NCBI GenBank assembly: GCA_902594745.1
Contig: CACJNF010000001.1
Span: 186,001 to 250,000 of the forward strand
Reading direction: 5' to 3'
DNA: 64,000 bases
Source of the DNA: an uncultured Bacteroidota bacterium
GTDB lineage: Bacteria > Bacteroidota > Bacteroidia > Flavobacteriales > Flavobacteriaceae
The notes beneath the pieces were generated by a model. The model was not told where the DNA came from. It searched no databases and saw nothing but the letters and a program-made list of their open reading frames with translations. Each line of letters opens with the position of its first letter. The stretch's first letter is position 1. Position numbers and translations under genes: made by a program. Of the stretch, positions 1-64,000 are shown piece after piece.

Positions 1-902
1 CTAACCAGATCTTTAACGCTAGGATTATCATTTATTGAACTAACACCATGACCAGCTGACCAAATAGTTTTCCATGCCTTAGCTTCAGCCTCAGCCATAT
101 CTTTACCAAAGTCAATTTTTTTTGAATCATTCCACACTTCTTCCGTAACACCCATCGCTTCAAGACTAGGTCTTAGAAAATTAGCATGAACACCAGAGAC
201 TGCAGCAGTATATACTATATCCTCAGCAGAAGAGTTAATAATCATATCTTTATAGGCTTGCTCTGCAAGACTCTCTTTAGTATTAATAAATCTTGTACCC
301 ATATATGCAATGTCAGCACCCATTTGAAGGGCTGATGCTACATCTCTTCCATTTGATATACAACCCGAAAGAATGATTGTTTTGTTAAAAAATTCTCTAA
401 TTAAAGAGATCATAGCCATTGGGTTTTTTAGACCTGCATGACCACCAGCACCAGCAGTAACAAGAACTAGACCATCCACATTAGCCTCTGCAGCTTTTTC
501 AGCGTGTCTTTTCTTAATTATATCATGATAAACTAGTCCCCCATAACTATGAATTGCATTTACAATATCAGGGACAGCTCCTAATGAAGTTATAATCATA
601 GGAACTTTATGTTTTACACAAATATCTAAATCAGCCTTGATTCTAATATTAGATGGATGGACAATAAGGTTTACACCAAAAGGTGCAGGTTTTATTCCAG
701 TCTCACTCTCAAATTTTGAAAGTTCATCTTTAATCTCAACTACCCACTCCTCAAAACCTTCTGAGGTTCTTTGATTTAAAGCTGGAAAAGTTCCAACTAT
801 TCCGTTTTTACAACATTCAATTACAAGCTTTGGGCCTGAAATTAAAAATAGTGGAGCTGCTATTACAGGTAAGTTTAGATCTTTATAAAAATTCTTATCC
901 AT
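1..902 (-). CDS. Nitronate monooxygenase / 2-nitropropane dioxygenase-like FMN protein (partial, C-terminus beyond window)
   Basis: Manual reverse-strand translation: MDKNFYKDLNLPVIAAPLFLISGPKLVIECCKNGIVGTFPALNQRT...GLVLVTAGAGGHAG...KTIILSGCISNGRDVASALQMGADIAYMGTRF; start codon at 900-902, open to window edge. Confidence 0.85.
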   Translation of the reverse strand, partial: MDKNFYKDLNLPVIAAPLFLISGPKLVIECCKNGIVGTFPALNQRTSEGFEEWVVEIKDELSKFESETGIKPAPFGVNLIVHPSNIRIKADLDICVKHKVPMIITSLGAVPDIVNAIHSYGGLVYHDIIKKRHAEKAAEANVDGLVLVTAGAGGHAGLKNPMAMISLIREFFNKTIILSGCISNGRDVASALQMGADIAYMGTRFINTKESLAEQAYKDMIINSSAEDIVYTAAVSGVHANFLRPSLEAMGVTEEVWNDSKKIDFGKDMAEAEAKAWKTIWSAGHGVSSINDNPSVKDLV

Positions 903-1353
903 TTTTTCTTTTTTTACAAGACCACTCAAACTCAAATTCAGAGACTAAGTCTCCTTCTTCATCATACCCCCTAGCTTTTAACCAAGCCTTTGAAGTTATG
1001 TTTTGAATAGTCGAATTAATTAGTTGTTTAGCTATTTTACCTTCAGTACAAGTAAAAGTTATTTTACCTACTGCTTTTTTATAGAAGCTTGATTTATTAC
1101 TTACAAGAAGCATTGAGATATTAGCATTAGAATCTTGAATAGATTTTGTAAGTAACATTCCTGTAGTTAACTCTGCGGCCATGCCCTGAACTGCCCAAAA
1201 CATAGATCTGTATGGATTTTGATTAATCCATTTAAAACTTACTTTAACTTCACATTTATCTTCATCAATTAGAGTAAGCCTTACACCTGTTAGCCATGCA
1301 GCAGGAAGCTTTAAAAGCATCCATTTATTTATTTTACTCGGTGTATATTTCAT
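895..1353 (-). CDS. DUF4442-type hot-dog-fold thioesterase-like protein
   Basis: 152 aa ORF with PaaI/DUF4442-like pattern (NPYRSMFWAVQGMAAELTTGML); overlaps the next gene by 8 nt. Confidence 0.6.
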   Translation of the reverse strand: MKYTPSKINKWMLLKLPAAWLTGVRLTLIDEDKCEVKVSFKWINQNPYRSMFWAVQGMAAELTTGMLLTKSIQDSNANISMLLVSNKSSFYKKAVGKITFTCTEGKIAKQLINSTIQNITSKAWLKARGYDEEGDLVSEFEFEWSCKKRKNG

Positions 1354-1928
1354 TTTTCTGTTAAAATACTAAATCCAATGTGAATATTACCAGTTTCTTT
1401 ATCAACATATAATTCTCTATCCTCTTGGGTTCCATGACAAGTATCTATTGAACAAAAAAGTGATCCACCTGCTAATCTTACTTGATTTGAATTAACAGGC
1501 TCAGTAATATCCCAAACATTTCCAACAATGTTCACAGATTTAACAGCAGAAATTGGATACATATTATCAGAGACAATTAGCCTGTCATCTAAGGATACAA
1601 GCTTCCAATACTCTTCATAAGTAGGAAGCCGAACACCCGCCCATTTACAATACTCAATTGCATCTTTATAACTTACCTGTGTTACAGGTAAACTATCAAT
1701 TGATTTGTTAATACCATCTGGTTTTATCCAATTTGCACCATTGACAACTTTATAATCATAAACATTCTCTTGAACAAATGACCAACCATACTCTTCGGCG
1801 CTAGTTATGTATCCAGTTTCATTAATAAACTCCTTAAATTCCTTAACTGAAACAGTCCTAAGATCATAATCTATTTTAGATGTGCATGAAATTAAAACCA
1901 GGGATAAGATCATTAAGATTTTTTTCAT
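1350..1928 (-). CDS. Compact lipoprotein formylglycine-generating-enzyme (FGE/SUMF1) domain protein
   Basis: Lipobox LISC; VSVKEFKEFINETGYITSAEEYGWSFV, LPVTQVSYKDAIEYCKWAGVRLPTYEEYWKL, GNVWDI, GGSLFCSIDTCHG (C-x4-C as in FGE). Confidence 0.8.
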   Translation of the reverse strand: MKKILMILSLVLISCTSKIDYDLRTVSVKEFKEFINETGYITSAEEYGWSFVQENVYDYKVVNGANWIKPDGINKSIDSLPVTQVSYKDAIEYCKWAGVRLPTYEEYWKLVSLDDRLIVSDNMYPISAVKSVNIVGNVWDITEPVNSNQVRLAGGSLFCSIDTCHGTQEDRELYVDKETGNIHIGFSILTEK

Positions 1929-1929
1929 A

Positions 1930-3549
1930 TTAATTATATATAAAACTTTTATCTAATTCCTCCGAGTCTTTATACTTAATCCTAAGTTCTTTTAATTCTT
2001 GTGTTAATTTGACAACGACATCCTTATAATTAGGATCATTATAAACATTATTCATTTCATTTGGATCATTTTTACGGTCATATAATTCCCACTCATCAAT
2101 ATCATAATAAAAGTGAGTAAGTTTAAAGTCTTTGTTAACTATCCCATAGTGTCTCTTTGCCATATGGACTGAAGGATACTCATAATAATGATAATAAACT
2201 GATTCTCTATTCCATTTACTAGAATTTCCTTTTAATAATGGTATGAGACTTTCACCTTGCATATCTTTTGGTGCTTCAATCATTGCAGCCTCTAAAAAAG
2301 TTTGGGCAAAGTCAAGATTTTGAACCATTTCCTCATTTGTTGTTCCAGGTTTAATTTGATTAGGCCATTTAATTATTAGTGGGGTTTTGAAAGACTCATC
2401 ATAAATAAACCTCTTATCAAACCATCCATGTTCACCAAGATAAAAGCCTTGATCTGAAGTGTAAACAACTATAGTATTTTTGTCAAGTCCCGTCTCTTCA
2501 AGATAGTTCAAAACTCTACCTACGTTATCATCTACAGATGAAATGGTTGCCAAATAGTCTTGCATATATCGTTGAAACTTCCATTGCATTTTTTCCTTAT
2601 TGGTCATGTTTGGCCAATTAGCTTCAAAATCTTTACTAATCTTGTCTAGAGTAACGTCATATTTTTTCTTTTGCTCCTCATTAGCTCTACCATAACGGTT
2701 ATTAAAAGAATTAGAGCTAGGTTCAAAAAAGGTTCCATCACCTCTTGCATAAACAATTTTTGGTTCTACATTTTTCATTTTTTCAAATACTGAGGGACGA
2801 ACTTTGCTGTCTTGCATGTATTGCATATGAGTAAGTAGATTCATCTCAGCAGTTTTTGCAGCAGTACCCCTATTAGAGTAGTCATCATAAAGAGTTTCTG
2901 GTTCAGGAAACTTTTTATTATAAAATTCAGCAAACTTTTCAGGACTTGGCCACCATGCCCTGTGAGGAGCTTTATGAAGATAGAATGTCAAGAAGGGCTT
3001 GTCATTATCTCTTTTATTTTTAAACCAGTCTAATGTTAAGTCGGTGATAACATCTGTTACATATCCAGTAATAATTGTGTCCTTCTCTTTTCCTAAGAAT
3101 CTAGGGTTAATATAATCTCCCTGACCAGGAAGAATAAGAAAATCATCTATACCTTTTGGATTATTTCCAAAATGAAGTTTTCCAAACATAGCTGTTTGAT
3201 AACCATTCTTTTTAAATAATTGAGGAAAGGTCATTTGAGAATCATCAAATTTTGCAATATTATCTATTTTTCCATTAATATGACTGTGTTTACCAGTTAG
3301 TATAACTGCTCTTGAGGGCGCACATATTGAGTTTGTTACCGAGGCATTAGTAAACAACATTCCTTCATTTGCAATTCTATCGATGTTTGGAGTTTGAATT
3401 AACCTATCATCATAGGCGCTTATTGCTTGATAAGCATGATCATCAGACATTATAAATAATATATTCGGTTTTGTATTGGTGTCTATATCATTAGTACAGC
3501 CTAAAATGAAAAAGGTAATAAACAATAATTTTAAGGGATAATATTTCAT
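1930..3549 (-). CDS. Sulfatase 1 (S1/arylsulfatase superfamily lipoprotein; resembles N-acetylglucosamine-6-sulfatase-like group)
   Basis: Lipobox ILGC; MSDDHAYQAISAY; CAPSR FGly motif; TAMFGKLHFG; TSDQGFYLGEHGWFDKR. Confidence 0.9.
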   Translation of the reverse strand: MKYYPLKLLFITFFILGCTNDIDTNTKPNILFIMSDDHAYQAISAYDDRLIQTPNIDRIANEGMLFTNASVTNSICAPSRAVILTGKHSHINGKIDNIAKFDDSQMTFPQLFKKNGYQTAMFGKLHFGNNPKGIDDFLILPGQGDYINPRFLGKEKDTIITGYVTDVITDLTLDWFKNKRDNDKPFLTFYLHKAPHRAWWPSPEKFAEFYNKKFPEPETLYDDYSNRGTAAKTAEMNLLTHMQYMQDSKVRPSVFEKMKNVEPKIVYARGDGTFFEPSSNSFNNRYGRANEEQKKKYDVTLDKISKDFEANWPNMTNKEKMQWKFQRYMQDYLATISSVDDNVGRVLNYLEETGLDKNTIVVYTSDQGFYLGEHGWFDKRFIYDESFKTPLIIKWPNQIKPGTTNEEMVQNLDFAQTFLEAAMIEAPKDMQGESLIPLLKGNSSKWNRESVYYHYYEYPSVHMAKRHYGIVNKDFKLTHFYYDIDEWELYDRKNDPNEMNNVYNDPNYKDVVVKLTQELKELRIKYKDSEELDKSFIYN

Positions 3550-3553
3550 TATT

Positions 3554-3631
3554 TTAATTTTTAAAGCTAGGGTTTATTGAAACTTTATTTGCATTTGTTT
3601 CATTCTTTAAATTATTTATTTTTTTTAACAT
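3554..3631 (-). CDS. Possible 25-aa small ORF filling the only larger intergenic gap of the sulfatase array (MLKKINNLKNETNANKVSINPSFKN)
   Basis: ATG 3 nt after the upstream sulfatase stop codon, stop 4 nt before the next sulfatase ATG; manual translation. Confidence 0.25.
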   Translation of the reverse strand: MLKKINNLKNETNANKVSINPSFKN

Positions 3632-3634
3632 AAT

Positions 3635-5206
3635 TTACTCTAAAATTAGGTTTTTAATATTACTAAATTCTTTACCTCTAATTTTTACAAAACCTTCAAT
3701 CATTTCCTTTAACTTTTTATCTTCAATCTTTGAAAGATCATTTTTTTGTGAGGGATCATCCTTTAAGTTATATAATTTAAAGTCCAGTGAGTTCCCTAAT
3801 TCTATATTAACATTTTTTGCAATTGATTGACCCTTATAAGGTGGAATCATTACCCAGTCACCTTTTCTGTATGCAGTTCTTGTAGAGGCCTCAAGAATTA
3901 GCTCCTTTCTACCCTTGCCTTTATTATTTAAAATCAAATCTAAAAAGTCTATTCCATCTTTTGATCTATACTCTAATCCAACTAATTTAGAAATTGAATT
4001 AAGAAGATCAATTTGTGATATCATTTCATTTGATATTCCAGGCTTTATTTTTCCTTTCCAATATGAAATAAACGGAACTCTTGTGCCAGCTTCAAAGAGA
4101 CTGTATTTTCCACCTCTTAATCCACCTTTAGGAGTATGATCTCCTAGTTTTTCTACAGCATCGTCATAATATCCATCATTTAATACTGGTCCATTGTCAC
4201 TTGAGAAAATTATTAATGTATTATCTAATAAATTCTCTGACTCTAAAGTCTTATATAATTCTCCAATAGCCCAATCTGCTTCTATAATAACATCACCTCT
4301 AGGTCCCATCCCAGATAGCCCTTCAAATCTTGGGTGCGGGGTTCTTGGAACATGTGGTTGTTGAAGAGTATAAAATAGAAAGAAAGGATTATTTTTATTT
4401 CTTTTAATGTATTCTTTAGCTTTTTGCAAGAAATGATCTGCCATATCAATATCACTCCAAAGAGCATCATTACCGCCCTTCATGTATCCAATTCTTGGAA
4501 TTCCATTTACTATTGAACCATTATGACCATGATGCCATTTCATTGTTGTAAGCTCAGGATTTTTCAATCCAGTTGGCAGGCCATAGTCATCATGTTTTTT
4601 TTGATGGAAAAAATTTACTTCTATAGGGTCATTGATATCAAGGTTAACAACATCTCCATTCTCAATATATACTGTTGGAACACGGTCTTGAGTATCAGCC
4701 ATTATATGTGAATAATCAAAACCTACTTCATTTGGACCAGGAGAAATAGTAGAATTATAGTCAATTATACCAGATCCAGCGACTCCATCTCCAGATCCTA
4801 AACCAAGATGCCACTTACCTACAATACCTGTATGATAATTTTTTCTTTTTAATAGTTTAGGTATAGTCATTTCTGTAGTATCTATTACTAAAGATCCACC
4901 AGTTATAACTCTTAAACCATCTTTTCTCCATGGATACTTACCAGTTAAGAGAGCATATCTACTAGGACTACAAGTTGCAGATGAAGCGTATCCAAAGTTA
5001 AATCTAATTCCTTCGTTAGCTAGCTTATCAATATTAGGTGTTTTTAATGTACCTTTTTGATATGCACTTACATCACCATAACCTAAATCATCTGTATAAA
5101 TTATTATAATATTGGGATCATTAGTTGAATGATTTTGAATTGTCTCACATCCTAAAATAAAGATGATAGAAATGATAAAAGATTTAGTGTAATTGAAGTT
5201 CATCAT
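3635..5206 (-). CDS. Sulfatase 2 (S1 superfamily lipoprotein, arylsulfatase A-like)
   Basis: Lipobox ILGC; YTDDLGYGD; CSPSR; GIVGKWHLG; SSDNGP. Confidence 0.92.
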   Translation of the reverse strand: MMNFNYTKSFIISIIFILGCETIQNHSTNDPNIIIIYTDDLGYGDVSAYQKGTLKTPNIDKLANEGIRFNFGYASSATCSPSRYALLTGKYPWRKDGLRVITGGSLVIDTTEMTIPKLLKRKNYHTGIVGKWHLGLGSGDGVAGSGIIDYNSTISPGPNEVGFDYSHIMADTQDRVPTVYIENGDVVNLDINDPIEVNFFHQKKHDDYGLPTGLKNPELTTMKWHHGHNGSIVNGIPRIGYMKGGNDALWSDIDMADHFLQKAKEYIKRNKNNPFFLFYTLQQPHVPRTPHPRFEGLSGMGPRGDVIIEADWAIGELYKTLESENLLDNTLIIFSSDNGPVLNDGYYDDAVEKLGDHTPKGGLRGGKYSLFEAGTRVPFISYWKGKIKPGISNEMISQIDLLNSISKLVGLEYRSKDGIDFLDLILNNKGKGRKELILEASTRTAYRKGDWVMIPPYKGQSIAKNVNIELGNSLDFKLYNLKDDPSQKNDLSKIEDKKLKEMIEGFVKIRGKEFSNIKNLILE

Positions 5207-5218
5207 TAAAATATTTAA

Positions 5219-6700
5219 TTACCAATTAGTGTTTATCCTACCTGAAAGCTTCCCATCAATTATGAGTAAATTAATACTATCAACAAACTTTTGATCATAC
5301 TTAATGTTTTTTTCAAAAGGTATTGGAGCATTATTTGCCTCTCTCCATAAATTTAAGCTATTAAAAAGTTCTGTTGTTTTTTGGACATTCACTTTACTTA
5401 AATCATATGATTCTGATATATCATTTTCAATATTGTAAAGTTCTTTTTTATCATTTTCAAAATAGTGATGCAGTTTCCAGTTGTCTTCAATTATAACCGA
5501 ACCAGGTCTTGTTCTAAATAAAGGATCTGTTCCGTTATCCTCTTGAACATTATATGCCTGAAGATAAATAGGAAAATGGTAAAACAAAGCTCTTTTTTCA
5601 ATTTTTCTACCATCAAAAATTGGGTTTAAATCTATTCCATCTAGTTTTAGATCTTTGTTTTTATAACCAATAATATTTTGAATTGTAGGAAAAAAATCAA
5701 TATTGCTTACTCTTTCATAAGATTTACTTGCCTCTTTTATTTTACCTCTCCATGAAAAAATTAAGGGTACTTTTATACCTCCTTCATAGTATGATCCTTT
5801 TCCCGCCCTAAGTGGTGATTGGTTTGATATAGCTCTAATACCACCGTTATCAGAAGTGAAAATAAAAAGTGTATTTTCAGATAAACCTAGTTGTTCAATT
5901 TTATTTATAATTTTTCCAATATTTTCATCAACTGACTGAATCATACCTGCATAATCTGCTCGATTATGATTTTCATTTCCATCTTTTAATGAATATTTTT
6001 TTTGAAGGTCTTTTTTTGATTGAATTGGAGTATGAACAGAGTAAAATGATACATATGCAAAAAAGGTTTCATTTTGATTAGTATCTATAAAATTTAAAAC
6101 TTCATTTCCTAATCTATCAGTAAGATATTCACCTTTGGGGCCATCTAAAATATTTGGATTTTTATAAGGAGAAAAATACCCTCCTTTAGGACTCCCAGTT
6201 TGATTGCCACCAAAATTATAATCAAAACCTTGATCTTCAGGATAGAATCCCTCATTACCAAGATGCCATTTACCAAAATGAGCATTTAAATACCCTTTAT
6301 CTTTTAACATTTCAGGAATTAAAATATACTCTAAATCAAGATTTCTTTTATTTTTTATTGGTATCAATTTTCGAGTTTTGTCATTCCCTCTTTCTGAACC
6401 AACTAGATCTTGATTATCAGCAACTGTATAGATCCCGTGACTTGTTGAATATTTACCAGTAAACATTGTAGCCCTGCTAGGTGTACAATTTGCTGCAGAA
6501 GCATATCCATTATAAAATGTCATTCCACTTTTTGAAAGATTATCAATATTTGGAGTTTCATAATACTTTGAACCCATAAAAGATAAATCTGTCCATCCTA
6601 AATCATCTACAAAAAATAAGACAATATTTGGATTCTTATTGTCAATTGATTTACAAGATATAATTAGGGTTAAAAAAATAATTAGTACTGTTTTTTTCAT
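5219..6700 (-). CDS. Sulfatase 3 (S1 superfamily lipoprotein)
   Basis: Lipobox IISC; FVDDLGWTD; CTPSR; AHFGKWHLG; TSDNGG. Confidence 0.92.
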   Translation of the reverse strand: MKKTVLIIFLTLIISCKSIDNKNPNIVLFFVDDLGWTDLSFMGSKYYETPNIDNLSKSGMTFYNGYASAANCTPSRATMFTGKYSTSHGIYTVADNQDLVGSERGNDKTRKLIPIKNKRNLDLEYILIPEMLKDKGYLNAHFGKWHLGNEGFYPEDQGFDYNFGGNQTGSPKGGYFSPYKNPNILDGPKGEYLTDRLGNEVLNFIDTNQNETFFAYVSFYSVHTPIQSKKDLQKKYSLKDGNENHNRADYAGMIQSVDENIGKIINKIEQLGLSENTLFIFTSDNGGIRAISNQSPLRAGKGSYYEGGIKVPLIFSWRGKIKEASKSYERVSNIDFFPTIQNIIGYKNKDLKLDGIDLNPIFDGRKIEKRALFYHFPIYLQAYNVQEDNGTDPLFRTRPGSVIIEDNWKLHHYFENDKKELYNIENDISESYDLSKVNVQKTTELFNSLNLWREANNAPIPFEKNIKYDQKFVDSINLLIIDGKLSGRINTNW

Positions 6701-6710
6701 TTAAAGAATA

Positions 6711-8114
6711 TTACTTAGTTATAATCTCTATTAATTCCTTTTCAGAAAGATCTACATTATCATTAATCTGTATCATCCAATTATCTAGTTGAGCTCTAAG
6801 TTCTTCTATCTGACTTGAAAAAGCTTTATCTGTAATTAGATTATTTAATTCAAATGGATCATTTTCTAGATCATAAAACTCCTCATTGCTTTTAGGGGAC
6901 TTAAACCAAAGTTTTTGTTCTGGTGAGAGAAGGTTTAATTTATTTAAGTTAGTTAGATGTCTCATTAAATTCATTTGAGTTCTGTAATAATTGTCTATTG
7001 CATGGGGTTGATTAGTGTCATAATTCCTAACATATTTATATTTTTTTGTTTTTACAGCTCGTTTTCTTTCAGTAATCTCATCAAACCTATCACTAGCACT
7101 AAATGAATACTTTCTTTTATTTTTTGATTCTTTTGAACCTAAAAATGCATTACCTTGAAATATCTCTGGAATTTCAATTCCAGCAATAGATAAAATTGTT
7201 GGTGCAAAGTCAATGAAACTTAATAAGTCATAATTTCTATCTTCTTTAACTTTTTCGGAATACGGGAACTTAATTATCAATGGGACTTTTAATCCAGTTT
7301 CATATATTGCTCTTTTATGTCTTGGAAAAGGACCTCCATGATCACTGTAAAAAAAGATATAGCTATCGTCATATAAGTCTTGCTCAATGAGCTTATCAAT
7401 AATCTTACCCATTTGTTTATCCATTTCAATTATATTAGAATAATTTACAGCCAATGAGTGTCTAACAATTGAATCATTTGGAAAAACTGGAGGAACAATA
7501 ATGCTATCTGGATTTACTTTAAGCTCTTGTTTATCCCTGATCCAGATTTGAGATTCATGAGTAACTCCAAAGTTAAAAACTGAAAAGAAAGGCTGGTTAT
7601 TATTTCTGTTTTCCCAACTAGCTTCTCTACTAGATTCATCCCAAGCTTCATCTGTTAATTTAAAATTATAATCTTGTTTTGAATTATTAGTTGTATAATA
7701 TCCATTTTCCCTTAAGATTTGAGTAAATGGTTTAATCTGCTCAGCTAGTTTGGAGGAATAATATTGAAATTCTAACAAATGTTCACTTTCTGGCCTTACC
7801 TCTCTATTGTAATTATAAGCTCTTTGATGACCTGTTCCAATTGAGTTAGGGTACATTCCTGTTATAATTGAGCTTCTAGCTGGAGCACATACAGGATAAG
7901 GAGAACTCATACCCTCATATACTGTTCCATTTTCTAAAAGTTTATTAATGTTTGGTAACTCAATAGCATTATCACCATAGTATGGAAAAAAATATTGCGA
8001 TTGATCTTCAGCTACTATCCATATAATATTAGGTTTTGTATTATTTTCAATACTACAACCAATTGATATTAATGAAAATATTAAAAAAAATAATTTGAAG
8101 AATTTTTTTTTCAT
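6711..8114 (-). CDS. Sulfatase 4 (S1 superfamily lipoprotein; N-sulfoglucosamine sulfohydrolase-like group)
   Basis: Lipobox SIGC; VAEDQSQYF; CAPAR; YSDHGGPFPRHKRAIYETGLKVPLI. Confidence 0.9.
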   Translation of the reverse strand: MKKKFFKLFFLIFSLISIGCSIENNTKPNIIWIVAEDQSQYFFPYYGDNAIELPNINKLLENGTVYEGMSSPYPVCAPARSSIITGMYPNSIGTGHQRAYNYNREVRPESEHLLEFQYYSSKLAEQIKPFTQILRENGYYTTNNSKQDYNFKLTDEAWDESSREASWENRNNNQPFFSVFNFGVTHESQIWIRDKQELKVNPDSIIVPPVFPNDSIVRHSLAVNYSNIIEMDKQMGKIIDKLIEQDLYDDSYIFFYSDHGGPFPRHKRAIYETGLKVPLIIKFPYSEKVKEDRNYDLLSFIDFAPTILSIAGIEIPEIFQGNAFLGSKESKNKRKYSFSASDRFDEITERKRAVKTKKYKYVRNYDTNQPHAIDNYYRTQMNLMRHLTNLNKLNLLSPEQKLWFKSPKSNEEFYDLENDPFELNNLITDKAFSSQIEELRAQLDNWMIQINDNVDLSEKELIEIITK

Positions 8115-8121
8115 TTTATGG

Positions 8122-9558
8122 TTAATCTAAATTAGCTCTTCTTTTAATATACTCAGTATATTCTGGACGTTTAATTAGATCATTTAAAAATGGCTCATAT
8201 CTTTCATCAGAAGGCCACCATTTTCTTCCATCCTCATTTATAAATTCTTCATTATAGTCATTCCCATTAATACTTTCATTTACTGTTCTATTCCACTTTA
8301 TAAATTCATCTTTCATTTCTTGAAAGACAATCGGGTAAGATGAACTTATATTTAAGGATTCTTTAGGATCATTTAGCAGATCATACAATTCAAAATTATT
8401 TTTTTTAATGCTTGTTACTACTAGTTTAAAATTATTATCTATTAATGCACCCTTATCAAGATAACGGAATGGAATTTTATTTTTTCTTTTCTCAATCTTT
8501 GAATTAAATAAAGGAAAAAGACTTTCCCCATCAAATGGCATTAACATAGTAGAGTCAGGTAAATTTAAAATATCAACTATTGTGGGAAAAATATCCATTG
8601 TTGAAGATGGATAGGTGCTAATTCTACTTTTAATTACTGATGGCCATTCAATTATACTAGGAACTCTAATACCGCCTTCCCAAATATCCCCTTTTTGACC
8701 CTTTAAACCTCCTACAGTCAAGGGTGATATATTCTGTTTTTTACCAAGACCTCCATTATCGCTATTAAACCATAAAATGGTATTGTTGGAAATACCTATT
8801 TCCTGAAGACCTTTTCTAAAATCTCCTAAACTATTATCAAATGCAACTAATTCTCCATAATGATTTTTACTTCTTTCATCTAAATTGTTAAAATCAATAT
8901 TATCCTTATCATCTGCAATAAATGGAGAATGTGGTGATCCATCCCAAATAAGAATAAAAAAGGGCATTTCTTTGTTTTTTCTCTCTTTTATAAAGGATAA
9001 GGCCTCATTAAATATAATCTCTGAGGAATTTCCATTAAAGTCAATAAAATCTCCATTTTCACTCATTAATGGATTTATATCAAAAAAATTTGTAACTGAT
9101 AACCAATGGTCAAATCCAAAATTTTGAGGGCCATATTTATCATCTATTAAAATAGGAGCACCTGGACCTCTTAATCCATTTAAATGCCATTTACCAAAAT
9201 GTGCAGTTATATATCCATTATTTTTTAATGCTTGTGAAATTGTTTTTTCTTGAAGTCTAAGACGATAACCATGATCATACACACCAGTTCTATCATTACT
9301 TCTTCCTGTTAATACTGATGCTCTAGTTGGAGAACAAACTGGTGCACCTGCGTAAAATCTATCAAAACGTAATCCATTATTAGCCATCTCATCCAAGTTA
9401 GGGGTTTTTAAAAGGGGATGATTATAATAACCTGTTTGACCCCAACCCTGATCATCTGTCATAATCAAAATAATATTAGGTTTTTGAATCATTTCTTTTT
9501 GAGAGCACCCAATAAGAAAAAGGTTAAAGAAAACAATAAAAAGTCTGCTGATCTTCAT
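8122..9558 (-). CDS. Sulfatase 5 (S1 superfamily lipoprotein)
   Basis: Lipobox LIGC; MTDDQGWGQ; CSPTR; AHFGKWHLNG; NSDNGG. Confidence 0.92.
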   Translation of the reverse strand: MKISRLFIVFFNLFLIGCSQKEMIQKPNIILIMTDDQGWGQTGYYNHPLLKTPNLDEMANNGLRFDRFYAGAPVCSPTRASVLTGRSNDRTGVYDHGYRLRLQEKTISQALKNNGYITAHFGKWHLNGLRGPGAPILIDDKYGPQNFGFDHWLSVTNFFDINPLMSENGDFIDFNGNSSEIIFNEALSFIKERKNKEMPFFILIWDGSPHSPFIADDKDNIDFNNLDERSKNHYGELVAFDNSLGDFRKGLQEIGISNNTILWFNSDNGGLGKKQNISPLTVGGLKGQKGDIWEGGIRVPSIIEWPSVIKSRISTYPSSTMDIFPTIVDILNLPDSTMLMPFDGESLFPLFNSKIEKRKNKIPFRYLDKGALIDNNFKLVVTSIKKNNFELYDLLNDPKESLNISSSYPIVFQEMKDEFIKWNRTVNESINGNDYNEEFINEDGRKWWPSDERYEPFLNDLIKRPEYTEYIKRRANLD

Positions 9559-9567
9559 AATTGAGTT

Positions 9568-11016
9568 TTAATCCAAAGAATTATCTATTCCATCAGTATT
9601 TCCATTGTTATCCCTATACTGAAGTAAATCTTCTGGTGCATTAAGGTTGTTTTGATGAGATTCAAGCACTTCATATATTTTTTTTAATATTTCAGGATTT
9701 TCATCAGCTATATCATATTTTTCAGAAGGATCTATATCTAAATTATAAAGCAAAGGATTTTTCAAATATGTTTTTATATCACGAGAAGGATAATTATAGA
9801 CTCCATTTGTAATAAAATGAGCCTTAAATTGACGATATCTAAGAGCATATACCTCTCTCTCTCTATAGAAAATAACTTTTTCTCTTTTAGATGGTTCAAG
9901 ATTTAAGAGAGTGTTTTTTATACTCAACCCATCTATTATTCTATCATCAACTTGTCCTGAGTTTGACATTTCTAGGATTGTCGGAAAGATATCCAATGTA
10001 GAACCTAGGTCATCTATTACAGATGGTTTAATTCTTCCACCCCAAAAAATCCCTGGAACTCTATGTCCTCCCTCCCAAGTACTTCCTTTTCCTTCTCTGA
10101 GAAGTCCTGCTGAACCAGATTGAGATTCAAATGGAAGCCAGGGTCCATTATCAGATGTAAAAATTACAATTGTATTTCTGTCAAGATTGTTTCTTTCTAA
10201 CTCATCAATAATTCTGCCAATACCATGGTCAATTTCTTCTACAACATCTCCATATAGACCTCTTTTACTTTTACCAGTAAATTCATCCGAGGCATAAAGA
10301 GGGGTATGAGGAAGGTTGTGTGCTAAATACAAGAAAAAATTATTTTTTTTATTATCTCTAATAAATTCAACTGCTTTATCTGAATATCTTTTAGTAATTG
10401 TTGTTTGATCTGCTGGTCTCTCTATAATATTATTGTTCTCAATTAAAGGAACATTATAATTTGATGAATCCGGTCTCTTTTTTTCGTATTGTTGCCAATA
10501 TCTTGGTCCAGGACAGCAGGTGACTCCATTAATTGGATCCATATCATTCGAATATGGGATACCGAAATAATAATCAAATCCATGCTGAAGAGGAAGATAT
10601 TCTTTTTTATGACCTAAATGCCATTTTCCAATAATAGCATTTTTATAACCATTTTCTTTTAGTTTCTCAGCAATTGTAATTTCAGAATCAGGAATTCCAT
10701 ACTGTGAATCAGGAAAAAATACTCTAGTCTTAGATCCAATCATTCCGTTTCTAATTGGAAGCCTTCCAGTTAACAACGCAGCCCTACTCGGGGTACACAC
10801 ACTTGAAGCAGAATAAAATTGAGTCCATTTTTGCCCTTCATATGACAGTCTATCTAGAGTGGGAGTTTTAATTGTTGGATGTCCATATGAACCTAGATCC
10901 CCATATCCTAAATCATCTACAAAAATTACTATAAAATTTGGTCTACTTTCGTTATTTAAATTATTACAAGAGACTGTTATAAGAAATAAACAAAATATTA
11001 AAAAAAAATTTTTCAT
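9568..11016 (-). CDS. Sulfatase 6 (S1 superfamily lipoprotein, arylsulfatase A/GALNS-like)
   Basis: Lipobox TVSC; FVDDLGYGDLGSYGHPTIKTP; CTPSR; AIIGKWHLGH; TSDNGPWL. Confidence 0.92.
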   Translation of the reverse strand: MKNFFLIFCLFLITVSCNNLNNESRPNFIVIFVDDLGYGDLGSYGHPTIKTPTLDRLSYEGQKWTQFYSASSVCTPSRAALLTGRLPIRNGMIGSKTRVFFPDSQYGIPDSEITIAEKLKENGYKNAIIGKWHLGHKKEYLPLQHGFDYYFGIPYSNDMDPINGVTCCPGPRYWQQYEKKRPDSSNYNVPLIENNNIIERPADQTTITKRYSDKAVEFIRDNKKNNFFLYLAHNLPHTPLYASDEFTGKSKRGLYGDVVEEIDHGIGRIIDELERNNLDRNTIVIFTSDNGPWLPFESQSGSAGLLREGKGSTWEGGHRVPGIFWGGRIKPSVIDDLGSTLDIFPTILEMSNSGQVDDRIIDGLSIKNTLLNLEPSKREKVIFYREREVYALRYRQFKAHFITNGVYNYPSRDIKTYLKNPLLYNLDIDPSEKYDIADENPEILKKIYEVLESHQNNLNAPEDLLQYRDNNGNTDGIDNSLD

Positions 11017-11019
11017 AAA

Positions 11020-12525
11020 TTATTTTTTCGGGCGAATCTTAATATAATCCCATCCTTTCCTATACCTAGGCTCAAATTGATTCCCTAACCCTTCAGGTTT
11101 AGTTCTAGCATTAGCTATACGTTCAGCAATAACATTTATTAATGAGTCTTTGACATCTTTATAATCAGCATTTTCTGCTAGATTATTCATTTCTTCACTA
11201 TCTACATTGTGGTCATAAAGCTCATAACCCATTGATCCATTTTCACCCCACTGAGTTAGTCGGTATCTATTTGTTTTTATCGAATATCCTTGAACGGGTA
11301 TTCTATCTATATTTAATTCTGTAAGTGCACTTTCTCTAGATACTTTTGATGAGTCTTTTAAAAGAGGTGCAAAACTCTTTCCTTGAACAAATTCTGGAGT
11401 TTCCATACCTACAAGATCCATTATTGTAGGATACATATCTATAAGTTCTATAGGTGCTTTCATGATTTTTTCATTTTTGTTTATTCCTGGACCCGAAACA
11501 ATCAAGGGCACACGAGTTGAATGCTCAAATAGAGTTCTTTTTTGCCAATGTCCATATTCACCTAAATGATACCCATGATCAGAAGTAAAAAATACTATAG
11601 TATTTTTATCAAGTCCTGTCTCTTTAAGTTTATCTAATACTCTACCTATTTGAGCATCAACAAAAGAATTTGTAGCGTAATATGCCTTTTTAATTGTTTG
11701 AGCTAATTCATATTCAAGATTTCTCTCTTCAGCTTTCTCAGTAACAGTACTAACAGCAGGCAAAGGAATCGTTTTATAATAATCTTCTGAAACTTTTGGT
11801 ATTATCATTTCATTTTTATCAAAAAGATCAAAATATTTCTTTGGAGCAACGTAAGGAGTATGAGGTCTATATAGACCATAAGCTAGAAAGAAGTTTTCAC
11901 CACTTTTGGCAAATTTATCAAGAAACTCTATAGTTTCAGTTGCTCCTATACCATCAGTTTGTTCTTCATCAGTTCCATCTGCTTCATGCCAACTTAAAGT
12001 TCCACCAAACTTTCCTGGAATTAAAGATTTAACTTTATACTCTTCAAGCTTATCTCTTCCATAGGGATTAACTGTTTGATCCCATGTCCTATTATCATCA
12101 TGACCTGATGTTCCAATTTGACCAGGATTATGATAATGAAATATTTTACCTATTCTTACTGAGTGATAATTTTCCTGCCTAAATCTTTCCCCAATAGTTG
12201 TTACATCAGGTATGGTCTCTCTTAGATAAATTAGTAATTTTTTTATTTTTGTTTGGTCTGGATATAGGCCAGTCATGAATGAGGCTCTTGACTGAGCGCA
12301 TTGAGGATATTGATTGTGAGCATTCATAAAGGTAACCCCTGACTCAGCTAGTTTATCAATATTTGGAGTTATTGCTTGATTATCACCATAAGCACCAATT
12401 CGAGTATTTAAGTCATCTGCAACTATAAACAAAACATTTAATTTAGTGTCTTTGGATATTTCTGGCGAATTATCAGTACAACTTATTAGTAGAATTGAAA
12501 TAAAAAATACTTTGATTTTATTCAT
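11020..12525 (-). CDS. Sulfatase 7 (S1 superfamily lipoprotein, iduronate-2-sulfatase-like) with variant CAQSR motif
   Basis: Lipobox LISC; VADDLNTRIGAYGD; PQCAQSRASFMTG; SDHGYHLGEYGHWQKRTLFEHSTRVPLI. Confidence 0.9.
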   Translation of the reverse strand: MNKIKVFFISILLISCTDNSPEISKDTKLNVLFIVADDLNTRIGAYGDNQAITPNIDKLAESGVTFMNAHNQYPQCAQSRASFMTGLYPDQTKIKKLLIYLRETIPDVTTIGERFRQENYHSVRIGKIFHYHNPGQIGTSGHDDNRTWDQTVNPYGRDKLEEYKVKSLIPGKFGGTLSWHEADGTDEEQTDGIGATETIEFLDKFAKSGENFFLAYGLYRPHTPYVAPKKYFDLFDKNEMIIPKVSEDYYKTIPLPAVSTVTEKAEERNLEYELAQTIKKAYYATNSFVDAQIGRVLDKLKETGLDKNTIVFFTSDHGYHLGEYGHWQKRTLFEHSTRVPLIVSGPGINKNEKIMKAPIELIDMYPTIMDLVGMETPEFVQGKSFAPLLKDSSKVSRESALTELNIDRIPVQGYSIKTNRYRLTQWGENGSMGYELYDHNVDSEEMNNLAENADYKDVKDSLINVIAERIANARTKPEGLGNQFEPRYRKGWDYIKIRPKK

Positions 12526-12527
12526 GA

Positions 12528-14021
12528 TTAAAAAGGACCTTTATTATTATTTTCTGTAGCATTATTGGATGATCCAGGGAACTCACCTCTAATGCCATGA
12601 TTTTTAGTTTTTACAAGATCTATAGATTTACCTAGATTATTTCTTGTTTCAATTGGTCCAGGAGTTCTCAAGTACCAATCTTTTGTAATTTCTTCTGGTT
12701 GTGAATCACCAGTTTCATTTTTCCATCTATTTAATATAAGTCTCAAATTATTTATTTCTTCATTTAATTTATCGTCATCTATTAAATTCTTTCTTTGAAA
12801 TAAATCATTTTTCAAAACATAAAACTCCTCTTCTAATCTTGGACTGTCAAATATTTCACCTTGAACTTCTGTTATTTCTCCAAGCTTATTTTTTTCCAAT
12901 AGACTTGCATATGTAGAGCTGTTTATTGCATCTAACGGACCTGCCTGAGGAAACTCATTTCTATTGTTCTGGATTAACATATAATTTTCATTTTTAACCA
13001 TTCTTTGATGGGATTCGTAGTCATGCCAATTATGTTCGGCAAAAACATAATTCCTAAACTTTTCATCAGGATTTTCAAGAAGTTTTCTAAAACTCTTTCC
13101 CTGAAAATTTTCTTTAATATCAATACCAGCATAATCTAGAATTGTAGGAGCAATATCTATTACGCTTACTAAGCTTTCTGTTTTACCTAATATCTTTTCA
13201 TCATTATATACAAATATAAATGGTGTTTTAACCCCTTGATCGTTCAACCTTGTCTTACTATGTGGAAATGGTCTTCCATTATCAGACATGATCATTAAGA
13301 TTGTATTATCATATACATTTTGTTCTTTTAATTTTGAAATTACTTCACCAATAAAGTAATCAAATCTTTTAATCTCATCATAATAGTGAGCTAAATCCTG
13401 TCTTGTCTGTAAGTCATCAATTAAATAATCAGGTACAATAATATCATCTAATTTGTGTGTGCCTGAAAAATCATTTTCAGCCCAATCCCTATGTGGGTCG
13501 TGAGCTGCAGCCCAGATAAAAAATGGTTTATCTTTTGGTCTGTCTGTTATAATATTCACCCACTGATCCTCTCCACCAAGACCTACCAAGTCTATACCCT
13601 CATGAATAACATCAAATCCAGGTCTAGCATAGTCACCAATATGCCACTTTCCTGAAGATACAGTATAATAACCAGAGGATTTTAACTCTTGAGCAAATGT
13701 TTTCATTCCCATTGGAGGTTGAGTATGAAGCTCAGGTGCACCATGATTGTGTGGATACCTCCCCGTCATTATAGAATTTCTACTAGGACTACAAGAGCTA
13801 GTAGTTAAATACATATTATTAAAGATTAATCCTTCTTTAGCAAGGTTATCAATATTTGGTGTGCTAACAAATTTATTTCCATAAGCACCAATATCGTCCC
13901 AGCTTATATCATCAGCTATGAAGATTATAAAATTTGGTCTTTGTATTTCTCTATCTATAGATGAATTACATGATATTATAAATAGAAACAGTATTAATAT
14001 TGAAGTTATTCTTTTTTTCAT
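12528..14021 (-). CDS. Sulfatase 8 (S1 superfamily lipoprotein; N-sulfoglucosamine sulfohydrolase-like group)
   Basis: Lipobox IISC; IADDISWDDIGAYGN; CSPSR; VSSGKWHIGD; SDNGRPFPHSKTRLNDQGVKTPFI. Confidence 0.92.
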   Translation of the reverse strand: MKKRITSILILFLFIISCNSSIDREIQRPNFIIFIADDISWDDIGAYGNKFVSTPNIDNLAKEGLIFNNMYLTTSSCSPSRNSIMTGRYPHNHGAPELHTQPPMGMKTFAQELKSSGYYTVSSGKWHIGDYARPGFDVIHEGIDLVGLGGEDQWVNIITDRPKDKPFFIWAAAHDPHRDWAENDFSGTHKLDDIIVPDYLIDDLQTRQDLAHYYDEIKRFDYFIGEVISKLKEQNVYDNTILMIMSDNGRPFPHSKTRLNDQGVKTPFIFVYNDEKILGKTESLVSVIDIAPTILDYAGIDIKENFQGKSFRKLLENPDEKFRNYVFAEHNWHDYESHQRMVKNENYMLIQNNRNEFPQAGPLDAINSSTYASLLEKNKLGEITEVQGEIFDSPRLEEEFYVLKNDLFQRKNLIDDDKLNEEINNLRLILNRWKNETGDSQPEEITKDWYLRTPGPIETRNNLGKSIDLVKTKNHGIRGEFPGSSNNATENNNKGPF

Positions 14022-14026
14022 TTTTT

Positions 14027-15550
14027 TTATTTATTATCTAAAGCTGGTATTTTGAATTTATCCATTTTTGGTGTTGTATGTGCCTCTCTCATAAAATCTT
14101 CCATTCTAGATACAATTTCAGGATGCTTAAATGCTATATCATTTAATTCTTTTGGATCTTCATCTAAGTTATAAAGTTGCAGTTTTGAAGGGCCTTTAAA
14201 TAAATTCTTTTTAATCCCTTTCCAATTATTGACTCTAATTGCCTGTTGGCCACCATAAGCAGGGAACTCCCAATATAGATAATCATGTTTATCTTGTTTT
14301 TCATCTATAAGTGTAGGATAATAACTTATGCCGTCTATTGAATAAGGAAGTTCTTTATTAATAATATCAGATATTGTTGCAAAATAGTCGTAGAAGGTAC
14401 TTGGATGTTCTGAATAAGTTCCAGGCTTAATTTTTTTAGGCCAAGTTGCAATTGTAGGAACCCTTATACCTCCTTCATTAACACTACCTTTAACAGTGTT
14501 TTTAGAGTTTACAAAAGGTCCTGCACTATTGAAGAAATTAATATCAACGTGTTCTACATGTGTTGGACCATTATCACTTGAAAAAACAATAAATGTATTA
14601 TCATATTTTCCAATTTCTTTAAGCTTTGCAACTATTTCTCCAACTTGTTCATCTAAATAAGAAATCATTGCTGCGTATGTAGCTTTAGGATACTGATTTG
14701 GATAATAAGAATTCCCTACATAGGGTTCTTCTTTACCAAATTTTTCGCGGTAGTAATCTACCCATTTCATTGGTGCTTGAAGAGGTAAATGCGGAATTGG
14801 AGAAGCATAATAAAGAAAAAAATTATTGTCTTTGTTGGAATCCAAAAAACTTAAAGCTTCGTTATGCATCAAAGTTGGGGCATAATCATTCTGATTGTAT
14901 AAATTGTAACTATTAGTATTATATGGATCCAATCCTTCTTTAAGTCGACCTTTGTTAACTATCTCATTATCTAGTATATGTCTTTCTTTATTTCTCCAGA
15001 GATGGGTAGGATAAAGTGTGTGAGCTTGTCTTTGACAATTATATCCATAAAAAAAGTCAAAACCTTTATTATTAGGAATACTATTAGTATTTGGAGCACC
15101 AAGACCCCACTTTCCAACCATACCAGTTTTATATCCATTTGATTGTAGGAATTCTGCAACAGTTATAATTGAATCTGGCATCGGTCGTTGACCCTCTAGA
15201 TCTGAATTTTCAAACATAGCTTGAAAACTCCATACATCTCCTCTTTCTCTCCATTCATCATTTCCGCGGATTGGATTATTTCCAGAATGAAGACCAGTTA
15301 AAAGTACTGCTCGTGCAGGAGCACAAACAGGGGAACCGGTGTAATGGTCTTTAAGAATCATTCCTTCTTTAGCTAATTGATCAATATTAGGTGTTTCAAT
15401 GAATTTTTGTCCAAGAATACCTAACTCACCATATCCTAGATCGTCAGCTAAAATGAATACAAAATTTGGTCTTAAATCATCTTTTTTTGTTTCGCATGAA
15501 GAAAAAATGATTAAAAAAAAGATTGTAGATAATAAATGATTTATTTTCAT
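14027..15550 (-). CDS. Sulfatase 9 (S1 superfamily lipoprotein)
   Basis: ORF track start 15598; MKINHLL... start at 15550 preferred because it gives a signal peptide (lipobox FSSC). LADDLGYGELGILGQ; CAPAR; GMVGKWGLG; SSDNGPT. Confidence 0.9.
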   Translation of the reverse strand: MKINHLLSTIFFLIIFSSCETKKDDLRPNFVFILADDLGYGELGILGQKFIETPNIDQLAKEGMILKDHYTGSPVCAPARAVLLTGLHSGNNPIRGNDEWRERGDVWSFQAMFENSDLEGQRPMPDSIITVAEFLQSNGYKTGMVGKWGLGAPNTNSIPNNKGFDFFYGYNCQRQAHTLYPTHLWRNKERHILDNEIVNKGRLKEGLDPYNTNSYNLYNQNDYAPTLMHNEALSFLDSNKDNNFFLYYASPIPHLPLQAPMKWVDYYREKFGKEEPYVGNSYYPNQYPKATYAAMISYLDEQVGEIVAKLKEIGKYDNTFIVFSSDNGPTHVEHVDINFFNSAGPFVNSKNTVKGSVNEGGIRVPTIATWPKKIKPGTYSEHPSTFYDYFATISDIINKELPYSIDGISYYPTLIDEKQDKHDYLYWEFPAYGGQQAIRVNNWKGIKKNLFKGPSKLQLYNLDEDPKELNDIAFKHPEIVSRMEDFMREAHTTPKMDKFKIPALDNK

Positions 15551-15566
15551 AAAGTTGAATATAAAA

Positions 15567-15604
15567 AAAAGATTGCTTAATGCGTATGCACTAAACAATC
15601 TTTT
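15567..15604 (-). terminator. Intrinsic-terminator/attenuator-like hairpin between susD-like gene and sulfatase array
   Basis: Minus-strand RNA: AAAAGATTG U UUA G UGC-AUAC-GCA U UAA G CAAUCUUUU followed by further U; fully paired on the minus strand using two G.U wobbles, mismatched on the plus strand. Confidence 0.7.
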
Positions 15605-15623
15605 AAATTACTAAACTTGAATA

Positions 15624-17204
15624 CTATCTGTAACCATTATTTGTTGGATCTGTATTCAACAAATTAGGATTATTCTGAATTTCCTCTAAAGGAATTGGTA
15701 ATAAATGATGACGAGGAGCATAGTTTACTTTACGAGCATTATGCTGTTTGAAAACTGTAGTATTTTGAATTCTCTCAGCTAATAACCCCCATCTAATTAA
15801 ATCTCTTTTTCTTTGATGCTCTCCCATAAGTTCAAAAAACCTTTCTTCTTGAAGAGCTTCTCTAAAACTTGTTTGATTAAGACCACTAAGAGGTTTATCT
15901 GGCTCAAATGCTCTTTCTCTAACTTTATTTATATACTGATAAGCTTCACTAGGACCTGCAAGTTCATTTTGAGCCTCTGCAGCCATTAAATATACATCTG
16001 CTAGTCTAAGTAATATAAAGTTTTCATGTCTATTACCTCTATATGAAGCTGCAAGGTTAGGTTGCCAAAGTTTCTTAAAATATTTATGTTTCAATTCAAA
16101 CCCTTCATAATGAGTTATAATTGTTGCGTCATATCTTAGATCACCTTCTTGCCATCTTGATCTTTTAGCAGCATCTGGAAAAGGGCTATAAGCACCAAAA
16201 CCATTGAACTCATCACCATTAGCAGCTAATGCGGCATTAAACGCTGCTTTTTCTGCCTTGTTTTTAGGCTCATCTCTTCCTCTAGGTGTCATTTCCTCAA
16301 CAAATCCTCCTGAATTTCTTGCATAATCTGCTGCAGACATAACTCCTTCACCAGATAAACCAGCAAAATCAATCCAAGCTATCATTTCTTTATTTTGAGG
16401 ATCACCGATCATCATCCTTGATCTTCCATAAACATCCTCGAAATTATCCATCAATGCATGTGGAGAACCGTTAATAATTTGATTGGCAGTTGCAACTGTT
16501 TCAGCCCATTCTCTATCATATAGATGAATTTTTGTCTTAAACCCTAAAGCAGCCCATTTTGTAAATCTACCATAATCAACACCACTCCACTCACTAGGAA
16601 GTAAAGAAGCAGCTCTTTCAAGATCAGATTTAAGATCTGTTCTAATCGTAGCAACTGGGGTTCTTTCAATCTTTCCAAGCACCTCTGAACTAGGTAAATC
16701 TCTGAAATAAGGAACATCACCCCACATAACTGTTAATTCCCAATAAATTAAAGCTCTAATTGTTAAAAGTTGACCAATTGCATGATCTCTAAATGTATTA
16801 GAGAGTTTATCATTTCCTTCAATATTTTCCAAAGCTGAGTTAGCATCTCTAATAGTTTGGTACCAAACACGCCAAGTATTACCATATCCTGCTTCAACTC
16901 CTTCTTCATAAAGATAGTTGTGATATACACCTGCTACATTTCCTCTTGAAGGACCTCCTTCATCTGATCCATAATGAGACATTGATGCATATTGTCTGTT
17001 TCTATGACCATTGTTAGAAATCAAACCCATCATGACTCCGTTAACAGCTAATGCTGCTTCAGCATCATTATTATAAAATGTTGCTGGAGAAAGTGCATCT
17101 CTAAGATCTTCTTCAAGAAATGCATCGTCATCACATGAAATGGGTAATACAATTAAACCCATCATTAGTATAATGTGTAAAAAGTTAAATTTTCTTGTTT
17201 TCAT
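15624..17204 (-). CDS. SusD/RagB-family nutrient-binding outer-membrane lipoprotein
   Basis: PISCDDDAFLEEDLRDALSPATFYNNDAEAALAVNGVM; C-terminal NFILLRLADVYLMAAEAQNEL; follows the susC-like gene. Confidence 0.95.
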   Translation of the reverse strand: MKTRKFNFLHIILMMGLIVLPISCDDDAFLEEDLRDALSPATFYNNDAEAALAVNGVMMGLISNNGHRNRQYASMSHYGSDEGGPSRGNVAGVYHNYLYEEGVEAGYGNTWRVWYQTIRDANSALENIEGNDKLSNTFRDHAIGQLLTIRALIYWELTVMWGDVPYFRDLPSSEVLGKIERTPVATIRTDLKSDLERAASLLPSEWSGVDYGRFTKWAALGFKTKIHLYDREWAETVATANQIINGSPHALMDNFEDVYGRSRMMIGDPQNKEMIAWIDFAGLSGEGVMSAADYARNSGGFVEEMTPRGRDEPKNKAEKAAFNAALAANGDEFNGFGAYSPFPDAAKRSRWQEGDLRYDATIITHYEGFELKHKYFKKLWQPNLAASYRGNRHENFILLRLADVYLMAAEAQNELAGPSEAYQYINKVRERAFEPDKPLSGLNQTSFREALQEERFFELMGEHQRKRDLIRWGLLAERIQNTTVFKQHNARKVNYAPRHHLLPIPLEEIQNNPNLLNTDPTNNGYR

Positions 17205-17221
17205 TTTTTTGGTTTTATATT

Positions 17222-20200
17222 TTAAAATTTAATATTTAATCCTAAGGATACGCTCGAAGAGTAAGGATATGATGAATCAGAAACACCTCTGTTTAATTGA
17301 TTTCCATACTGACTTACTTCAGGGTCACCCCATTTATAATCACTTATTAAAAGTAGATTTTGTGCACTTAAATAGATTGATGCATCTCTTACAAATGGAG
17401 GGTTATCTATATCATATGTAAGTGTAACATTTTTTAATCTAAAGAATGATGCATCTTGAAAAGAAGTTTCATTTGTTGTAACATATGTTCCGAAGGCAGT
17501 ACCTGCTCTAGGTATATCAGACATATTATTTTCTTCCGTCCATCTATCTTTTAGCTCCGGTAGAAGGTTTAAATATGCTCCTCTTGCATAATAACTTTCT
17601 GCAACAGAACCATTAAACATTGTGTTTCCAATTGAGAAATGAGCAAAAGTATCAAGAGTCCATTTTTTGTAAGAAAAAACATTTCTTATACCACCAAACA
17701 AATCTGGTTCTGGACTTCCCTGATAAACATAATCTAAATCATTCCATGTACCATCACCATTTTGATCCTCAAGTCTTGGTCCACCAAGAAATGATCTACC
17801 AAATCTTCCATCAGTATCGATTTCATTTCTTGTTTTGTATGTACCAAGATTATTTGCACCCCAAAAACTAGGGATTGGATAACCAGGTGTAAGCCTTATC
17901 GGGTTACCATTACTTGGATGAACAACATCATCAAGAGTAATATAGTCTTGACCTTCACCGAGCGAAATTAATTCACTTTTATTTTGTGATAATGAAATTG
18001 AAGTTGACCACACAAAATCTGTTTTATCTATATTAACTGATGATATAGATAATTCAAATCCTTTATTCTCAATTTCTCCAACATTCTCAAGTCTTGTATT
18101 ACCTGCTGTATATGGCAAAGGTTTTTCCAAAAGAAGATCTTCAGTTCTTTTTTCATAGTAATCAAACTCAAGACTATATCTATTATTTGCAAATCCAATT
18201 TCTAAACCAATATCCGACTGATATGTTTTTTCCCATTCCAGTCCTTGACTAGGAATAGAACTAAGAAGAACAGTGTTTAATCTTCCATCATTCAAAAACA
18301 TTGGAAAATCACTATATCTAGCAAATGAATTGTATGGAGGAACTCCTTGCTCACCAACAATACCATAACTTGCTCTTAATTTAAGATTACTTATTACATC
18401 TTGGTTCTGCATAAAGTCTTCTTCACTAACTATCCATGCTGCACCTATTGATGGGAAAGTAGCATACTTGTTTCCTGTTTCAAAAACTGAGGATCCGTCT
18501 CGCCTTGCTACTAGAGTAAGAAAATATCTATCCATATAGCCATAATTAATCCTACTAAGGATTGATGTATATGTTCTCTGTCCATAATTAGATCCAATTA
18601 AATTAGATTCAGGATCTGCACCAAGAGATAAATTATTAAAAGTAAGCACATCATTAGGATATCCTTCACCTGTTGCCATAGTCATAGTAGAAGTTGTTTT
18701 TTGTCTAGTATATCCGGCAAGAATTTTCAATGAATGGTCACCATCCTCAAATGAGTAGGTTGCTGTATTTTCAAAAAGATAATTCCTGTTTTGATTGTGT
18801 CTAACTCTCGCAATTCCACCTGAATTTGCGACACTTCTTGGAGGAATGTATGTAGGGAGATAGTAATTGTTTTTATTCCAACCCATATTAATTCCAAGTG
18901 AACTTTTTAGTGTAAGACCAGGAATTAAGTCATACTCAATATATGCATTGCTATTAAGATTAGTAATAAAACTATGGTCTATTCTATCTGTAACATCTGC
19001 AACTGGATTTCTTTGTGGAATTCCACTTATAGGGTTTACTCCAGTATACGTTTTTCCATCAGCTTCATAGATTTGCCAATAAGGAATTGTCTGATAATAG
19101 ACATTTGACCAATTTAACTTTTGATTTTCTTGCTTTCTATCCACTAAACTGAACCTAATACCAGTTCTTAGCTTATCATTTACCTTTGTATCTAAATTAA
19201 GTCTAAGTCCGTTTCTTAAAAGACCTGATCCTTTAACTACACCTTTTTGATCAAATCTACTTATAGAGACGAAATAATTAGTTTTCTCTGAATTACCAGA
19301 AATATTTAGATCTGTATTGTTTATATGTCCATCTCTTAAAATAGCACTGTTCCAGTCTGTATCCCATCTGTCGTCATATGGAAACACATAGTTAGGATCA
19401 TTTGCACCATATCCATCTTCACCAGGAATTAAACTAAGACCTTCACTCCAATATTCTTTCCAAAGTGCAACATCTCCTAGTTCAGGCATAGCTTTAACTT
19501 CGTCAAATGAAGTATAATGGTTCAAACTGACTTCAACACTCCCCTCTGGTGTTGAAAGTCCACTTTTTGTTTGTATTAATATAACTCCAGCTGCTCCTCT
19601 TGTACCATAAATAGCAAGTGAACTAGCATCTTTTAAAATTTCAATTGATTGAATATCATTTACATTAATATTATTAAGATCAAAATCCGTCCCAACAATT
19701 ACATCATCAATTACATATAGTGGACCATTATTTCCGCTGATTGAACTAATACCTCTAATTGATATTGTAGCTCTAGAACCAGGCTCTCCATTATTGCTTA
19801 TTACACTTACACCTGCTGCTTTACCTTGAAGTATATTAGAAACATTGGATGCAGGTTGGTTTGTTAGTTCATCACCTGATACTTGTGATATTGAAGATAC
19901 CAACTCTCTTTTAAGTGTTGAACCATATCCTGTTAAGACAACTTCATCAAGAGCAGATCTAGATGCGACAAGAGAAACTTGAATATTATCTGAATTACTT
20001 ACAGATATTGTCTGTGAAGTAAATCCAATATAAGAAATCACTAGAATAGCATCTTCATCTGAAATATCCAACGAAAAATTACCATCAAAATCAGATGTTG
20101 TTCCATTAGAAGTTCCTGATTCAAGAATAGATGCTCCCGGGAGAGGGATTCCATTCGAGTCTGTTATTTTTCCAGTTACAGTAGCTTGAATTATATCTAC

Positions 20201-20554
20201 AGTTAAATTATTTGATATATTCTTTTCCTTAAGAATTATTTTATCATCTACAATTTCATAATTGATTTCATTATTAAAAATAATTTCTAATAAATTATCA
20301 ATTTTCTCATTAGTTACATCGACAGATATGACTTTATTAAAATCGTAAGCATCTAAAGAATAAATAAATTTATACTTTGAAATTGCTTCAATTTCATCTA
20401 TAACTTGAACCAAGTTTGAATTATTCATCTTCAAGGTGATATCTTGAGCAGAAGAGTAAATTATATTGGTTGAAATTAATGTGAGAATAATGAAAACAGA
20501 GTTCCTTAGTCTATCAATAAAAGATATACTATTTCTATTTTGATTGTTATTCAT
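17222..20554 (-). CDS. SusC/RagA-family TonB-dependent transporter with N-terminal STN domain
   Basis: STN domain (LVQVIDEIEAISKYKFIYSLDAYDFNKVISVDVTNEKIDNLLEIIF), carboxypeptidase-regulatory-like domain (VTGKITDSNGIPLPGASI), plug VLTGYGS...IRGISSI, SIEILKDASSLAIYGTRGAAGVILI. Confidence 0.96.
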   Translation of the reverse strand: MNNNQNRNSISFIDRLRNSVFIILTLISTNIIYSSAQDITLKMNNSNLVQVIDEIEAISKYKFIYSLDAYDFNKVISVDVTNEKIDNLLEIIFNNEINYEIVDDKIILKEKNISNNLTVDIIQATVTGKITDSNGIPLPGASILESGTSNGTTSDFDGNFSLDISDEDAILVISYIGFTSQTISVSNSDNIQVSLVASRSALDEVVLTGYGSTLKRELVSSISQVSGDELTNQPASNVSNILQGKAAGVSVISNNGEPGSRATISIRGISSISGNNGPLYVIDDVIVGTDFDLNNINVNDIQSIEILKDASSLAIYGTRGAAGVILIQTKSGLSTPEGSVEVSLNHYTSFDEVKAMPELGDVALWKEYWSEGLSLIPGEDGYGANDPNYVFPYDDRWDTDWNSAILRDGHINNTDLNISGNSEKTNYFVSISRFDQKGVVKGSGLLRNGLRLNLDTKVNDKLRTGIRFSLVDRKQENQKLNWSNVYYQTIPYWQIYEADGKTYTGVNPISGIPQRNPVADVTDRIDHSFITNLNSNAYIEYDLIPGLTLKSSLGINMGWNKNNYYLPTYIPPRSVANSGGIARVRHNQNRNYLFENTATYSFEDGDHSLKILAGYTRQKTTSTMTMATGEGYPNDVLTFNNLSLGADPESNLIGSNYGQRTYTSILSRINYGYMDRYFLTLVARRDGSSVFETGNKYATFPSIGAAWIVSEEDFMQNQDVISNLKLRASYGIVGEQGVPPYNSFARYSDFPMFLNDGRLNTVLLSSIPSQGLEWEKTYQSDIGLEIGFANNRYSLEFDYYEKRTEDLLLEKPLPYTAGNTRLENVGEIENKGFELSISSVNIDKTDFVWSTSISLSQNKSELISLGEGQDYITLDDVVHPSNGNPIRLTPGYPIPSFWGANNLGTYKTRNEIDTDGRFGRSFLGGPRLEDQNGDGTWNDLDYVYQGSPEPDLFGGIRNVFSYKKWTLDTFAHFSIGNTMFNGSVAESYYARGAYLNLLPELKDRWTEENNMSDIPRAGTAFGTYVTTNETSFQDASFFRLKNVTLTYDIDNPPFVRDASIYLSAQNLLLISDYKWGDPEVSQYGNQLNRGVSDSSYPYSSSVSLGLNIKF

Positions 20555-20577
20555 ATAATTGGGTTTTTAATTTAGTT

Positions 20578-21732
20578 TTAGTTTATGATTATTTTATTGT
20601 TAAATATTTGAAAATCAATATTATATATTTTATTAAAGTAGCCTAAAACCTCTTCAATCGTTTCTTCTTCAACATTTATACTTGCATTAAATAATTGATT
20701 CGATATTTCACTATTATTAATGATTGTTATGTTATAAAGTCTTTGCAGCTTTTGAATAATCTGCTCAAAAGTTTCATTTCTAAATATTACATCTCCATCA
20801 ACCCAAGAAGTATATATCTTTGAGTTAACCTTTGATTTTGTAATTTTAAATATCTCTTTATCAATAGAGGCTTTATATCCAGGTGAAAGCATGTTTATAT
20901 CGGTGGAGTTATCATTAGATATTCCAAGAGATCCTTCAACTAAAACTATATCTGAAGAGAAATCTTCTGAAAAGTTTTTAAAATTAAATTTGGTGCCATA
21001 AACAGAGGCTACAATTTGATTTGAACGAACTTCAAAGATTGAATTGGCAGCTTTTTTAACATTAAAAAATGCTTCACCTTCAATATATACAGATCTAGTT
21101 TGATTTGGTAAAAATGAAATTGGGTATTTCATTATAGTACCTGAATTTAGGTAAACATCAGTACCATCAGATAATTTTAGATTAAACCTTTTGCCATATG
21201 GAACATTTATAGTGTGAACCTCAACTTTTTCAGTTTCAACTACTATATTTTCCTCATATACAATGCGATTGGATTCCTTGAAAGAATTCTTAGATATTTG
21301 AATAGAATCTATTTTCTCAATTAGAAAAATTTCACCTTTTTCATTTTCAATAAAAATTTCATCTTCGTCTGGAATTATTACCTCAGCAGTTTCTGTTGAA
21401 TTAATTTGATTTAAGGTGTAAAGATGGCTTAAATAAAAAACCACTACAAAAACCGCAGCATATTTTAGTGATTTAATAAAATATTTTTTTCTCTTTTCTC
21501 TTTTTTGATCTTTCTTAATTTTATTTTTAATAATATCTATTATTTCGTCTTTATCCATTCTATTCATAACGTAAATTGAAAAAAAATTAATTTTTATGTA
21601 GAGCTTAAATAAACTGAGATTCTTAGAATCTTTTAAGTAGGTCAATAATAATTTTAAGTCTTCTGTTTTAGTATTTTGATTTATATACTTAATAATTAAA
21701 TTCTCAAAATTCTTATCTATTTTTAAACTCAT
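20578..21732 (-). CDS. FecR-family anti-sigma factor
   Basis: One TM segment (YAAVFVVVFYLSHLY), VPYGKRFNLKLSDGTDVYLNSGTIMKYPISF, IEGEAFFNVKK, C-terminal STN-like ending. Confidence 0.93.
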   Translation of the reverse strand: MSLKIDKNFENLIIKYINQNTKTEDLKLLLTYLKDSKNLSLFKLYIKINFFSIYVMNRMDKDEIIDIIKNKIKKDQKREKRKKYFIKSLKYAAVFVVVFYLSHLYTLNQINSTETAEVIIPDEDEIFIENEKGEIFLIEKIDSIQISKNSFKESNRIVYEENIVVETEKVEVHTINVPYGKRFNLKLSDGTDVYLNSGTIMKYPISFLPNQTRSVYIEGEAFFNVKKAANSIFEVRSNQIVASVYGTKFNFKNFSEDFSSDIVLVEGSLGISNDNSTDINMLSPGYKASIDKEIFKITKSKVNSKIYTSWVDGDVIFRNETFEQIIQKLQRLYNITIINNSEISNQLFNASINVEEETIEEVLGYFNKIYNIDFQIFNNKIIIN

Positions 21733-21765
21733 TAATATATATACATATCAAAAAAGACAAACCCC
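21733..21765 (-). promoter_or_regulatory. Candidate ECF-type promoter of the fecR-susCD-sulfatase operon
   Basis: Minus strand GGGTT (21760-21764) - N15 - GTATAT (21739-21744) - N6 - ATG; same geometry upstream of sulfatase 10. Confidence 0.55.
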
Positions 21766-21795
21766 TAAAATTTTTATTAAATTGTTTAATATATT

Positions 21796-22326
21796 TTGAA
21801 AATAAATACTAAAAATTTAGTTCAATTACTTAAAAAAGCTGATGAAGATGCTTTTTCATACTTAGTTGATAAGTATCATAAAAGACTATTTGCATATGCT
21901 ATAAGTTTATCTGGCGACTATTCAATGGCAAAAGATATAGTTCAAGAAGTATTTATTAAAACATATGAATTTCGAAAGAAATTAGACCCTAATTATTCTA
22001 TTGACGGTTTTTTATATAGGTCTGTATATAATCAGTTTATTAACTCATACCATAAAAATAAATCACTATTGAAAATCCATGATGAATATGTTAAATATTT
22101 AAATCAAATTATTAATGAATCCTCTGAATCAGACTTTGATATATTAATTAAATTAATTGATAAATCCATAAATAAACTACCTAAAAAGTGTAAAGAGATT
22201 TTTAAATTAAGTAAAACCGAGGGGCTAACAAATCATGAAATTGCAACTTTATTAAATATTTCAGTAAAAACAGTTGAAGCTCAAATTACAATTGCTTTTA
22301 AAAAAATTAAAGCAGATATTGCTTAA
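21796..22326 (+). CDS. RNA polymerase ECF-type sigma factor
   Basis: LLKKADEDAFSYLVDKYHKRLFAYAISLSGDYSMAKDIVQEVFIK; C-terminal HTH LTNHEIATLLNISVKTVEAQI; TTG start. Confidence 0.93.
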   Translation: MKINTKNLVQLLKKADEDAFSYLVDKYHKRLFAYAISLSGDYSMAKDIVQEVFIKTYEFRKKLDPNYSIDGFLYRSVYNQFINSYHKNKSLLKIHDEYVKYLNQIINESSESDFDILIKLIDKSINKLPKKCKEIFKLSKTEGLTNHEIATLLNISVKTVEAQITIAFKKIKADIA

Positions 22327-23700
22327 TTAGTAGTTACAGCAATCTAAAGGTGAAAGAATAATACCTGGTTCTCTGTTCAAAAATTTATTATCAGTAATTT
22401 TAATTTTACTAAAAAGTTTTTCTTTTATCAAGAGTTGATCTTTAGTTAAATTTTCATCTAAAAGTGGTTGTTTCTCATAAATATCATTTTCAATATCAAA
22501 AAAACTTCCATCTTCATAAAGTTTATATTTAACAGTTTGAGAAAAATAGTTTTTATCTCGGTTTTGACCCCATAATGGGTTATAAAATATTGATACTATT
22601 TCTCTATCATTAATAATATTATCTGAAAAGATATCCATCATACTTGTACCATCACTTTCATCAGGAACTCCTAGAATATCTGAAAATGTTGAATAGAAGT
22701 CAGCAAAAGTTATTAAATCTGAATTAGTTGAATTATTTTTAATTTTTGATGGCCAACTTACTACCATAGGAACATTAACCCCTGTTTTATTTGTTAGACC
22801 TTTACCACCTGGAATAATATCATTAATAGTATTTGATGTTATTTGTCTAGGAGTTCCATTATCACCAACAAAGATTAGTAGTGTGTTTTCAAAAATACCT
22901 TGTTGTTTTAGTTCATTTATAATTTTTCCAACGATTTTATCCATATAATTCACCATATCAATAAAATATCTAGTATCTGGAGTTGATCTGGTTTCTAAAG
23001 ATGACCATTCTGGTGAATCTGGAGTAGGAACAAAAGGATCATGAACAAGTAACATTGGATAATAAATAAAGAAAGGATTGTCCTTATTTCTTTTAATAAA
23101 TTCAACAGCATAATCAGATACAATATCAGGTCCATATGAGTTTTCATTTCTAGGTAAAAAATTACCATTTTGCTCTATAAGAGGATTAGCGAACCTCTCT
23201 CCATATTGCTTTGGTTTAGTTAATTGCCATAGAGAATATTCATCAAAACCAAATTCATAAGGTCTAGTATTATCCTTAGCAACTTCTCTATCAACATCGC
23301 CAATTCTTAAACCATTTAATTGCCATTTCCCAACAATAGCTGTTTTATAACCATTCTCTTTAAATAGGTTACCAAAAGTTTTCTGGTTAGAATTTAAATA
23401 AGTAAAATGATCATAATTCCTAAAATTGTATTTACCTGTCATTATTTTTACCCTTGAAGGTGTACATAGGGGCTGAGATAATGCGTTTGTAAAGTTTATT
23501 CCATTTAAGGCTAATGAATCTAGAAATGGAGTATTATATGATGTACTACCGTTAATACTCAGACCTTCATGGCCAATGTCATCTGCCATTATTAAAATAA
23601 CATTTGGCATTTGATTTTCATGATCAATCGATTGACATGAAATAAAAAAAGTAAAAAATAAAAGTGGGATTATATGGCTAAAAAATTTCGTGTTTATCAT
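22327..23700 (-). CDS. Sulfatase 10 (S1 superfamily lipoprotein), separate from the main array
   Basis: Lipobox FISC; MADDIGHEGLSINGS; CTPSR; AIVGKWQLNG; VGDNGTPR. Confidence 0.92.
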   Translation of the reverse strand: MINTKFFSHIIPLLFFTFFISCQSIDHENQMPNVILIMADDIGHEGLSINGSTSYNTPFLDSLALNGINFTNALSQPLCTPSRVKIMTGKYNFRNYDHFTYLNSNQKTFGNLFKENGYKTAIVGKWQLNGLRIGDVDREVAKDNTRPYEFGFDEYSLWQLTKPKQYGERFANPLIEQNGNFLPRNENSYGPDIVSDYAVEFIKRNKDNPFFIYYPMLLVHDPFVPTPDSPEWSSLETRSTPDTRYFIDMVNYMDKIVGKIINELKQQGIFENTLLIFVGDNGTPRQITSNTINDIIPGGKGLTNKTGVNVPMVVSWPSKIKNNSTNSDLITFADFYSTFSDILGVPDESDGTSMMDIFSDNIINDREIVSIFYNPLWGQNRDKNYFSQTVKYKLYEDGSFFDIENDIYEKQPLLDENLTKDQLLIKEKLFSKIKITDNKFLNREPGIILSPLDCCNY

Positions 23701-23732
23701 TACTTAATATACAAGAATCAAAACAAGAACCC
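23701..23732 (-). promoter_or_regulatory. Candidate ECF-type promoter of sulfatase 10
   Basis: Minus strand GGGTT (23728-23732) - N15 - GTATAT (23707-23712) - N6 - ATG; matches fecR upstream element. Confidence 0.55.
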
Positions 23733-23756
23733 TTAATTTTAAATAATTAAAAATAG

Positions 23757-23830
23757 TGATCGCGATAGGATTCGAACCTATGACCGTCTGCTTAGAAGGC
23801 AGATGCTCTATCCAGCTGAGCTACGCGACC
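23757..23830 (-). tRNA. tRNA-Arg(TCT)
   Basis: GGTCGCGTAGCTCAGCTGGATAGAGCATCTGCCTTCTAAGCAGACGGTCATAGGTTCGAATCCTATCGCGATC; 7-bp acceptor stem, anticodon TCT. Confidence 0.96.
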
Positions 23831-23836
23831 AGTATG

Positions 23837-23920
23837 CGGAGAGACTGGGATTCGAACCCAGGCAACGTTTACACGTTGACAGATTAGCAATCTGCTCCAT
23901 TACCACTCTGGCACCTCTCC
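23837..23920 (-). tRNA. tRNA-Ser(GCT)
   Basis: GGAGAGGTGCCAGAGTGGTAATGGAGCAGATTGCTAATCTGT...GGGTTCGAATCCCAGTCTCTCCG; long variable arm, anticodon GCT. Confidence 0.95.
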
Positions 23921-23968
23921 AAAAAGATTTACAAATTTAGCTAAAAAAATGACCTGAGAAAGAATAAT

Positions 23969-25201
23969 TTATTCTTGTTGATCTAATAAATTTCTCATTT
24001 CAACATAACCAGGATTATCACCTAAGGTACCATAAATGTTCATTAAAGTTCTAATTGCCTCAACGTTATTATTTATGGCAATTAAATCTTTTAAAATTGG
24101 AACACATTGTTTGTACAAATCTTCCCTAACCTTTTTAAGTTCGTCATATCTTAGATTGTCAGCACGTGATGTTCCTAAGTTGTTCATCTCATTGACTATT
24201 TCCTGTTCTCCATCAAGAATGAGAGCTACAAGATTAAGATAGCTATTCTCATTACTAGGATCTAATTCAATGGATTTTTCGTAGTAAGAAACTGCATCCT
24301 CCTTTTCACCTAATTCACCACTTACAACACCTAGATTATAATACAATACAGGGTTATTAGGCTCTTTTTCAATAGCTTCTGACATAGCTAATTTAAATGC
24401 CTCTTTATTGTCTAATTCAAAATATATATTTGCAGCAGTGATTATAAGTCCCACGTCATCAGGGTTTGATGCTCTGGCAGTTTCGATAGCAGCTAGAGCT
24501 TTATCATTTTGACCTAACTCTTTATATATTAATGCAATATTTTTAACGATTTCTGGAAGTCTAGATTCAGTTTCTTCCTCTCTTGGGTTTGAATAATCTT
24601 TGGATTTTTTTAATAAGTTAAATTCAGTTTCAGAATTTATTTCAATTTCATTTCCTGATGCTACCTCAGTAATGTAAAATTTAGTTTCAATCCCTTCATA
24701 TTTAATCTCACTTAATAACAGATAATACTCAAGTGCAAGATCATAATCCATAGAATTTACTGCAGATGAGGCAGCATAATATAGGTATTGCTGGTTGATA
24801 TCAGGGTTTATATCGTATACCATTTTAAGTTTTTTTGCAGCTTCAGAAAAGTTTTCAGTCTCATTATCACCAACAGCACTAGTAATAATAGCAGTTTCAA
24901 GTTTAGATAACTCTGGACTTAGGATTTGGTTACTAATTCCCATATTTCTAGACATATCAAATGCTTTAATAGCTAGACTAAAATCCTCCATGGAAGTATG
25001 AATTTTTCCATAAAGAAGCATAACCTGAGATTTAATTTTGTCATCACTAGAATCAAAAAGACTTTTTGAAGAATCTAATAAGTCTAAAGCTGAGGAATAT
25101 TCACCAGATGTATAAAATTTATTAGCATTTCTTAATTCCCTTTTTTGAGCATATGAAAATGAAACAAAAAGGAGTAGTACATATATTATTAGTTTTTTCA
25201 T
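23969..25201 (-). CDS. Exported tetratricopeptide-repeat protein
   Basis: Signal peptide MKKLIIYVLLLFVSFSYAQ; TPR-like repeats (PVLYYNLGVVSGELGEKEDAVSYYEKSIELDPSNENSYLNL). Confidence 0.85.
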   Translation of the reverse strand: MKKLIIYVLLLFVSFSYAQKRELRNANKFYTSGEYSSALDLLDSSKSLFDSSDDKIKSQVMLLYGKIHTSMEDFSLAIKAFDMSRNMGISNQILSPELSKLETAIITSAVGDNETENFSEAAKKLKMVYDINPDINQQYLYYAASSAVNSMDYDLALEYYLLLSEIKYEGIETKFYITEVASGNEIEINSETEFNLLKKSKDYSNPREEETESRLPEIVKNIALIYKELGQNDKALAAIETARASNPDDVGLIITAANIYFELDNKEAFKLAMSEAIEKEPNNPVLYYNLGVVSGELGEKEDAVSYYEKSIELDPSNENSYLNLVALILDGEQEIVNEMNNLGTSRADNLRYDELKKVREDLYKQCVPILKDLIAINNNVEAIRTLMNIYGTLGDNPGYVEMRNLLDQQE

Positions 25202-25211
25202 AATTTATAAT

Positions 25212-27701
25212 TTATTTAACTGTATCTCCAGTAAATTCGATATCGCCTAGGTCTTCTATTTCTTCCTCATCTTTCATGACCTTAGCTACTGCTGCGATAC
25301 TATCCCCTTCTTTGATACTTATCACTTTTACACCTTGAGTAGCTCTACCCATTACTCTTAAATCTTCTACTTGCATTCTTATAGCAATACCAGACTTATT
25401 TATAATCATCAAATCATCGTTGTCAGAGACACTTTTTAAAGTTACTAATTTACCAGTTTTTTCAGTAATAGATATTGTTTTAACACCTTTACCACCTCTA
25501 TTGGTAAGTCGATAATCCTCGAGAGAGGATCTTTTACCATATCCATTTTCAGATACTACAAGAATGTTTGCATCCATGTCATTAACAGATATCATTCCAA
25601 CAACTTCATCTTTATTGTCTTTCAACCTAATACCTCTAACACCAGAAGCATTCCTACCCATAGGTCTTGTTTTATTTTCCTCAAATCTAATAGCCTTACC
25701 AGATTTTACTGCTAGCATTATTTGACTGTTCCCATTTGTTAATTTTGCTTCTAATAATTCATCGCCATCTTTTACAGTTATTGCGTTGATACCATTAGAT
25801 CTAGGTCTAGAATATTGTTCAAGGGAAGTTTTCTTTACCTGTCCCATCTTTGTAGCCATGATAACATAATTACCATTTACATAATCTTCATCTTTTAAGT
25901 CTTGTGTACATATAAACGCTTTAACTTTATCATCTTGCTCAATGTTTATTAAGTTTTGAATTGCTCTACCTTTAGAATTTTTTGAACCCTCAGGAATTTC
26001 ATAGACTCTCATCCAAAAGCACTTACCTTTTTGAGTAAAGAATAACATGTATTGATGATTTGTACCAACGAATAAATCTTCAAGGAAGTCCTCGTCTCTG
26101 GTTTTTGATGCCTTTTGACCAACTCCACCTCTATTTTGAGTCTTGTATTCAGTTAATGGTGTCCTTTTAATATATCCAGCATGTGAAATAGTAATAACAA
26201 CCTTTTCATTTGGAATAATATCCTCTACCCTGAAATCACCTCCAGCATATTCAATTACAGATCTTCTTTCATCACCGTACTTTTCTTTAATTTCAGATAA
26301 CTCTTCCTTAATTAAACTCATTCTCATGGGCTTACTATCAAGTAATTCTTTGTAGCCTTTGATAGTTTTTTGAAGATCATCATACTCTTCTCTCAACTTA
26401 CTTTGTTCAAGTCCAGTAAGTTGACGTAACCTCATCTCAATAATTGCTTTTGCTTGAGTTTCAGAAAGTTTATATTTTTTTTCTAATTTCAGTCTAGCTT
26501 CTTCTGCATTTGATGATTTTTTGATTAAGGTTATCACATCATCAATATTATCACTAGCTATAATAAGACCTTCTAGGATATGAGCTCTTTGCTCAGCTTT
26601 TTTAAGTTCATAAGTTGTCCTTTTTACAACGACATCATGTCTGTGATCTACAAAATGATGGATTAAATCCTTAAGATTCAGCAGCTGAGGTCTTCCATCA
26701 ACTAATGCAACATTATTTACACTAAAGGATGATTGTAAAGGAGTGAATTTATATAATTTGTTTAGAACTATGTTTGGGATAGCATCCCTCTTTAAGACAT
26801 ATACTATTCGCATTCCCTTTCTATCTGATTCATCTCTAATAGTTGAAATACCCTCGATTTTTCCATCGTTTATTAATTCAGCAGTTTTTCTTATCATATC
26901 TGCTTTATTGACTAAATAAGGAATCTCGGATACAATTATACACTCTCTATCATTTACATTCTCGATTACAGCCTTACCTCTCATGACTACTCTACCTTTT
27001 CCTGTATGAAAAGCTTCTTTTACTCCATCATAGCCATAAATAGTACCACCAGTGGGAAAATCTGGTGCCTTTACATACTGAATTAATTCATCAATTGTTA
27101 TATCATTATTATCTATGTACTGAATAATACCATCAATAACTTCAGATAAATTATGAGGCGGCATATTTGTAGCCATTCCAACGGCTATACCTGAAGCACC
27201 ATTTATTAACAAAGCCGGAACTCTAGTTGGCAGAACTGTAGGTTCCATAATTGTATCATCAAAATTTAATTGAAAGTCTACAGTTTCTTTATCAATATCT
27301 GAGAGAAGGTCTTCAGATATTTTTTGCATTCTTGCCTCAGTATACCTCATCGCTGCAGGACTATCTCCATCTACGGAGCCAAAGTTACCTTGACCATCAA
27401 CTAAAATATATCTTAAACTCCACTCTTGAGCCATTCGAACCATAGTATCATAGACAGAACTATCTCCGTGTGGATGATATTTACCCATAACATCTCCAAC
27501 TATTCTTGCAGATTTTTTATAAGATGATGAGGACCTTACACCCATTTCGTTCATTCCAAAAAGAACTCTTCTGTGAACTGGTTTTAAACCATCTCTCACA
27601 TCAGGTAAAGCCCTAGAGACAATAACCGACATCGAATAGTCGATGTAGGCTGACTTCATTTCATCTTCAATTTTTATAGGGATAAGTTTTTCTTTTTCCA
27701 T
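25212..27701 (-). CDS. gyrA: DNA gyrase subunit A
   Basis: [66 protein letters not shown]; beta-pinwheel CTD. Confidence 0.98.
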
Positions 27702-27837
27702 AGGCTAGAATATTATTGCTAAAATAAATAAATGAGTACTATTTTGTTCAAATTATATGAGATAAAAAAGGATTATTTATTAACATTATTAATTGAAAAG
27801 TTTTATCTCAAAATAAGCAATTAGTATAAGTATTTTC

Positions 27838-27868
27838 TTTGTTAATTTATATTAATGGCATATTTTAG
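27838..27868 (+). promoter_or_regulatory. Candidate Bacteroidota sigma-70 promoter upstream of clpC
   Basis: TTTG (27838-27841) - N19 - TATTTTAG (27861-27868), near consensus TTTG-N19-TAnnTTTG. Confidence 0.35.
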
Positions 27869-27888
27869 TCCACAAATAATTTTAAACA

Positions 27889-30441
27889 ATGGATGATAAT
27901 TTTTCTTCAAGAGTTAAAGACGTAATTTCTTATAGTAAAGAGGAAGCTCTTAGATTAGGACATAAGCAGATCGGTACTGAACACCTTTTACTAGGAATCC
28001 TAAGAGATGGAGGGGGTAAAGCTGTATCCATTTTAAACTCAATTGAAATAAATCTTGATGAGTTGAGAAAAAAGATTGAACTTCTTAATCCAGCAATTAT
28101 TGACAGTTCATCTCTAAGGTTAAATGAAAAGAAAAACCTTCACTTAACCAGACAAGCTGAAAGAGCTTTAAAAACTACTTTCCTAGAAGCTAAATTATTT
28201 CAAAGCACAAATATTAATACTGCCCATTTGCTTTTGTGCATTCTAAGAAATGACAATGACCCATTAACTAAAATTCTTAGTAAAATGGATATAAGTTATG
28301 ATAATGTTAAAGAGAAGTTTAAAGCTATGATTAACGAAACAGGTTCAGATGATATCATTGAATATCCATCTTCCTCCTCATTTCCAGATGAAAAAGACGA
28401 TTCTGATGATGCTTCTAAAAATCCATTTTCATCTACTCAAAAAACTAAACAGTCTTCAAATACTAAGACTCCTGTATTAGATAACTTTGGAAGAGACATT
28501 ACAGCTTTAGCAGAAAAGAACAAATTAGATCCGGTAATAGGGAGAGATAAAGAAATTCAAAGAGTATCTCAAATTTTAAGTAGAAGAAAAAAGAATAATC
28601 CATTATTAATCGGTGAACCTGGAGTTGGTAAATCTGCCATTGCAGAGGGACTTGCATTAAGAATTATTCAGAAAAAAGTTTCTAGGGTTTTATATGGAAA
28701 AAGAGTTATCACTCTTGATCTTGCTAGTTTGGTTGCAGGCACAAAATATAGAGGTCAATTTGAAGAAAGAATGAAGGCTGTTATGAATGAGCTTGAAAAA
28801 AATAGAAATATAATATTATTCATTGATGAAATTCACACTATTGTTGGAGCAGGTGGTGCAACTGGAAGCCTCGATGCATCTAACATGTTCAAACCAGCTC
28901 TTGCTAGAGGTGAGATTCAATGTATTGGAGCAACAACATTGAATGAATACAGTCAGCATATTGAAAAAGATGGAGCATTAGAGAGAAGGTTTCAAAAAAT
29001 TCTTGTTGAGGAAACAAGTAAAGATGAGACTATTGAAATATTAAGGAACATAAAAGATAGATATGAGTCTCACCATAACGTTAATTATACAGATGAAGCT
29101 CTTATTGCTTGTGTTGAGTTATCTCAAAGATATATAACTGATAGATTTCTACCTGATAAGGCTATTGATGCATTAGATGAAGCCGGTTCAAGAGCTCATA
29201 TAAATAATATGGATGTACCAGAAGAAGTCGTATTAATGGAAAAACAACTTGAGGATGTAAGAGAACTAAAAAATTCAGTTGTAAAAAAACAGAAATATGA
29301 AGAAGCTGCTAAATTAAGGGATGATGAAAAAAGAGTTGAAAAGAAGTTAGTAGAAGCTCAAAATAGGTGGCACGAAGATTCTAAGCTTAATAGAGTTACA
29401 GTTGATGAAGATCAAATTGCTGATGTAGTATCAATGATGACGAATATTCCAGTAAATAAAATATTATCTACTGAAAGAAATAAGCTCTCAAAACTTGAGA
29501 AAATTATAAAGGATAAGATTATAGGTCAAGACGAGGCTGTTTCTAAGGTCGTTAAGTCTATACAAAGAAATAGAGCTGGACTAAACTCTCCTAATAGACC
29601 GATAGGTTCATTTATTTTCCTGGGTCAAACTGGGGTTGGAAAGACTCAACTTGCGAAAGTACTTGCATCTGAGATTTTTGAATCTGAGGAAAACCTCATA
29701 AGAATTGATATGAGTGAATATATGGAGAAATTTTCTGTTTCAAGACTTATCGGTGCACCTCCAGGTTACGTAGGATATGAAGAAGGTGGTCAGCTAACTG
29801 AGAAAGTCAAAAGAAGACCATATTCAGTTGTTCTATTTGATGAAATTGAGAAAGGACATCCTGATATCTATAGTATGTTACTTCAAATACTTGATGATGG
29901 ATTTTTGACTGACAGTGTTGGAAGAAAAATTAACTTTCAAAATACTATTATTATTATGACTTCAAACATAGGAGTCAAACAAATAAACGATTTTGGTGTT
30001 GGAGTTGGATTTGAAACTAAATCATCATTAGACCAAACCTCTAAGGTTGAACAAAAAGTTATTCAAAGAGCACTTAAGAATACATTTGCGCCAGAATTTC
30101 TTAACAGAATCGATGACTGCATTATATTTAATTCTTTAACAATTAAAGAGATAAACAAAATTGTTGCAATCGAGCTTGGAAAACTAAAAGAGAGAGTTGA
30201 TGGAATAGGTTATGATTTATCAGTTTCTTCAAAAGCAAAATCTTTTATTTGTGAAAAGGGTTTTGATCAAAAAAATGGTGCTAGACCTTTAAATAGAATG
30301 ATTCAAAAATACATTGAAGATCTAATTGCGGAGAATTTAGTTTCTGATAAAATTAAACAGGGTGATAAATTACTTATAGATCACAAACCTGAAGATGATC
30401 ATTTAACTTTATTAATCAACAAAAAAGAGATAGCCTCTTGA
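27889..30441 (+). CDS. clpC: ATP-dependent Clp protease ATP-binding subunit ClpC
   Basis: Clp N-repeats (EEALRLGHKQIGTEHLLLGIL); GEPGVGKSAIAEGLALRI; GQTGVGKTQLAKVLA; UVR motif region. Confidence 0.96.
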   Translation: MDDNFSSRVKDVISYSKEEALRLGHKQIGTEHLLLGILRDGGGKAVSILNSIEINLDELRKKIELLNPAIIDSSSLRLNEKKNLHLTRQAERALKTTFLEAKLFQSTNINTAHLLLCILRNDNDPLTKILSKMDISYDNVKEKFKAMINETGSDDIIEYPSSSSFPDEKDDSDDASKNPFSSTQKTKQSSNTKTPVLDNFGRDITALAEKNKLDPVIGRDKEIQRVSQILSRRKKNNPLLIGEPGVGKSAIAEGLALRIIQKKVSRVLYGKRVITLDLASLVAGTKYRGQFEERMKAVMNELEKNRNIILFIDEIHTIVGAGGATGSLDASNMFKPALARGEIQCIGATTLNEYSQHIEKDGALERRFQKILVEETSKDETIEILRNIKDRYESHHNVNYTDEALIACVELSQRYITDRFLPDKAIDALDEAGSRAHINNMDVPEEVVLMEKQLEDVRELKNSVVKKQKYEEAAKLRDDEKRVEKKLVEAQNRWHEDSKLNRVTVDEDQIADVVSMMTNIPVNKILSTERNKLSKLEKIIKDKIIGQDEAVSKVVKSIQRNRAGLNSPNRPIGSFIFLGQTGVGKTQLAKVLASEIFESEENLIRIDMSEYMEKFSVSRLIGAPPGYVGYEEGGQLTEKVKRRPYSVVLFDEIEKGHPDIYSMLLQILDDGFLTDSVGRKINFQNTIIIMTSNIGVKQINDFGVGVGFETKSSLDQTSKVEQKVIQRALKNTFAPEFLNRIDDCIIFNSLTIKEINKIVAIELGKLKERVDGIGYDLSVSSKAKSFICEKGFDQKNGARPLNRMIQKYIEDLIAENLVSDKIKQGDKLLIDHKPEDDHLTLLINKKEIAS

Positions 30442-32882
30442 AAGTTCTAAAATTTGGCGGCACATCAGTCGCTGATTCAAAGTCTATAAATAATGTAATA
30501 TCAATTCTTAAGGATAATGATGAACCATTATTTATAATTGTCTCGGCATTTGGAGGTGTAACAAACCTTCTTCAAAAATGTATTGTTTCAAAAGGTAAAT
30601 CGGTTAGCGGAATAATTAATGAAATTGAACAGAGACATCTTGAAGTAATAGATAATCTTTCTAGTTTAGAGAAACAAAGCTCACTGAAAAGCTTTCTAAA
30701 ACAGAATTTAAATGAACTTGAAGATATTCTTGATGCTATATCAACTATTGATGAAGTAACTGACAAAACAATTTCAAAAGTTTTAACACTTGGTGAAATT
30801 TTATCTAGCAATATAATTTATAAAATCCTTAAACAGAAAGGATTTGACATATCATATATTGACTCTCGAGACTTAATTTTTACTAAAGATTTTAATTATA
30901 GTCAAATTTTAGATTCAGATAAAACTTCAATTTCAATTAAGAATAAAATAGGTTTAATAAAATCTAAATTGGTTATTGCTCCTGGGTATATTTGCTCCAA
31001 TGAAAAAGGTGATACCTCAAATCTTGGAAGAGGTGGCTCAGATTATAGTGCAGCGATTTATGCTAAGTATCTAAATGCAAAAGTTCTAGAAATTTGGACT
31101 GATGTTAGCGGTGTATTTAGTGCTAATCCAAAAATTGTTAAAAATGCATCACCAATAGAATTTCTATCCTACAAAGAAGCTATGGAACTCTCTTTCTTTG
31201 GAGCTAAGGTTATCTACTTCCCCACATTGCAGCCTTTGATCGAAGATAATATTCCAGTTTTTATAAAAAATACATTTGAGCCAAGTGCACAAGGTACTTG
31301 TATCTCAAATTCTACAAAACTTGATAATGATGAGATTGTCAAAGGAATAAGTCATATTGAGAATATTTCAATTTTAAATTTTGAAGGTTCAGGTATGGTA
31401 GGTGTTCCTGGCTTTTCAAAAAGATTTTTTGAAGCCCTATCATCTAAACAAATAAATGTTGTGATGATTACTCAAGCCTCGTCTGAGTTTTCAATATGTG
31501 TTGCTGTAGATTCTATTGATGCTGAACTTGCTAAACAAGTAATTGATAAAGAATTTGAATTTGAAATATCTCAAAAAAGAATAAATGAATCTCAGATTGA
31601 ATCAAATCTTGCCAATATAGCTATAGTAGGTGATAGAATGAAGAGTAAAAAAGGAATCAGCGGAAAGTTATTTAGTTCACTTGGTAACAATAACATTAAC
31701 GTAAGAGCTATTGCTCAAGGTGCTTCAGAAAGAAACATATCTATAATTATTGATGAAACAAATGCAAAAAGAGCTTTAAATGCATTACATGAAAGCTTCT
31801 TTGAAAAAGATTTAAAGGATATACATATTTTTATAACTGGTGTTGGTAATGTTGGGGGTTATTTAATTCAGCAAATTAAAAATCAAAAAGATTTCATTTC
31901 AAAAAATCTTGGATTAAATCTAAAAGTTTTGGGTGTATCTAATTCCAAAAAAATGTTGATATCTAAGGAGGAGATAGATCTTAAAAATTGGTCAGAATTA
32001 TTAGATAATTCCAAAACCAAAGCTGATAAGGATTTATTTCAAAAGACTATAATTGAATTAAATAGAAGAAATAGCTTATTTATTGATAATACTGCTAGTG
32101 ATATAATACCATTAACCTATAACGATTATTTAAAAAATGGGGTTGGAATAATCACATGTAATAAAATATCAAACTCTGGCACACTAAATGTATATAAAGA
32201 ATTAAGAGAATTATCAAGGATACATAATGCACCTTTCTTTTATGAAACAAATGTTGGAGCTGCACTGCCAGTTATTAGTACACTAAAAAACTTAATTAAT
32301 TCCGGAGATAAGGTTTTGAAGATTGAAGCAGTTTTATCTGGCACACTAAATTATATTTTTAACAATTTCCAAGAAGAAAACACTTTCCATGATATTGTTT
32401 CCAAGGCGGTTGAGCTTGGATACACTGAACCTGACCCAAAAATTGATTTGTGTGGTATTGATGTATGCAGAAAAATATTAATTCTTGCTAGAGAAAGTGG
32501 ATTTAACCTTGAATATGAAGATGTTAAAAAGAATCATTTCTTACCCGATGAATCAATAAACACATCCTCTAATGATGAATTTATTTTATCTCTAAAAAAC
32601 AACAAAGCCCATTTTAATAAAATCTTAAATGAAGCTAAAGAAAAAAACTGTAGATTAAAGTTTGTTGCAAAACTAGACAATGGGAATGCTAGTGTTGGAT
32701 TAGAAGCTGTTTCAGCTGATCACCCATTTTATAATCTCGTAGGTAGTGATAATATAACAGTTTTTCACACAGAAAGATACAAAGATTCACCTTTAGTTGT
32801 TAAAGGGGCAGGCGCTGGTGGAGAGTTCACTGCATCTGGAGTTTTTGCTGATATTATCAAAGCAAGTCAAGAAAATGGATAG
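30438..32882 (+). CDS. thrA: Bifunctional aspartokinase/homoserine dehydrogenase
   Basis: MKVLKFGGTSVADSKSINNV; ITGVGNVGGYLIQQI; GTLNYIFNNF; TTG start overlapping the clpC stop by 4 nt. Confidence 0.95.
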   Translation: MKVLKFGGTSVADSKSINNVISILKDNDEPLFIIVSAFGGVTNLLQKCIVSKGKSVSGIINEIEQRHLEVIDNLSSLEKQSSLKSFLKQNLNELEDILDAISTIDEVTDKTISKVLTLGEILSSNIIYKILKQKGFDISYIDSRDLIFTKDFNYSQILDSDKTSISIKNKIGLIKSKLVIAPGYICSNEKGDTSNLGRGGSDYSAAIYAKYLNAKVLEIWTDVSGVFSANPKIVKNASPIEFLSYKEAMELSFFGAKVIYFPTLQPLIEDNIPVFIKNTFEPSAQGTCISNSTKLDNDEIVKGISHIENISILNFEGSGMVGVPGFSKRFFEALSSKQINVVMITQASSEFSICVAVDSIDAELAKQVIDKEFEFEISQKRINESQIESNLANIAIVGDRMKSKKGISGKLFSSLGNNNINVRAIAQGASERNISIIIDETNAKRALNALHESFFEKDLKDIHIFITGVGNVGGYLIQQIKNQKDFISKNLGLNLKVLGVSNSKKMLISKEEIDLKNWSELLDNSKTKADKDLFQKTIIELNRRNSLFIDNTASDIIPLTYNDYLKNGVGIITCNKISNSGTLNVYKELRELSRIHNAPFFYETNVGAALPVISTLKNLINSGDKVLKIEAVLSGTLNYIFNNFQEENTFHDIVSKAVELGYTEPDPKIDLCGIDVCRKILILARESGFNLEYEDVKKNHFLPDESINTSSNDEFILSLKNNKAHFNKILNEAKEKNCRLKFVAKLDNGNASVGLEAVSADHPFYNLVGSDNITVFHTERYKDSPLVVKGAGAGGEFTASGVFADIIKASQENG

Positions 32883-33798
32883 AATCAAAGTCTTTTCACC
32901 AGGTAGTATTACAAATTTGTCATGTGGATATGATGTACTTGGAGTTTGTCTTGAAAATAGAGGTGATGAAATTGAAGTTCACAAAAGTATATCTAAGGGT
33001 ATAGAGATAGAATCCATAGATAATTATAATATATCCAATAACATTGATGAAAATGTTGCTGGAATTGCTGCTCAAGCTATGTTAAAAAATATTGATATAG
33101 ACTTTGGTTTTAAAATAATCATAAATAAAGGGATTAAGCCTGGAAGTGGAATTGGAAGCTCAGCTGCAAGTTCTGCTGGTACAGTTTATGCTATTAATCA
33201 ACTTCTAAATTCACATTTTGACAATTTAGATTTAGTTAGGTTCTCTATGGAAGGTGAGAATTTTGTTAGTGGATCTTATCATGCAGACAATGTTGCACCT
33301 ATAATTTTAGGTGGAATAACTTTGGTTAGATCTATTTCTGATCTAGATATTATTAAACTTCCTTCTCCCAAATCATTAGAAGTAATAATTATCAGGCCAA
33401 ATATTGAAATAAAGACTTCAGATTCTAGAAGAGTTGTTAAGAAAAAAGTAAAAATTGAGAAGATGGTACAACAATCTGCTAATTTAGGTGCTTTTATAAG
33501 TAGTTTATACTCGGAAGACTTTGACCTAATGTCAAGAAGTGTAGTAGATGAAATTGTAGAACCTGATAGATCTATGTTAATACCTGAATTTGAGTCAATT
33601 AAAAAAATCTCAACTGAATCTGGCGCTTTGTCTTGTGGTATTTCTGGTTCTGGCCCCTCCATATTTGCATTATCAAACAATAGTGAAACTTCCAAAATTA
33701 TTCTTAATAATGTATGTAGTCATTTAGATAAAGTAAAAATTGATTACGACAGCTTTATATCTAAAGTAAATCCTAAAGGAATCAAAATATTAGATTAG
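32875..33798 (+). CDS. thrB: Homoserine kinase
   Basis: MDRIKVFSPGSITNLSCGYDVLGVCLE; PGSGIGSSAASSAGTVYA (GHMP motif); start trimmed from ORF-track 32797. Confidence 0.95.
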   Translation: MDRIKVFSPGSITNLSCGYDVLGVCLENRGDEIEVHKSISKGIEIESIDNYNISNNIDENVAGIAAQAMLKNIDIDFGFKIIINKGIKPGSGIGSSAASSAGTVYAINQLLNSHFDNLDLVRFSMEGENFVSGSYHADNVAPIILGGITLVRSISDLDIIKLPSPKSLEVIIIRPNIEIKTSDSRRVVKKKVKIEKMVQQSANLGAFISSLYSEDFDLMSRSVVDEIVEPDRSMLIPEFESIKKISTESGALSCGISGSGPSIFALSNNSETSKIILNNVCSHLDKVKIDYDSFISKVNPKGIKILD

Positions 33799-35103
33799 AT
33801 GAAATACATTAGCTTAAATCATAACTCAGCGCCAACATCTTTTAGGAATGCTGTAATAAATGGTTTGGCTCCTGATAAAGGTCTTTATTTTCCAGAAGAA
33901 GAAATTTTTTTATCTAAAAAATTATTAGAGTCATTATATGAAATTGAAGAAATAGAGCTTTGCTATGAGGTTATAAAAGACTTTATTGGAGACGAAATAC
34001 CAAAAAACAGATTAATAGATATTATAGCTAATACAATTTCATTTGAAATTCCTGTAAAAGAAATTGAAAGTTCAATTTATTCTTTAGAATTATTCCATGG
34101 ACCTACCCTAGCATTTAAGGATGTAGGTGCAAAATTCATGGCATTATGTTTAGATTATTTTAAAGATAATAATAGCTCAAAAAAAATGACTGTTTTAGTA
34201 GCTACATCTGGAGATACTGGAGGAGCAGTTGCAAATGGATTTCTTGATACAAAAGATATTGATGTCTGCATATTATATCCTAAGGGTAAAATAAGTGAAG
34301 TCCAAGAAAAGCAAATTACTACTAATGGTTCTTTCGTTCAGGCAATTGAGGTTGAAGGTGATTTTGATTTATGCCAATCAATGGTAAAAAATGCATTTAA
34401 TGACTATGATATAAATAAGAAAATATCATTAACCTCAGCTAATTCTATTAATGTTGCAAGATGGCTACCTCAGATGTTTTACTATTTTTTAGCATCTAAA
34501 AGGATAGAAAATAATTATCCTAATATTTTCTCAGTTCCTAGTGGTAATTTTGGTAATATATGTGCTGGTATTTTAGCAAAGTCAATGGGGCTTCCTATTG
34601 AGCATTTTGTTGCATCTACAAATATTAATGATACAATTCCAAGATATATTAAAGAAGGAATTTATGAACCATTAAAAACTAAAAGTACAATTTCCAATGC
34701 TATGGATGTTTCTGAGCCAAGTAACTTTATAAGAATTCAGAAGATATTTAATAATGATTTGCAGAAAATAAGGAAGAATATCTCTGGATATAGTTTTGAT
34801 GACAAATCAACAATGAATTGTATTAAAAAATTAAATCAAGACAATAACTACATTGCAGATCCTCATTCTGCAATAGGATATCTTGGACTAAAAAAATATC
34901 TTCAAGAAAACAACTTAAGAAATTATAATGGTTTATTTGTTTCTACTGCTCATCCGATTAAATTCAAAGATACTGTTGAAAATAGTATAAACTCACAAAT
35001 TGAATATCCAGATTCTATTAGATCAATAATGAACAAAGAAAAAAGTACTCTGACAATGAAAAGCTATTCAGAGCTTAAAGAGTATCTAATACAAAAAGAT
35101 TAA
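33799..35103 (+). CDS. thrC: Threonine synthase
   Basis: MKYISLNHNSAPTSFRNAVINGLAPDKGLYFPE; FHGPTLAFKDVGAKFMA; ATSGDTGGAVA. Confidence 0.96.
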   Translation: MKYISLNHNSAPTSFRNAVINGLAPDKGLYFPEEEIFLSKKLLESLYEIEEIELCYEVIKDFIGDEIPKNRLIDIIANTISFEIPVKEIESSIYSLELFHGPTLAFKDVGAKFMALCLDYFKDNNSSKKMTVLVATSGDTGGAVANGFLDTKDIDVCILYPKGKISEVQEKQITTNGSFVQAIEVEGDFDLCQSMVKNAFNDYDINKKISLTSANSINVARWLPQMFYYFLASKRIENNYPNIFSVPSGNFGNICAGILAKSMGLPIEHFVASTNINDTIPRYIKEGIYEPLKTKSTISNAMDVSEPSNFIRIQKIFNNDLQKIRKNISGYSFDDKSTMNCIKKLNQDNNYIADPHSAIGYLGLKKYLQENNLRNYNGLFVSTAHPIKFKDTVENSINSQIEYPDSIRSIMNKEKSTLTMKSYSELKEYLIQKD

Positions 35104-36536
35104 TTATTTATGTCGGGAAGTACTAGTTGGTTTATTGGACTATCTTGAGCCATTATTACTTCAATCTCATCTGACCTTCTAGGTGCATCAATAGAAAGAT
35201 TTACAGGACCAGAATTTGTAATTAATATATCATCTTCAATTCTAACACCAATATTCCACCATTTTGGGTCTGTATTACTGTTTTCAGGAATATATATACC
35301 TGGTTCGACTGTAATAACCATGTTTTCCATTAAGTCCCTTGATCCAGGATCATGAACATCAAGACCAATATGATGAGAAACTCCATGAGGATAATATTTT
35401 CTAGCTTCTCTATAATCATTGATTATTCCTAAATCAATAAGTCCTTTCGCAATTATATCATAGCTTTTTAAGTATATGTCATTGAAGCTATTACCAATGA
35501 TTGCTTCTTTTATTGCCTCTTCTTGTGACTTATAGACAAGGTCATAGATTATTTTTTGTTCATTGTTGAATTTACCGTTAACTGGTATTGTTCTGGTTAC
35601 ATCTGCAGTGTAACCCCTATATTCAGCACCAACATCCATTAAAATAAGTTTATCCTTTATATCCATATCCTCATTTGTCACATAATGTAGCACACATGCA
35701 TTACCCCCTGCCCCAACAATAGAATTATATCCTTCGTGAGCAGCACCATATTTTCTATAGATAAATTCATGAATTCCCTGAACTTCTCTCTCTGTCATGT
35801 CATTATGGATTGCTCTCATTACCTCAATTTGAGCAAGAGCTGATATTCTGATAGCTTTTGTTAAGAGCTCGATCTCAAGGGGATCTTTTGTTTGCCTTAG
35901 CTTAGACATTATTTGATTAATTGAACTACTAAAAAACTGTTTATTTAAATCTCCAAGAATGTCAGATTCTTTTTTACTTACTATCTCTTGAAACTTATTT
36001 TGAATATCAAAAAGATCATATTTATCGTCTTTAAAGTCTCTAACATCATCTCGAATATTAGTATTTAAAATATTTGAAAAGTTTTCTATGGGTATTGTAT
36101 TTTCAATAAATTCAGACCTAAGTTTTACTCTATCAAATGACATCTTCTTCGCACCTTTTATACCCAATCTTCTTCCATCCCACATTTCACGGTATTCATT
36201 TCTCTCTCTTACATACATAATCTCATTGTATGACCCATCACTATCAAATTGATCATCTTTAAAAATTACAAGAACACCATGGGGTTCTCTCCATCCTGTT
36301 AAATAATAAAAATTGGGATCTTGATGATACATGTAGTCAGTATCGTTTGACCTTTTCATAATTGGTGAAGTGAAAATAAATGCAACACTATTTGCGGGCA
36401 TTAGAGATCTAAATTCTTGTCTTTTCTTCTTGTGAAATTCAGGACCTAAATCATCAAAGTATTCTTGAGTATATGAATAATTAGTAGACAACAAAATCAA
36501 TAGTAAAAAAAGAGTATTTTTGAATCTCATGTTCAT
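35100..36536 (-). CDS. Exported Xaa-Pro aminopeptidase (M24B)
   Basis: Signal peptide; VGAGGNACVLHY, LMDVGAEYRGYTADVTRTIPVNGKF, PHGVSHHIGLDVHD, TVEPGIY. Confidence 0.93.
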   Translation of the reverse strand: MNMRFKNTLFLLLILLSTNYSYTQEYFDDLGPEFHKKKRQEFRSLMPANSVAFIFTSPIMKRSNDTDYMYHQDPNFYYLTGWREPHGVLVIFKDDQFDSDGSYNEIMYVRERNEYREMWDGRRLGIKGAKKMSFDRVKLRSEFIENTIPIENFSNILNTNIRDDVRDFKDDKYDLFDIQNKFQEIVSKKESDILGDLNKQFFSSSINQIMSKLRQTKDPLEIELLTKAIRISALAQIEVMRAIHNDMTEREVQGIHEFIYRKYGAAHEGYNSIVGAGGNACVLHYVTNEDMDIKDKLILMDVGAEYRGYTADVTRTIPVNGKFNNEQKIIYDLVYKSQEEAIKEAIIGNSFNDIYLKSYDIIAKGLIDLGIINDYREARKYYPHGVSHHIGLDVHDPGSRDLMENMVITVEPGIYIPENSNTDPKWWNIGVRIEDDILITNSGPVNLSIDAPRRSDEIEVIMAQDSPINQLVLPDINN

Positions 36537-36554
36537 AAATTTTAACCCAAATTA

Positions 36555-37625
36555 ATGAAAAAAACAGTTTTATTAGATAAGCATATAAAATTAGGAGCAA
36601 AAATTGTTGATTTTGCTGGTTTTAAGATGCCGATAAGTTATAGCTCAGTGACTGAGGAGCACAATCATGTTAGAGAAAATGTTGGGGTATTTGATGTTTC
36701 TCATATGGGTGAATTTGAGATATCGGGTAAGAATTCCACTCACTTTGTTCAATTTATGTGCTCAAATGATATTATGAGGCTAAAACCAGGAAAGGCTCAA
36801 TATAACTGTTTAGTAAATGATAATGGAGGGATAATTGATGATTTGATAGTTTACAAAATAGACGAAGAAAAATACTTATTGGTTGTTAATGCCTCTAACA
36901 TTGAAAAAGACTTGAATTGGATAAAGAGTCTAAATGAAAATTACAATTGTTCTATTAATAACATATCAGATAAAATATCTCTTCTTGCTGTTCAAGGACC
37001 AAAGGCAGAGACATTATGTGAAAGTTTTACTAAAGAAGATTTAAAGTCTTTATCGAACTATTCATTCATATTGGGAACATTTGCTGGAATTGATAATGTA
37101 ATAATATCAAAGACAGGTTACACGGGATCAGGAGGTTTTGAATTATATGTATCTAATGATAATGTTGAGCACATTTGGAATGAGCTTTTTAGTGTTGGAA
37201 ATCTTGAAGTTAAGCCAATAGGTCTAGCTGCAAGAGATACATTAAGACTAGAAATGGGTTATTGTCTCTATGGAAACGATATAAATGAATCAGTAACTCC
37301 AATTGAGGCAAACCTTGGATGGATTACAAAAGTAGAGACAAATTTTATTGGTTCTAAGTCAATTAAAAAACAAATTGAAAATGGAATAAAGAAAAAATTA
37401 GTTGGATTTGTAATTAATGATAAAGGTATTCCAAGAAAAGGTTACGAAATTTTTGATAAATCAGAAAATCTAATAGGAGAAGTAACTTCTGGCACATTTT
37501 CTCCAGTTCTTAAGAAAGGCATTGGTCTTGCATACATAGAAAAAAATATATCTTCAAAAGAAATTTATCTAAAGATTAGAAACAATCTTATCAAATTAGA
37601 GGTTGTAAAAACTCCGTTTATATAA
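36555..37625 (+). CDS. gcvT: Glycine cleavage system aminomethyltransferase T protein
   Basis: KIVDFAGFKMPISYSSVTEEHNHVRENVGVFDVSHMGEFEISG; PIGLAARDTLRLEMGYCLYGND. Confidence 0.96.
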   Translation: MKKTVLLDKHIKLGAKIVDFAGFKMPISYSSVTEEHNHVRENVGVFDVSHMGEFEISGKNSTHFVQFMCSNDIMRLKPGKAQYNCLVNDNGGIIDDLIVYKIDEEKYLLVVNASNIEKDLNWIKSLNENYNCSINNISDKISLLAVQGPKAETLCESFTKEDLKSLSNYSFILGTFAGIDNVIISKTGYTGSGGFELYVSNDNVEHIWNELFSVGNLEVKPIGLAARDTLRLEMGYCLYGNDINESVTPIEANLGWITKVETNFIGSKSIKKQIENGIKKKLVGFVINDKGIPRKGYEIFDKSENLIGEVTSGTFSPVLKKGIGLAYIEKNISSKEIYLKIRNNLIKLEVVKTPFI

Positions 37626-37628
37626 GTT

Positions 37629-38336
37629 ATGGGAAGGGCATTTGAATTTAGAAAAGCGAGAAAAATGAAAAGATGGTCAAATATGGCCAAAACTTTTACA
37701 AGGATTGGAAGGGAGATTATAATAGCAGTAAAGGAATCTGGTCCTGATCCATCCTCAAATTCAAGATTAAGAGCAATTATTCAAAATGCTAAAGCAGCTA
37801 ATATGCCGAAGGATAACATAGAAAGAGCAATTAAGAAAGCATCAGAAAAAAGTACAGATAATTTCAAAGAAATACTATTAGAAGGGTATGCTCCTCATGG
37901 TATTGCAATTCTAGTAGAAGCTGCAACAGATAACAACAACAGAACAGTTGCAAACATAAGGAGTTATTTTAACAAGTGTGAAGGAAATCTTGCCACATCA
38001 GGGTCAGTAGATTTTTTATTTAATCATTTGTGTTTTTTTCAAATTAAAAATGTAGGAATTGATACAGAAGAGCTTGAACTAGATTTAATTGATTTTGGTG
38101 TAGTAGATTTTAATAGTCAAGATGATGAAATAAACATTACAGCAAATTTTGAAGATTTTGGGTCATTACAAAGAGAAATAGAAAGACGTGGACTACATAT
38201 TATTTCTAGTGAATTTGAGAGAGAGGCAATTAATGTTAAGAGAATCAAAGAAGATCAAAAATCAATAGTTGATAAATTAATAAATCTTATAGATGAAGAT
38301 GATGATGTTCAGAATGTATATCATGATATGGGCTAA
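37629..38336 (+). CDS. yebC: YebC/PmpR family protein
   Basis: MGRAFEFRKARKMKRWSNMAKTFTRIGREIIIAVK; NIERAIKKA; YAPHGIAILVEAATDNNNRTVANIR. Confidence 0.95.
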   Translation: MGRAFEFRKARKMKRWSNMAKTFTRIGREIIIAVKESGPDPSSNSRLRAIIQNAKAANMPKDNIERAIKKASEKSTDNFKEILLEGYAPHGIAILVEAATDNNNRTVANIRSYFNKCEGNLATSGSVDFLFNHLCFFQIKNVGIDTEELELDLIDFGVVDFNSQDDEINITANFEDFGSLQREIERRGLHIISSEFEREAINVKRIKEDQKSIVDKLINLIDEDDDVQNVYHDMG

Positions 38337-38338
38337 AG

Positions 38339-38872
38339 TCAATTTTTATTTCTTATAACTACATCCATTACTAAGTCCTCAAGTTTTTTTATATCATTAT
38401 CAAAATTTCCAGAAGGAAAAAATTTATCATTAATATTTACTTCTTTTTTCATATAGTCAAATGACACCATAACGATTGGAACTCTTGCACCCAAAGCTAT
38501 ATAATAAAATCCTGATTTCCATTTTTTTACAAACTTCCTAGTCCCCTCTGGGGCTATTGCTAGTATGTTAATAACATTTGATTCGAATAACTTAACTACA
38601 GATTCAACAAAATTATTTGTTATACTCCTATTAACTGGAATTCCACCAATTGATTTAAAGAAAAAAGAAGTAAAAGGATTAAATAGTTCTTTCTTTCCAA
38701 TAAACTTTATTCTTAAACCTAAATATGACCTAATTAATATTGCTATTACTAAATCAAATGATTTTGAATGAGGTACTACTGCAATAATATATTTTTTATC
38801 ATTAGGCAGTAGACCGTTAAGCTTCCAACCTAAAATTTTTGTAAGAATTATTTTAGAAAAAAATTTAAGCAT
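38339..38872 (-). CDS. 1-acyl-sn-glycerol-3-phosphate acyltransferase-like protein
   Basis: HX4D motif (PHSKSFDL), GGIPVNRS, APEGTRK. Confidence 0.85.
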   Translation of the reverse strand: MLKFFSKIILTKILGWKLNGLLPNDKKYIIAVVPHSKSFDLVIAILIRSYLGLRIKFIGKKELFNPFTSFFFKSIGGIPVNRSITNNFVESVVKLFESNVINILAIAPEGTRKFVKKWKSGFYYIALGARVPIVMVSFDYMKKEVNINDKFFPSGNFDNDIKKLEDLVMDVVIRNKN

Positions 38873-39587
38873 TCTTAGAAAGATATTTTTCAGCCTCTAT
38901 GAAATCTTTTTCAGTATCTATTGATATTCCATGAAAATCAATTTTATTCATTTTAATAGGGATTAAATTGTCTATTGCTCTATTACCCTCAAGATTCTGA
39001 GAAATTTCATTTTTTGATCTATTTAAACTTGAAAAGTTAATTAAGGTATTTTTCCTAAATGCATATACTCCTATATGTCTATTAAATTTTTTTATTTCAT
39101 CTTCTCCTTCAGGAATTGGTGATCTTGAGAAGAAAATTGCATTATCATTTTTATCAACAGTCACTTTGACATTATTTGGATTATTAATTTCATCAAATGA
39201 GTTAAAACTAGTCATCAATGAGGCCATTTTCACACTATTGTCTTCAAAAGATGAAATCAAATTATTTATTGCATCGATATTTATAAATGGCTCGTCACCT
39301 TGTAAATTAACTACTATATCGTGATCTATCTCTTTAGCTGCTTCAGCAATTCTATCTGTACCTGATTGATGAATTTTTCTTGATTTAAATGTCAAACCAT
39401 CTTTAGACTTAATTAAATCAATTATCTCATCATTTCCACTTACTACATAGACTTGATCAAATAGTTTACTATTTAATGCAGCTAAGTATGTCCTGACTAT
39501 TATTGGAACTCCACCAAGCTTTTTAATTAATTTATTTGGAAACCTTTCAGACTCAAGCCTTGCAGGAATCAATGCAATAGTTTTCAT
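38865..39587 (-). CDS. kdsB: 3-deoxy-manno-octulosonate cytidylyltransferase
   Basis: MKTIALIPARLESERFPNKLIKKLGGVPIIVRTY; VNLQGDEPFI; HIGVYAFRK. Confidence 0.95.
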   Translation of the reverse strand: MKTIALIPARLESERFPNKLIKKLGGVPIIVRTYLAALNSKLFDQVYVVSGNDEIIDLIKSKDGLTFKSRKIHQSGTDRIAEAAKEIDHDIVVNLQGDEPFINIDAINNLISSFEDNSVKMASLMTSFNSFDEINNPNNVKVTVDKNDNAIFFSRSPIPEGEDEIKKFNRHIGVYAFRKNTLINFSSLNRSKNEISQNLEGNRAIDNLIPIKMNKIDFHGISIDTEKDFIEAEKYLSKNA

Positions 39588-39675
39588 TTAAAATATTTTT
39601 CTAATATAATTCATTTATATATTGTTTTATGAAAAAAAAAAAATTGTAGATTTGTTAAAATCAAAAATTACTGAC

Positions 39676-40332
39676 ATGAACAAAAAACGTGGTTTAGAAT
39701 TCTTTCTTTGGGCATTATCTATTTTTTTTGCAGCTCAAATATATAGTTCAATTAATGGTCCTATAAAATTTAACAAAGTTAAAAATGAGAGGTATTCAAC
39801 AGTCATTGACAGACTTAAGGATATAAAGACCGCTCAGATTGCTCACAAGGATGTAAATGGTTTCTATGCAAGTAATTTTGATAGTCTTGTAAGTTTTATC
39901 GATAATGGTATATTCACTTTAATTGAGAAGAGAGATTCTTCTTATCTTCAATATGACAGAACATATAGAATAGATATGCTTAGAGAAGTTACAGTCGTTG
40001 ACACTTTAGGTTTTGTATCTGTCAAGGATTCATTATTTGGTGAAGATGAAAGATATAAAATGATGGCAAACGTTCCAATTGAAGGATCAGACGCAAAGTT
40101 TTCAATCCAAGCTGATATAATTGATAAAAACGGTTATCAAGTTCCTGTTTTTGAGGTAAAAGTCAAAAAAGATATTATCCTCTATGATCAAAATAAGGAT
40201 TTACTTGAGCAAGAAAATAAAGTTATTTCAGTTGACGGTGTAAATGGAAGCGAAATAATTCTTGGGTCAATGTCTGAGGTTAGTATAAACGGAAACTGGC
40301 CATCTATTTTTGATGCAAAAAAAGATCAATAA
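39676..40332 (+). CDS. Conserved membrane-anchored protein of unknown function
   Basis: MNKKRGLEFFLWALSIFFAAQIYSSI (TM anchor); ORF-track start 39622 is a TTG, ATG at 39676 preferred. Confidence 0.6.
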   Translation: MNKKRGLEFFLWALSIFFAAQIYSSINGPIKFNKVKNERYSTVIDRLKDIKTAQIAHKDVNGFYASNFDSLVSFIDNGIFTLIEKRDSSYLQYDRTYRIDMLREVTVVDTLGFVSVKDSLFGEDERYKMMANVPIEGSDAKFSIQADIIDKNGYQVPVFEVKVKKDIILYDQNKDLLEQENKVISVDGVNGSEIILGSMSEVSINGNWPSIFDAKKDQ

Positions 40333-41062
40333 TATTTATAAATTAACTGTTTATCAACATAAATCAGGTATTATTTTTAGGTCTCCTGATGACTTTTTCT
40401 CCCTTGATATTAATAGTAAAAATTTTGAGTCTGACTTTCTAAACTCTATTTCTAACTTTGATATTGATACAATTGAGTTAATATTTTTTTCAAGTATACC
40501 TTCTATTGTCCCTTCAGAATTATTTGATGAAAAACTAGGGAATAAATATTTAGAGACTAACACATCAATTAAAGAGGATATTCAGCATGAATTAACTATA
40601 GATAAAAAAATCGCTGTTGTTTATTCATATGACAAGCTGTTCATCAATATCTTAAATAAAAAGAAGGTTAAATACTCAATAAAGAATTATTTTACAGTTC
40701 TTTATAACTATCTTTTTCAAATGGATAAAATTTCTGATGGACTGTCTCTATATATTAATTTGAATGAAGACTCTTTTGATATATTAATATTTGACTCAAA
40801 AGAATTTATTTACTTCAACTCGTTTGATATCAAGGACAAAAATGAATTTTTATATTACCTGTTCTTTGTTATGAAAAATTATGAAATTTCAAATGAAAAA
40901 GACAAAATTATATTTCTAGGCAGATATGATAAATATTCAGAATACTATGAAATTGCCAACAAATATTCTAAACTTGATTATATTCATGATGATAGCGGTA
41001 ATCAATTCAATTTCAAATCACCTTTTTTTTCTTATTTAAATGAGGATAATATCAGGAAATAA
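40310..41062 (+). CDS. DUF3822-like protein
   Basis: Size and position immediately upstream of rsmD; sequence resemblance only. Confidence 0.55.
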   Translation: MMQKKINNIYKLTVYQHKSGIIFRSPDDFFSLDINSKNFESDFLNSISNFDIDTIELIFFSSIPSIVPSELFDEKLGNKYLETNTSIKEDIQHELTIDKKIAVVYSYDKLFINILNKKKVKYSIKNYFTVLYNYLFQMDKISDGLSLYINLNEDSFDILIFDSKEFIYFNSFDIKDKNEFLYYLFFVMKNYEISNEKDKIIFLGRYDKYSEYYEIANKYSKLDYIHDDSGNQFNFKSPFFSYLNEDNIRK

Positions 41063-41585
41063 AAAAAGCATAGTTATTAATGCACCAAAAAATCTTCCTG
41101 TTAGACCAACCACTGATAAAGTAAAAGAGTCCCTTTTTAATATTATCCAAAATAAATTTGAATTAAATGATTGCAGAGTTCTTGACGTGTTTTCTGGAAC
41201 TGGTAATATTTCCTATGAATTTGCTTCGAGAGGATGCAATGATATATTATCAGTTGACAATAATTTTAACTGTATTAGATTTATAAATAAAACTGCTAAA
41301 GAATTAGGATTTAAAGTCAGAACAAAAAAAATTGATTATTTATCATTCTTAAAAAACAATAACGAAAAATTTAACATAATTTTTGCTGATCCACCATATA
41401 GATTTTTATTGAAAGATTACCTAGAAATCATTGATATAGTTAGAAAAAATGAGATATTAAAAGAAGGTGGTGAACTAATAATTGAGCATCGTTCAAATAT
41501 TTCGTTTATTGATAGTGTTAAAGAAGTAGATGAGAGAAATTACGGATCTAGCTCTTTGTCATTTTTAAAAAAAGCAAGCCTATAA
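41040..41585 (+). CDS. rsmD: 16S rRNA (guanine(966)-N(2))-methyltransferase
   Basis: MRIISGNKKSIVINAPKNLPVRPTTDKVKESLFNII; VLDVFSGTGNISYEFASRG; FADPPYRF. Confidence 0.93.
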   Translation: MRIISGNKKSIVINAPKNLPVRPTTDKVKESLFNIIQNKFELNDCRVLDVFSGTGNISYEFASRGCNDILSVDNNFNCIRFINKTAKELGFKVRTKKIDYLSFLKNNNEKFNIIFADPPYRFLLKDYLEIIDIVRKNEILKEGGELIIEHRSNISFIDSVKEVDERNYGSSSLSFLKKASL

Positions 41586-41855
41586 GCCGGATTCTGTCGA
41601 GTCTTATCATTTATCTAGATATAATATTACTATTATATTCATACCGCCTACCCTTCTACATAAAACGAGCAATTTTAAACTGTAGATATACTTGGCGTTT
41701 CACCACACAGAGTTTACATGATTCCACTACAGCATAACCTGTACATTCTTTCTGTTGCACTATTCCTATCTATAAATAGATGGCGGGAATTACCCGCTGT
41801 GTTGCTCTATGGTGTCCGGACTTTCCTCTGAATAATCAGCGATAAGACGGCTTGC
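41574..41855 (-). ncRNA. rnpB: RNase P RNA
   Basis: Minus strand GCAAGCCGTCTTATCG...GAGGAAAGTCCGGACACCATAGAGCAACACAGCGGGTAATTCCCGC...ACAGAAAG...GGGTAGGCGG...CGACAGAATCCGGCTTATAGGCTTGC; P1 pairs GCAAGCC/GGCTTGC. Confidence 0.95.
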
Positions 41856-41859
41856 ATTA

Positions 41860-41867
41860 CAAAGATA
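41860..41867 (-). promoter_or_regulatory. -7 element of the rnpB promoter
   Basis: TATCTTTG (TAnnTTTG) ending 5 nt upstream of the structure-predicted RNA 5' end; no clear TTTG -33 box. Confidence 0.5.
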
Positions 41868-41929
41868 ATACATGTTGATAATTTTAATAAAAAAAGAATA
41901 TGAATTGGTTAATAGTTTTTTTCAATTTT

Positions 41930-41937
41930 TATATTTG
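41930..41937 (+). promoter_or_regulatory. Candidate -7 element for dnaX
   Basis: TATATTTG (TAnnTTTG) with ATG at 41944. Confidence 0.35.
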
Positions 41938-41943
41938 TTATTA

Positions 41944-43545
41944 ATGGAAAATTCATCAATGTCATCTGCTTCAGAGTATAGACCTAAGGATTTTAATGAA
42001 ATGATAGGACAAGATGCTATTGTAAAAACGTTGTCAAATGCAATAGATAGTCAGAAAATACCACAAGCTCTTTTATTTTGTGGCCCAAGAGGAGTTGGTA
42101 AGACATCTTGTGCTAGAATTCTAGCTAAGAAGATAAATGATTTAGATGAAAATTTTGAATACAACATATTTGAGCTTGACGCTGCATCAAATAATTCTGT
42201 AGAAGATATTAGGAATATTACTGAACAGATAAGAATACCACCTCAATACGGAAAATTTAAAGTATATATTATTGATGAAGTTCACATGCTGTCAAACGCT
42301 GCTTTTAACGCATTTTTAAAATCATTAGAAGAACCTCCTCCACATGTTGTATTTATACTAGCAACTACTGAGAAGAACAAAATTATTCCGACAATACTTT
42401 CCAGGTGTCAAATCTATGATTTTAAAAAAGTTGATAATAATTCTATTGTTGGGCTCTTACATAAAATATGTAAAGAAAAAAAAATAAAGTTTGATGATAG
42501 TTCATTAAATATAATAGCCGAAAAATCTGATGGTTCAATTAGAGACTCTCTGTCAATGTTTGATAGACTAGTAAGTTTTACTAATTCAAATTTAACTATT
42601 GATGAGGTTACCTCTAATCTTAATATATTGGATTATGAGTCTTATTTTGATTTGTCTTCATTAATTATTAATAAGGATATACCTGGAATTCTTTCTATGT
42701 ATGATAAAGTTTATACTCGTGGAGTAGATGATGTTAATTTTCTTAATGGTATCTCTAAACATTTTAGAGAACTATTAATCAATAAACTAGATGAATCAGA
42801 TATAAAAGATGATTTGAAAATTAAATATAAAAAGCAAGGAGATGATTACAGCGATGAAGATCTAATACTAATTATTGATATAGTAAATGAATGCCTTATA
42901 AATTACCAAAAGGTAAATGACAAAAGAATACATACTGAAATTTGTTTGATGAAGTTGGCATCTCTAGATAGTATCAAAAAAAAAAACTCTTTAATTAAAA
43001 CTTCTGAATTCTCTAGTGGAGTTATTAGGGAAGATCAAGAGTTAGATAAATCTTTAGAGGTGAATAATGAAGAAATTAAACTCTTCACTTCAAATAATGA
43101 CGAAGTCTCTTCATTATCCATAGCTAGTTTAAATTTTAAAAAATCTGAGAATATTGAAGAGGAAGATAATATTGAATTACCGAATGATGACTTTACAGAG
43201 AATGATATCAGAATTGCTTGGAAAAAATTCTGTGATGAAGAGAAGGTAAATGGAAACAACAATATGCTTTCACTTCTTAATATGAATGACCCTGTTGTTG
43301 AAAATAATTCAATAATAATTTCAACAATTAATAAGATGAATCAAAAAGAAGTTAAAGGATATAAGAATAAAATACAGGCTTTCATATCCAAAGAGCTTAA
43401 TAATTATTCTATAACTGTTGATGTATCTTTAGATGAGGTTAAGAAGAAAAAAAAATTTGTGGACAGCAAGGATAAATTAGATGCCTTACTAAAAGAGAAT
43501 GATAATATTCCTCTACTTATTAATGAGTTTAAACTAAGAATTTAA
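41944..43545 (+). CDS. dnaX: DNA polymerase III tau/gamma subunit
   Basis: SASEYRPKDFNEMIGQDAIVKTLSNAIDSQKIPQALLFCGPRGVGKTSCARILAK; VYIIDEVHMLSNAAFNAFLKSLEEPP; ATG at 41944 preferred over ORF-track 41872. Confidence 0.96.
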   Translation: MENSSMSSASEYRPKDFNEMIGQDAIVKTLSNAIDSQKIPQALLFCGPRGVGKTSCARILAKKINDLDENFEYNIFELDAASNNSVEDIRNITEQIRIPPQYGKFKVYIIDEVHMLSNAAFNAFLKSLEEPPPHVVFILATTEKNKIIPTILSRCQIYDFKKVDNNSIVGLLHKICKEKKIKFDDSSLNIIAEKSDGSIRDSLSMFDRLVSFTNSNLTIDEVTSNLNILDYESYFDLSSLIINKDIPGILSMYDKVYTRGVDDVNFLNGISKHFRELLINKLDESDIKDDLKIKYKKQGDDYSDEDLILIIDIVNECLINYQKVNDKRIHTEICLMKLASLDSIKKKNSLIKTSEFSSGVIREDQELDKSLEVNNEEIKLFTSNNDEVSSLSIASLNFKKSENIEEEDNIELPNDDFTENDIRIAWKKFCDEEKVNGNNNMLSLLNMNDPVVENNSIIISTINKMNQKEVKGYKNKIQAFISKELNNYSITVDVSLDEVKKKKKFVDSKDKLDALLKENDNIPLLINEFKLRI

Positions 43546-44429
43546 TTTACTGAATTAATTGAGCTATGAATCTCTGATATCATACCATCCACTAAGCCTA
43601 CTTTAGGAACAAAAAGTTTATTTGTGTTTGCCCAATCCATAGTAGAAATAAAAATTTTAAGCGCAGGAATTATTACATCAGCTCTATCTGGGTTCAGATT
43701 ATATTTTATCATTCTATTAGTTATATCTTTTTCTAATAAGTTGTTATATAGATTTTTAATTGATAGATAAGAAATAGGTTTACCAGATTTGGTTCTAGTC
43801 ATATCCTGTATTTTATTAATATTTCCCCCTGTAGCAAAAACTTTCAGTTTTGAATTTTCTTCAATATTTTCATTAATCCATTCTTTGATTTCGTCAAATA
43901 CTAATTCATCTACTAAATTATTTAATAATCTTACTGTTCCAATTTTAAAAGATTTAGACTTTTTATCATTACCCCTTCTAACAATTGAATATTCAGTACT
44001 TCCTCCTCCTACATCTACATATAGGTATGATTTATCAAAATCTAACTTTTCAATTGGATTTCCCATTGCTATCACTTTAGCTTCTTTAAGTCCATCAATT
44101 AATTTAATCTTCATTCCAGTTAGATCGTAAATTTGCTTAATTACATCATCTGAGTTTTTAGCGTCTCTAAGTGCAGAAGTAGCATATATTTTGTAATGCT
44201 CAACTCCATGAACTTTCATTGTATATTTAAATGATAACAGTGCATTAGATAAAGTATTGATCTTATCATCAGAAATAGATCCAGTTTTAAAGGAATCTTC
44301 TCCTAATCTAAGTGGTAACCTAACGTATTGATTTTTTTGAAAAAAATATTCATCTTCATCCATTAGGACATAACAGATCAACATCCTAAGTGCATTTGAA
44401 CCAATATCAATAGCTGCTATCTTTCTCAA
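43542..44429 (-). CDS. ppx: Ppx/GppA-family exopolyphosphatase
   Basis: AAIDIGSNALRMLI; YVDVGGGSTEYSIV; FATGGNINKI. Confidence 0.93.
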   Translation of the reverse strand: MRKIAAIDIGSNALRMLICYVLMDEDEYFFQKNQYVRLPLRLGEDSFKTGSISDDKINTLSNALLSFKYTMKVHGVEHYKIYATSALRDAKNSDDVIKQIYDLTGMKIKLIDGLKEAKVIAMGNPIEKLDFDKSYLYVDVGGGSTEYSIVRRGNDKKSKSFKIGTVRLLNNLVDELVFDEIKEWINENIEENSKLKVFATGGNINKIQDMTRTKSGKPISYLSIKNLYNNLLEKDITNRMIKYNLNPDRADVIIPALKIFISTMDWANTNKLFVPKVGLVDGMISEIHSSINSVN

Positions 44430-46471
44430 TTATTTAAGATTTTTTTAAAATAAGTATATGTATACCATTGAGATCTGATTTTTGATTTAGAGTTTCTTAA
44501 AAAACTGTTTTGCATATTACTATTTATCAATCTTGTTTTAACATTATCTTTAGCAGTAATCTCAAGAGTATCGAGTACTTGTTTTTTTAAATTATCCTGA
44601 TAAATTGGACAAGCTACCTCAACCCTCTTTTCAATATTTCTTGTCATTAAATCTGCTGATGATATATATACTTTTTTATCTCCACCATTTTCAAATACAT
44701 AGACCCTTGAGTGCTCAAGATACCTATCAACAACACTTTTAACTTCAATGTTATCACTGAATCCTAATTTATTGGGAATAAGACAACATATTCCTCTAAT
44801 TAACAATTTAATTTTTACACCTTGTTGACTAGCTTCATATAATTTGTCAACAAATTTATAACTGGTGAAACTATTTAGTTTAAGAATGATTTCTGAGTGA
44901 ATACCTTTTTTTGCATTATCGATCTCTTTATCAATTAGTTCATATAATTTATTTGTAGTGTGATGAGGAGAAACAATTAAATGCTTATAGTCATCTATTT
45001 TATAGCTAACCTGAAGAAAATCAAATACTTTACTAACCTCTCTTAGGATTTTTTGATTTGATGTAAATAAAGTAAAGTCAGAGTATACTTTAGCTGTAGT
45101 CTCATTAAAATTTCCAGTACTTACAAACCCATATAATCTTTTTTTATTTTTCTCAATTCTTTCAATCAAGCAAATTTTGGAGTGAACCTTTAAACCTTTT
45201 ACACCAAAAATTAAATCAACACCAGCAGCTTTTAGTTGCTGGGATACTTTAATATTATTTTCTTCATCAAATCTAGCTTGTAATTCAATTTGAACTAGAA
45301 CTTTTTTTCCATTTTTGGCTGCATTAATCAATGAACTAATTACATTAGATTGTCTAGATAGCCTATATAGAGTTATTTTAATTGATTTTACACTAGGATC
45401 AATAGCAGATTGTCTTAATAAAGAAACTAAATAAGAGAATGAGTGGTATGGCGTATACATTAAATAATCTTTTTTTGATATTTGATCAAGTAGATTAGAC
45501 TCAATTTCAAAATCTCTAATATTTAGTGGTTTCTTTTTAGGATATAAGAGATCTGATCTATTTAATTCAGGAAAATCCATAAAATCACTTCTATGATGAT
45601 ATTTTCCACCTGGAATCAAACTGTCATATGACGAAATGTTTATTTTCTTAATTAAATAATCAAGAGTAGATCCAGGAATACTCTTATCATAGACAAGTCT
45701 TACTGGATTTGATATTTTTCTTTTATTTACATACTCTTGAATTTTTTTTATATAGCTCTTAGATAAGTCTATATCGTCAATGTCAAATTCTGCATCTCTT
45801 GTGATCTTAAGCATATGCGCTTCAATTTTTGAATAATTAAAAAAACTAAATATAATCTGTAGATGGTATCTAATTATATCATCAATAAACATTATATATT
45901 GTCTATCTCCATTTTTAGGTAGTACAACAAATCTACTAATATCTTTAGGTATTTCAACCAAAGCATAAATGTTTGACTTATCTTTTAATCTAAGGTTTAC
46001 AATAAGAAAGGCCTTATTGTCATTAAAATCATGTTGTTTATTATTTGATAAAATTATAGTTACCAACGATGGGCTAATCTTTCTAATAAAGTAATCTTTT
46101 AAAAATTCTTTTTGATTCTCTAAAACTTGATTTTCATTTATAAAAAATATATTTTCTTTTTTTAATGACTTTTCAATGGAATTTAAAATTTTAGAACTTT
46201 CATTTTGAAGCTTAATTACTTTTTTTGTTATATCGTCTAAAAGATTTTTTGCAAGAATATTATCCTTGTTTCCCTTTTTAGATGCTTTTTCATCTGCAAT
46301 CCTTTTTACAGTAGCATATCTTACCTGAAAGAATTCATCAAGATTATTGGAAAAAATTCCAATAAACCTTAGTCTCTCTAATAAAGGTACATCTTTGTTA
46401 GACGCCTCTTGGAGAACTCTAGCATTAAAATCTAACCAACTTAATTCTCTATTTATATATTTAAGACTCAC
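44426..46471 (-). CDS. ppk1: Polyphosphate kinase 1
   Basis: YINRELSWLDFNARVLQEASN; ERLRFIGIFSNNLDEFFQVR; HSKICLIER; STGNFNETTAKVYSDF; SADLMTRNIEKRVEVACPI. Confidence 0.97.
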   Translation of the reverse strand: MSLKYINRELSWLDFNARVLQEASNKDVPLLERLRFIGIFSNNLDEFFQVRYATVKRIADEKASKKGNKDNILAKNLLDDITKKVIKLQNESSKILNSIEKSLKKENIFFINENQVLENQKEFLKDYFIRKISPSLVTIILSNNKQHDFNDNKAFLIVNLRLKDKSNIYALVEIPKDISRFVVLPKNGDRQYIMFIDDIIRYHLQIIFSFFNYSKIEAHMLKITRDAEFDIDDIDLSKSYIKKIQEYVNKRKISNPVRLVYDKSIPGSTLDYLIKKINISSYDSLIPGGKYHHRSDFMDFPELNRSDLLYPKKKPLNIRDFEIESNLLDQISKKDYLMYTPYHSFSYLVSLLRQSAIDPSVKSIKITLYRLSRQSNVISSLINAAKNGKKVLVQIELQARFDEENNIKVSQQLKAAGVDLIFGVKGLKVHSKICLIERIEKNKKRLYGFVSTGNFNETTAKVYSDFTLFTSNQKILREVSKVFDFLQVSYKIDDYKHLIVSPHHTTNKLYELIDKEIDNAKKGIHSEIILKLNSFTSYKFVDKLYEASQQGVKIKLLIRGICCLIPNKLGFSDNIEVKSVVDRYLEHSRVYVFENGGDKKVYISSADLMTRNIEKRVEVACPIYQDNLKKQVLDTLEITAKDNVKTRLINSNMQNSFLRNSKSKIRSQWYTYTYFKKILNN

Positions 46472-46949
46472 TGTTTATATTGTTTATATAATAAGTTGGT
46501 TTTAAACCAATTATTTTAGACCAGGAATCTGTATCAAATTTTAAACAAAACCATCTGGCAGTTGGTAAATTTAAAATTTTATTTTCAGAAAAATAATTTG
46601 AAATTTCTGTATAAGCAGGATTATGTCCAACCAAAAGTATGTTTGAATACTTATCATCAATTTGTTTAATAAAATCAAACACCTCGAACATGTCAAAAGT
46701 ATACAGTTCGTTACAAATAATAATTTTTTTTAAATCTATTTGTAAAGAGTTAGCTAAAATTATGCATGTGTGAATCGCTCTATTTGCAGGGCTAGAAAAA
46801 ATAATTTCAAATTCACCAAAAGTGTCTCTTGATAAATTTGACACTTTCTTAATCTTATTTATACCAAATTCATTTAAAGGCCTATTTATATCAGAAACAT
46901 CATATTCCCATGAAGACTTAGAGTGTCTTAGAAAAGTTATGGTTTTCAT
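46461..46949 (-). CDS. sixA: SixA-type histidine phosphatase
   Basis: MKTITFLRHSKSSWE (RHG-like), LLVGHNPAYTEI. Confidence 0.88.
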   Translation of the reverse strand: MKTITFLRHSKSSWEYDVSDINRPLNEFGINKIKKVSNLSRDTFGEFEIIFSSPANRAIHTCIILANSLQIDLKKIIICNELYTFDMFEVFDFIKQIDDKYSNILLVGHNPAYTEISNYFSENKILNLPTARWFCLKFDTDSWSKIIGLKPTYYINNINSES

Positions 46950-47588
46950 TTATGGAGATAGTAATTTATATTCCCAAGTATCTTTTTGAAAATTACATAA
47001 TACTCTATTATGAAGTCTATTCTTCCTGCCTTGCCAAAACTCAATTTGATTAATAAATATTTCTATACCACCCCAGTTATTTGGCCTTTTAAGTTTAGTA
47101 TTTTTATTTTGCTCAATAAAAGAGTTGTATTTTTCTAAAAGAGATTCATAACTATCAATATCTTCACTTTGATTTGATATTATAGCAGCAGCCTGACTCT
47201 CAAAAGGTCTTGAATTAAAATAATCTTCCGATTCAACCGAAGATATCTTTTTAGCATAACCTTTAATTATAACTTGTCTCTCAAGTGGAGGCCAATAAAA
47301 CGAAGCACAAATATTTTCATTTTTATCAAGAGATTTACCTTTATTACTGTTATAATTTGTAAAAAAAATAAGACTCCTTTCTTTGATTTGTTTCAATAAG
47401 ACAACTCTTGAGGATGGAAATGAATTTTCATCAACAGTTGAAATTGTCATAGCATTAGGTTCAATAATTTGATCAGAATTTTCAGCTTCTTTAAACCATT
47501 TCACAAAAAAATCGATTGGATTATCTCCAATGTCATTCATACTCAGCTTATTTTTGGTATATGATTTTCTGTAATTAAATAATTCCAT
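46950..47588 (-). CDS. pdxH: Pyridoxamine 5'-phosphate oxidase
   Basis: PNAMTISTVDENSFPSSRVVLLKQIKERSLIFFTNYNSNKG; EFWQGRKNRLHNR. Confidence 0.96.
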   Translation of the reverse strand: MELFNYRKSYTKNKLSMNDIGDNPIDFFVKWFKEAENSDQIIEPNAMTISTVDENSFPSSRVVLLKQIKERSLIFFTNYNSNKGKSLDKNENICASFYWPPLERQVIIKGYAKKISSVESEDYFNSRPFESQAAAIISNQSEDIDSYESLLEKYNSFIEQNKNTKLKRPNNWGGIEIFINQIEFWQGRKNRLHNRVLCNFQKDTWEYKLLSP

Positions 47589-48529
47589 TATTCATTAATT
47601 GAAAAGTTTAATTTGGATGCCAGTAAGTACATTATTGCCATTCTGATTGCAACTCCATTTTCTACTTGTTCTAAAATAATAGAATTATTTGATTCTACAA
47701 GATTAGAAGTAATTTCTACTCCTCTATTTATAGGTCCAGGATGTAGAATTAAAATATCTTTTTTAATAGAACTAATTTTATTTTCATCTAGACCAAAAAG
47801 CATAGAATACTCTCTATTATCTGGAAAATATGATTTTATCATTCTTTCTCTTTGAACTCTCAGTACATTAACAGCATCACACCATCTTAATGCTTTTTGA
47901 ATATCTGGTTCAACAGATACATTTAATTTTTCAATATCCTTTGGAACAAGACTAAGTGGACAAGAAATCTTTACATTGGCTCCCAATAGATTTAATAAAT
48001 ATAGATTAGAAAGAGCAACTCTTGAGTGAAGAATATCTCCTACAATTAATATATTTTTACCCTTTAAGTCTCCAATTTTTTCAAATATTGAAAATGAATC
48101 AAGTAAAGCCTGTGTAGGGTGCTCATGAGCTCCATCTCCAGCATTAATTATACAAGATTCTGTATGTTTTGAAAGAAGTATAGATGATCCTGGATTGGGA
48201 TGTCTTAAGACAATCATATCAACTTTCATAGCCAAAATATTATTAACTGTATCAATTAATGATTCACCTTTCTTAACAGAAGAAGAAGAGCTTGAAAAAT
48301 TAATAACATCGGCCCCTAGTCTTTTTTGAGCTAATTCGAAAGATATTTTAGTTCTAGTACTATTTTCAAAAAAAAGATTTGCAATTGTAATGTCCCTAAG
48401 TGTTGGAACTTTTTTAATAGGTCTGTTTATTACTTCTTTAAAGTTTAGTGCTGTGTCAAAAATAAGATCAACATCAGCCTTATTTAAAAACTTTATACCA
48501 TGAAGATGATCTACACTTAACTTTCTCAT
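47588..48529 (-). CDS. pyrB: Aspartate carbamoyltransferase catalytic subunit
   Basis: FFENSTRTKISFELAQKRLGADVINF; GDGAHEHPTQALLD; ILHPGPINRGVEI. Confidence 0.97.
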   Translation of the reverse strand: MRKLSVDHLHGIKFLNKADVDLIFDTALNFKEVINRPIKKVPTLRDITIANLFFENSTRTKISFELAQKRLGADVINFSSSSSSVKKGESLIDTVNNILAMKVDMIVLRHPNPGSSILLSKHTESCIINAGDGAHEHPTQALLDSFSIFEKIGDLKGKNILIVGDILHSRVALSNLYLLNLLGANVKISCPLSLVPKDIEKLNVSVEPDIQKALRWCDAVNVLRVQRERMIKSYFPDNREYSMLFGLDENKISSIKKDILILHPGPINRGVEITSNLVESNNSIILEQVENGVAIRMAIMYLLASKLNFSINE

Positions 48530-49066
48530 CTAACTTTCAATAAAGACTTTATTATTTACAGGCTTATCATCCCATATTACTTTTACCTTATCCCCTTTAA
48601 AAGTATCAATCTTTGTTCCACAATAGTTTGCTTCAATTGGGATTTCTCTCTTAAATCTTCTATCAACAAGGACAAGAAGCTCAATTGACTTTGGCCTTCC
48701 ATATGAGTCAATTGCTGACATTGCAGCTTTAATACTTCTTCCTGTGAAAAGCACATCATCTATTAACACAATCCTTTTATTTTCTAATGTGAAATTAATT
48801 TGAGTAGAATTTGCTGAAAGAGTTTTTTCTGTCCTTCTAAAATCATCTCTAAAAAAAGTAAAATCTAGTATACCACTTTTAATTTTTATTTTAGGATGAT
48901 TAGTTTCAAATACCTTTAAAATTTGATTAAACAAATAAACCCCTCTTGGTTGAAGACCAATTAGAACAGTGTCTTTAAAATCTTTATGGTTCTCAATAAG
49001 TTCGTATACTAATCTTGATAAAATTAGATGTATTTTTTTTGAATCTAAAAGGATTTTTTTTGGCAT
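48530..49066 (-). CDS. pyrR: PyrR pyrimidine regulatory protein / uracil phosphoribosyltransferase
   Basis: VLIGLQPRGVYLF; RIVLIDDVLFTGRSIKAAMSAI (PRPP motif); ELLVLVDRRFKREIPIEA. Confidence 0.95.
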   Translation of the reverse strand: MPKKILLDSKKIHLILSRLVYELIENHKDFKDTVLIGLQPRGVYLFNQILKVFETNHPKIKIKSGILDFTFFRDDFRRTEKTLSANSTQINFTLENKRIVLIDDVLFTGRSIKAAMSAIDSYGRPKSIELLVLVDRRFKREIPIEANYCGTKIDTFKGDKVKVIWDDKPVNNKVFIES

Positions 49067-49081
49067 CTTGATCTATTAATA

Positions 49082-49089
49082 CAAAAATA
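49082..49089 (-). promoter_or_regulatory. Candidate -7 element for pyrR-pyrB-pdxH
   Basis: Minus strand TATTTTTG (TAnnTTTG) 15 nt upstream of the pyrR ATG. Confidence 0.35.
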
Positions 49090-49112
49090 TAAATTCTACA
49101 TTAAGTGTTGTT

Positions 49113-49140
49113 TAAAAAAAAATCCTCATAAATGAGGATT
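49113..49140 (-). terminator. Intrinsic terminator of rpsA
   Basis: AATCCTCATTTATGAGGATT hairpin followed by a T-run on the minus strand, just downstream of the rpsA stop. Confidence 0.85.
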
Positions 49141-49150
49141 ATTTTAATAA

Positions 49151-50932
49151 TTATTCTTCTTCAGAATCAATATCATCAACTTTAGCATCATCCGGTTCTT
49201 CTGGAGCTGAATCTTTATGAGTTAGAAGATGTGATACAACAACTCTTTTAAATTCCTTACTAAACTCTATAACTTTAAAATCTACCTTGTCTCCTTTAGA
49301 TAATTTAGATCCATCTTCTTTGTCAAGATGTCTAGTTGGACAAAAAGCAGAAATATCTTCATTAAAGTTTATTATAGCTCCTTTTTCAATAACTTCAGAC
49401 ACTTCAGAATTATGAAGTGTATCTACAGCAAAATCTTTTTCATATACATCCCATGGATTAGGTTTTGTTTGTTTATGACCTAAACTAAGTTTTCTACCCT
49501 CAACATCAAGATCAAGAATAACAACTTCAATTTTGTCATTCAATGCTAAAAATTCTGAAGGATGTTTAATCTTTTTCGTCCATGATAAGTCAGATATATA
49601 AATTAAACCGTCTATACCTTCTTCAAGTTCAATAAAAACTCCAAAGTTTGTAAAGTTCCTTACAGACCCAGTATGTTTAGAGCCTATTGGGAACTTCTTA
49701 GTAATATCAGTCCAAGGATCTTGTGTTAATTGTTTAATTCCCAAAGACATTTTTCTAGATTCTCTATCAAGAGTTAAAACTACAGCCTCAATTTCATCTC
49801 CAACATTTACAAAATCTTGAGCACTTCTTAAATGTGTTGACCATGACATCTCAGATACATGGACTAGGCCTTCTATACCTTCATCAACTTCTACAAATGC
49901 ACCATAATCTGCTATTACAACTACTTTACCCTTTATCTTAGAACCTTCTTTTACATCATCTCCTAATTTATCCCATGGGTGATCAGTTAATTGTTTAAGA
50001 CCTAATTGAATTTTGGATTTATCATCATCAAAATCTAGTATTACAACTTTAATTGATTGGTCAAGCTCTAAAATCTCAGATGGATGATTTATTCTACTCC
50101 ATGACAAATCTGTAATATGAATTAGGCCATCCACACCACCTAAATCAATGAATACTCCATATGAAGTCATATTTTTAACAGTTCCTTCAAGAACTTGTCC
50201 TTTCTCAAGCTGACCAATAATCCCTTTCTTTTGTTCTTCAATATCAGCTTCAATTAAAGCCTTGTGAGATACAACTACATTCTTGAATTCGTGATTAATC
50301 TTAACCACTTTGAAGTCCATGTTCTTGTTAGTGTATTGATCGTAATCTCTTATTGGTTTGACATCTATCTGAGATCCTGGGAGGAAAGCTTCAATCCCAA
50401 AAACATCTACAATCATACCACCTTTTGTTCTACACTTAACAAAGCCTTGAACAACTTCACCGGAATCATGAGCTGCATTAACTCTATCCCAAGCTTTAAT
50501 AACTCTTGCTTTTCTATGAGAAAGAACTAATTGACCAGACTTATCTTCTCTTGCATCAACAATTACTTCAACTTTATCACCTAATTTAAGATCAGGATTA
50601 TATCTAAACTCATTTTTTGAAATTACTCCTTCTGACTTGGCATTAATATCAATAATGACATCTTTCTCTGTCATATGAATCACTTTACCTAGAATAATAT
50701 TATCATCTGAAGTGTCAACAAAATTTTTCTCTACCAGCTTCTCAAATTCCTTAATTTGTTTCTCATCTAATTCGTCAATACCTTCCTTGTATTGATGCCA
50801 GTTAAAATTGGTTAAGAAATCATCTTGTGGATCAACCTTTTTGGTTGACTTTTTAGCAGGAGCTTTTCTTGGAGTTTTTGTTAGTGTCTTTGACTCCTCA
50901 GGTTTAGTTTTTTCAGTATTATCTTCGCTCAT
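49151..50932 (-). CDS. rpsA: 30S ribosomal protein S1
   Basis: Multiple S1 domains (GTVKNMTSYGVFIDLGGVDGLIHITDLSW); start MSEDNTEKT at 50932 preferred over ORF-track 50941. Confidence 0.97.
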   Translation of the reverse strand: MSEDNTEKTKPEESKTLTKTPRKAPAKKSTKKVDPQDDFLTNFNWHQYKEGIDELDEKQIKEFEKLVEKNFVDTSDDNIILGKVIHMTEKDVIIDINAKSEGVISKNEFRYNPDLKLGDKVEVIVDAREDKSGQLVLSHRKARVIKAWDRVNAAHDSGEVVQGFVKCRTKGGMIVDVFGIEAFLPGSQIDVKPIRDYDQYTNKNMDFKVVKINHEFKNVVVSHKALIEADIEEQKKGIIGQLEKGQVLEGTVKNMTSYGVFIDLGGVDGLIHITDLSWSRINHPSEILELDQSIKVVILDFDDDKSKIQLGLKQLTDHPWDKLGDDVKEGSKIKGKVVVIADYGAFVEVDEGIEGLVHVSEMSWSTHLRSAQDFVNVGDEIEAVVLTLDRESRKMSLGIKQLTQDPWTDITKKFPIGSKHTGSVRNFTNFGVFIELEEGIDGLIYISDLSWTKKIKHPSEFLALNDKIEVVILDLDVEGRKLSLGHKQTKPNPWDVYEKDFAVDTLHNSEVSEVIEKGAIINFNEDISAFCPTRHLDKEDGSKLSKGDKVDFKVIEFSKEFKRVVVSHLLTHKDSAPEEPDDAKVDDIDSEEE

Positions 50933-50938
50933 AGTGCG

Positions 50939-50969
50939 CAAAAATATAATTTATTAATTTATTGACAAA
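50939..50969 (-). promoter_or_regulatory. Full-consensus Bacteroidota sigma-70 promoter for rpsA
   Basis: Minus strand TTTG (50966-50969) - N19 - TATTTTTG (50939-50946). Confidence 0.6.
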
Positions 50970-50992
50970 GCTTAGATATGTTTTTTATTACT

Positions 50993-51637
50993 TTAAAAAG
51001 TAATTTTTTCAAGTATTTCCTCAAATACCTGATCAATAGCTAGATAGCTTACATCAATTCCATAAGCATCTTCAGCTTTTTTGAGTGGAGCAATTTCTCT
51101 GGTTGAGTCTATATCATCTCTTTCTTTTATCTCTCTTTCAATAGATTCAATTTTGACAGTTTCATCATTTATTTCTTTATGACGCCTTTGAGCTCTTATT
51201 TCAGGAATAGCATACAAGAAGAATTTATAATCAGCATCAGGAAACACAACAGTTCCAATATCCCTTCCATCAACAACTATAGAATTTATCTTAGATGATT
51301 TTCTTAAAAGATTATATACAAAGTTTCTTATTTCAGGTTTTTTTGCATATTCACTAACATTTACTGACACCTTATGCCCTCTTATTTTAGATGTTACATC
51401 TTCACCATTTAAAAAGATTGAGAAACTATCATTTTCAAATTTTTGAGAAATATCAATTTTACTAAAAAGATCCTTTCCTAATGTTTCTTTTGGGTTTATT
51501 TGATTTCTTATTAAATAAAGAGTTATTGCCCTGTAGTATGCGCCTGAATCTCTATAATTAATATTTAACCTTTTTGCAATTTTCTTTGCCTGAGTACTTT
51601 TGCCAGTAGAGGCCTCACCATCAATTGCTATTATCAT
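50993..51637 (-). CDS. cmk: Cytidylate kinase
   Basis: MIIAIDGEASTGKSTQAKKIAKRLNINYRDSGAYYRAIT; VVDGRDIGTVVFPDADYKFFL. Confidence 0.96.
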   Translation of the reverse strand: MIIAIDGEASTGKSTQAKKIAKRLNINYRDSGAYYRAITLYLIRNQINPKETLGKDLFSKIDISQKFENDSFSIFLNGEDVTSKIRGHKVSVNVSEYAKKPEIRNFVYNLLRKSSKINSIVVDGRDIGTVVFPDADYKFFLYAIPEIRAQRRHKEINDETVKIESIEREIKERDDIDSTREIAPLKKAEDAYGIDVSYLAIDQVFEEILEKITF

Positions 51638-51642
51638 AAAAA

Positions 51643-54096
51643 TTAATTTATATTTTTTGGATTTAAGACCTTTCTATTTGTAAGAGAGTGAGATATTACA
51701 TCACTCATGTTATTAACGTATATAAAGTTTAAGCCCTTAAGATATTTTTGATCTATTTCTTCAATATCCTTTTTATTATATGAACTTAAAATAATTTCCT
51801 TAATATTTGCTCTTTTAGCAGCCAAAATCTTTTCTTTTATTCCTCCAACAGGAAGAACCTTTCCTCTTAGAGTAATCTCACCTGTCATAGCGATATTCTT
51901 TTTAACTCTTTTTTGAGTAAATAATGAGACAAGGGATGTAAGTATGGTTATACCCGCGCTTGGACCATCTTTAGGAGTTGCTCCCTCAGGAACGTGAATA
52001 TGTATATTATATTTTGAGTAATCAATTTCTTTATTGATTCCTAGATCTTGGTAATTAGATTTAATGTACTCTAATGCAATAACGGCGGATTCCTTCATTA
52101 TTTTTCCAAGGTTACCTGTAATCGACAGGTTTCCTTTACCCTCTGATAATGATGATTCAATAAATAGAATTTCACCACCTACAGAAGTCCATGCAAGACC
52201 TGTAACTACTCCAGCGAAATTATTGTTTTCATATTTATCTCTAAAAAATTTCTGAGGTCCTAATACATCTTTTAAATAATCTTCGTCATTGTAGTCGTTC
52301 AACTTAGAATTTGAAACAATATTTTTAGCTCTGTTTCTAATAAGCTTAGCAATTTGTTTCTCAAGATTTCTAACACCAGATTCTCTTGTGTAGCCACTAA
52401 TAATCTCTTTGATATTTTTATTAGATATTTTAAATTCAGAAGAATTCATTCCGTGCTCAGACAACTGTTTTTTAATTAAAAACTTATTTGCAATTGAGAC
52501 TTTCTCCTCAGATGTATACCCAGACACGTTAATTAGCTCCATTCTATCAAGTAAAGCAGGATGCATTGTTGATAGATTATTAGCTGTTGCGACAAACATT
52601 ACTTTTGAAAGGTCATAGCCTATTTCTAAGAAATTATCGTGAAAAGAACTATTTTGTTCAGGATCAAGCAACTCTAACAAAGCAGATGAAGGATCACCTT
52701 GTGATCCACTTGAAATCTTATCAATTTCATCTAAAACAAAAACTGGATTAGATGTACCTGATTTTCTTATACTTTGTATAATTCTTCCGGGCATTGCTCC
52801 AATGTATGTCTTTCTATGTCCTCTAATTTCAGCTTCATCTCTTAATCCACCCAGCGAAACTCTAACATACTCTCTGTTTATTGATTTAGCTATAGACTTA
52901 CCAAGTGAAGTTTTACCTACACCAGGAGGACCATATAAACATAATATTGGTGACTTCATGTCTTTTCTTAATTTAAGAACAGCTAAATACTCTATTATTC
53001 TTTTTTTTACATCCTCAAGCCCAAAATGATCATTATCTAAAATTTTTTGAGCTTTTTCTAAGTCAAAATTATCTTCAGAGTAGTTTTCCCATGGCAGATC
53101 AACTAGTAAGTCCAAATAGTTTCTTTGAACAGAATATTCTGCAACCTGAGAGTTCATCCTCTTTAGTTTTGATAACTCTTTATCAAAATGATTTCTTGTT
53201 TCTTCACTCCAATTTTTGTTTTTTGACTTATTTATCAATTCTTGAATATCTTCATGATATGAATTTTCCCCTAGCTCCTCTTGAATTGTTTTCATCTGCT
53301 GCTGCAAATAATATTCTCTTTGCTGCTGATCTAAATCATTCCTTACTTTTGATTGTATATCGTTTTTTAGAGCGAGTTTTTCATATTCTACATTTAAGAA
53401 CTTAAGACATTTCATAGCTCTATTCTGGATACTTGTACTCTCAAGTAGTTCTTGTTTGTCTTTTACACTAATGTTCATGTTTGAGGAAACAAAATTGATC
53501 AAGAATGCAGAACTATGGATATTTTTAATTGCAAATGATGCCTCTGATGGGATGTTAGGATTCTCTTTTATAATTTTTAAAGCTATATCCTTTATAGCAT
53601 CAATTGTTGCAGAGAACTTACTGTTTGATTTTTTTAATGCCTCATCAGAAACAGGATCAACAGTTGCTTGAATGTATGGATCAGTTTTAACAATAGATTT
53701 AATCTTAAATCTTTTTTTTCCTTGTATAATAACAGTTGTATTTCCATCAGGCATTTTTAAAACCCTTAATATTTTTGCTACAGTACCTACTCCATATATA
53801 TTCTCTATGCCTGGGTTTTCATCATTAATGTTTCTTTGAGCTACAACTCCAATTAATTTACTAGACTTATTAGCATCTTTAATAAGTTTTATGGATTTAT
53901 CCCTACCTGCATTTATTGGGATAACTACACCAGGAAAAAGTACTGTATTTGTAAGAGGAAGAATTGGCAATACATCTGGTAAGCTTTCTTTTTCAAGTGC
54001 CTCTTCATCTTCATTTGTCATTAATGGAATAAAATCAGATTCCTCACTAATATCATCAAATGACATTTTGTCTATATTATTAAAAATAATGCTCAT
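51643..54096 (-). CDS. lon: ATP-dependent protease La (Lon)
   Basis: LYGPPGVGKTSLGKSIAKSI; PEGATPKDGPSAGITILTSL (catalytic Ser); start may be the internal ATG at 54066 (MSFDDISEE). Confidence 0.97.
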   Translation of the reverse strand: MSIIFNNIDKMSFDDISEESDFIPLMTNEDEEALEKESLPDVLPILPLTNTVLFPGVVIPINAGRDKSIKLIKDANKSSKLIGVVAQRNINDENPGIENIYGVGTVAKILRVLKMPDGNTTVIIQGKKRFKIKSIVKTDPYIQATVDPVSDEALKKSNSKFSATIDAIKDIALKIIKENPNIPSEASFAIKNIHSSAFLINFVSSNMNISVKDKQELLESTSIQNRAMKCLKFLNVEYEKLALKNDIQSKVRNDLDQQQREYYLQQQMKTIQEELGENSYHEDIQELINKSKNKNWSEETRNHFDKELSKLKRMNSQVAEYSVQRNYLDLLVDLPWENYSEDNFDLEKAQKILDNDHFGLEDVKKRIIEYLAVLKLRKDMKSPILCLYGPPGVGKTSLGKSIAKSINREYVRVSLGGLRDEAEIRGHRKTYIGAMPGRIIQSIRKSGTSNPVFVLDEIDKISSGSQGDPSSALLELLDPEQNSSFHDNFLEIGYDLSKVMFVATANNLSTMHPALLDRMELINVSGYTSEEKVSIANKFLIKKQLSEHGMNSSEFKISNKNIKEIISGYTRESGVRNLEKQIAKLIRNRAKNIVSNSKLNDYNDEDYLKDVLGPQKFFRDKYENNNFAGVVTGLAWTSVGGEILFIESSLSEGKGNLSITGNLGKIMKESAVIALEYIKSNYQDLGINKEIDYSKYNIHIHVPEGATPKDGPSAGITILTSLVSLFTQKRVKKNIAMTGEITLRGKVLPVGGIKEKILAAKRANIKEIILSSYNKKDIEEIDQKYLKGLNFIYVNNMSDVISHSLTNRKVLNPKNIN

Positions 54097-54198
54097 TCAA
54101 AACTATTTATGGTCATTATGTCAGAAAATCCAGGTATCAGTTCATTTAATTGAATTGATAAAGTTCAAACAATAATAACACTTAAATAAGGACAAAAG

Positions 54199-55521
54199 CT
54201 ATGCCAACTTACTTTTGTCAATTCTAGGAACTCTAATTAATAATAATGCTCCAACAAAAAAGAAAAACATAAAAATTAAAACTGAGAATCTAACTGAGCC
54301 TGTTAATTGAGCAGAGAAGGCATAGAATAGCAAACCAAAGAAAATACCTATTTTTTCAGTTACATCATAAAAACTAAAAAAAGATGTAGTATCCTTTGTT
54401 TCAGGTATAAACAGGGAAAAGGTAGCTCTAGCAACAGTTTGTGTCCCCCCCATTAAAAGGCCAACAAGTCCTGCAATCATGTAAAATTGATTTGGAGTTT
54501 CAATATAATAGGCATAGAAACATACTAATGACCAAAGAAAGATTGCAAAAGTTAGTACTATAATATTTCCAAATTTTTGAGCCAATTTTGTAAAACTATA
54601 TGCTCCACCAATTGCAACAATCTGAATAAGTAAAATGCTAATTATAAGACCAGCTGTTTGTTCACTAGCACTTGGCCACTGAATTTCAGTAACTCCAAAG
54701 TAAGATGCAATATAAAGTACAGTTTGCAGAGAAAATGAAAAAATGAAAAATGCTAACAAGAATCTTGTAAACCTTTTACTAGATCTAATAACCTCATAAA
54801 CGCTCCTTAACTCCTTAAACCCATTCCAAATAATATTTTTTGGAATATTTATCTCCCTATTTCCTTTAGGTAAATGATAAAAAGAGTATTGACTAAAACC
54901 TAACCACCACAATCCAGTTAATGCAAAAGACATCTTCATGGCATTTTTATCAGAGCTAAACCCAAAATCTTCATAGAAATAAATCATTACTAGATTTATC
55001 AAGAGAAGGATAACACTTCCTATATACCCCATTGTATATCCTCTAGCACTTACCATATTTGTTTGTTTGGGAAAAGTAATATCATTTAAATATGAATTGT
55101 AATAGACCAGACTACCCCAGAATCCAAGTAATGATAGGAAATATAGGATAAGACTGAATTCTATATTTTCTAATTCAAACCAATATAGTCCGATACATGA
55201 AATAGAGCCCATGTAGACAAAAAACTTCATAAAAATTTTTTTATTACCTATATAATCCGCTATACCACTAAGCATAGGTGATATAAATGCAATTAAAAGG
55301 AAACAAATTCCTGAAAGAAAACTAATTAAGGTGTCTTTGTTTACGTCTAAATTAAATATCATAATTGAGCTGATATCAGAGAAAACATATGTAGAGTAAT
55401 ATATTGGAAAAATTGCTGAAGAAATAACTAACGAATAAACTGAATTTGCCCAGTCATATATTGTCCATGCACCAATCAATTTTTTACTTCCTTTTGGATG
55501 GTCGGTTTTTTTATTTAGCAT
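54199..55521 (-). CDS. MFS transporter, UMF1/Atg22-like
   Basis: GAWTIYDWANSVYSLVISSAIFPIYY; multiple TM segments; GLLMGGTQTVARATFSLFIP. Confidence 0.88.
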   Translation of the reverse strand: MLNKKTDHPKGSKKLIGAWTIYDWANSVYSLVISSAIFPIYYSTYVFSDISSIMIFNLDVNKDTLISFLSGICFLLIAFISPMLSGIADYIGNKKIFMKFFVYMGSISCIGLYWFELENIEFSLILYFLSLLGFWGSLVYYNSYLNDITFPKQTNMVSARGYTMGYIGSVILLLINLVMIYFYEDFGFSSDKNAMKMSFALTGLWWLGFSQYSFYHLPKGNREINIPKNIIWNGFKELRSVYEVIRSSKRFTRFLLAFFIFSFSLQTVLYIASYFGVTEIQWPSASEQTAGLIISILLIQIVAIGGAYSFTKLAQKFGNIIVLTFAIFLWSLVCFYAYYIETPNQFYMIAGLVGLLMGGTQTVARATFSLFIPETKDTTSFFSFYDVTEKIGIFFGLLFYAFSAQLTGSVRFSVLIFMFFFFVGALLLIRVPRIDKSKLA

Positions 55522-55566
55522 AAATTTAAATGATTGACAAAGTAAGTAAATAAATTAAAAGATATT

Positions 55567-55574
55567 TATATTTG
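55567..55574 (+). promoter_or_regulatory. Candidate -7 element for msrB
   Basis: TATATTTG (TAnnTTTG) 13 nt upstream of the msrB ATG. Confidence 0.35.
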
Positions 55575-55587
55575 TCAAAAAATATAG

Positions 55588-56082
55588 ATGTACTTAAAAT
55601 TGCACTTATTTGGACTAGTTTTTTTTAGTTTTACACTATTAAACTGCCAAACACAATTAGATAAAGAAGAACCTAAAATAACCTATAAAGTGAATAAATC
55701 AGAAGAAGAGTGGAAAGAAGAATTATCTCCTGAAGAATTTGAGATACTAAGAAATGCGGGTACTGAAAGACCCCATACTGGAATATATAATATGCATTTT
55801 GAAGATGGAGTTTATGTATGCAAGGGATGCGGACAACCTCTATTTAAAAGCGGAAGTAAGTTTATGTCCGATTGTGGCTGGCCAAGCTATGAAGGAGCAA
55901 TTCCAGGTGCAATTGTTTACAAAAAAGATACAAGTTTAGGAATGATTAGAACTGAGATTTTATGTTCTAATTGTGGAGGGCATCAAGGTCATGTTTTTGA
56001 CGATGGCCCAACGGCAACTGGTAAAAGATATTGTGTTAATTCTGCAAGTATAAATTTTATAAATAATAAAAGAAATGACTAA
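55588..56082 (+). CDS. msrB: Lipoprotein peptide-methionine (R)-S-oxide reductase
   Basis: Lipobox LLNC; CKGCGQPLF, GWPSY, CSNCGGHQGHVFDDGP, RYCVNSASI. Confidence 0.95.
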   Translation: MYLKLHLFGLVFFSFTLLNCQTQLDKEEPKITYKVNKSEEEWKEELSPEEFEILRNAGTERPHTGIYNMHFEDGVYVCKGCGQPLFKSGSKFMSDCGWPSYEGAIPGAIVYKKDTSLGMIRTEILCSNCGGHQGHVFDDGPTATGKRYCVNSASINFINNKRND

Positions 56083-57466
56083 AAAATACGATTTAATTGT
56101 TCTAGGAAGTGGTCCAGGTGGATATGTTACTGCAATTAGGGCATCTCAACTAGGACTAAAGACTGCTATAGTCGAAAAAGAAAGTCTGGGTGGAGTTTGT
56201 TTAAATTGGGGTTGTATCCCAACTAAGGCTTTATTAAAGTCTGCACAAGTATTCGAATACTTAAAAAAAGCTGATTCATATGGACTAAAAGTTAAAGATT
56301 TTGATAAAGATTTTGATTCGGTTGTTAAAAGGTCAAGGAGCGTGGCTGATGGAATGAGTAAAGGAGTAACTTTTCTAATGAAGAAGAACAAGATTGATGT
56401 TATTAATGGTTATGGTAAAGTATCACCAAACAAAAAAGTTTCAGTTGAAAATGATGGTGAAGTACAAGAATTTGAGTCTTCAAATATCATTATAGCTACA
56501 GGAGGTAGATCAAGAGTAATTGATTCTATCCCTCAAGATGGTAAAAAAATCATTGGTTATAGAGAAGCTATGACACTTCCAAAACAACCTAAAAAAATAA
56601 TAATTGTTGGATCAGGTGCAATTGGAATTGAATTTGCATATTTCTATAATTCAATGGGTACTGAGGTGAAAATAATTGAATATTTGGACAGAGTCCTACC
56701 TATTGAAGACAAAGATATTTCAAATCAACTTAGCAAAAATTTTAAGAAGTCAGGAATTGAAATATTAACTAGCTCTGAAGTCATTTCATCTGATACTAAG
56801 GGAAAGGGTGTGAAGCTTCAAGTTAAGTCTAACGGTCAAATATCTGAGCATGAAGCTGACGTTGTCTTATCTGCAGTAGGTGTAAAGAGTAATATAGAAA
56901 ATATTGGTCTTGAAGAAGTTGGAATAGCAGTTGATAAAGATAAAATTATAGTCGATGAGTTTTATCAAACAAATATCCCTGGATACTATGCAATTGGAGA
57001 TGTTACATCTGGACAAGCATTAGCTCATGTTGCTTCTGCTGAAGGAATACTTTGCGTTGAAAAAATTGCTAAACATGATGTAGAGCCAATTGATTATGAT
57101 AATATACCTGGATGCACATATTGTTCTCCTGAGGTTGCATCTGTTGGATTAACTGAAGAAAAGGCAATTGAAAAAGGATATCAAGTTAAGGTTGGTAAAT
57201 TTCCTTTCACTGCATCCGGAAAGGCACAAGCATCTGGTCATCCAGATGGATTTGTTAAAGTTGTTTTTGATGAAAAGTATGGAGAATGGTTGGGCTGTCA
57301 CATGATTGGTGCTGGAGTTACTGATATGATTGCAGAAGCTGTTTTAGGAAGAAAGCTTGAGACAACGGGTAAAGAAATACTTAAGTCTGTTCATCCTCAC
57401 CCGACAATGAGTGAAGCATTAATGGAGGCTGTTGCTGATGCTTACGATGAGGTTATTCATCTTTAG
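56075..57466 (+). CDS. lpd: Dihydrolipoyl dehydrogenase
   Basis: YDLIVLGSGPGGYVTAIRASQLG; GGVCLNWGCIPTKALLKSA; HPHPTMSEALMEA. Confidence 0.97.
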   Translation: MTKKYDLIVLGSGPGGYVTAIRASQLGLKTAIVEKESLGGVCLNWGCIPTKALLKSAQVFEYLKKADSYGLKVKDFDKDFDSVVKRSRSVADGMSKGVTFLMKKNKIDVINGYGKVSPNKKVSVENDGEVQEFESSNIIIATGGRSRVIDSIPQDGKKIIGYREAMTLPKQPKKIIIVGSGAIGIEFAYFYNSMGTEVKIIEYLDRVLPIEDKDISNQLSKNFKKSGIEILTSSEVISSDTKGKGVKLQVKSNGQISEHEADVVLSAVGVKSNIENIGLEEVGIAVDKDKIIVDEFYQTNIPGYYAIGDVTSGQALAHVASAEGILCVEKIAKHDVEPIDYDNIPGCTYCSPEVASVGLTEEKAIEKGYQVKVGKFPFTASGKAQASGHPDGFVKVVFDEKYGEWLGCHMIGAGVTDMIAEAVLGRKLETTGKEILKSVHPHPTMSEALMEAVADAYDEVIHL

Positions 57467-57875
57467 CAAAGAAGCTTTCAATTGCTAATTCATAGCTTTT
57501 TAGTCCAAATCCAATAATTATCCCATCAACTACTGGAGATAAATATGAGCTATGTCTGAACTCTTCTCTCGAAAAAGTATTAGATATATGAACTTCAATA
57601 ACTTTGGTGTCAATCGCTTTTATTGCATCACCTATACCAACAGAAGTGTGAGTGTATGCAGCAGCATTAATTATTATTCCATCTGAGTCCCTAGAATCTT
57701 GAATAAAATTTATTAATTCACCTTCAACATTTGATTGATGATATTCTAAATTAATATTAGGATATTTTAGTCTAAGTGAATTAAGAAAAGTTTGAAAATC
57801 TTGATTACCATAAATATCCGTCTCTCTTGAACCAAGGAGATTCAAATTGGGACCATTAATTATTGTTAATTTCAT
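57453..57875 (-). CDS. aroQ: 3-dehydroquinate dehydratase type II
   Basis: MKLTIINGPNLNLLGSRETDIYG; QSNVEGELINFIQ; INAAAYTHTSVGI; EVHISN. Confidence 0.96.
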   Translation of the reverse strand: MKLTIINGPNLNLLGSRETDIYGNQDFQTFLNSLRLKYPNINLEYHQSNVEGELINFIQDSRDSDGIIINAAAYTHTSVGIGDAIKAIDTKVIEVHISNTFSREEFRHSSYLSPVVDGIIIGFGLKSYELAIESFFAKDE

Positions 57876-57911
57876 ATATTATAAAGGTAATGCTTAAACA
57901 GGAATAAAAAA

Positions 57912-58808
57912 ATGAATTGGGATACTAGCATTGAGAATTTTAAGAATTATCTTAAACTGGAAAGAGGTTTAAGTATAAATTCAATAAAAAGCTATGAATT
58001 TGATATAGTTCAATTTAAAAATTTTATAATTGAAAATAAGATTGATGAGTCACCAAAAAAATGTAGTAAATCAACAGTTAAAAGATATCTATATAAAAAT
58101 TTCTCAAACAAAAATACTAGGAGTCAAGCCAGAAGTATTTCAGCATTAAAAGGTTTTTTTAATTACTTGTTATTTGAAGGTAAAATTAATTCATCTCCTT
58201 TGAATGATATAGAGAGTCCTAAAATTGAAAATAAATTACCAGAGGTTTTAACAGAAGATGAAATAAAAAGATTGATTTCTTCAGTTAAAATTGATTCTGA
58301 ATTTGGACAAAGAAATAAAGCTATAATTGAAGTTTTATATGGGACAGGGATTAGAGTAAGTGAGCTTACTGAGCTAAAGATATCAAACATTTTTTTCAAT
58401 GAGAATATTATAAAAGTAACTGGAAAGGGGAATAGAGAAAGGTATGTCCCATTAGGGAAAATTGCCTCAATAGAAATTAAAAAGTATTTAAATGCTAGAG
58501 AAAAATTAAAAATTGATTCAAAATTTTCCGATATACTTTTTTTAAATAGATATGGGAGACAGCTAACAAGATCAATGATATTTAAGGTTATAAATGATTC
58601 TTCTATAAATGCAGGAATTGATAAAAAAATTAGCCCTCATACATTAAGACACTCATATGCTACTCATTTACTAAAAAATGGCGCTGACTTAAGAACAATT
58701 CAACTTATACTTGGACATGAGAGTATAACTACAACGGAAATATATACTCACTTAGATACTTTTCATTTAGAAGAAGTTTTAAAAAAATACCACCCTAGAG
58801 AAAATTAA
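57912..58808 (+). CDS. xerD: XerC/D-type tyrosine recombinase
   Basis: FKNYLKLERGLSINSIKSYEFD; YGTGIRVSELTELKI; HTLRHSYATHLLKNGADLRTIQLILGHESITTTEIYTHL (R-H-R-H-Y). Confidence 0.93.
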   Translation: MNWDTSIENFKNYLKLERGLSINSIKSYEFDIVQFKNFIIENKIDESPKKCSKSTVKRYLYKNFSNKNTRSQARSISALKGFFNYLLFEGKINSSPLNDIESPKIENKLPEVLTEDEIKRLISSVKIDSEFGQRNKAIIEVLYGTGIRVSELTELKISNIFFNENIIKVTGKGNRERYVPLGKIASIEIKKYLNAREKLKIDSKFSDILFLNRYGRQLTRSMIFKVINDSSINAGIDKKISPHTLRHSYATHLLKNGADLRTIQLILGHESITTTEIYTHLDTFHLEEVLKKYHPREN

Positions 58809-58810
58809 GA

Positions 58811-59509
58811 TTAATCTTTCATTAATCTGAATCCCTCACCATGAACATTGATGATTTTAAGTGATGAGTCTTTTTCAAGATACTTTCTCAGTTTAGCAAT
58901 ATATACATCCATACTTCTTGATGTGAAATAATTAGCATCTCTCCAGATTTTATTTAAGGCAATATCTCTAGGTAGCAAATCGTCAAAATTTAATACTAAC
59001 ATCTTTAATAGCTGATTCTCCTTAGGAGAAAGTTTAAAAGAATCTCCTTCTTTATGAGTTAATATTCTAAGTTTAGAATTAAAAGAAAATTCACCAAAAT
59101 CAAACTCAAAAATATCTTTTTCCTCAGTATTTACTGATGGTTTTCTATTAAGTATAGATTTTATTTTTGCTAGAAGTATTTCAGAGTCAAAAGGTTTTGT
59201 CAAATAATCATCTGCACCTAACTTATATCCTTTCAAAACATCATCTTTTAGATTTTTTGCAGTAAGGAAAATAAGGGGTATAGCTTCATTAACTTCTCTA
59301 ATTTCTTTTGCCAATGTTAAACCGTCTTTAAATGGCATCATTATATCTAGAATGCATAAATCAAATTCTGATTTATTAAACTTTTCGAAGCCCTCGATTC
59401 CATTGGCTGCAAGTGTTACCTCATAATTATTAATAGTTAGATAGTCTTTAAGTATCCTTCCAAAATTAGGATCATCTTCTACTAATAGAATTTTTTTATC
59501 TGATTTCAT
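58811..59509 (-). CDS. OmpR-family response regulator
   Basis: ILLVEDDPNFGRILKDYL; LCILDIMMPFKDG; TAKN; winged-helix C-terminus. Confidence 0.95.
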   Translation of the reverse strand: MKSDKKILLVEDDPNFGRILKDYLTINNYEVTLAANGIEGFEKFNKSEFDLCILDIMMPFKDGLTLAKEIREVNEAIPLIFLTAKNLKDDVLKGYKLGADDYLTKPFDSEILLAKIKSILNRKPSVNTEEKDIFEFDFGEFSFNSKLRILTHKEGDSFKLSPKENQLLKMLVLNFDDLLPRDIALNKIWRDANYFTSRSMDVYIAKLRKYLEKDSSLKIINVHGEGFRLMKD

Positions 59510-61085
59510 CTTTAAGTATTTTAATATTTATATAGAACTTAGTTCCAGAACCTTTCTTACTTTCAAGCATAATTTTACCCTTATGAAAATCAACAATCTT
59601 TTTAACATATGAAAGACCTAATCCGTGTCCTTTAATATCATGTATATCTCCATTTTGTTCTCTATAAAATTTTTCAAATACCATCTTTTGAGTATTCTTA
59701 TCCATACCAATTCCGTTGTCTTGTACACATATCTCTATATCATCATCAATGTTTCTTGTTGAGACTATAATTGAGGGTTTGCTTTTGGAGTATTTAACTG
59801 CATTATCTAAAATATTAATAATAATATTTTCTAAATGATTGCTATTTCCTAATATACTTGAGTTATCCGCATTTAATGAAAGTTTAATAGAGCCCTTGTT
59901 ACTTTCAACTATAAGCTTTACATGTTCAACAGCATCCTCAATTACCTCATGGATGTTTGTCTTTTCCATATCAAATGGATTAGAACTTTTCTCCAACTGG
60001 GATATCCTAAGGATATTTTCAACTTGAGATAGCATTCTTGAATTCTCTTCTCTAATCATACCCAGATATGAAGTGAATTTATCATTAATATTATTTGAAC
60101 TTGATATTGCATCTAGTGCTAAATTAATAGTTGCAATAGGTGTTTTAAATTCATGGGAAATATTATTAATAAAGTCACTCTTTATTTCAGATAGCTTTTT
60201 TTGTTGAATAATTTGATATAAAGCACTTGTTGAAATAACAATAATAATTAAGGTGAGCATAAAAGATAGAGTAGCAACACCTATTATTCCTGATATAACA
60301 TATTCTTGTTTTTCAGGAAATGAAACAATAAGATCATATTTTATGGGACTAGATCTATCATATAAAAAAGGTATAGAATATTTTGGACCTGATTGAACCT
60401 CAATATAATTATTGGATTTAACTTTTGTAGAAAGATTATTACTATATATTCCAAACTCATAAGGGGTAGTGATATTTCTATCACTAAAGCCTTGGTTTAA
60501 GAGAATCTGAATCTCTCTAGAAGTTGTTCTCTTATGAATTGGTAATGAAGATGCATATTCTTGGAAAGCAGATTTATATTTTTCAAATTTAAATAAGTCA
60601 ATATCCTCAACACTCTTTAATTTAGAAATTGAAGCATTTAGCCTATTTTCTCTTCTATCAAATATGTTCTTATTAACAATAGTGGTCTTAACTGCTTTAT
60701 AATCCTTTAAATTATCATCTCCATATCTGTTTGATAAATTATCAGGGAGGTTGATATTATAATCTTCTTCTAGAATACCATAAGCAAAAAAGGTAGAAAG
60801 ATTAGAAGATTGATCCTCATCTAAAAATAGAAAAACATCTGTGAAATTTTGTTCATTTGGTGTTCCGATGGAGTCAATTAACATTTGATAAGTATTTACA
60901 TAATCATTTAATTCCCTACTTTGAATTTCATCAACAACTTCTCTTAGTGTTCGATTGACAGCTAAAGAAAACTCTTCTTCCTTATTCTTCCATGATGAAT
61001 ATATCCAGTATCCTTGCATCAGAATTATTCCTATTAAGGAAAATGACATTAGAAGAACAAGTGATGTATATAGTTTTCTATTCAT
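59496..61085 (-). CDS. Sensor histidine kinase
   Basis: Two TM segments; FINNISHEFKTPIATINLAL (H-box), DNAVKYSKSKP, DNGIGMDKNT, GHGLGLSYVKKIV. Confidence 0.95.
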   Translation of the reverse strand: MNRKLYTSLVLLMSFSLIGIILMQGYWIYSSWKNKEEEFSLAVNRTLREVVDEIQSRELNDYVNTYQMLIDSIGTPNEQNFTDVFLFLDEDQSSNLSTFFAYGILEEDYNINLPDNLSNRYGDDNLKDYKAVKTTIVNKNIFDRRENRLNASISKLKSVEDIDLFKFEKYKSAFQEYASSLPIHKRTTSREIQILLNQGFSDRNITTPYEFGIYSNNLSTKVKSNNYIEVQSGPKYSIPFLYDRSSPIKYDLIVSFPEKQEYVISGIIGVATLSFMLTLIIIVISTSALYQIIQQKKLSEIKSDFINNISHEFKTPIATINLALDAISSSNNINDKFTSYLGMIREENSRMLSQVENILRISQLEKSSNPFDMEKTNIHEVIEDAVEHVKLIVESNKGSIKLSLNADNSSILGNSNHLENIIINILDNAVKYSKSKPSIIVSTRNIDDDIEICVQDNGIGMDKNTQKMVFEKFYREQNGDIHDIKGHGLGLSYVKKIVDFHKGKIMLESKKGSGTKFYINIKILKDEIR

Positions 61086-61141
61086 AGCCTATAAAATTCT
61101 CAAAATTTAAATTCATAATTTCTTAATAAAATGTTAAGAAA

Positions 61142-61729
61142 CTACTTTAGGTTTATTAATTTATCGTGAATTTCTAATACTTTGCCCTCCAATTCAGTGA
61201 AATTAATATTATCAATTATAAAATCACATTTATCAATAATTGAAGTTTCATTCATCTGATTCTGTATTCGATTTAACACATCATCTCTAGACAGCTTATC
61301 TCTTTGCATAACCCTATCAATTCTAATTTCCTTAGGGGCTTTAACGTATATAATCTTATCAAAAAGATTCTCTGTTTTAGTTTCAAAAATAATTGCTGCT
61401 TCTTTTACGACATAGCTCTCGTCTCTATGTTTAAAGCAAAAATTATCAAAATCTTCAGCTACTGCAGGGTGAATTATTGAATTTAGAGACTTAAGTTTTT
61501 CTTTATCGTTAAAGACTATTTTAGAAACTAATTTTGAGTTTAGTTCATTTTCATTATAAATATCTTCTCCAAATAGTTGTTTTATTGAGAATATGATTTT
61601 TTTATCTGAGCTTATTAATTCTTTTGCTGATTCATCAGCATTGTAGGTGCTTATCCCAATTTTTTTAAAGATCTCTAAAACACTAGACTTACCAGATCCA
61701 ATTCCTCCGGTTAATCCGATAATTTTCAT
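61142..61729 (-). CDS. coaE: Dephospho-CoA kinase
   Basis: MKIIGLTGGIGSGKSSVLEIFKKIGI; IIHPAVAEDF. Confidence 0.95.
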   Translation of the reverse strand: MKIIGLTGGIGSGKSSVLEIFKKIGISTYNADESAKELISSDKKIIFSIKQLFGEDIYNENELNSKLVSKIVFNDKEKLKSLNSIIHPAVAEDFDNFCFKHRDESYVVKEAAIIFETKTENLFDKIIYVKAPKEIRIDRVMQRDKLSRDDVLNRIQNQMNETSIIDKCDFIIDNINFTELEGKVLEIHDKLINLK

Positions 61730-62541
61730 TATGAATTTAATTTATCAATAATTTCTTGACTTACACCAACACTTGAAAATCCCCCATCATTATAAATATT
61801 TTGAAGAGTAACTCTTTTAGTGTAATCAGAGAAAAGCGATACGGTTAGTTTAGCACAATCTTCAGCAGTAGCGTTACCAAGTGGTGATGTTAAATCAGCA
61901 TATTTAAGAAAATCATCTAATCCTTTTACTCCTTTTCCAGCAGTAGTTAAAGTTGGTGATTGAGATATTGTATTTACTCTAACATTTTTTTCTTTACCAA
62001 AGAAATAGCCAAAGCTTCTTGCAATGGATTCTAAATATGCCTTATTGTCAGCCATATCGTTATAATTTGGAAAAGTCCTTTGTGCAGCTATATATGTTAA
62101 AGCAACAATACTACCCCACTCGTTCATTGCATCTAATTTTAGTAGAGATTGCATAAGCTTGTGAAAAGATACTGCAGAAACATCCCAACCTTTAGCTAAC
62201 CAATCATAATTTAAGTCTGTATAGTGTTTACCTTTTCTAACATTAACAGACATTCCTATCGAATGAAGAACGAAATCTAATTTTCCGTTAAACTTTTCAG
62301 TTGCATGAGAAATTAATTTTTCTAAATCTTCTAAATTGGTTGCATCGGCAGGAATTATTTCAGAATTAGTTTTTTCAGCTAATTCATTAATTGTCCCCAT
62401 CCTTATAGAAACAGGGGCATTAGTAAGGATAAACTCACCTCCTTCTTCATATACTTTTTCAGCAGTTTTCCATGCAATAGAACTATCATCTAGCGCACCA
62501 AAAATTATACCTTTTTTACCTTTTAAAATAGAATTTGACAT
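61729..62541 (-). CDS. fabI: Enoyl-[acyl-carrier-protein] reductase (NADH)
   Basis: LKGKKGIIFGALDDSSIAWKTAEKVYEEGGEF; LTYIAAQRTFPNYNDMADNKAYLESIARSFG. Confidence 0.95.
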   Translation of the reverse strand: MSNSILKGKKGIIFGALDDSSIAWKTAEKVYEEGGEFILTNAPVSIRMGTINELAEKTNSEIIPADATNLEDLEKLISHATEKFNGKLDFVLHSIGMSVNVRKGKHYTDLNYDWLAKGWDVSAVSFHKLMQSLLKLDAMNEWGSIVALTYIAAQRTFPNYNDMADNKAYLESIARSFGYFFGKEKNVRVNTISQSPTLTTAGKGVKGLDDFLKYADLTSPLGNATAEDCAKLTVSLFSDYTKRVTLQNIYNDGGFSSVGVSQEIIDKLNS

Positions 62542-62726
62542 TACTTATATTTTTTATTTTTTGGTTTCTGCCAACTAAATGCTGACCCAATTACAACACC
62601 TACTGCTAACCATACTGGTTGGTTTGTTGAAGCAAAAACTGCCGCTCCAATTGCAGTCCAAACACCAATCCATGCACCACTATTATTAGAATTCTTATGT
62701 TTCATAATCATATTATAAAGATACAC
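62541..62726 (-). CDS. Small Gly-rich membrane protein of unknown function
   Basis: WIGVWTAIGAAVFASTNQPVWLAVGVVIGSAF; 1-nt overlap (TAATG) with fabI. Confidence 0.6.
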   Translation of the reverse strand: MYLYNMIMKHKNSNNSGAWIGVWTAIGAAVFASTNQPVWLAVGVVIGSAFSWQKPKNKKYK

Positions 62727-64000
62727 TTAATTCAATAACTCATTAGCAAGTTCATTTGCTGATTTGTTTGATTTATCTCCTGATAACATCTCTGCGATTT
62801 CTTTTACTCTTTCTTTATCTTCAAGTAATTTGATATCAGTTATAATTTTATTATCAACTTCCTTTTTAAATACCTTGTAATGAAAATCACCTTTTGATGC
62901 AACTTGAGGTGTATGTGTTATAACTATAACTTGCATATTTTTTGACATTTGACCCATTAAATCTGCAACTTTTGAGGATACAGATCCTGATATACCAGTA
63001 TCTATTTCATCAAAAATTATAGTTGATAATTTAATATAGCTTGACAAAATTGATTTAATTGAAAGCATTATTCTTGAAACCTCCCCACCCGAGGCTATAT
63101 TTCTTAGATCACTATATTTATCACCTTTATTTGACTTAAGTAAAAATTTACCTTCACTAAATCCATTTTTTTGAATTGATTCTGTTTTTGACAAATCAAT
63201 TTTTATTTCAGAATTATTCATTCCTAATTCTGATAGGTTTTGATTTAATAATTTCTCAAAATCATTCTTAACAGAATATCTTTTTTTGTGAATAAGATTA
63301 GCTCTAGAAATAAGATCACTTAATAAGATATCTTTTGAAGATTTTAAATCTTTAATTTCTTGATCAATATCATGATGTCCATCTACAACTAATATTAGTT
63401 TCTCCTTTATTTTAATTAATTCATCTATTGATGATACTCTATGTTTATTTTGTAATGTGTAGATTTTATCAAGATTTCCTCTTAATTGATTTATATTTTC
63501 TTCTGAGTTAGAGAGGTCATTAAGTATTGATTGAGAGTCATCAATCATGTCATTTAGACTTTGAATGATAGAACTAAGGCTATCTGCCAAAGAATTAATT
63601 CGATTAGAAGATCCAGAGACTTTGTTAAGCTTTCTTACAATATTTGAGAGTTTTTCTGAGATTCCTACATGCTCCGAATTAAACTCTTCATTAATTAGAG
63701 CTAAGGCTTCTTTAATATCATCTACGTTATCTGCCTCCTTAACTTTGTTTTCTATATCTTCTAGGTCAATATTATCAAGATCTATACTATTAAATTCATT
63801 TAATAAATAATTATTATAATCAAGATCTGAGTCAAGAGTATCTCTATGTATTTCTTTTTCTTGAATTTTTTTCTCTAATGCCATTAAAGACTTAAAATCA
63901 TTTGTATAAGTATTGAAATTAATTGTGTTATTTGATAAAGAATCAAGAATTAAAAAAATAAAGTTTGTATCTAGTATATTGAGATTATTAAATTGAGAAT
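62727..64000 (-). CDS. recN: DNA repair protein RecN (partial, N-terminus beyond window)
   Basis: IASGGEVSRIMLSIKSIL; STIIFDEIDTGISGSVSSKVADLMGQMSKNMQVIVITHTPQVASKGD; frame stays open to the window end. Confidence 0.93.
   Translation of the reverse strand, partial: SQFNNLNILDTNFIFLILDSLSNNTINFNTYTNDFKSLMALEKKIQEKEIHRDTLDSDLDYNNYLLNEFNSIDLDNIDLEDIENKVKEADNVDDIKEALALINEEFNSEHVGISEKLSNIVRKLNKVSGSSNRINSLADSLSSIIQSLNDMIDDSQSILNDLSNSEENINQLRGNLDKIYTLQNKHRVSSIDELIKIKEKLILVVDGHHDIDQEIKDLKSSKDILLSDLISRANLIHKKRYSVKNDFEKLLNQNLSELGMNNSEIKIDLSKTESIQKNGFSEGKFLLKSNKGDKYSDLRNIASGGEVSRIMLSIKSILSSYIKLSTIIFDEIDTGISGSVSSKVADLMGQMSKNMQVIVITHTPQVASKGDFHYKVFKKEVDNKIITDIKLLEDKERVKEIAEMLSGDKSNKSANELANELLN

Follow-up and report, generated by a model that had tools for sequence, protein, structure and literature searches.

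The 64-kb window analyzed here, meaning the whole stretch of 64,000 nucleotides, encodes a fecR-susC-susD-sulfatase operon on the minus strand whose genes run in one direction with short gaps from position 21732 down to position 1350. The operon opens with a FecR anti-sigma factor (20578..21732), in which both the FecR and FecR_C domains score above cut-off, and continues with a SusC/SusD pair made up of a SusC-type TonB-dependent transporter (17222..20554; TIGR04056, 786 bits) and a SusD-type lipoprotein (15624..17204; SusD_RagB), followed by nine sulfatases (1930..15598), each with a PF00884 domain, and an FGE-sulfatase-domain protein at the operon end (1350..1928). Near the N-terminus of the SusC-type protein there is a weak match to the STN signaling domain (17.0 bits against a cut-off of 28.4; E value of 0.0054). 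Adjoining fecR and divergent from it on the plus strand is a gene for a FecI-type ECF sigma factor (21796..22326) with Sigma70_r2 and r4 domains, which a profile search placed above the curated cut-off of TIGR02985 (138.5 versus 126.4 bits). The start codon of this gene is uncertain: no ATG lies near the start, here or in two close relatives, and the TTG at position 21796 is the likeliest candidate. Convergent with the ECF gene is a tenth, detached sulfatase (22327..23700, minus strand) with a lipoprotein-type N-terminus and a CTPSR sulfatase motif, and beyond it on the same strand lie tRNA-Arg(tct) and tRNA-Ser(gct) (23756..23920), the slot at which sulfatase loci insert in this genus. The small genome of this marine bacterium (1.27 Mb, 84% complete, 30% G+C) encodes a single FecR and a single TIGR02985-type ECF beside a FecR. 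Its three sigma70-type proteins are a 288-aa frame, presumably the primary sigma factor, an ECF sigma factor without a FecR partner (C1:268463), and the ECF of the locus.

The initial annotation had described a bipartite element, GGGTT-N15-GTATAT-N6-ATG, on the minus strand upstream of both fecR and the tenth sulfatase, and the sequence bears this out at both positions. The predicted fecR promoter spans 21739..21764, with GGGTT at 21760-21764 (GGGGTT in full), GTATAT at 21739-21744, and the ATG at 21732; the predicted promoter of the detached sulfatase spans 23707..23732, with GGGTT at 23728-23732, GTATAT at 23707-23712, and the ATG at 23700. These two minus-strand sites, each followed after 6 nt by an ATG, are the only exact matches to GGGTT-N15-GTATAT in the window, against 0.03 expected, and none of 100 dinucleotide shuffles contained two. 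With two mismatches allowed, the window holds 19 matches against 16.8 expected, which is background, and the signal thus lies in the exact pair. In the whole genome, a third exact match sits within a 297-aa coding sequence resembling heme O synthase, leaving the fecR and sulfatase matches as the only noncoding ones; exact matches are thus not scattered before other genes. Recounting the positions shared by the two upstream regions gave 23 of the 36 nearest the ATG rather than the 24 given earlier, and because an unrelated pair of start-codon regions reaches the same value in this AT-rich window, we treat raw identity as weak evidence and rejected it as an argument. It is the fixed spacing of the two boxes, and not the identity count, that carries the observation. 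The reported lack of the housekeeping -7 box also holds, with no TAnnTTTG within 160 nt upstream of either start.

The element is conserved before both genes in orthologous loci of the same genus. In G017 and G018, whose matching contigs belong to the single-cell genomes AG-447-E18 and AG-447-K04, the orthologous locus is present and the fecR element is identical; in the sulfatase element GGGTT and CTTGTAT are kept, and the bases between and after them vary. G002 and G005 share the same sulfatase start with the element present. Substitutions in the sulfatase element of relatives fall mainly in the spacer and 3' of the -10 box, and the element is kept in five genomes with the detached sulfatase as the surrounding bases change. 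We also note a chimera in G007 (L143), in which the N-terminal stretch of the detached sulfatase is fused to another sulfatase and the -35 box reads GGATT instead of GGGTT; this genome is 54% complete, and no FecR was detected in it.

Beyond the genus, divergent ECF/fecR gaps of the Flavobacteriaceae carry AGGGTW-N15-(C/T)GT[A/C]nTA, usually written TTAGGGTAT...CTTGTATTA, with the same spacing before fecR as in the window. In each of the 34 divergent loci examined, which come from many genera, an element scores at least 8 of 11; a spacing of 15 is best in 31 of them, and 22 score at least 10 of 11 at that spacing; the element is absent from the one same-strand ECF/fecR locus in this set. Of 40 held-out fecR loci, 15 reach a score of 10 of 11 or better with a spacing of 15, versus 0.25 in shuffles, with 0 to 2 matches at other spacings and 0 on the reverse strand. 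Allowing A or C at the -10 position, we find the element at 13 of 18 held-out divergent loci versus 1 of the 15 same-strand ones (p = 2.5e-4, Fisher test), and two of the five divergent loci below the 10-of-11 cut have a spacing of 16. When the window was scored with a matrix from whose training this genus had been left out, the two claimed sites took the top two ranks of all positions. Their scores (16.6 and 12.1) do not exceed the maxima of simulated 64-kb windows (10.7 to 20.3), and so it is the rank that counts as evidence; absolute matrix scores do not discriminate in AT-rich DNA and were rejected.

Taken alone, the short consensus is no more frequent in large genomes than chance predicts, at the level of a reversed control pattern, and a scan with the looser consensus was therefore rejected as a way to find regulons genome-wide, even though at least 9 of its 63 matches in large genomes directly precede a fecR gene. 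A Bacteroidales pattern, GGGTA-N15-GTCTTA, likewise gave control-level counts in eight genomes of one Bacteroidales family, with 3 of 7 matches at a FecR locus. A scan for sigma70-type promoters returned background only.

Second sites, analogous to that before the detached sulfatase, are found at other ECF-linked loci. In G010 and G005 (L038 and L039) the element lies 45 to 46 nt before a detached pair of hydrolase genes in convergent orientation to the ECF gene, the position taken by the tenth sulfatase in the window. In G120 and G315 (L112, L113, L164, and L165) it stands, in the downstream part of the locus, before a GH20 gene with a GH2-like gene behind it. In G430, a member of the Bacteroidales (L196 and L200), one element occupies the ECF-fecR gap and a second precedes an upstream unit that is nagB-like and PIG-L deacetylase-like, gene names that were read off the sequence without a profile search.

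We consider it probable, at roughly 85%, that both elements serve as promoters for the FecI-type (TIGR02985) ECF sigma factor encoded between them, which would unite the fecR-susCD-sulfatase operon and the detached sulfatase as one regulon. That the element is an ECF recognition sequence linking the detached sulfatase to the main operon had been proposed from the window sequence, and the proposal is supported by the conservation of the element, its family-wide association with divergent ECF genes, the ranking by an independent matrix, and the single FecR/TIGR02985 pair in the genome. Counting against this reading, on grounds of specificity, are genomes with multiple ECFs in which near-identical elements occur at paralogous sigma loci.

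The setting of the detached sulfatase offers another, rather unlikely explanation, namely that it is transcribed mainly by read-through from the tRNA-Ser/tRNA-Arg unit, the motif being a relic or serving as a minor promoter. Some 55 nt separate the start of the gene from tRNA-Arg, which lies upstream on the same strand, and relatives with an empty site have a terminator behind tRNA-Arg that is missing here. In those relatives (G008, G009, and G020) the slot holds a terminator-like hairpin and then a DUF4442-like gene, which in the present genome follows the sulfatase operon, and other members of the genus have a different sulfatase behind a terminator-like hairpin. With the slot empty or otherwise filled in relatives, these comparisons (L132-L149) suggest that the locus was inserted at a tRNA site which is a hot spot for sulfatase loci. 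The hairpin is lost where the detached sulfatase occupies the slot, and in the sulfatase cassette the element takes the place of the tRNA terminator. Against read-through as the main source of transcripts, the element is retained in the five sulfatase-bearing genomes while neighboring bases change, and a matrix from other genera picks it out; read-through is, moreover, compatible with a coexisting inducible promoter.

Promoter recognition by the locus-encoded ECF also has to be weighed against the idea that the boxes are the site of another regulator, such as an activator, for which conserved bipartite sites are typical too. We regard this as very unlikely, given one dominant spacing over many genera, an ECF-type CGT/TGT-A -10 box at a fitting distance from the start, and an association with divergent ECF genes that same-strand ones do not share; with the housekeeping -7 box absent at both sites, an activator would still require a promoter. 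Recognition of the sites by the other ECF of the genome (C1:268463), or by both ECFs, is equally improbable: a second ECF gene does exist, but it has no FecR partner in the genome, and in relatives the motif goes with loci whose FecI-type ECF gene is divergent. Chance resemblance in a genome of 30% G+C, as the background frequency of looser versions and the 23 of 36 positions shared by another start pair might suggest, is barely credible for an exact pair with 0.03 expected that is kept in relatives and ranked top two by an independent matrix.

At both sites the G of GTA lies 12 nt before the A of the ATG, and the established spacing of ECF promoters puts the transcription start at about this distance from the -10 box. 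With the start codon at the expected transcription start, the transcripts of fecR and of the detached sulfatase are predicted to begin at the start codon or a few bases from it, and the mRNAs to be leaderless. A later translation start is unlikely for the sulfatase, since its ATG opens a lipoprotein-type signal sequence. Across the 31 measurable loci among L031-L068, uncorrected for relatedness, the -10 box lies 11 to 15 nt from the fecR start in all 10 genomes of up to 2.2 Mb versus 18 to 41 nt in all 21 larger ones, and leaderless fecR mRNAs, as predicted from these distances, would accompany small genomes.

In the ferric citrate system of Escherichia coli (FecI/FecR/FecA), a TonB-dependent transporter signals through FecR to an ECF sigma factor; the present locus differs in substrate class, promoter sequence, and locus layout. 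We hypothesize that a sulfated glycan bound by SusC/SusD would cause a signal to pass via FecR and free the sigma factor, and the sub-cut-off STN match on SusC is compatible with glycan sensing through SusC and FecR. RNA polymerase carrying the freed sigma factor would then recognize a -35 box, GGGT, and a -10 box, (T)GTA, inducing the fecR-susC-susD-nine-sulfatase operon and the detached sulfatase together. Because fecR would itself be part of the regulon, negative feedback is expected and the loop would damp itself.

Members of the Bacteroidota have dozens of ECF sigma factors next to glycan utilization loci. Bacteroides thetaiotaomicron encodes 50 of them, nearly half within polysaccharide utilization loci (PULs) (PMC12596196), and according to a 2020 study none of its alternative ECFs had a known motif (PMC7366714). 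The motif later proposed in that species differs in type from GGGT-N15-GTA. In its PUL24, an ECF sigma/anti-sigma pair (BT1877/BT1876) controls a glycan utilization locus, as we propose here, and in an anti-sigma mutant 5' ends appear at two positions: one lies 17 nt ahead of a separate enzyme gene, and the other has no housekeeping promoter (PMC11501099). No recognition sequence was derived there, whereas here one is defined by comparison, and our locus further differs in having a divergent ECF gene and a start codon at the predicted transcription start. SigW-1 (BT1817, ECF251) controls the susCD and sulfatase genes of PUL59 from internal starts (PMC12596196), a similar case of an ECF sigma factor over susCD and sulfatases. 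It acts, however, from a distant locus, and its proposed TGTT motif, which differs from GGGT-N15-GTA, was not significant (PMC12596196). Within the same bacterial family, the SM6 promoters of Flavobacterium psychrophilum have an ECF-type -10 box with CGT but drive type IX secretion genes, and the accessible part of that study describes no FecR/SusCD promoter and puts leaderless mRNAs at only 5.5% (PMC9723704). We found no description of the present motif in the open literature searched; the main ECF classification paper, which was outside our reach, may list a predicted one.

A defined, conserved sequence of this kind would make ECF regulons predictable and would explain how a gene detached from its operon keeps the same control. 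We give about even odds to the broader proposal that GGGT-N15-(C/T)GT[A/C] is the general recognition sequence of TIGR02985 ECFs in glycan utilization loci of the Bacteroidota, and that in marine lineages with small genomes the promoter has shifted to the start codon and the transcripts are leaderless. If this is true, the regulons of hundreds of FecI-type sigma factors, including their detached enzyme units, would be predictable from sequence.
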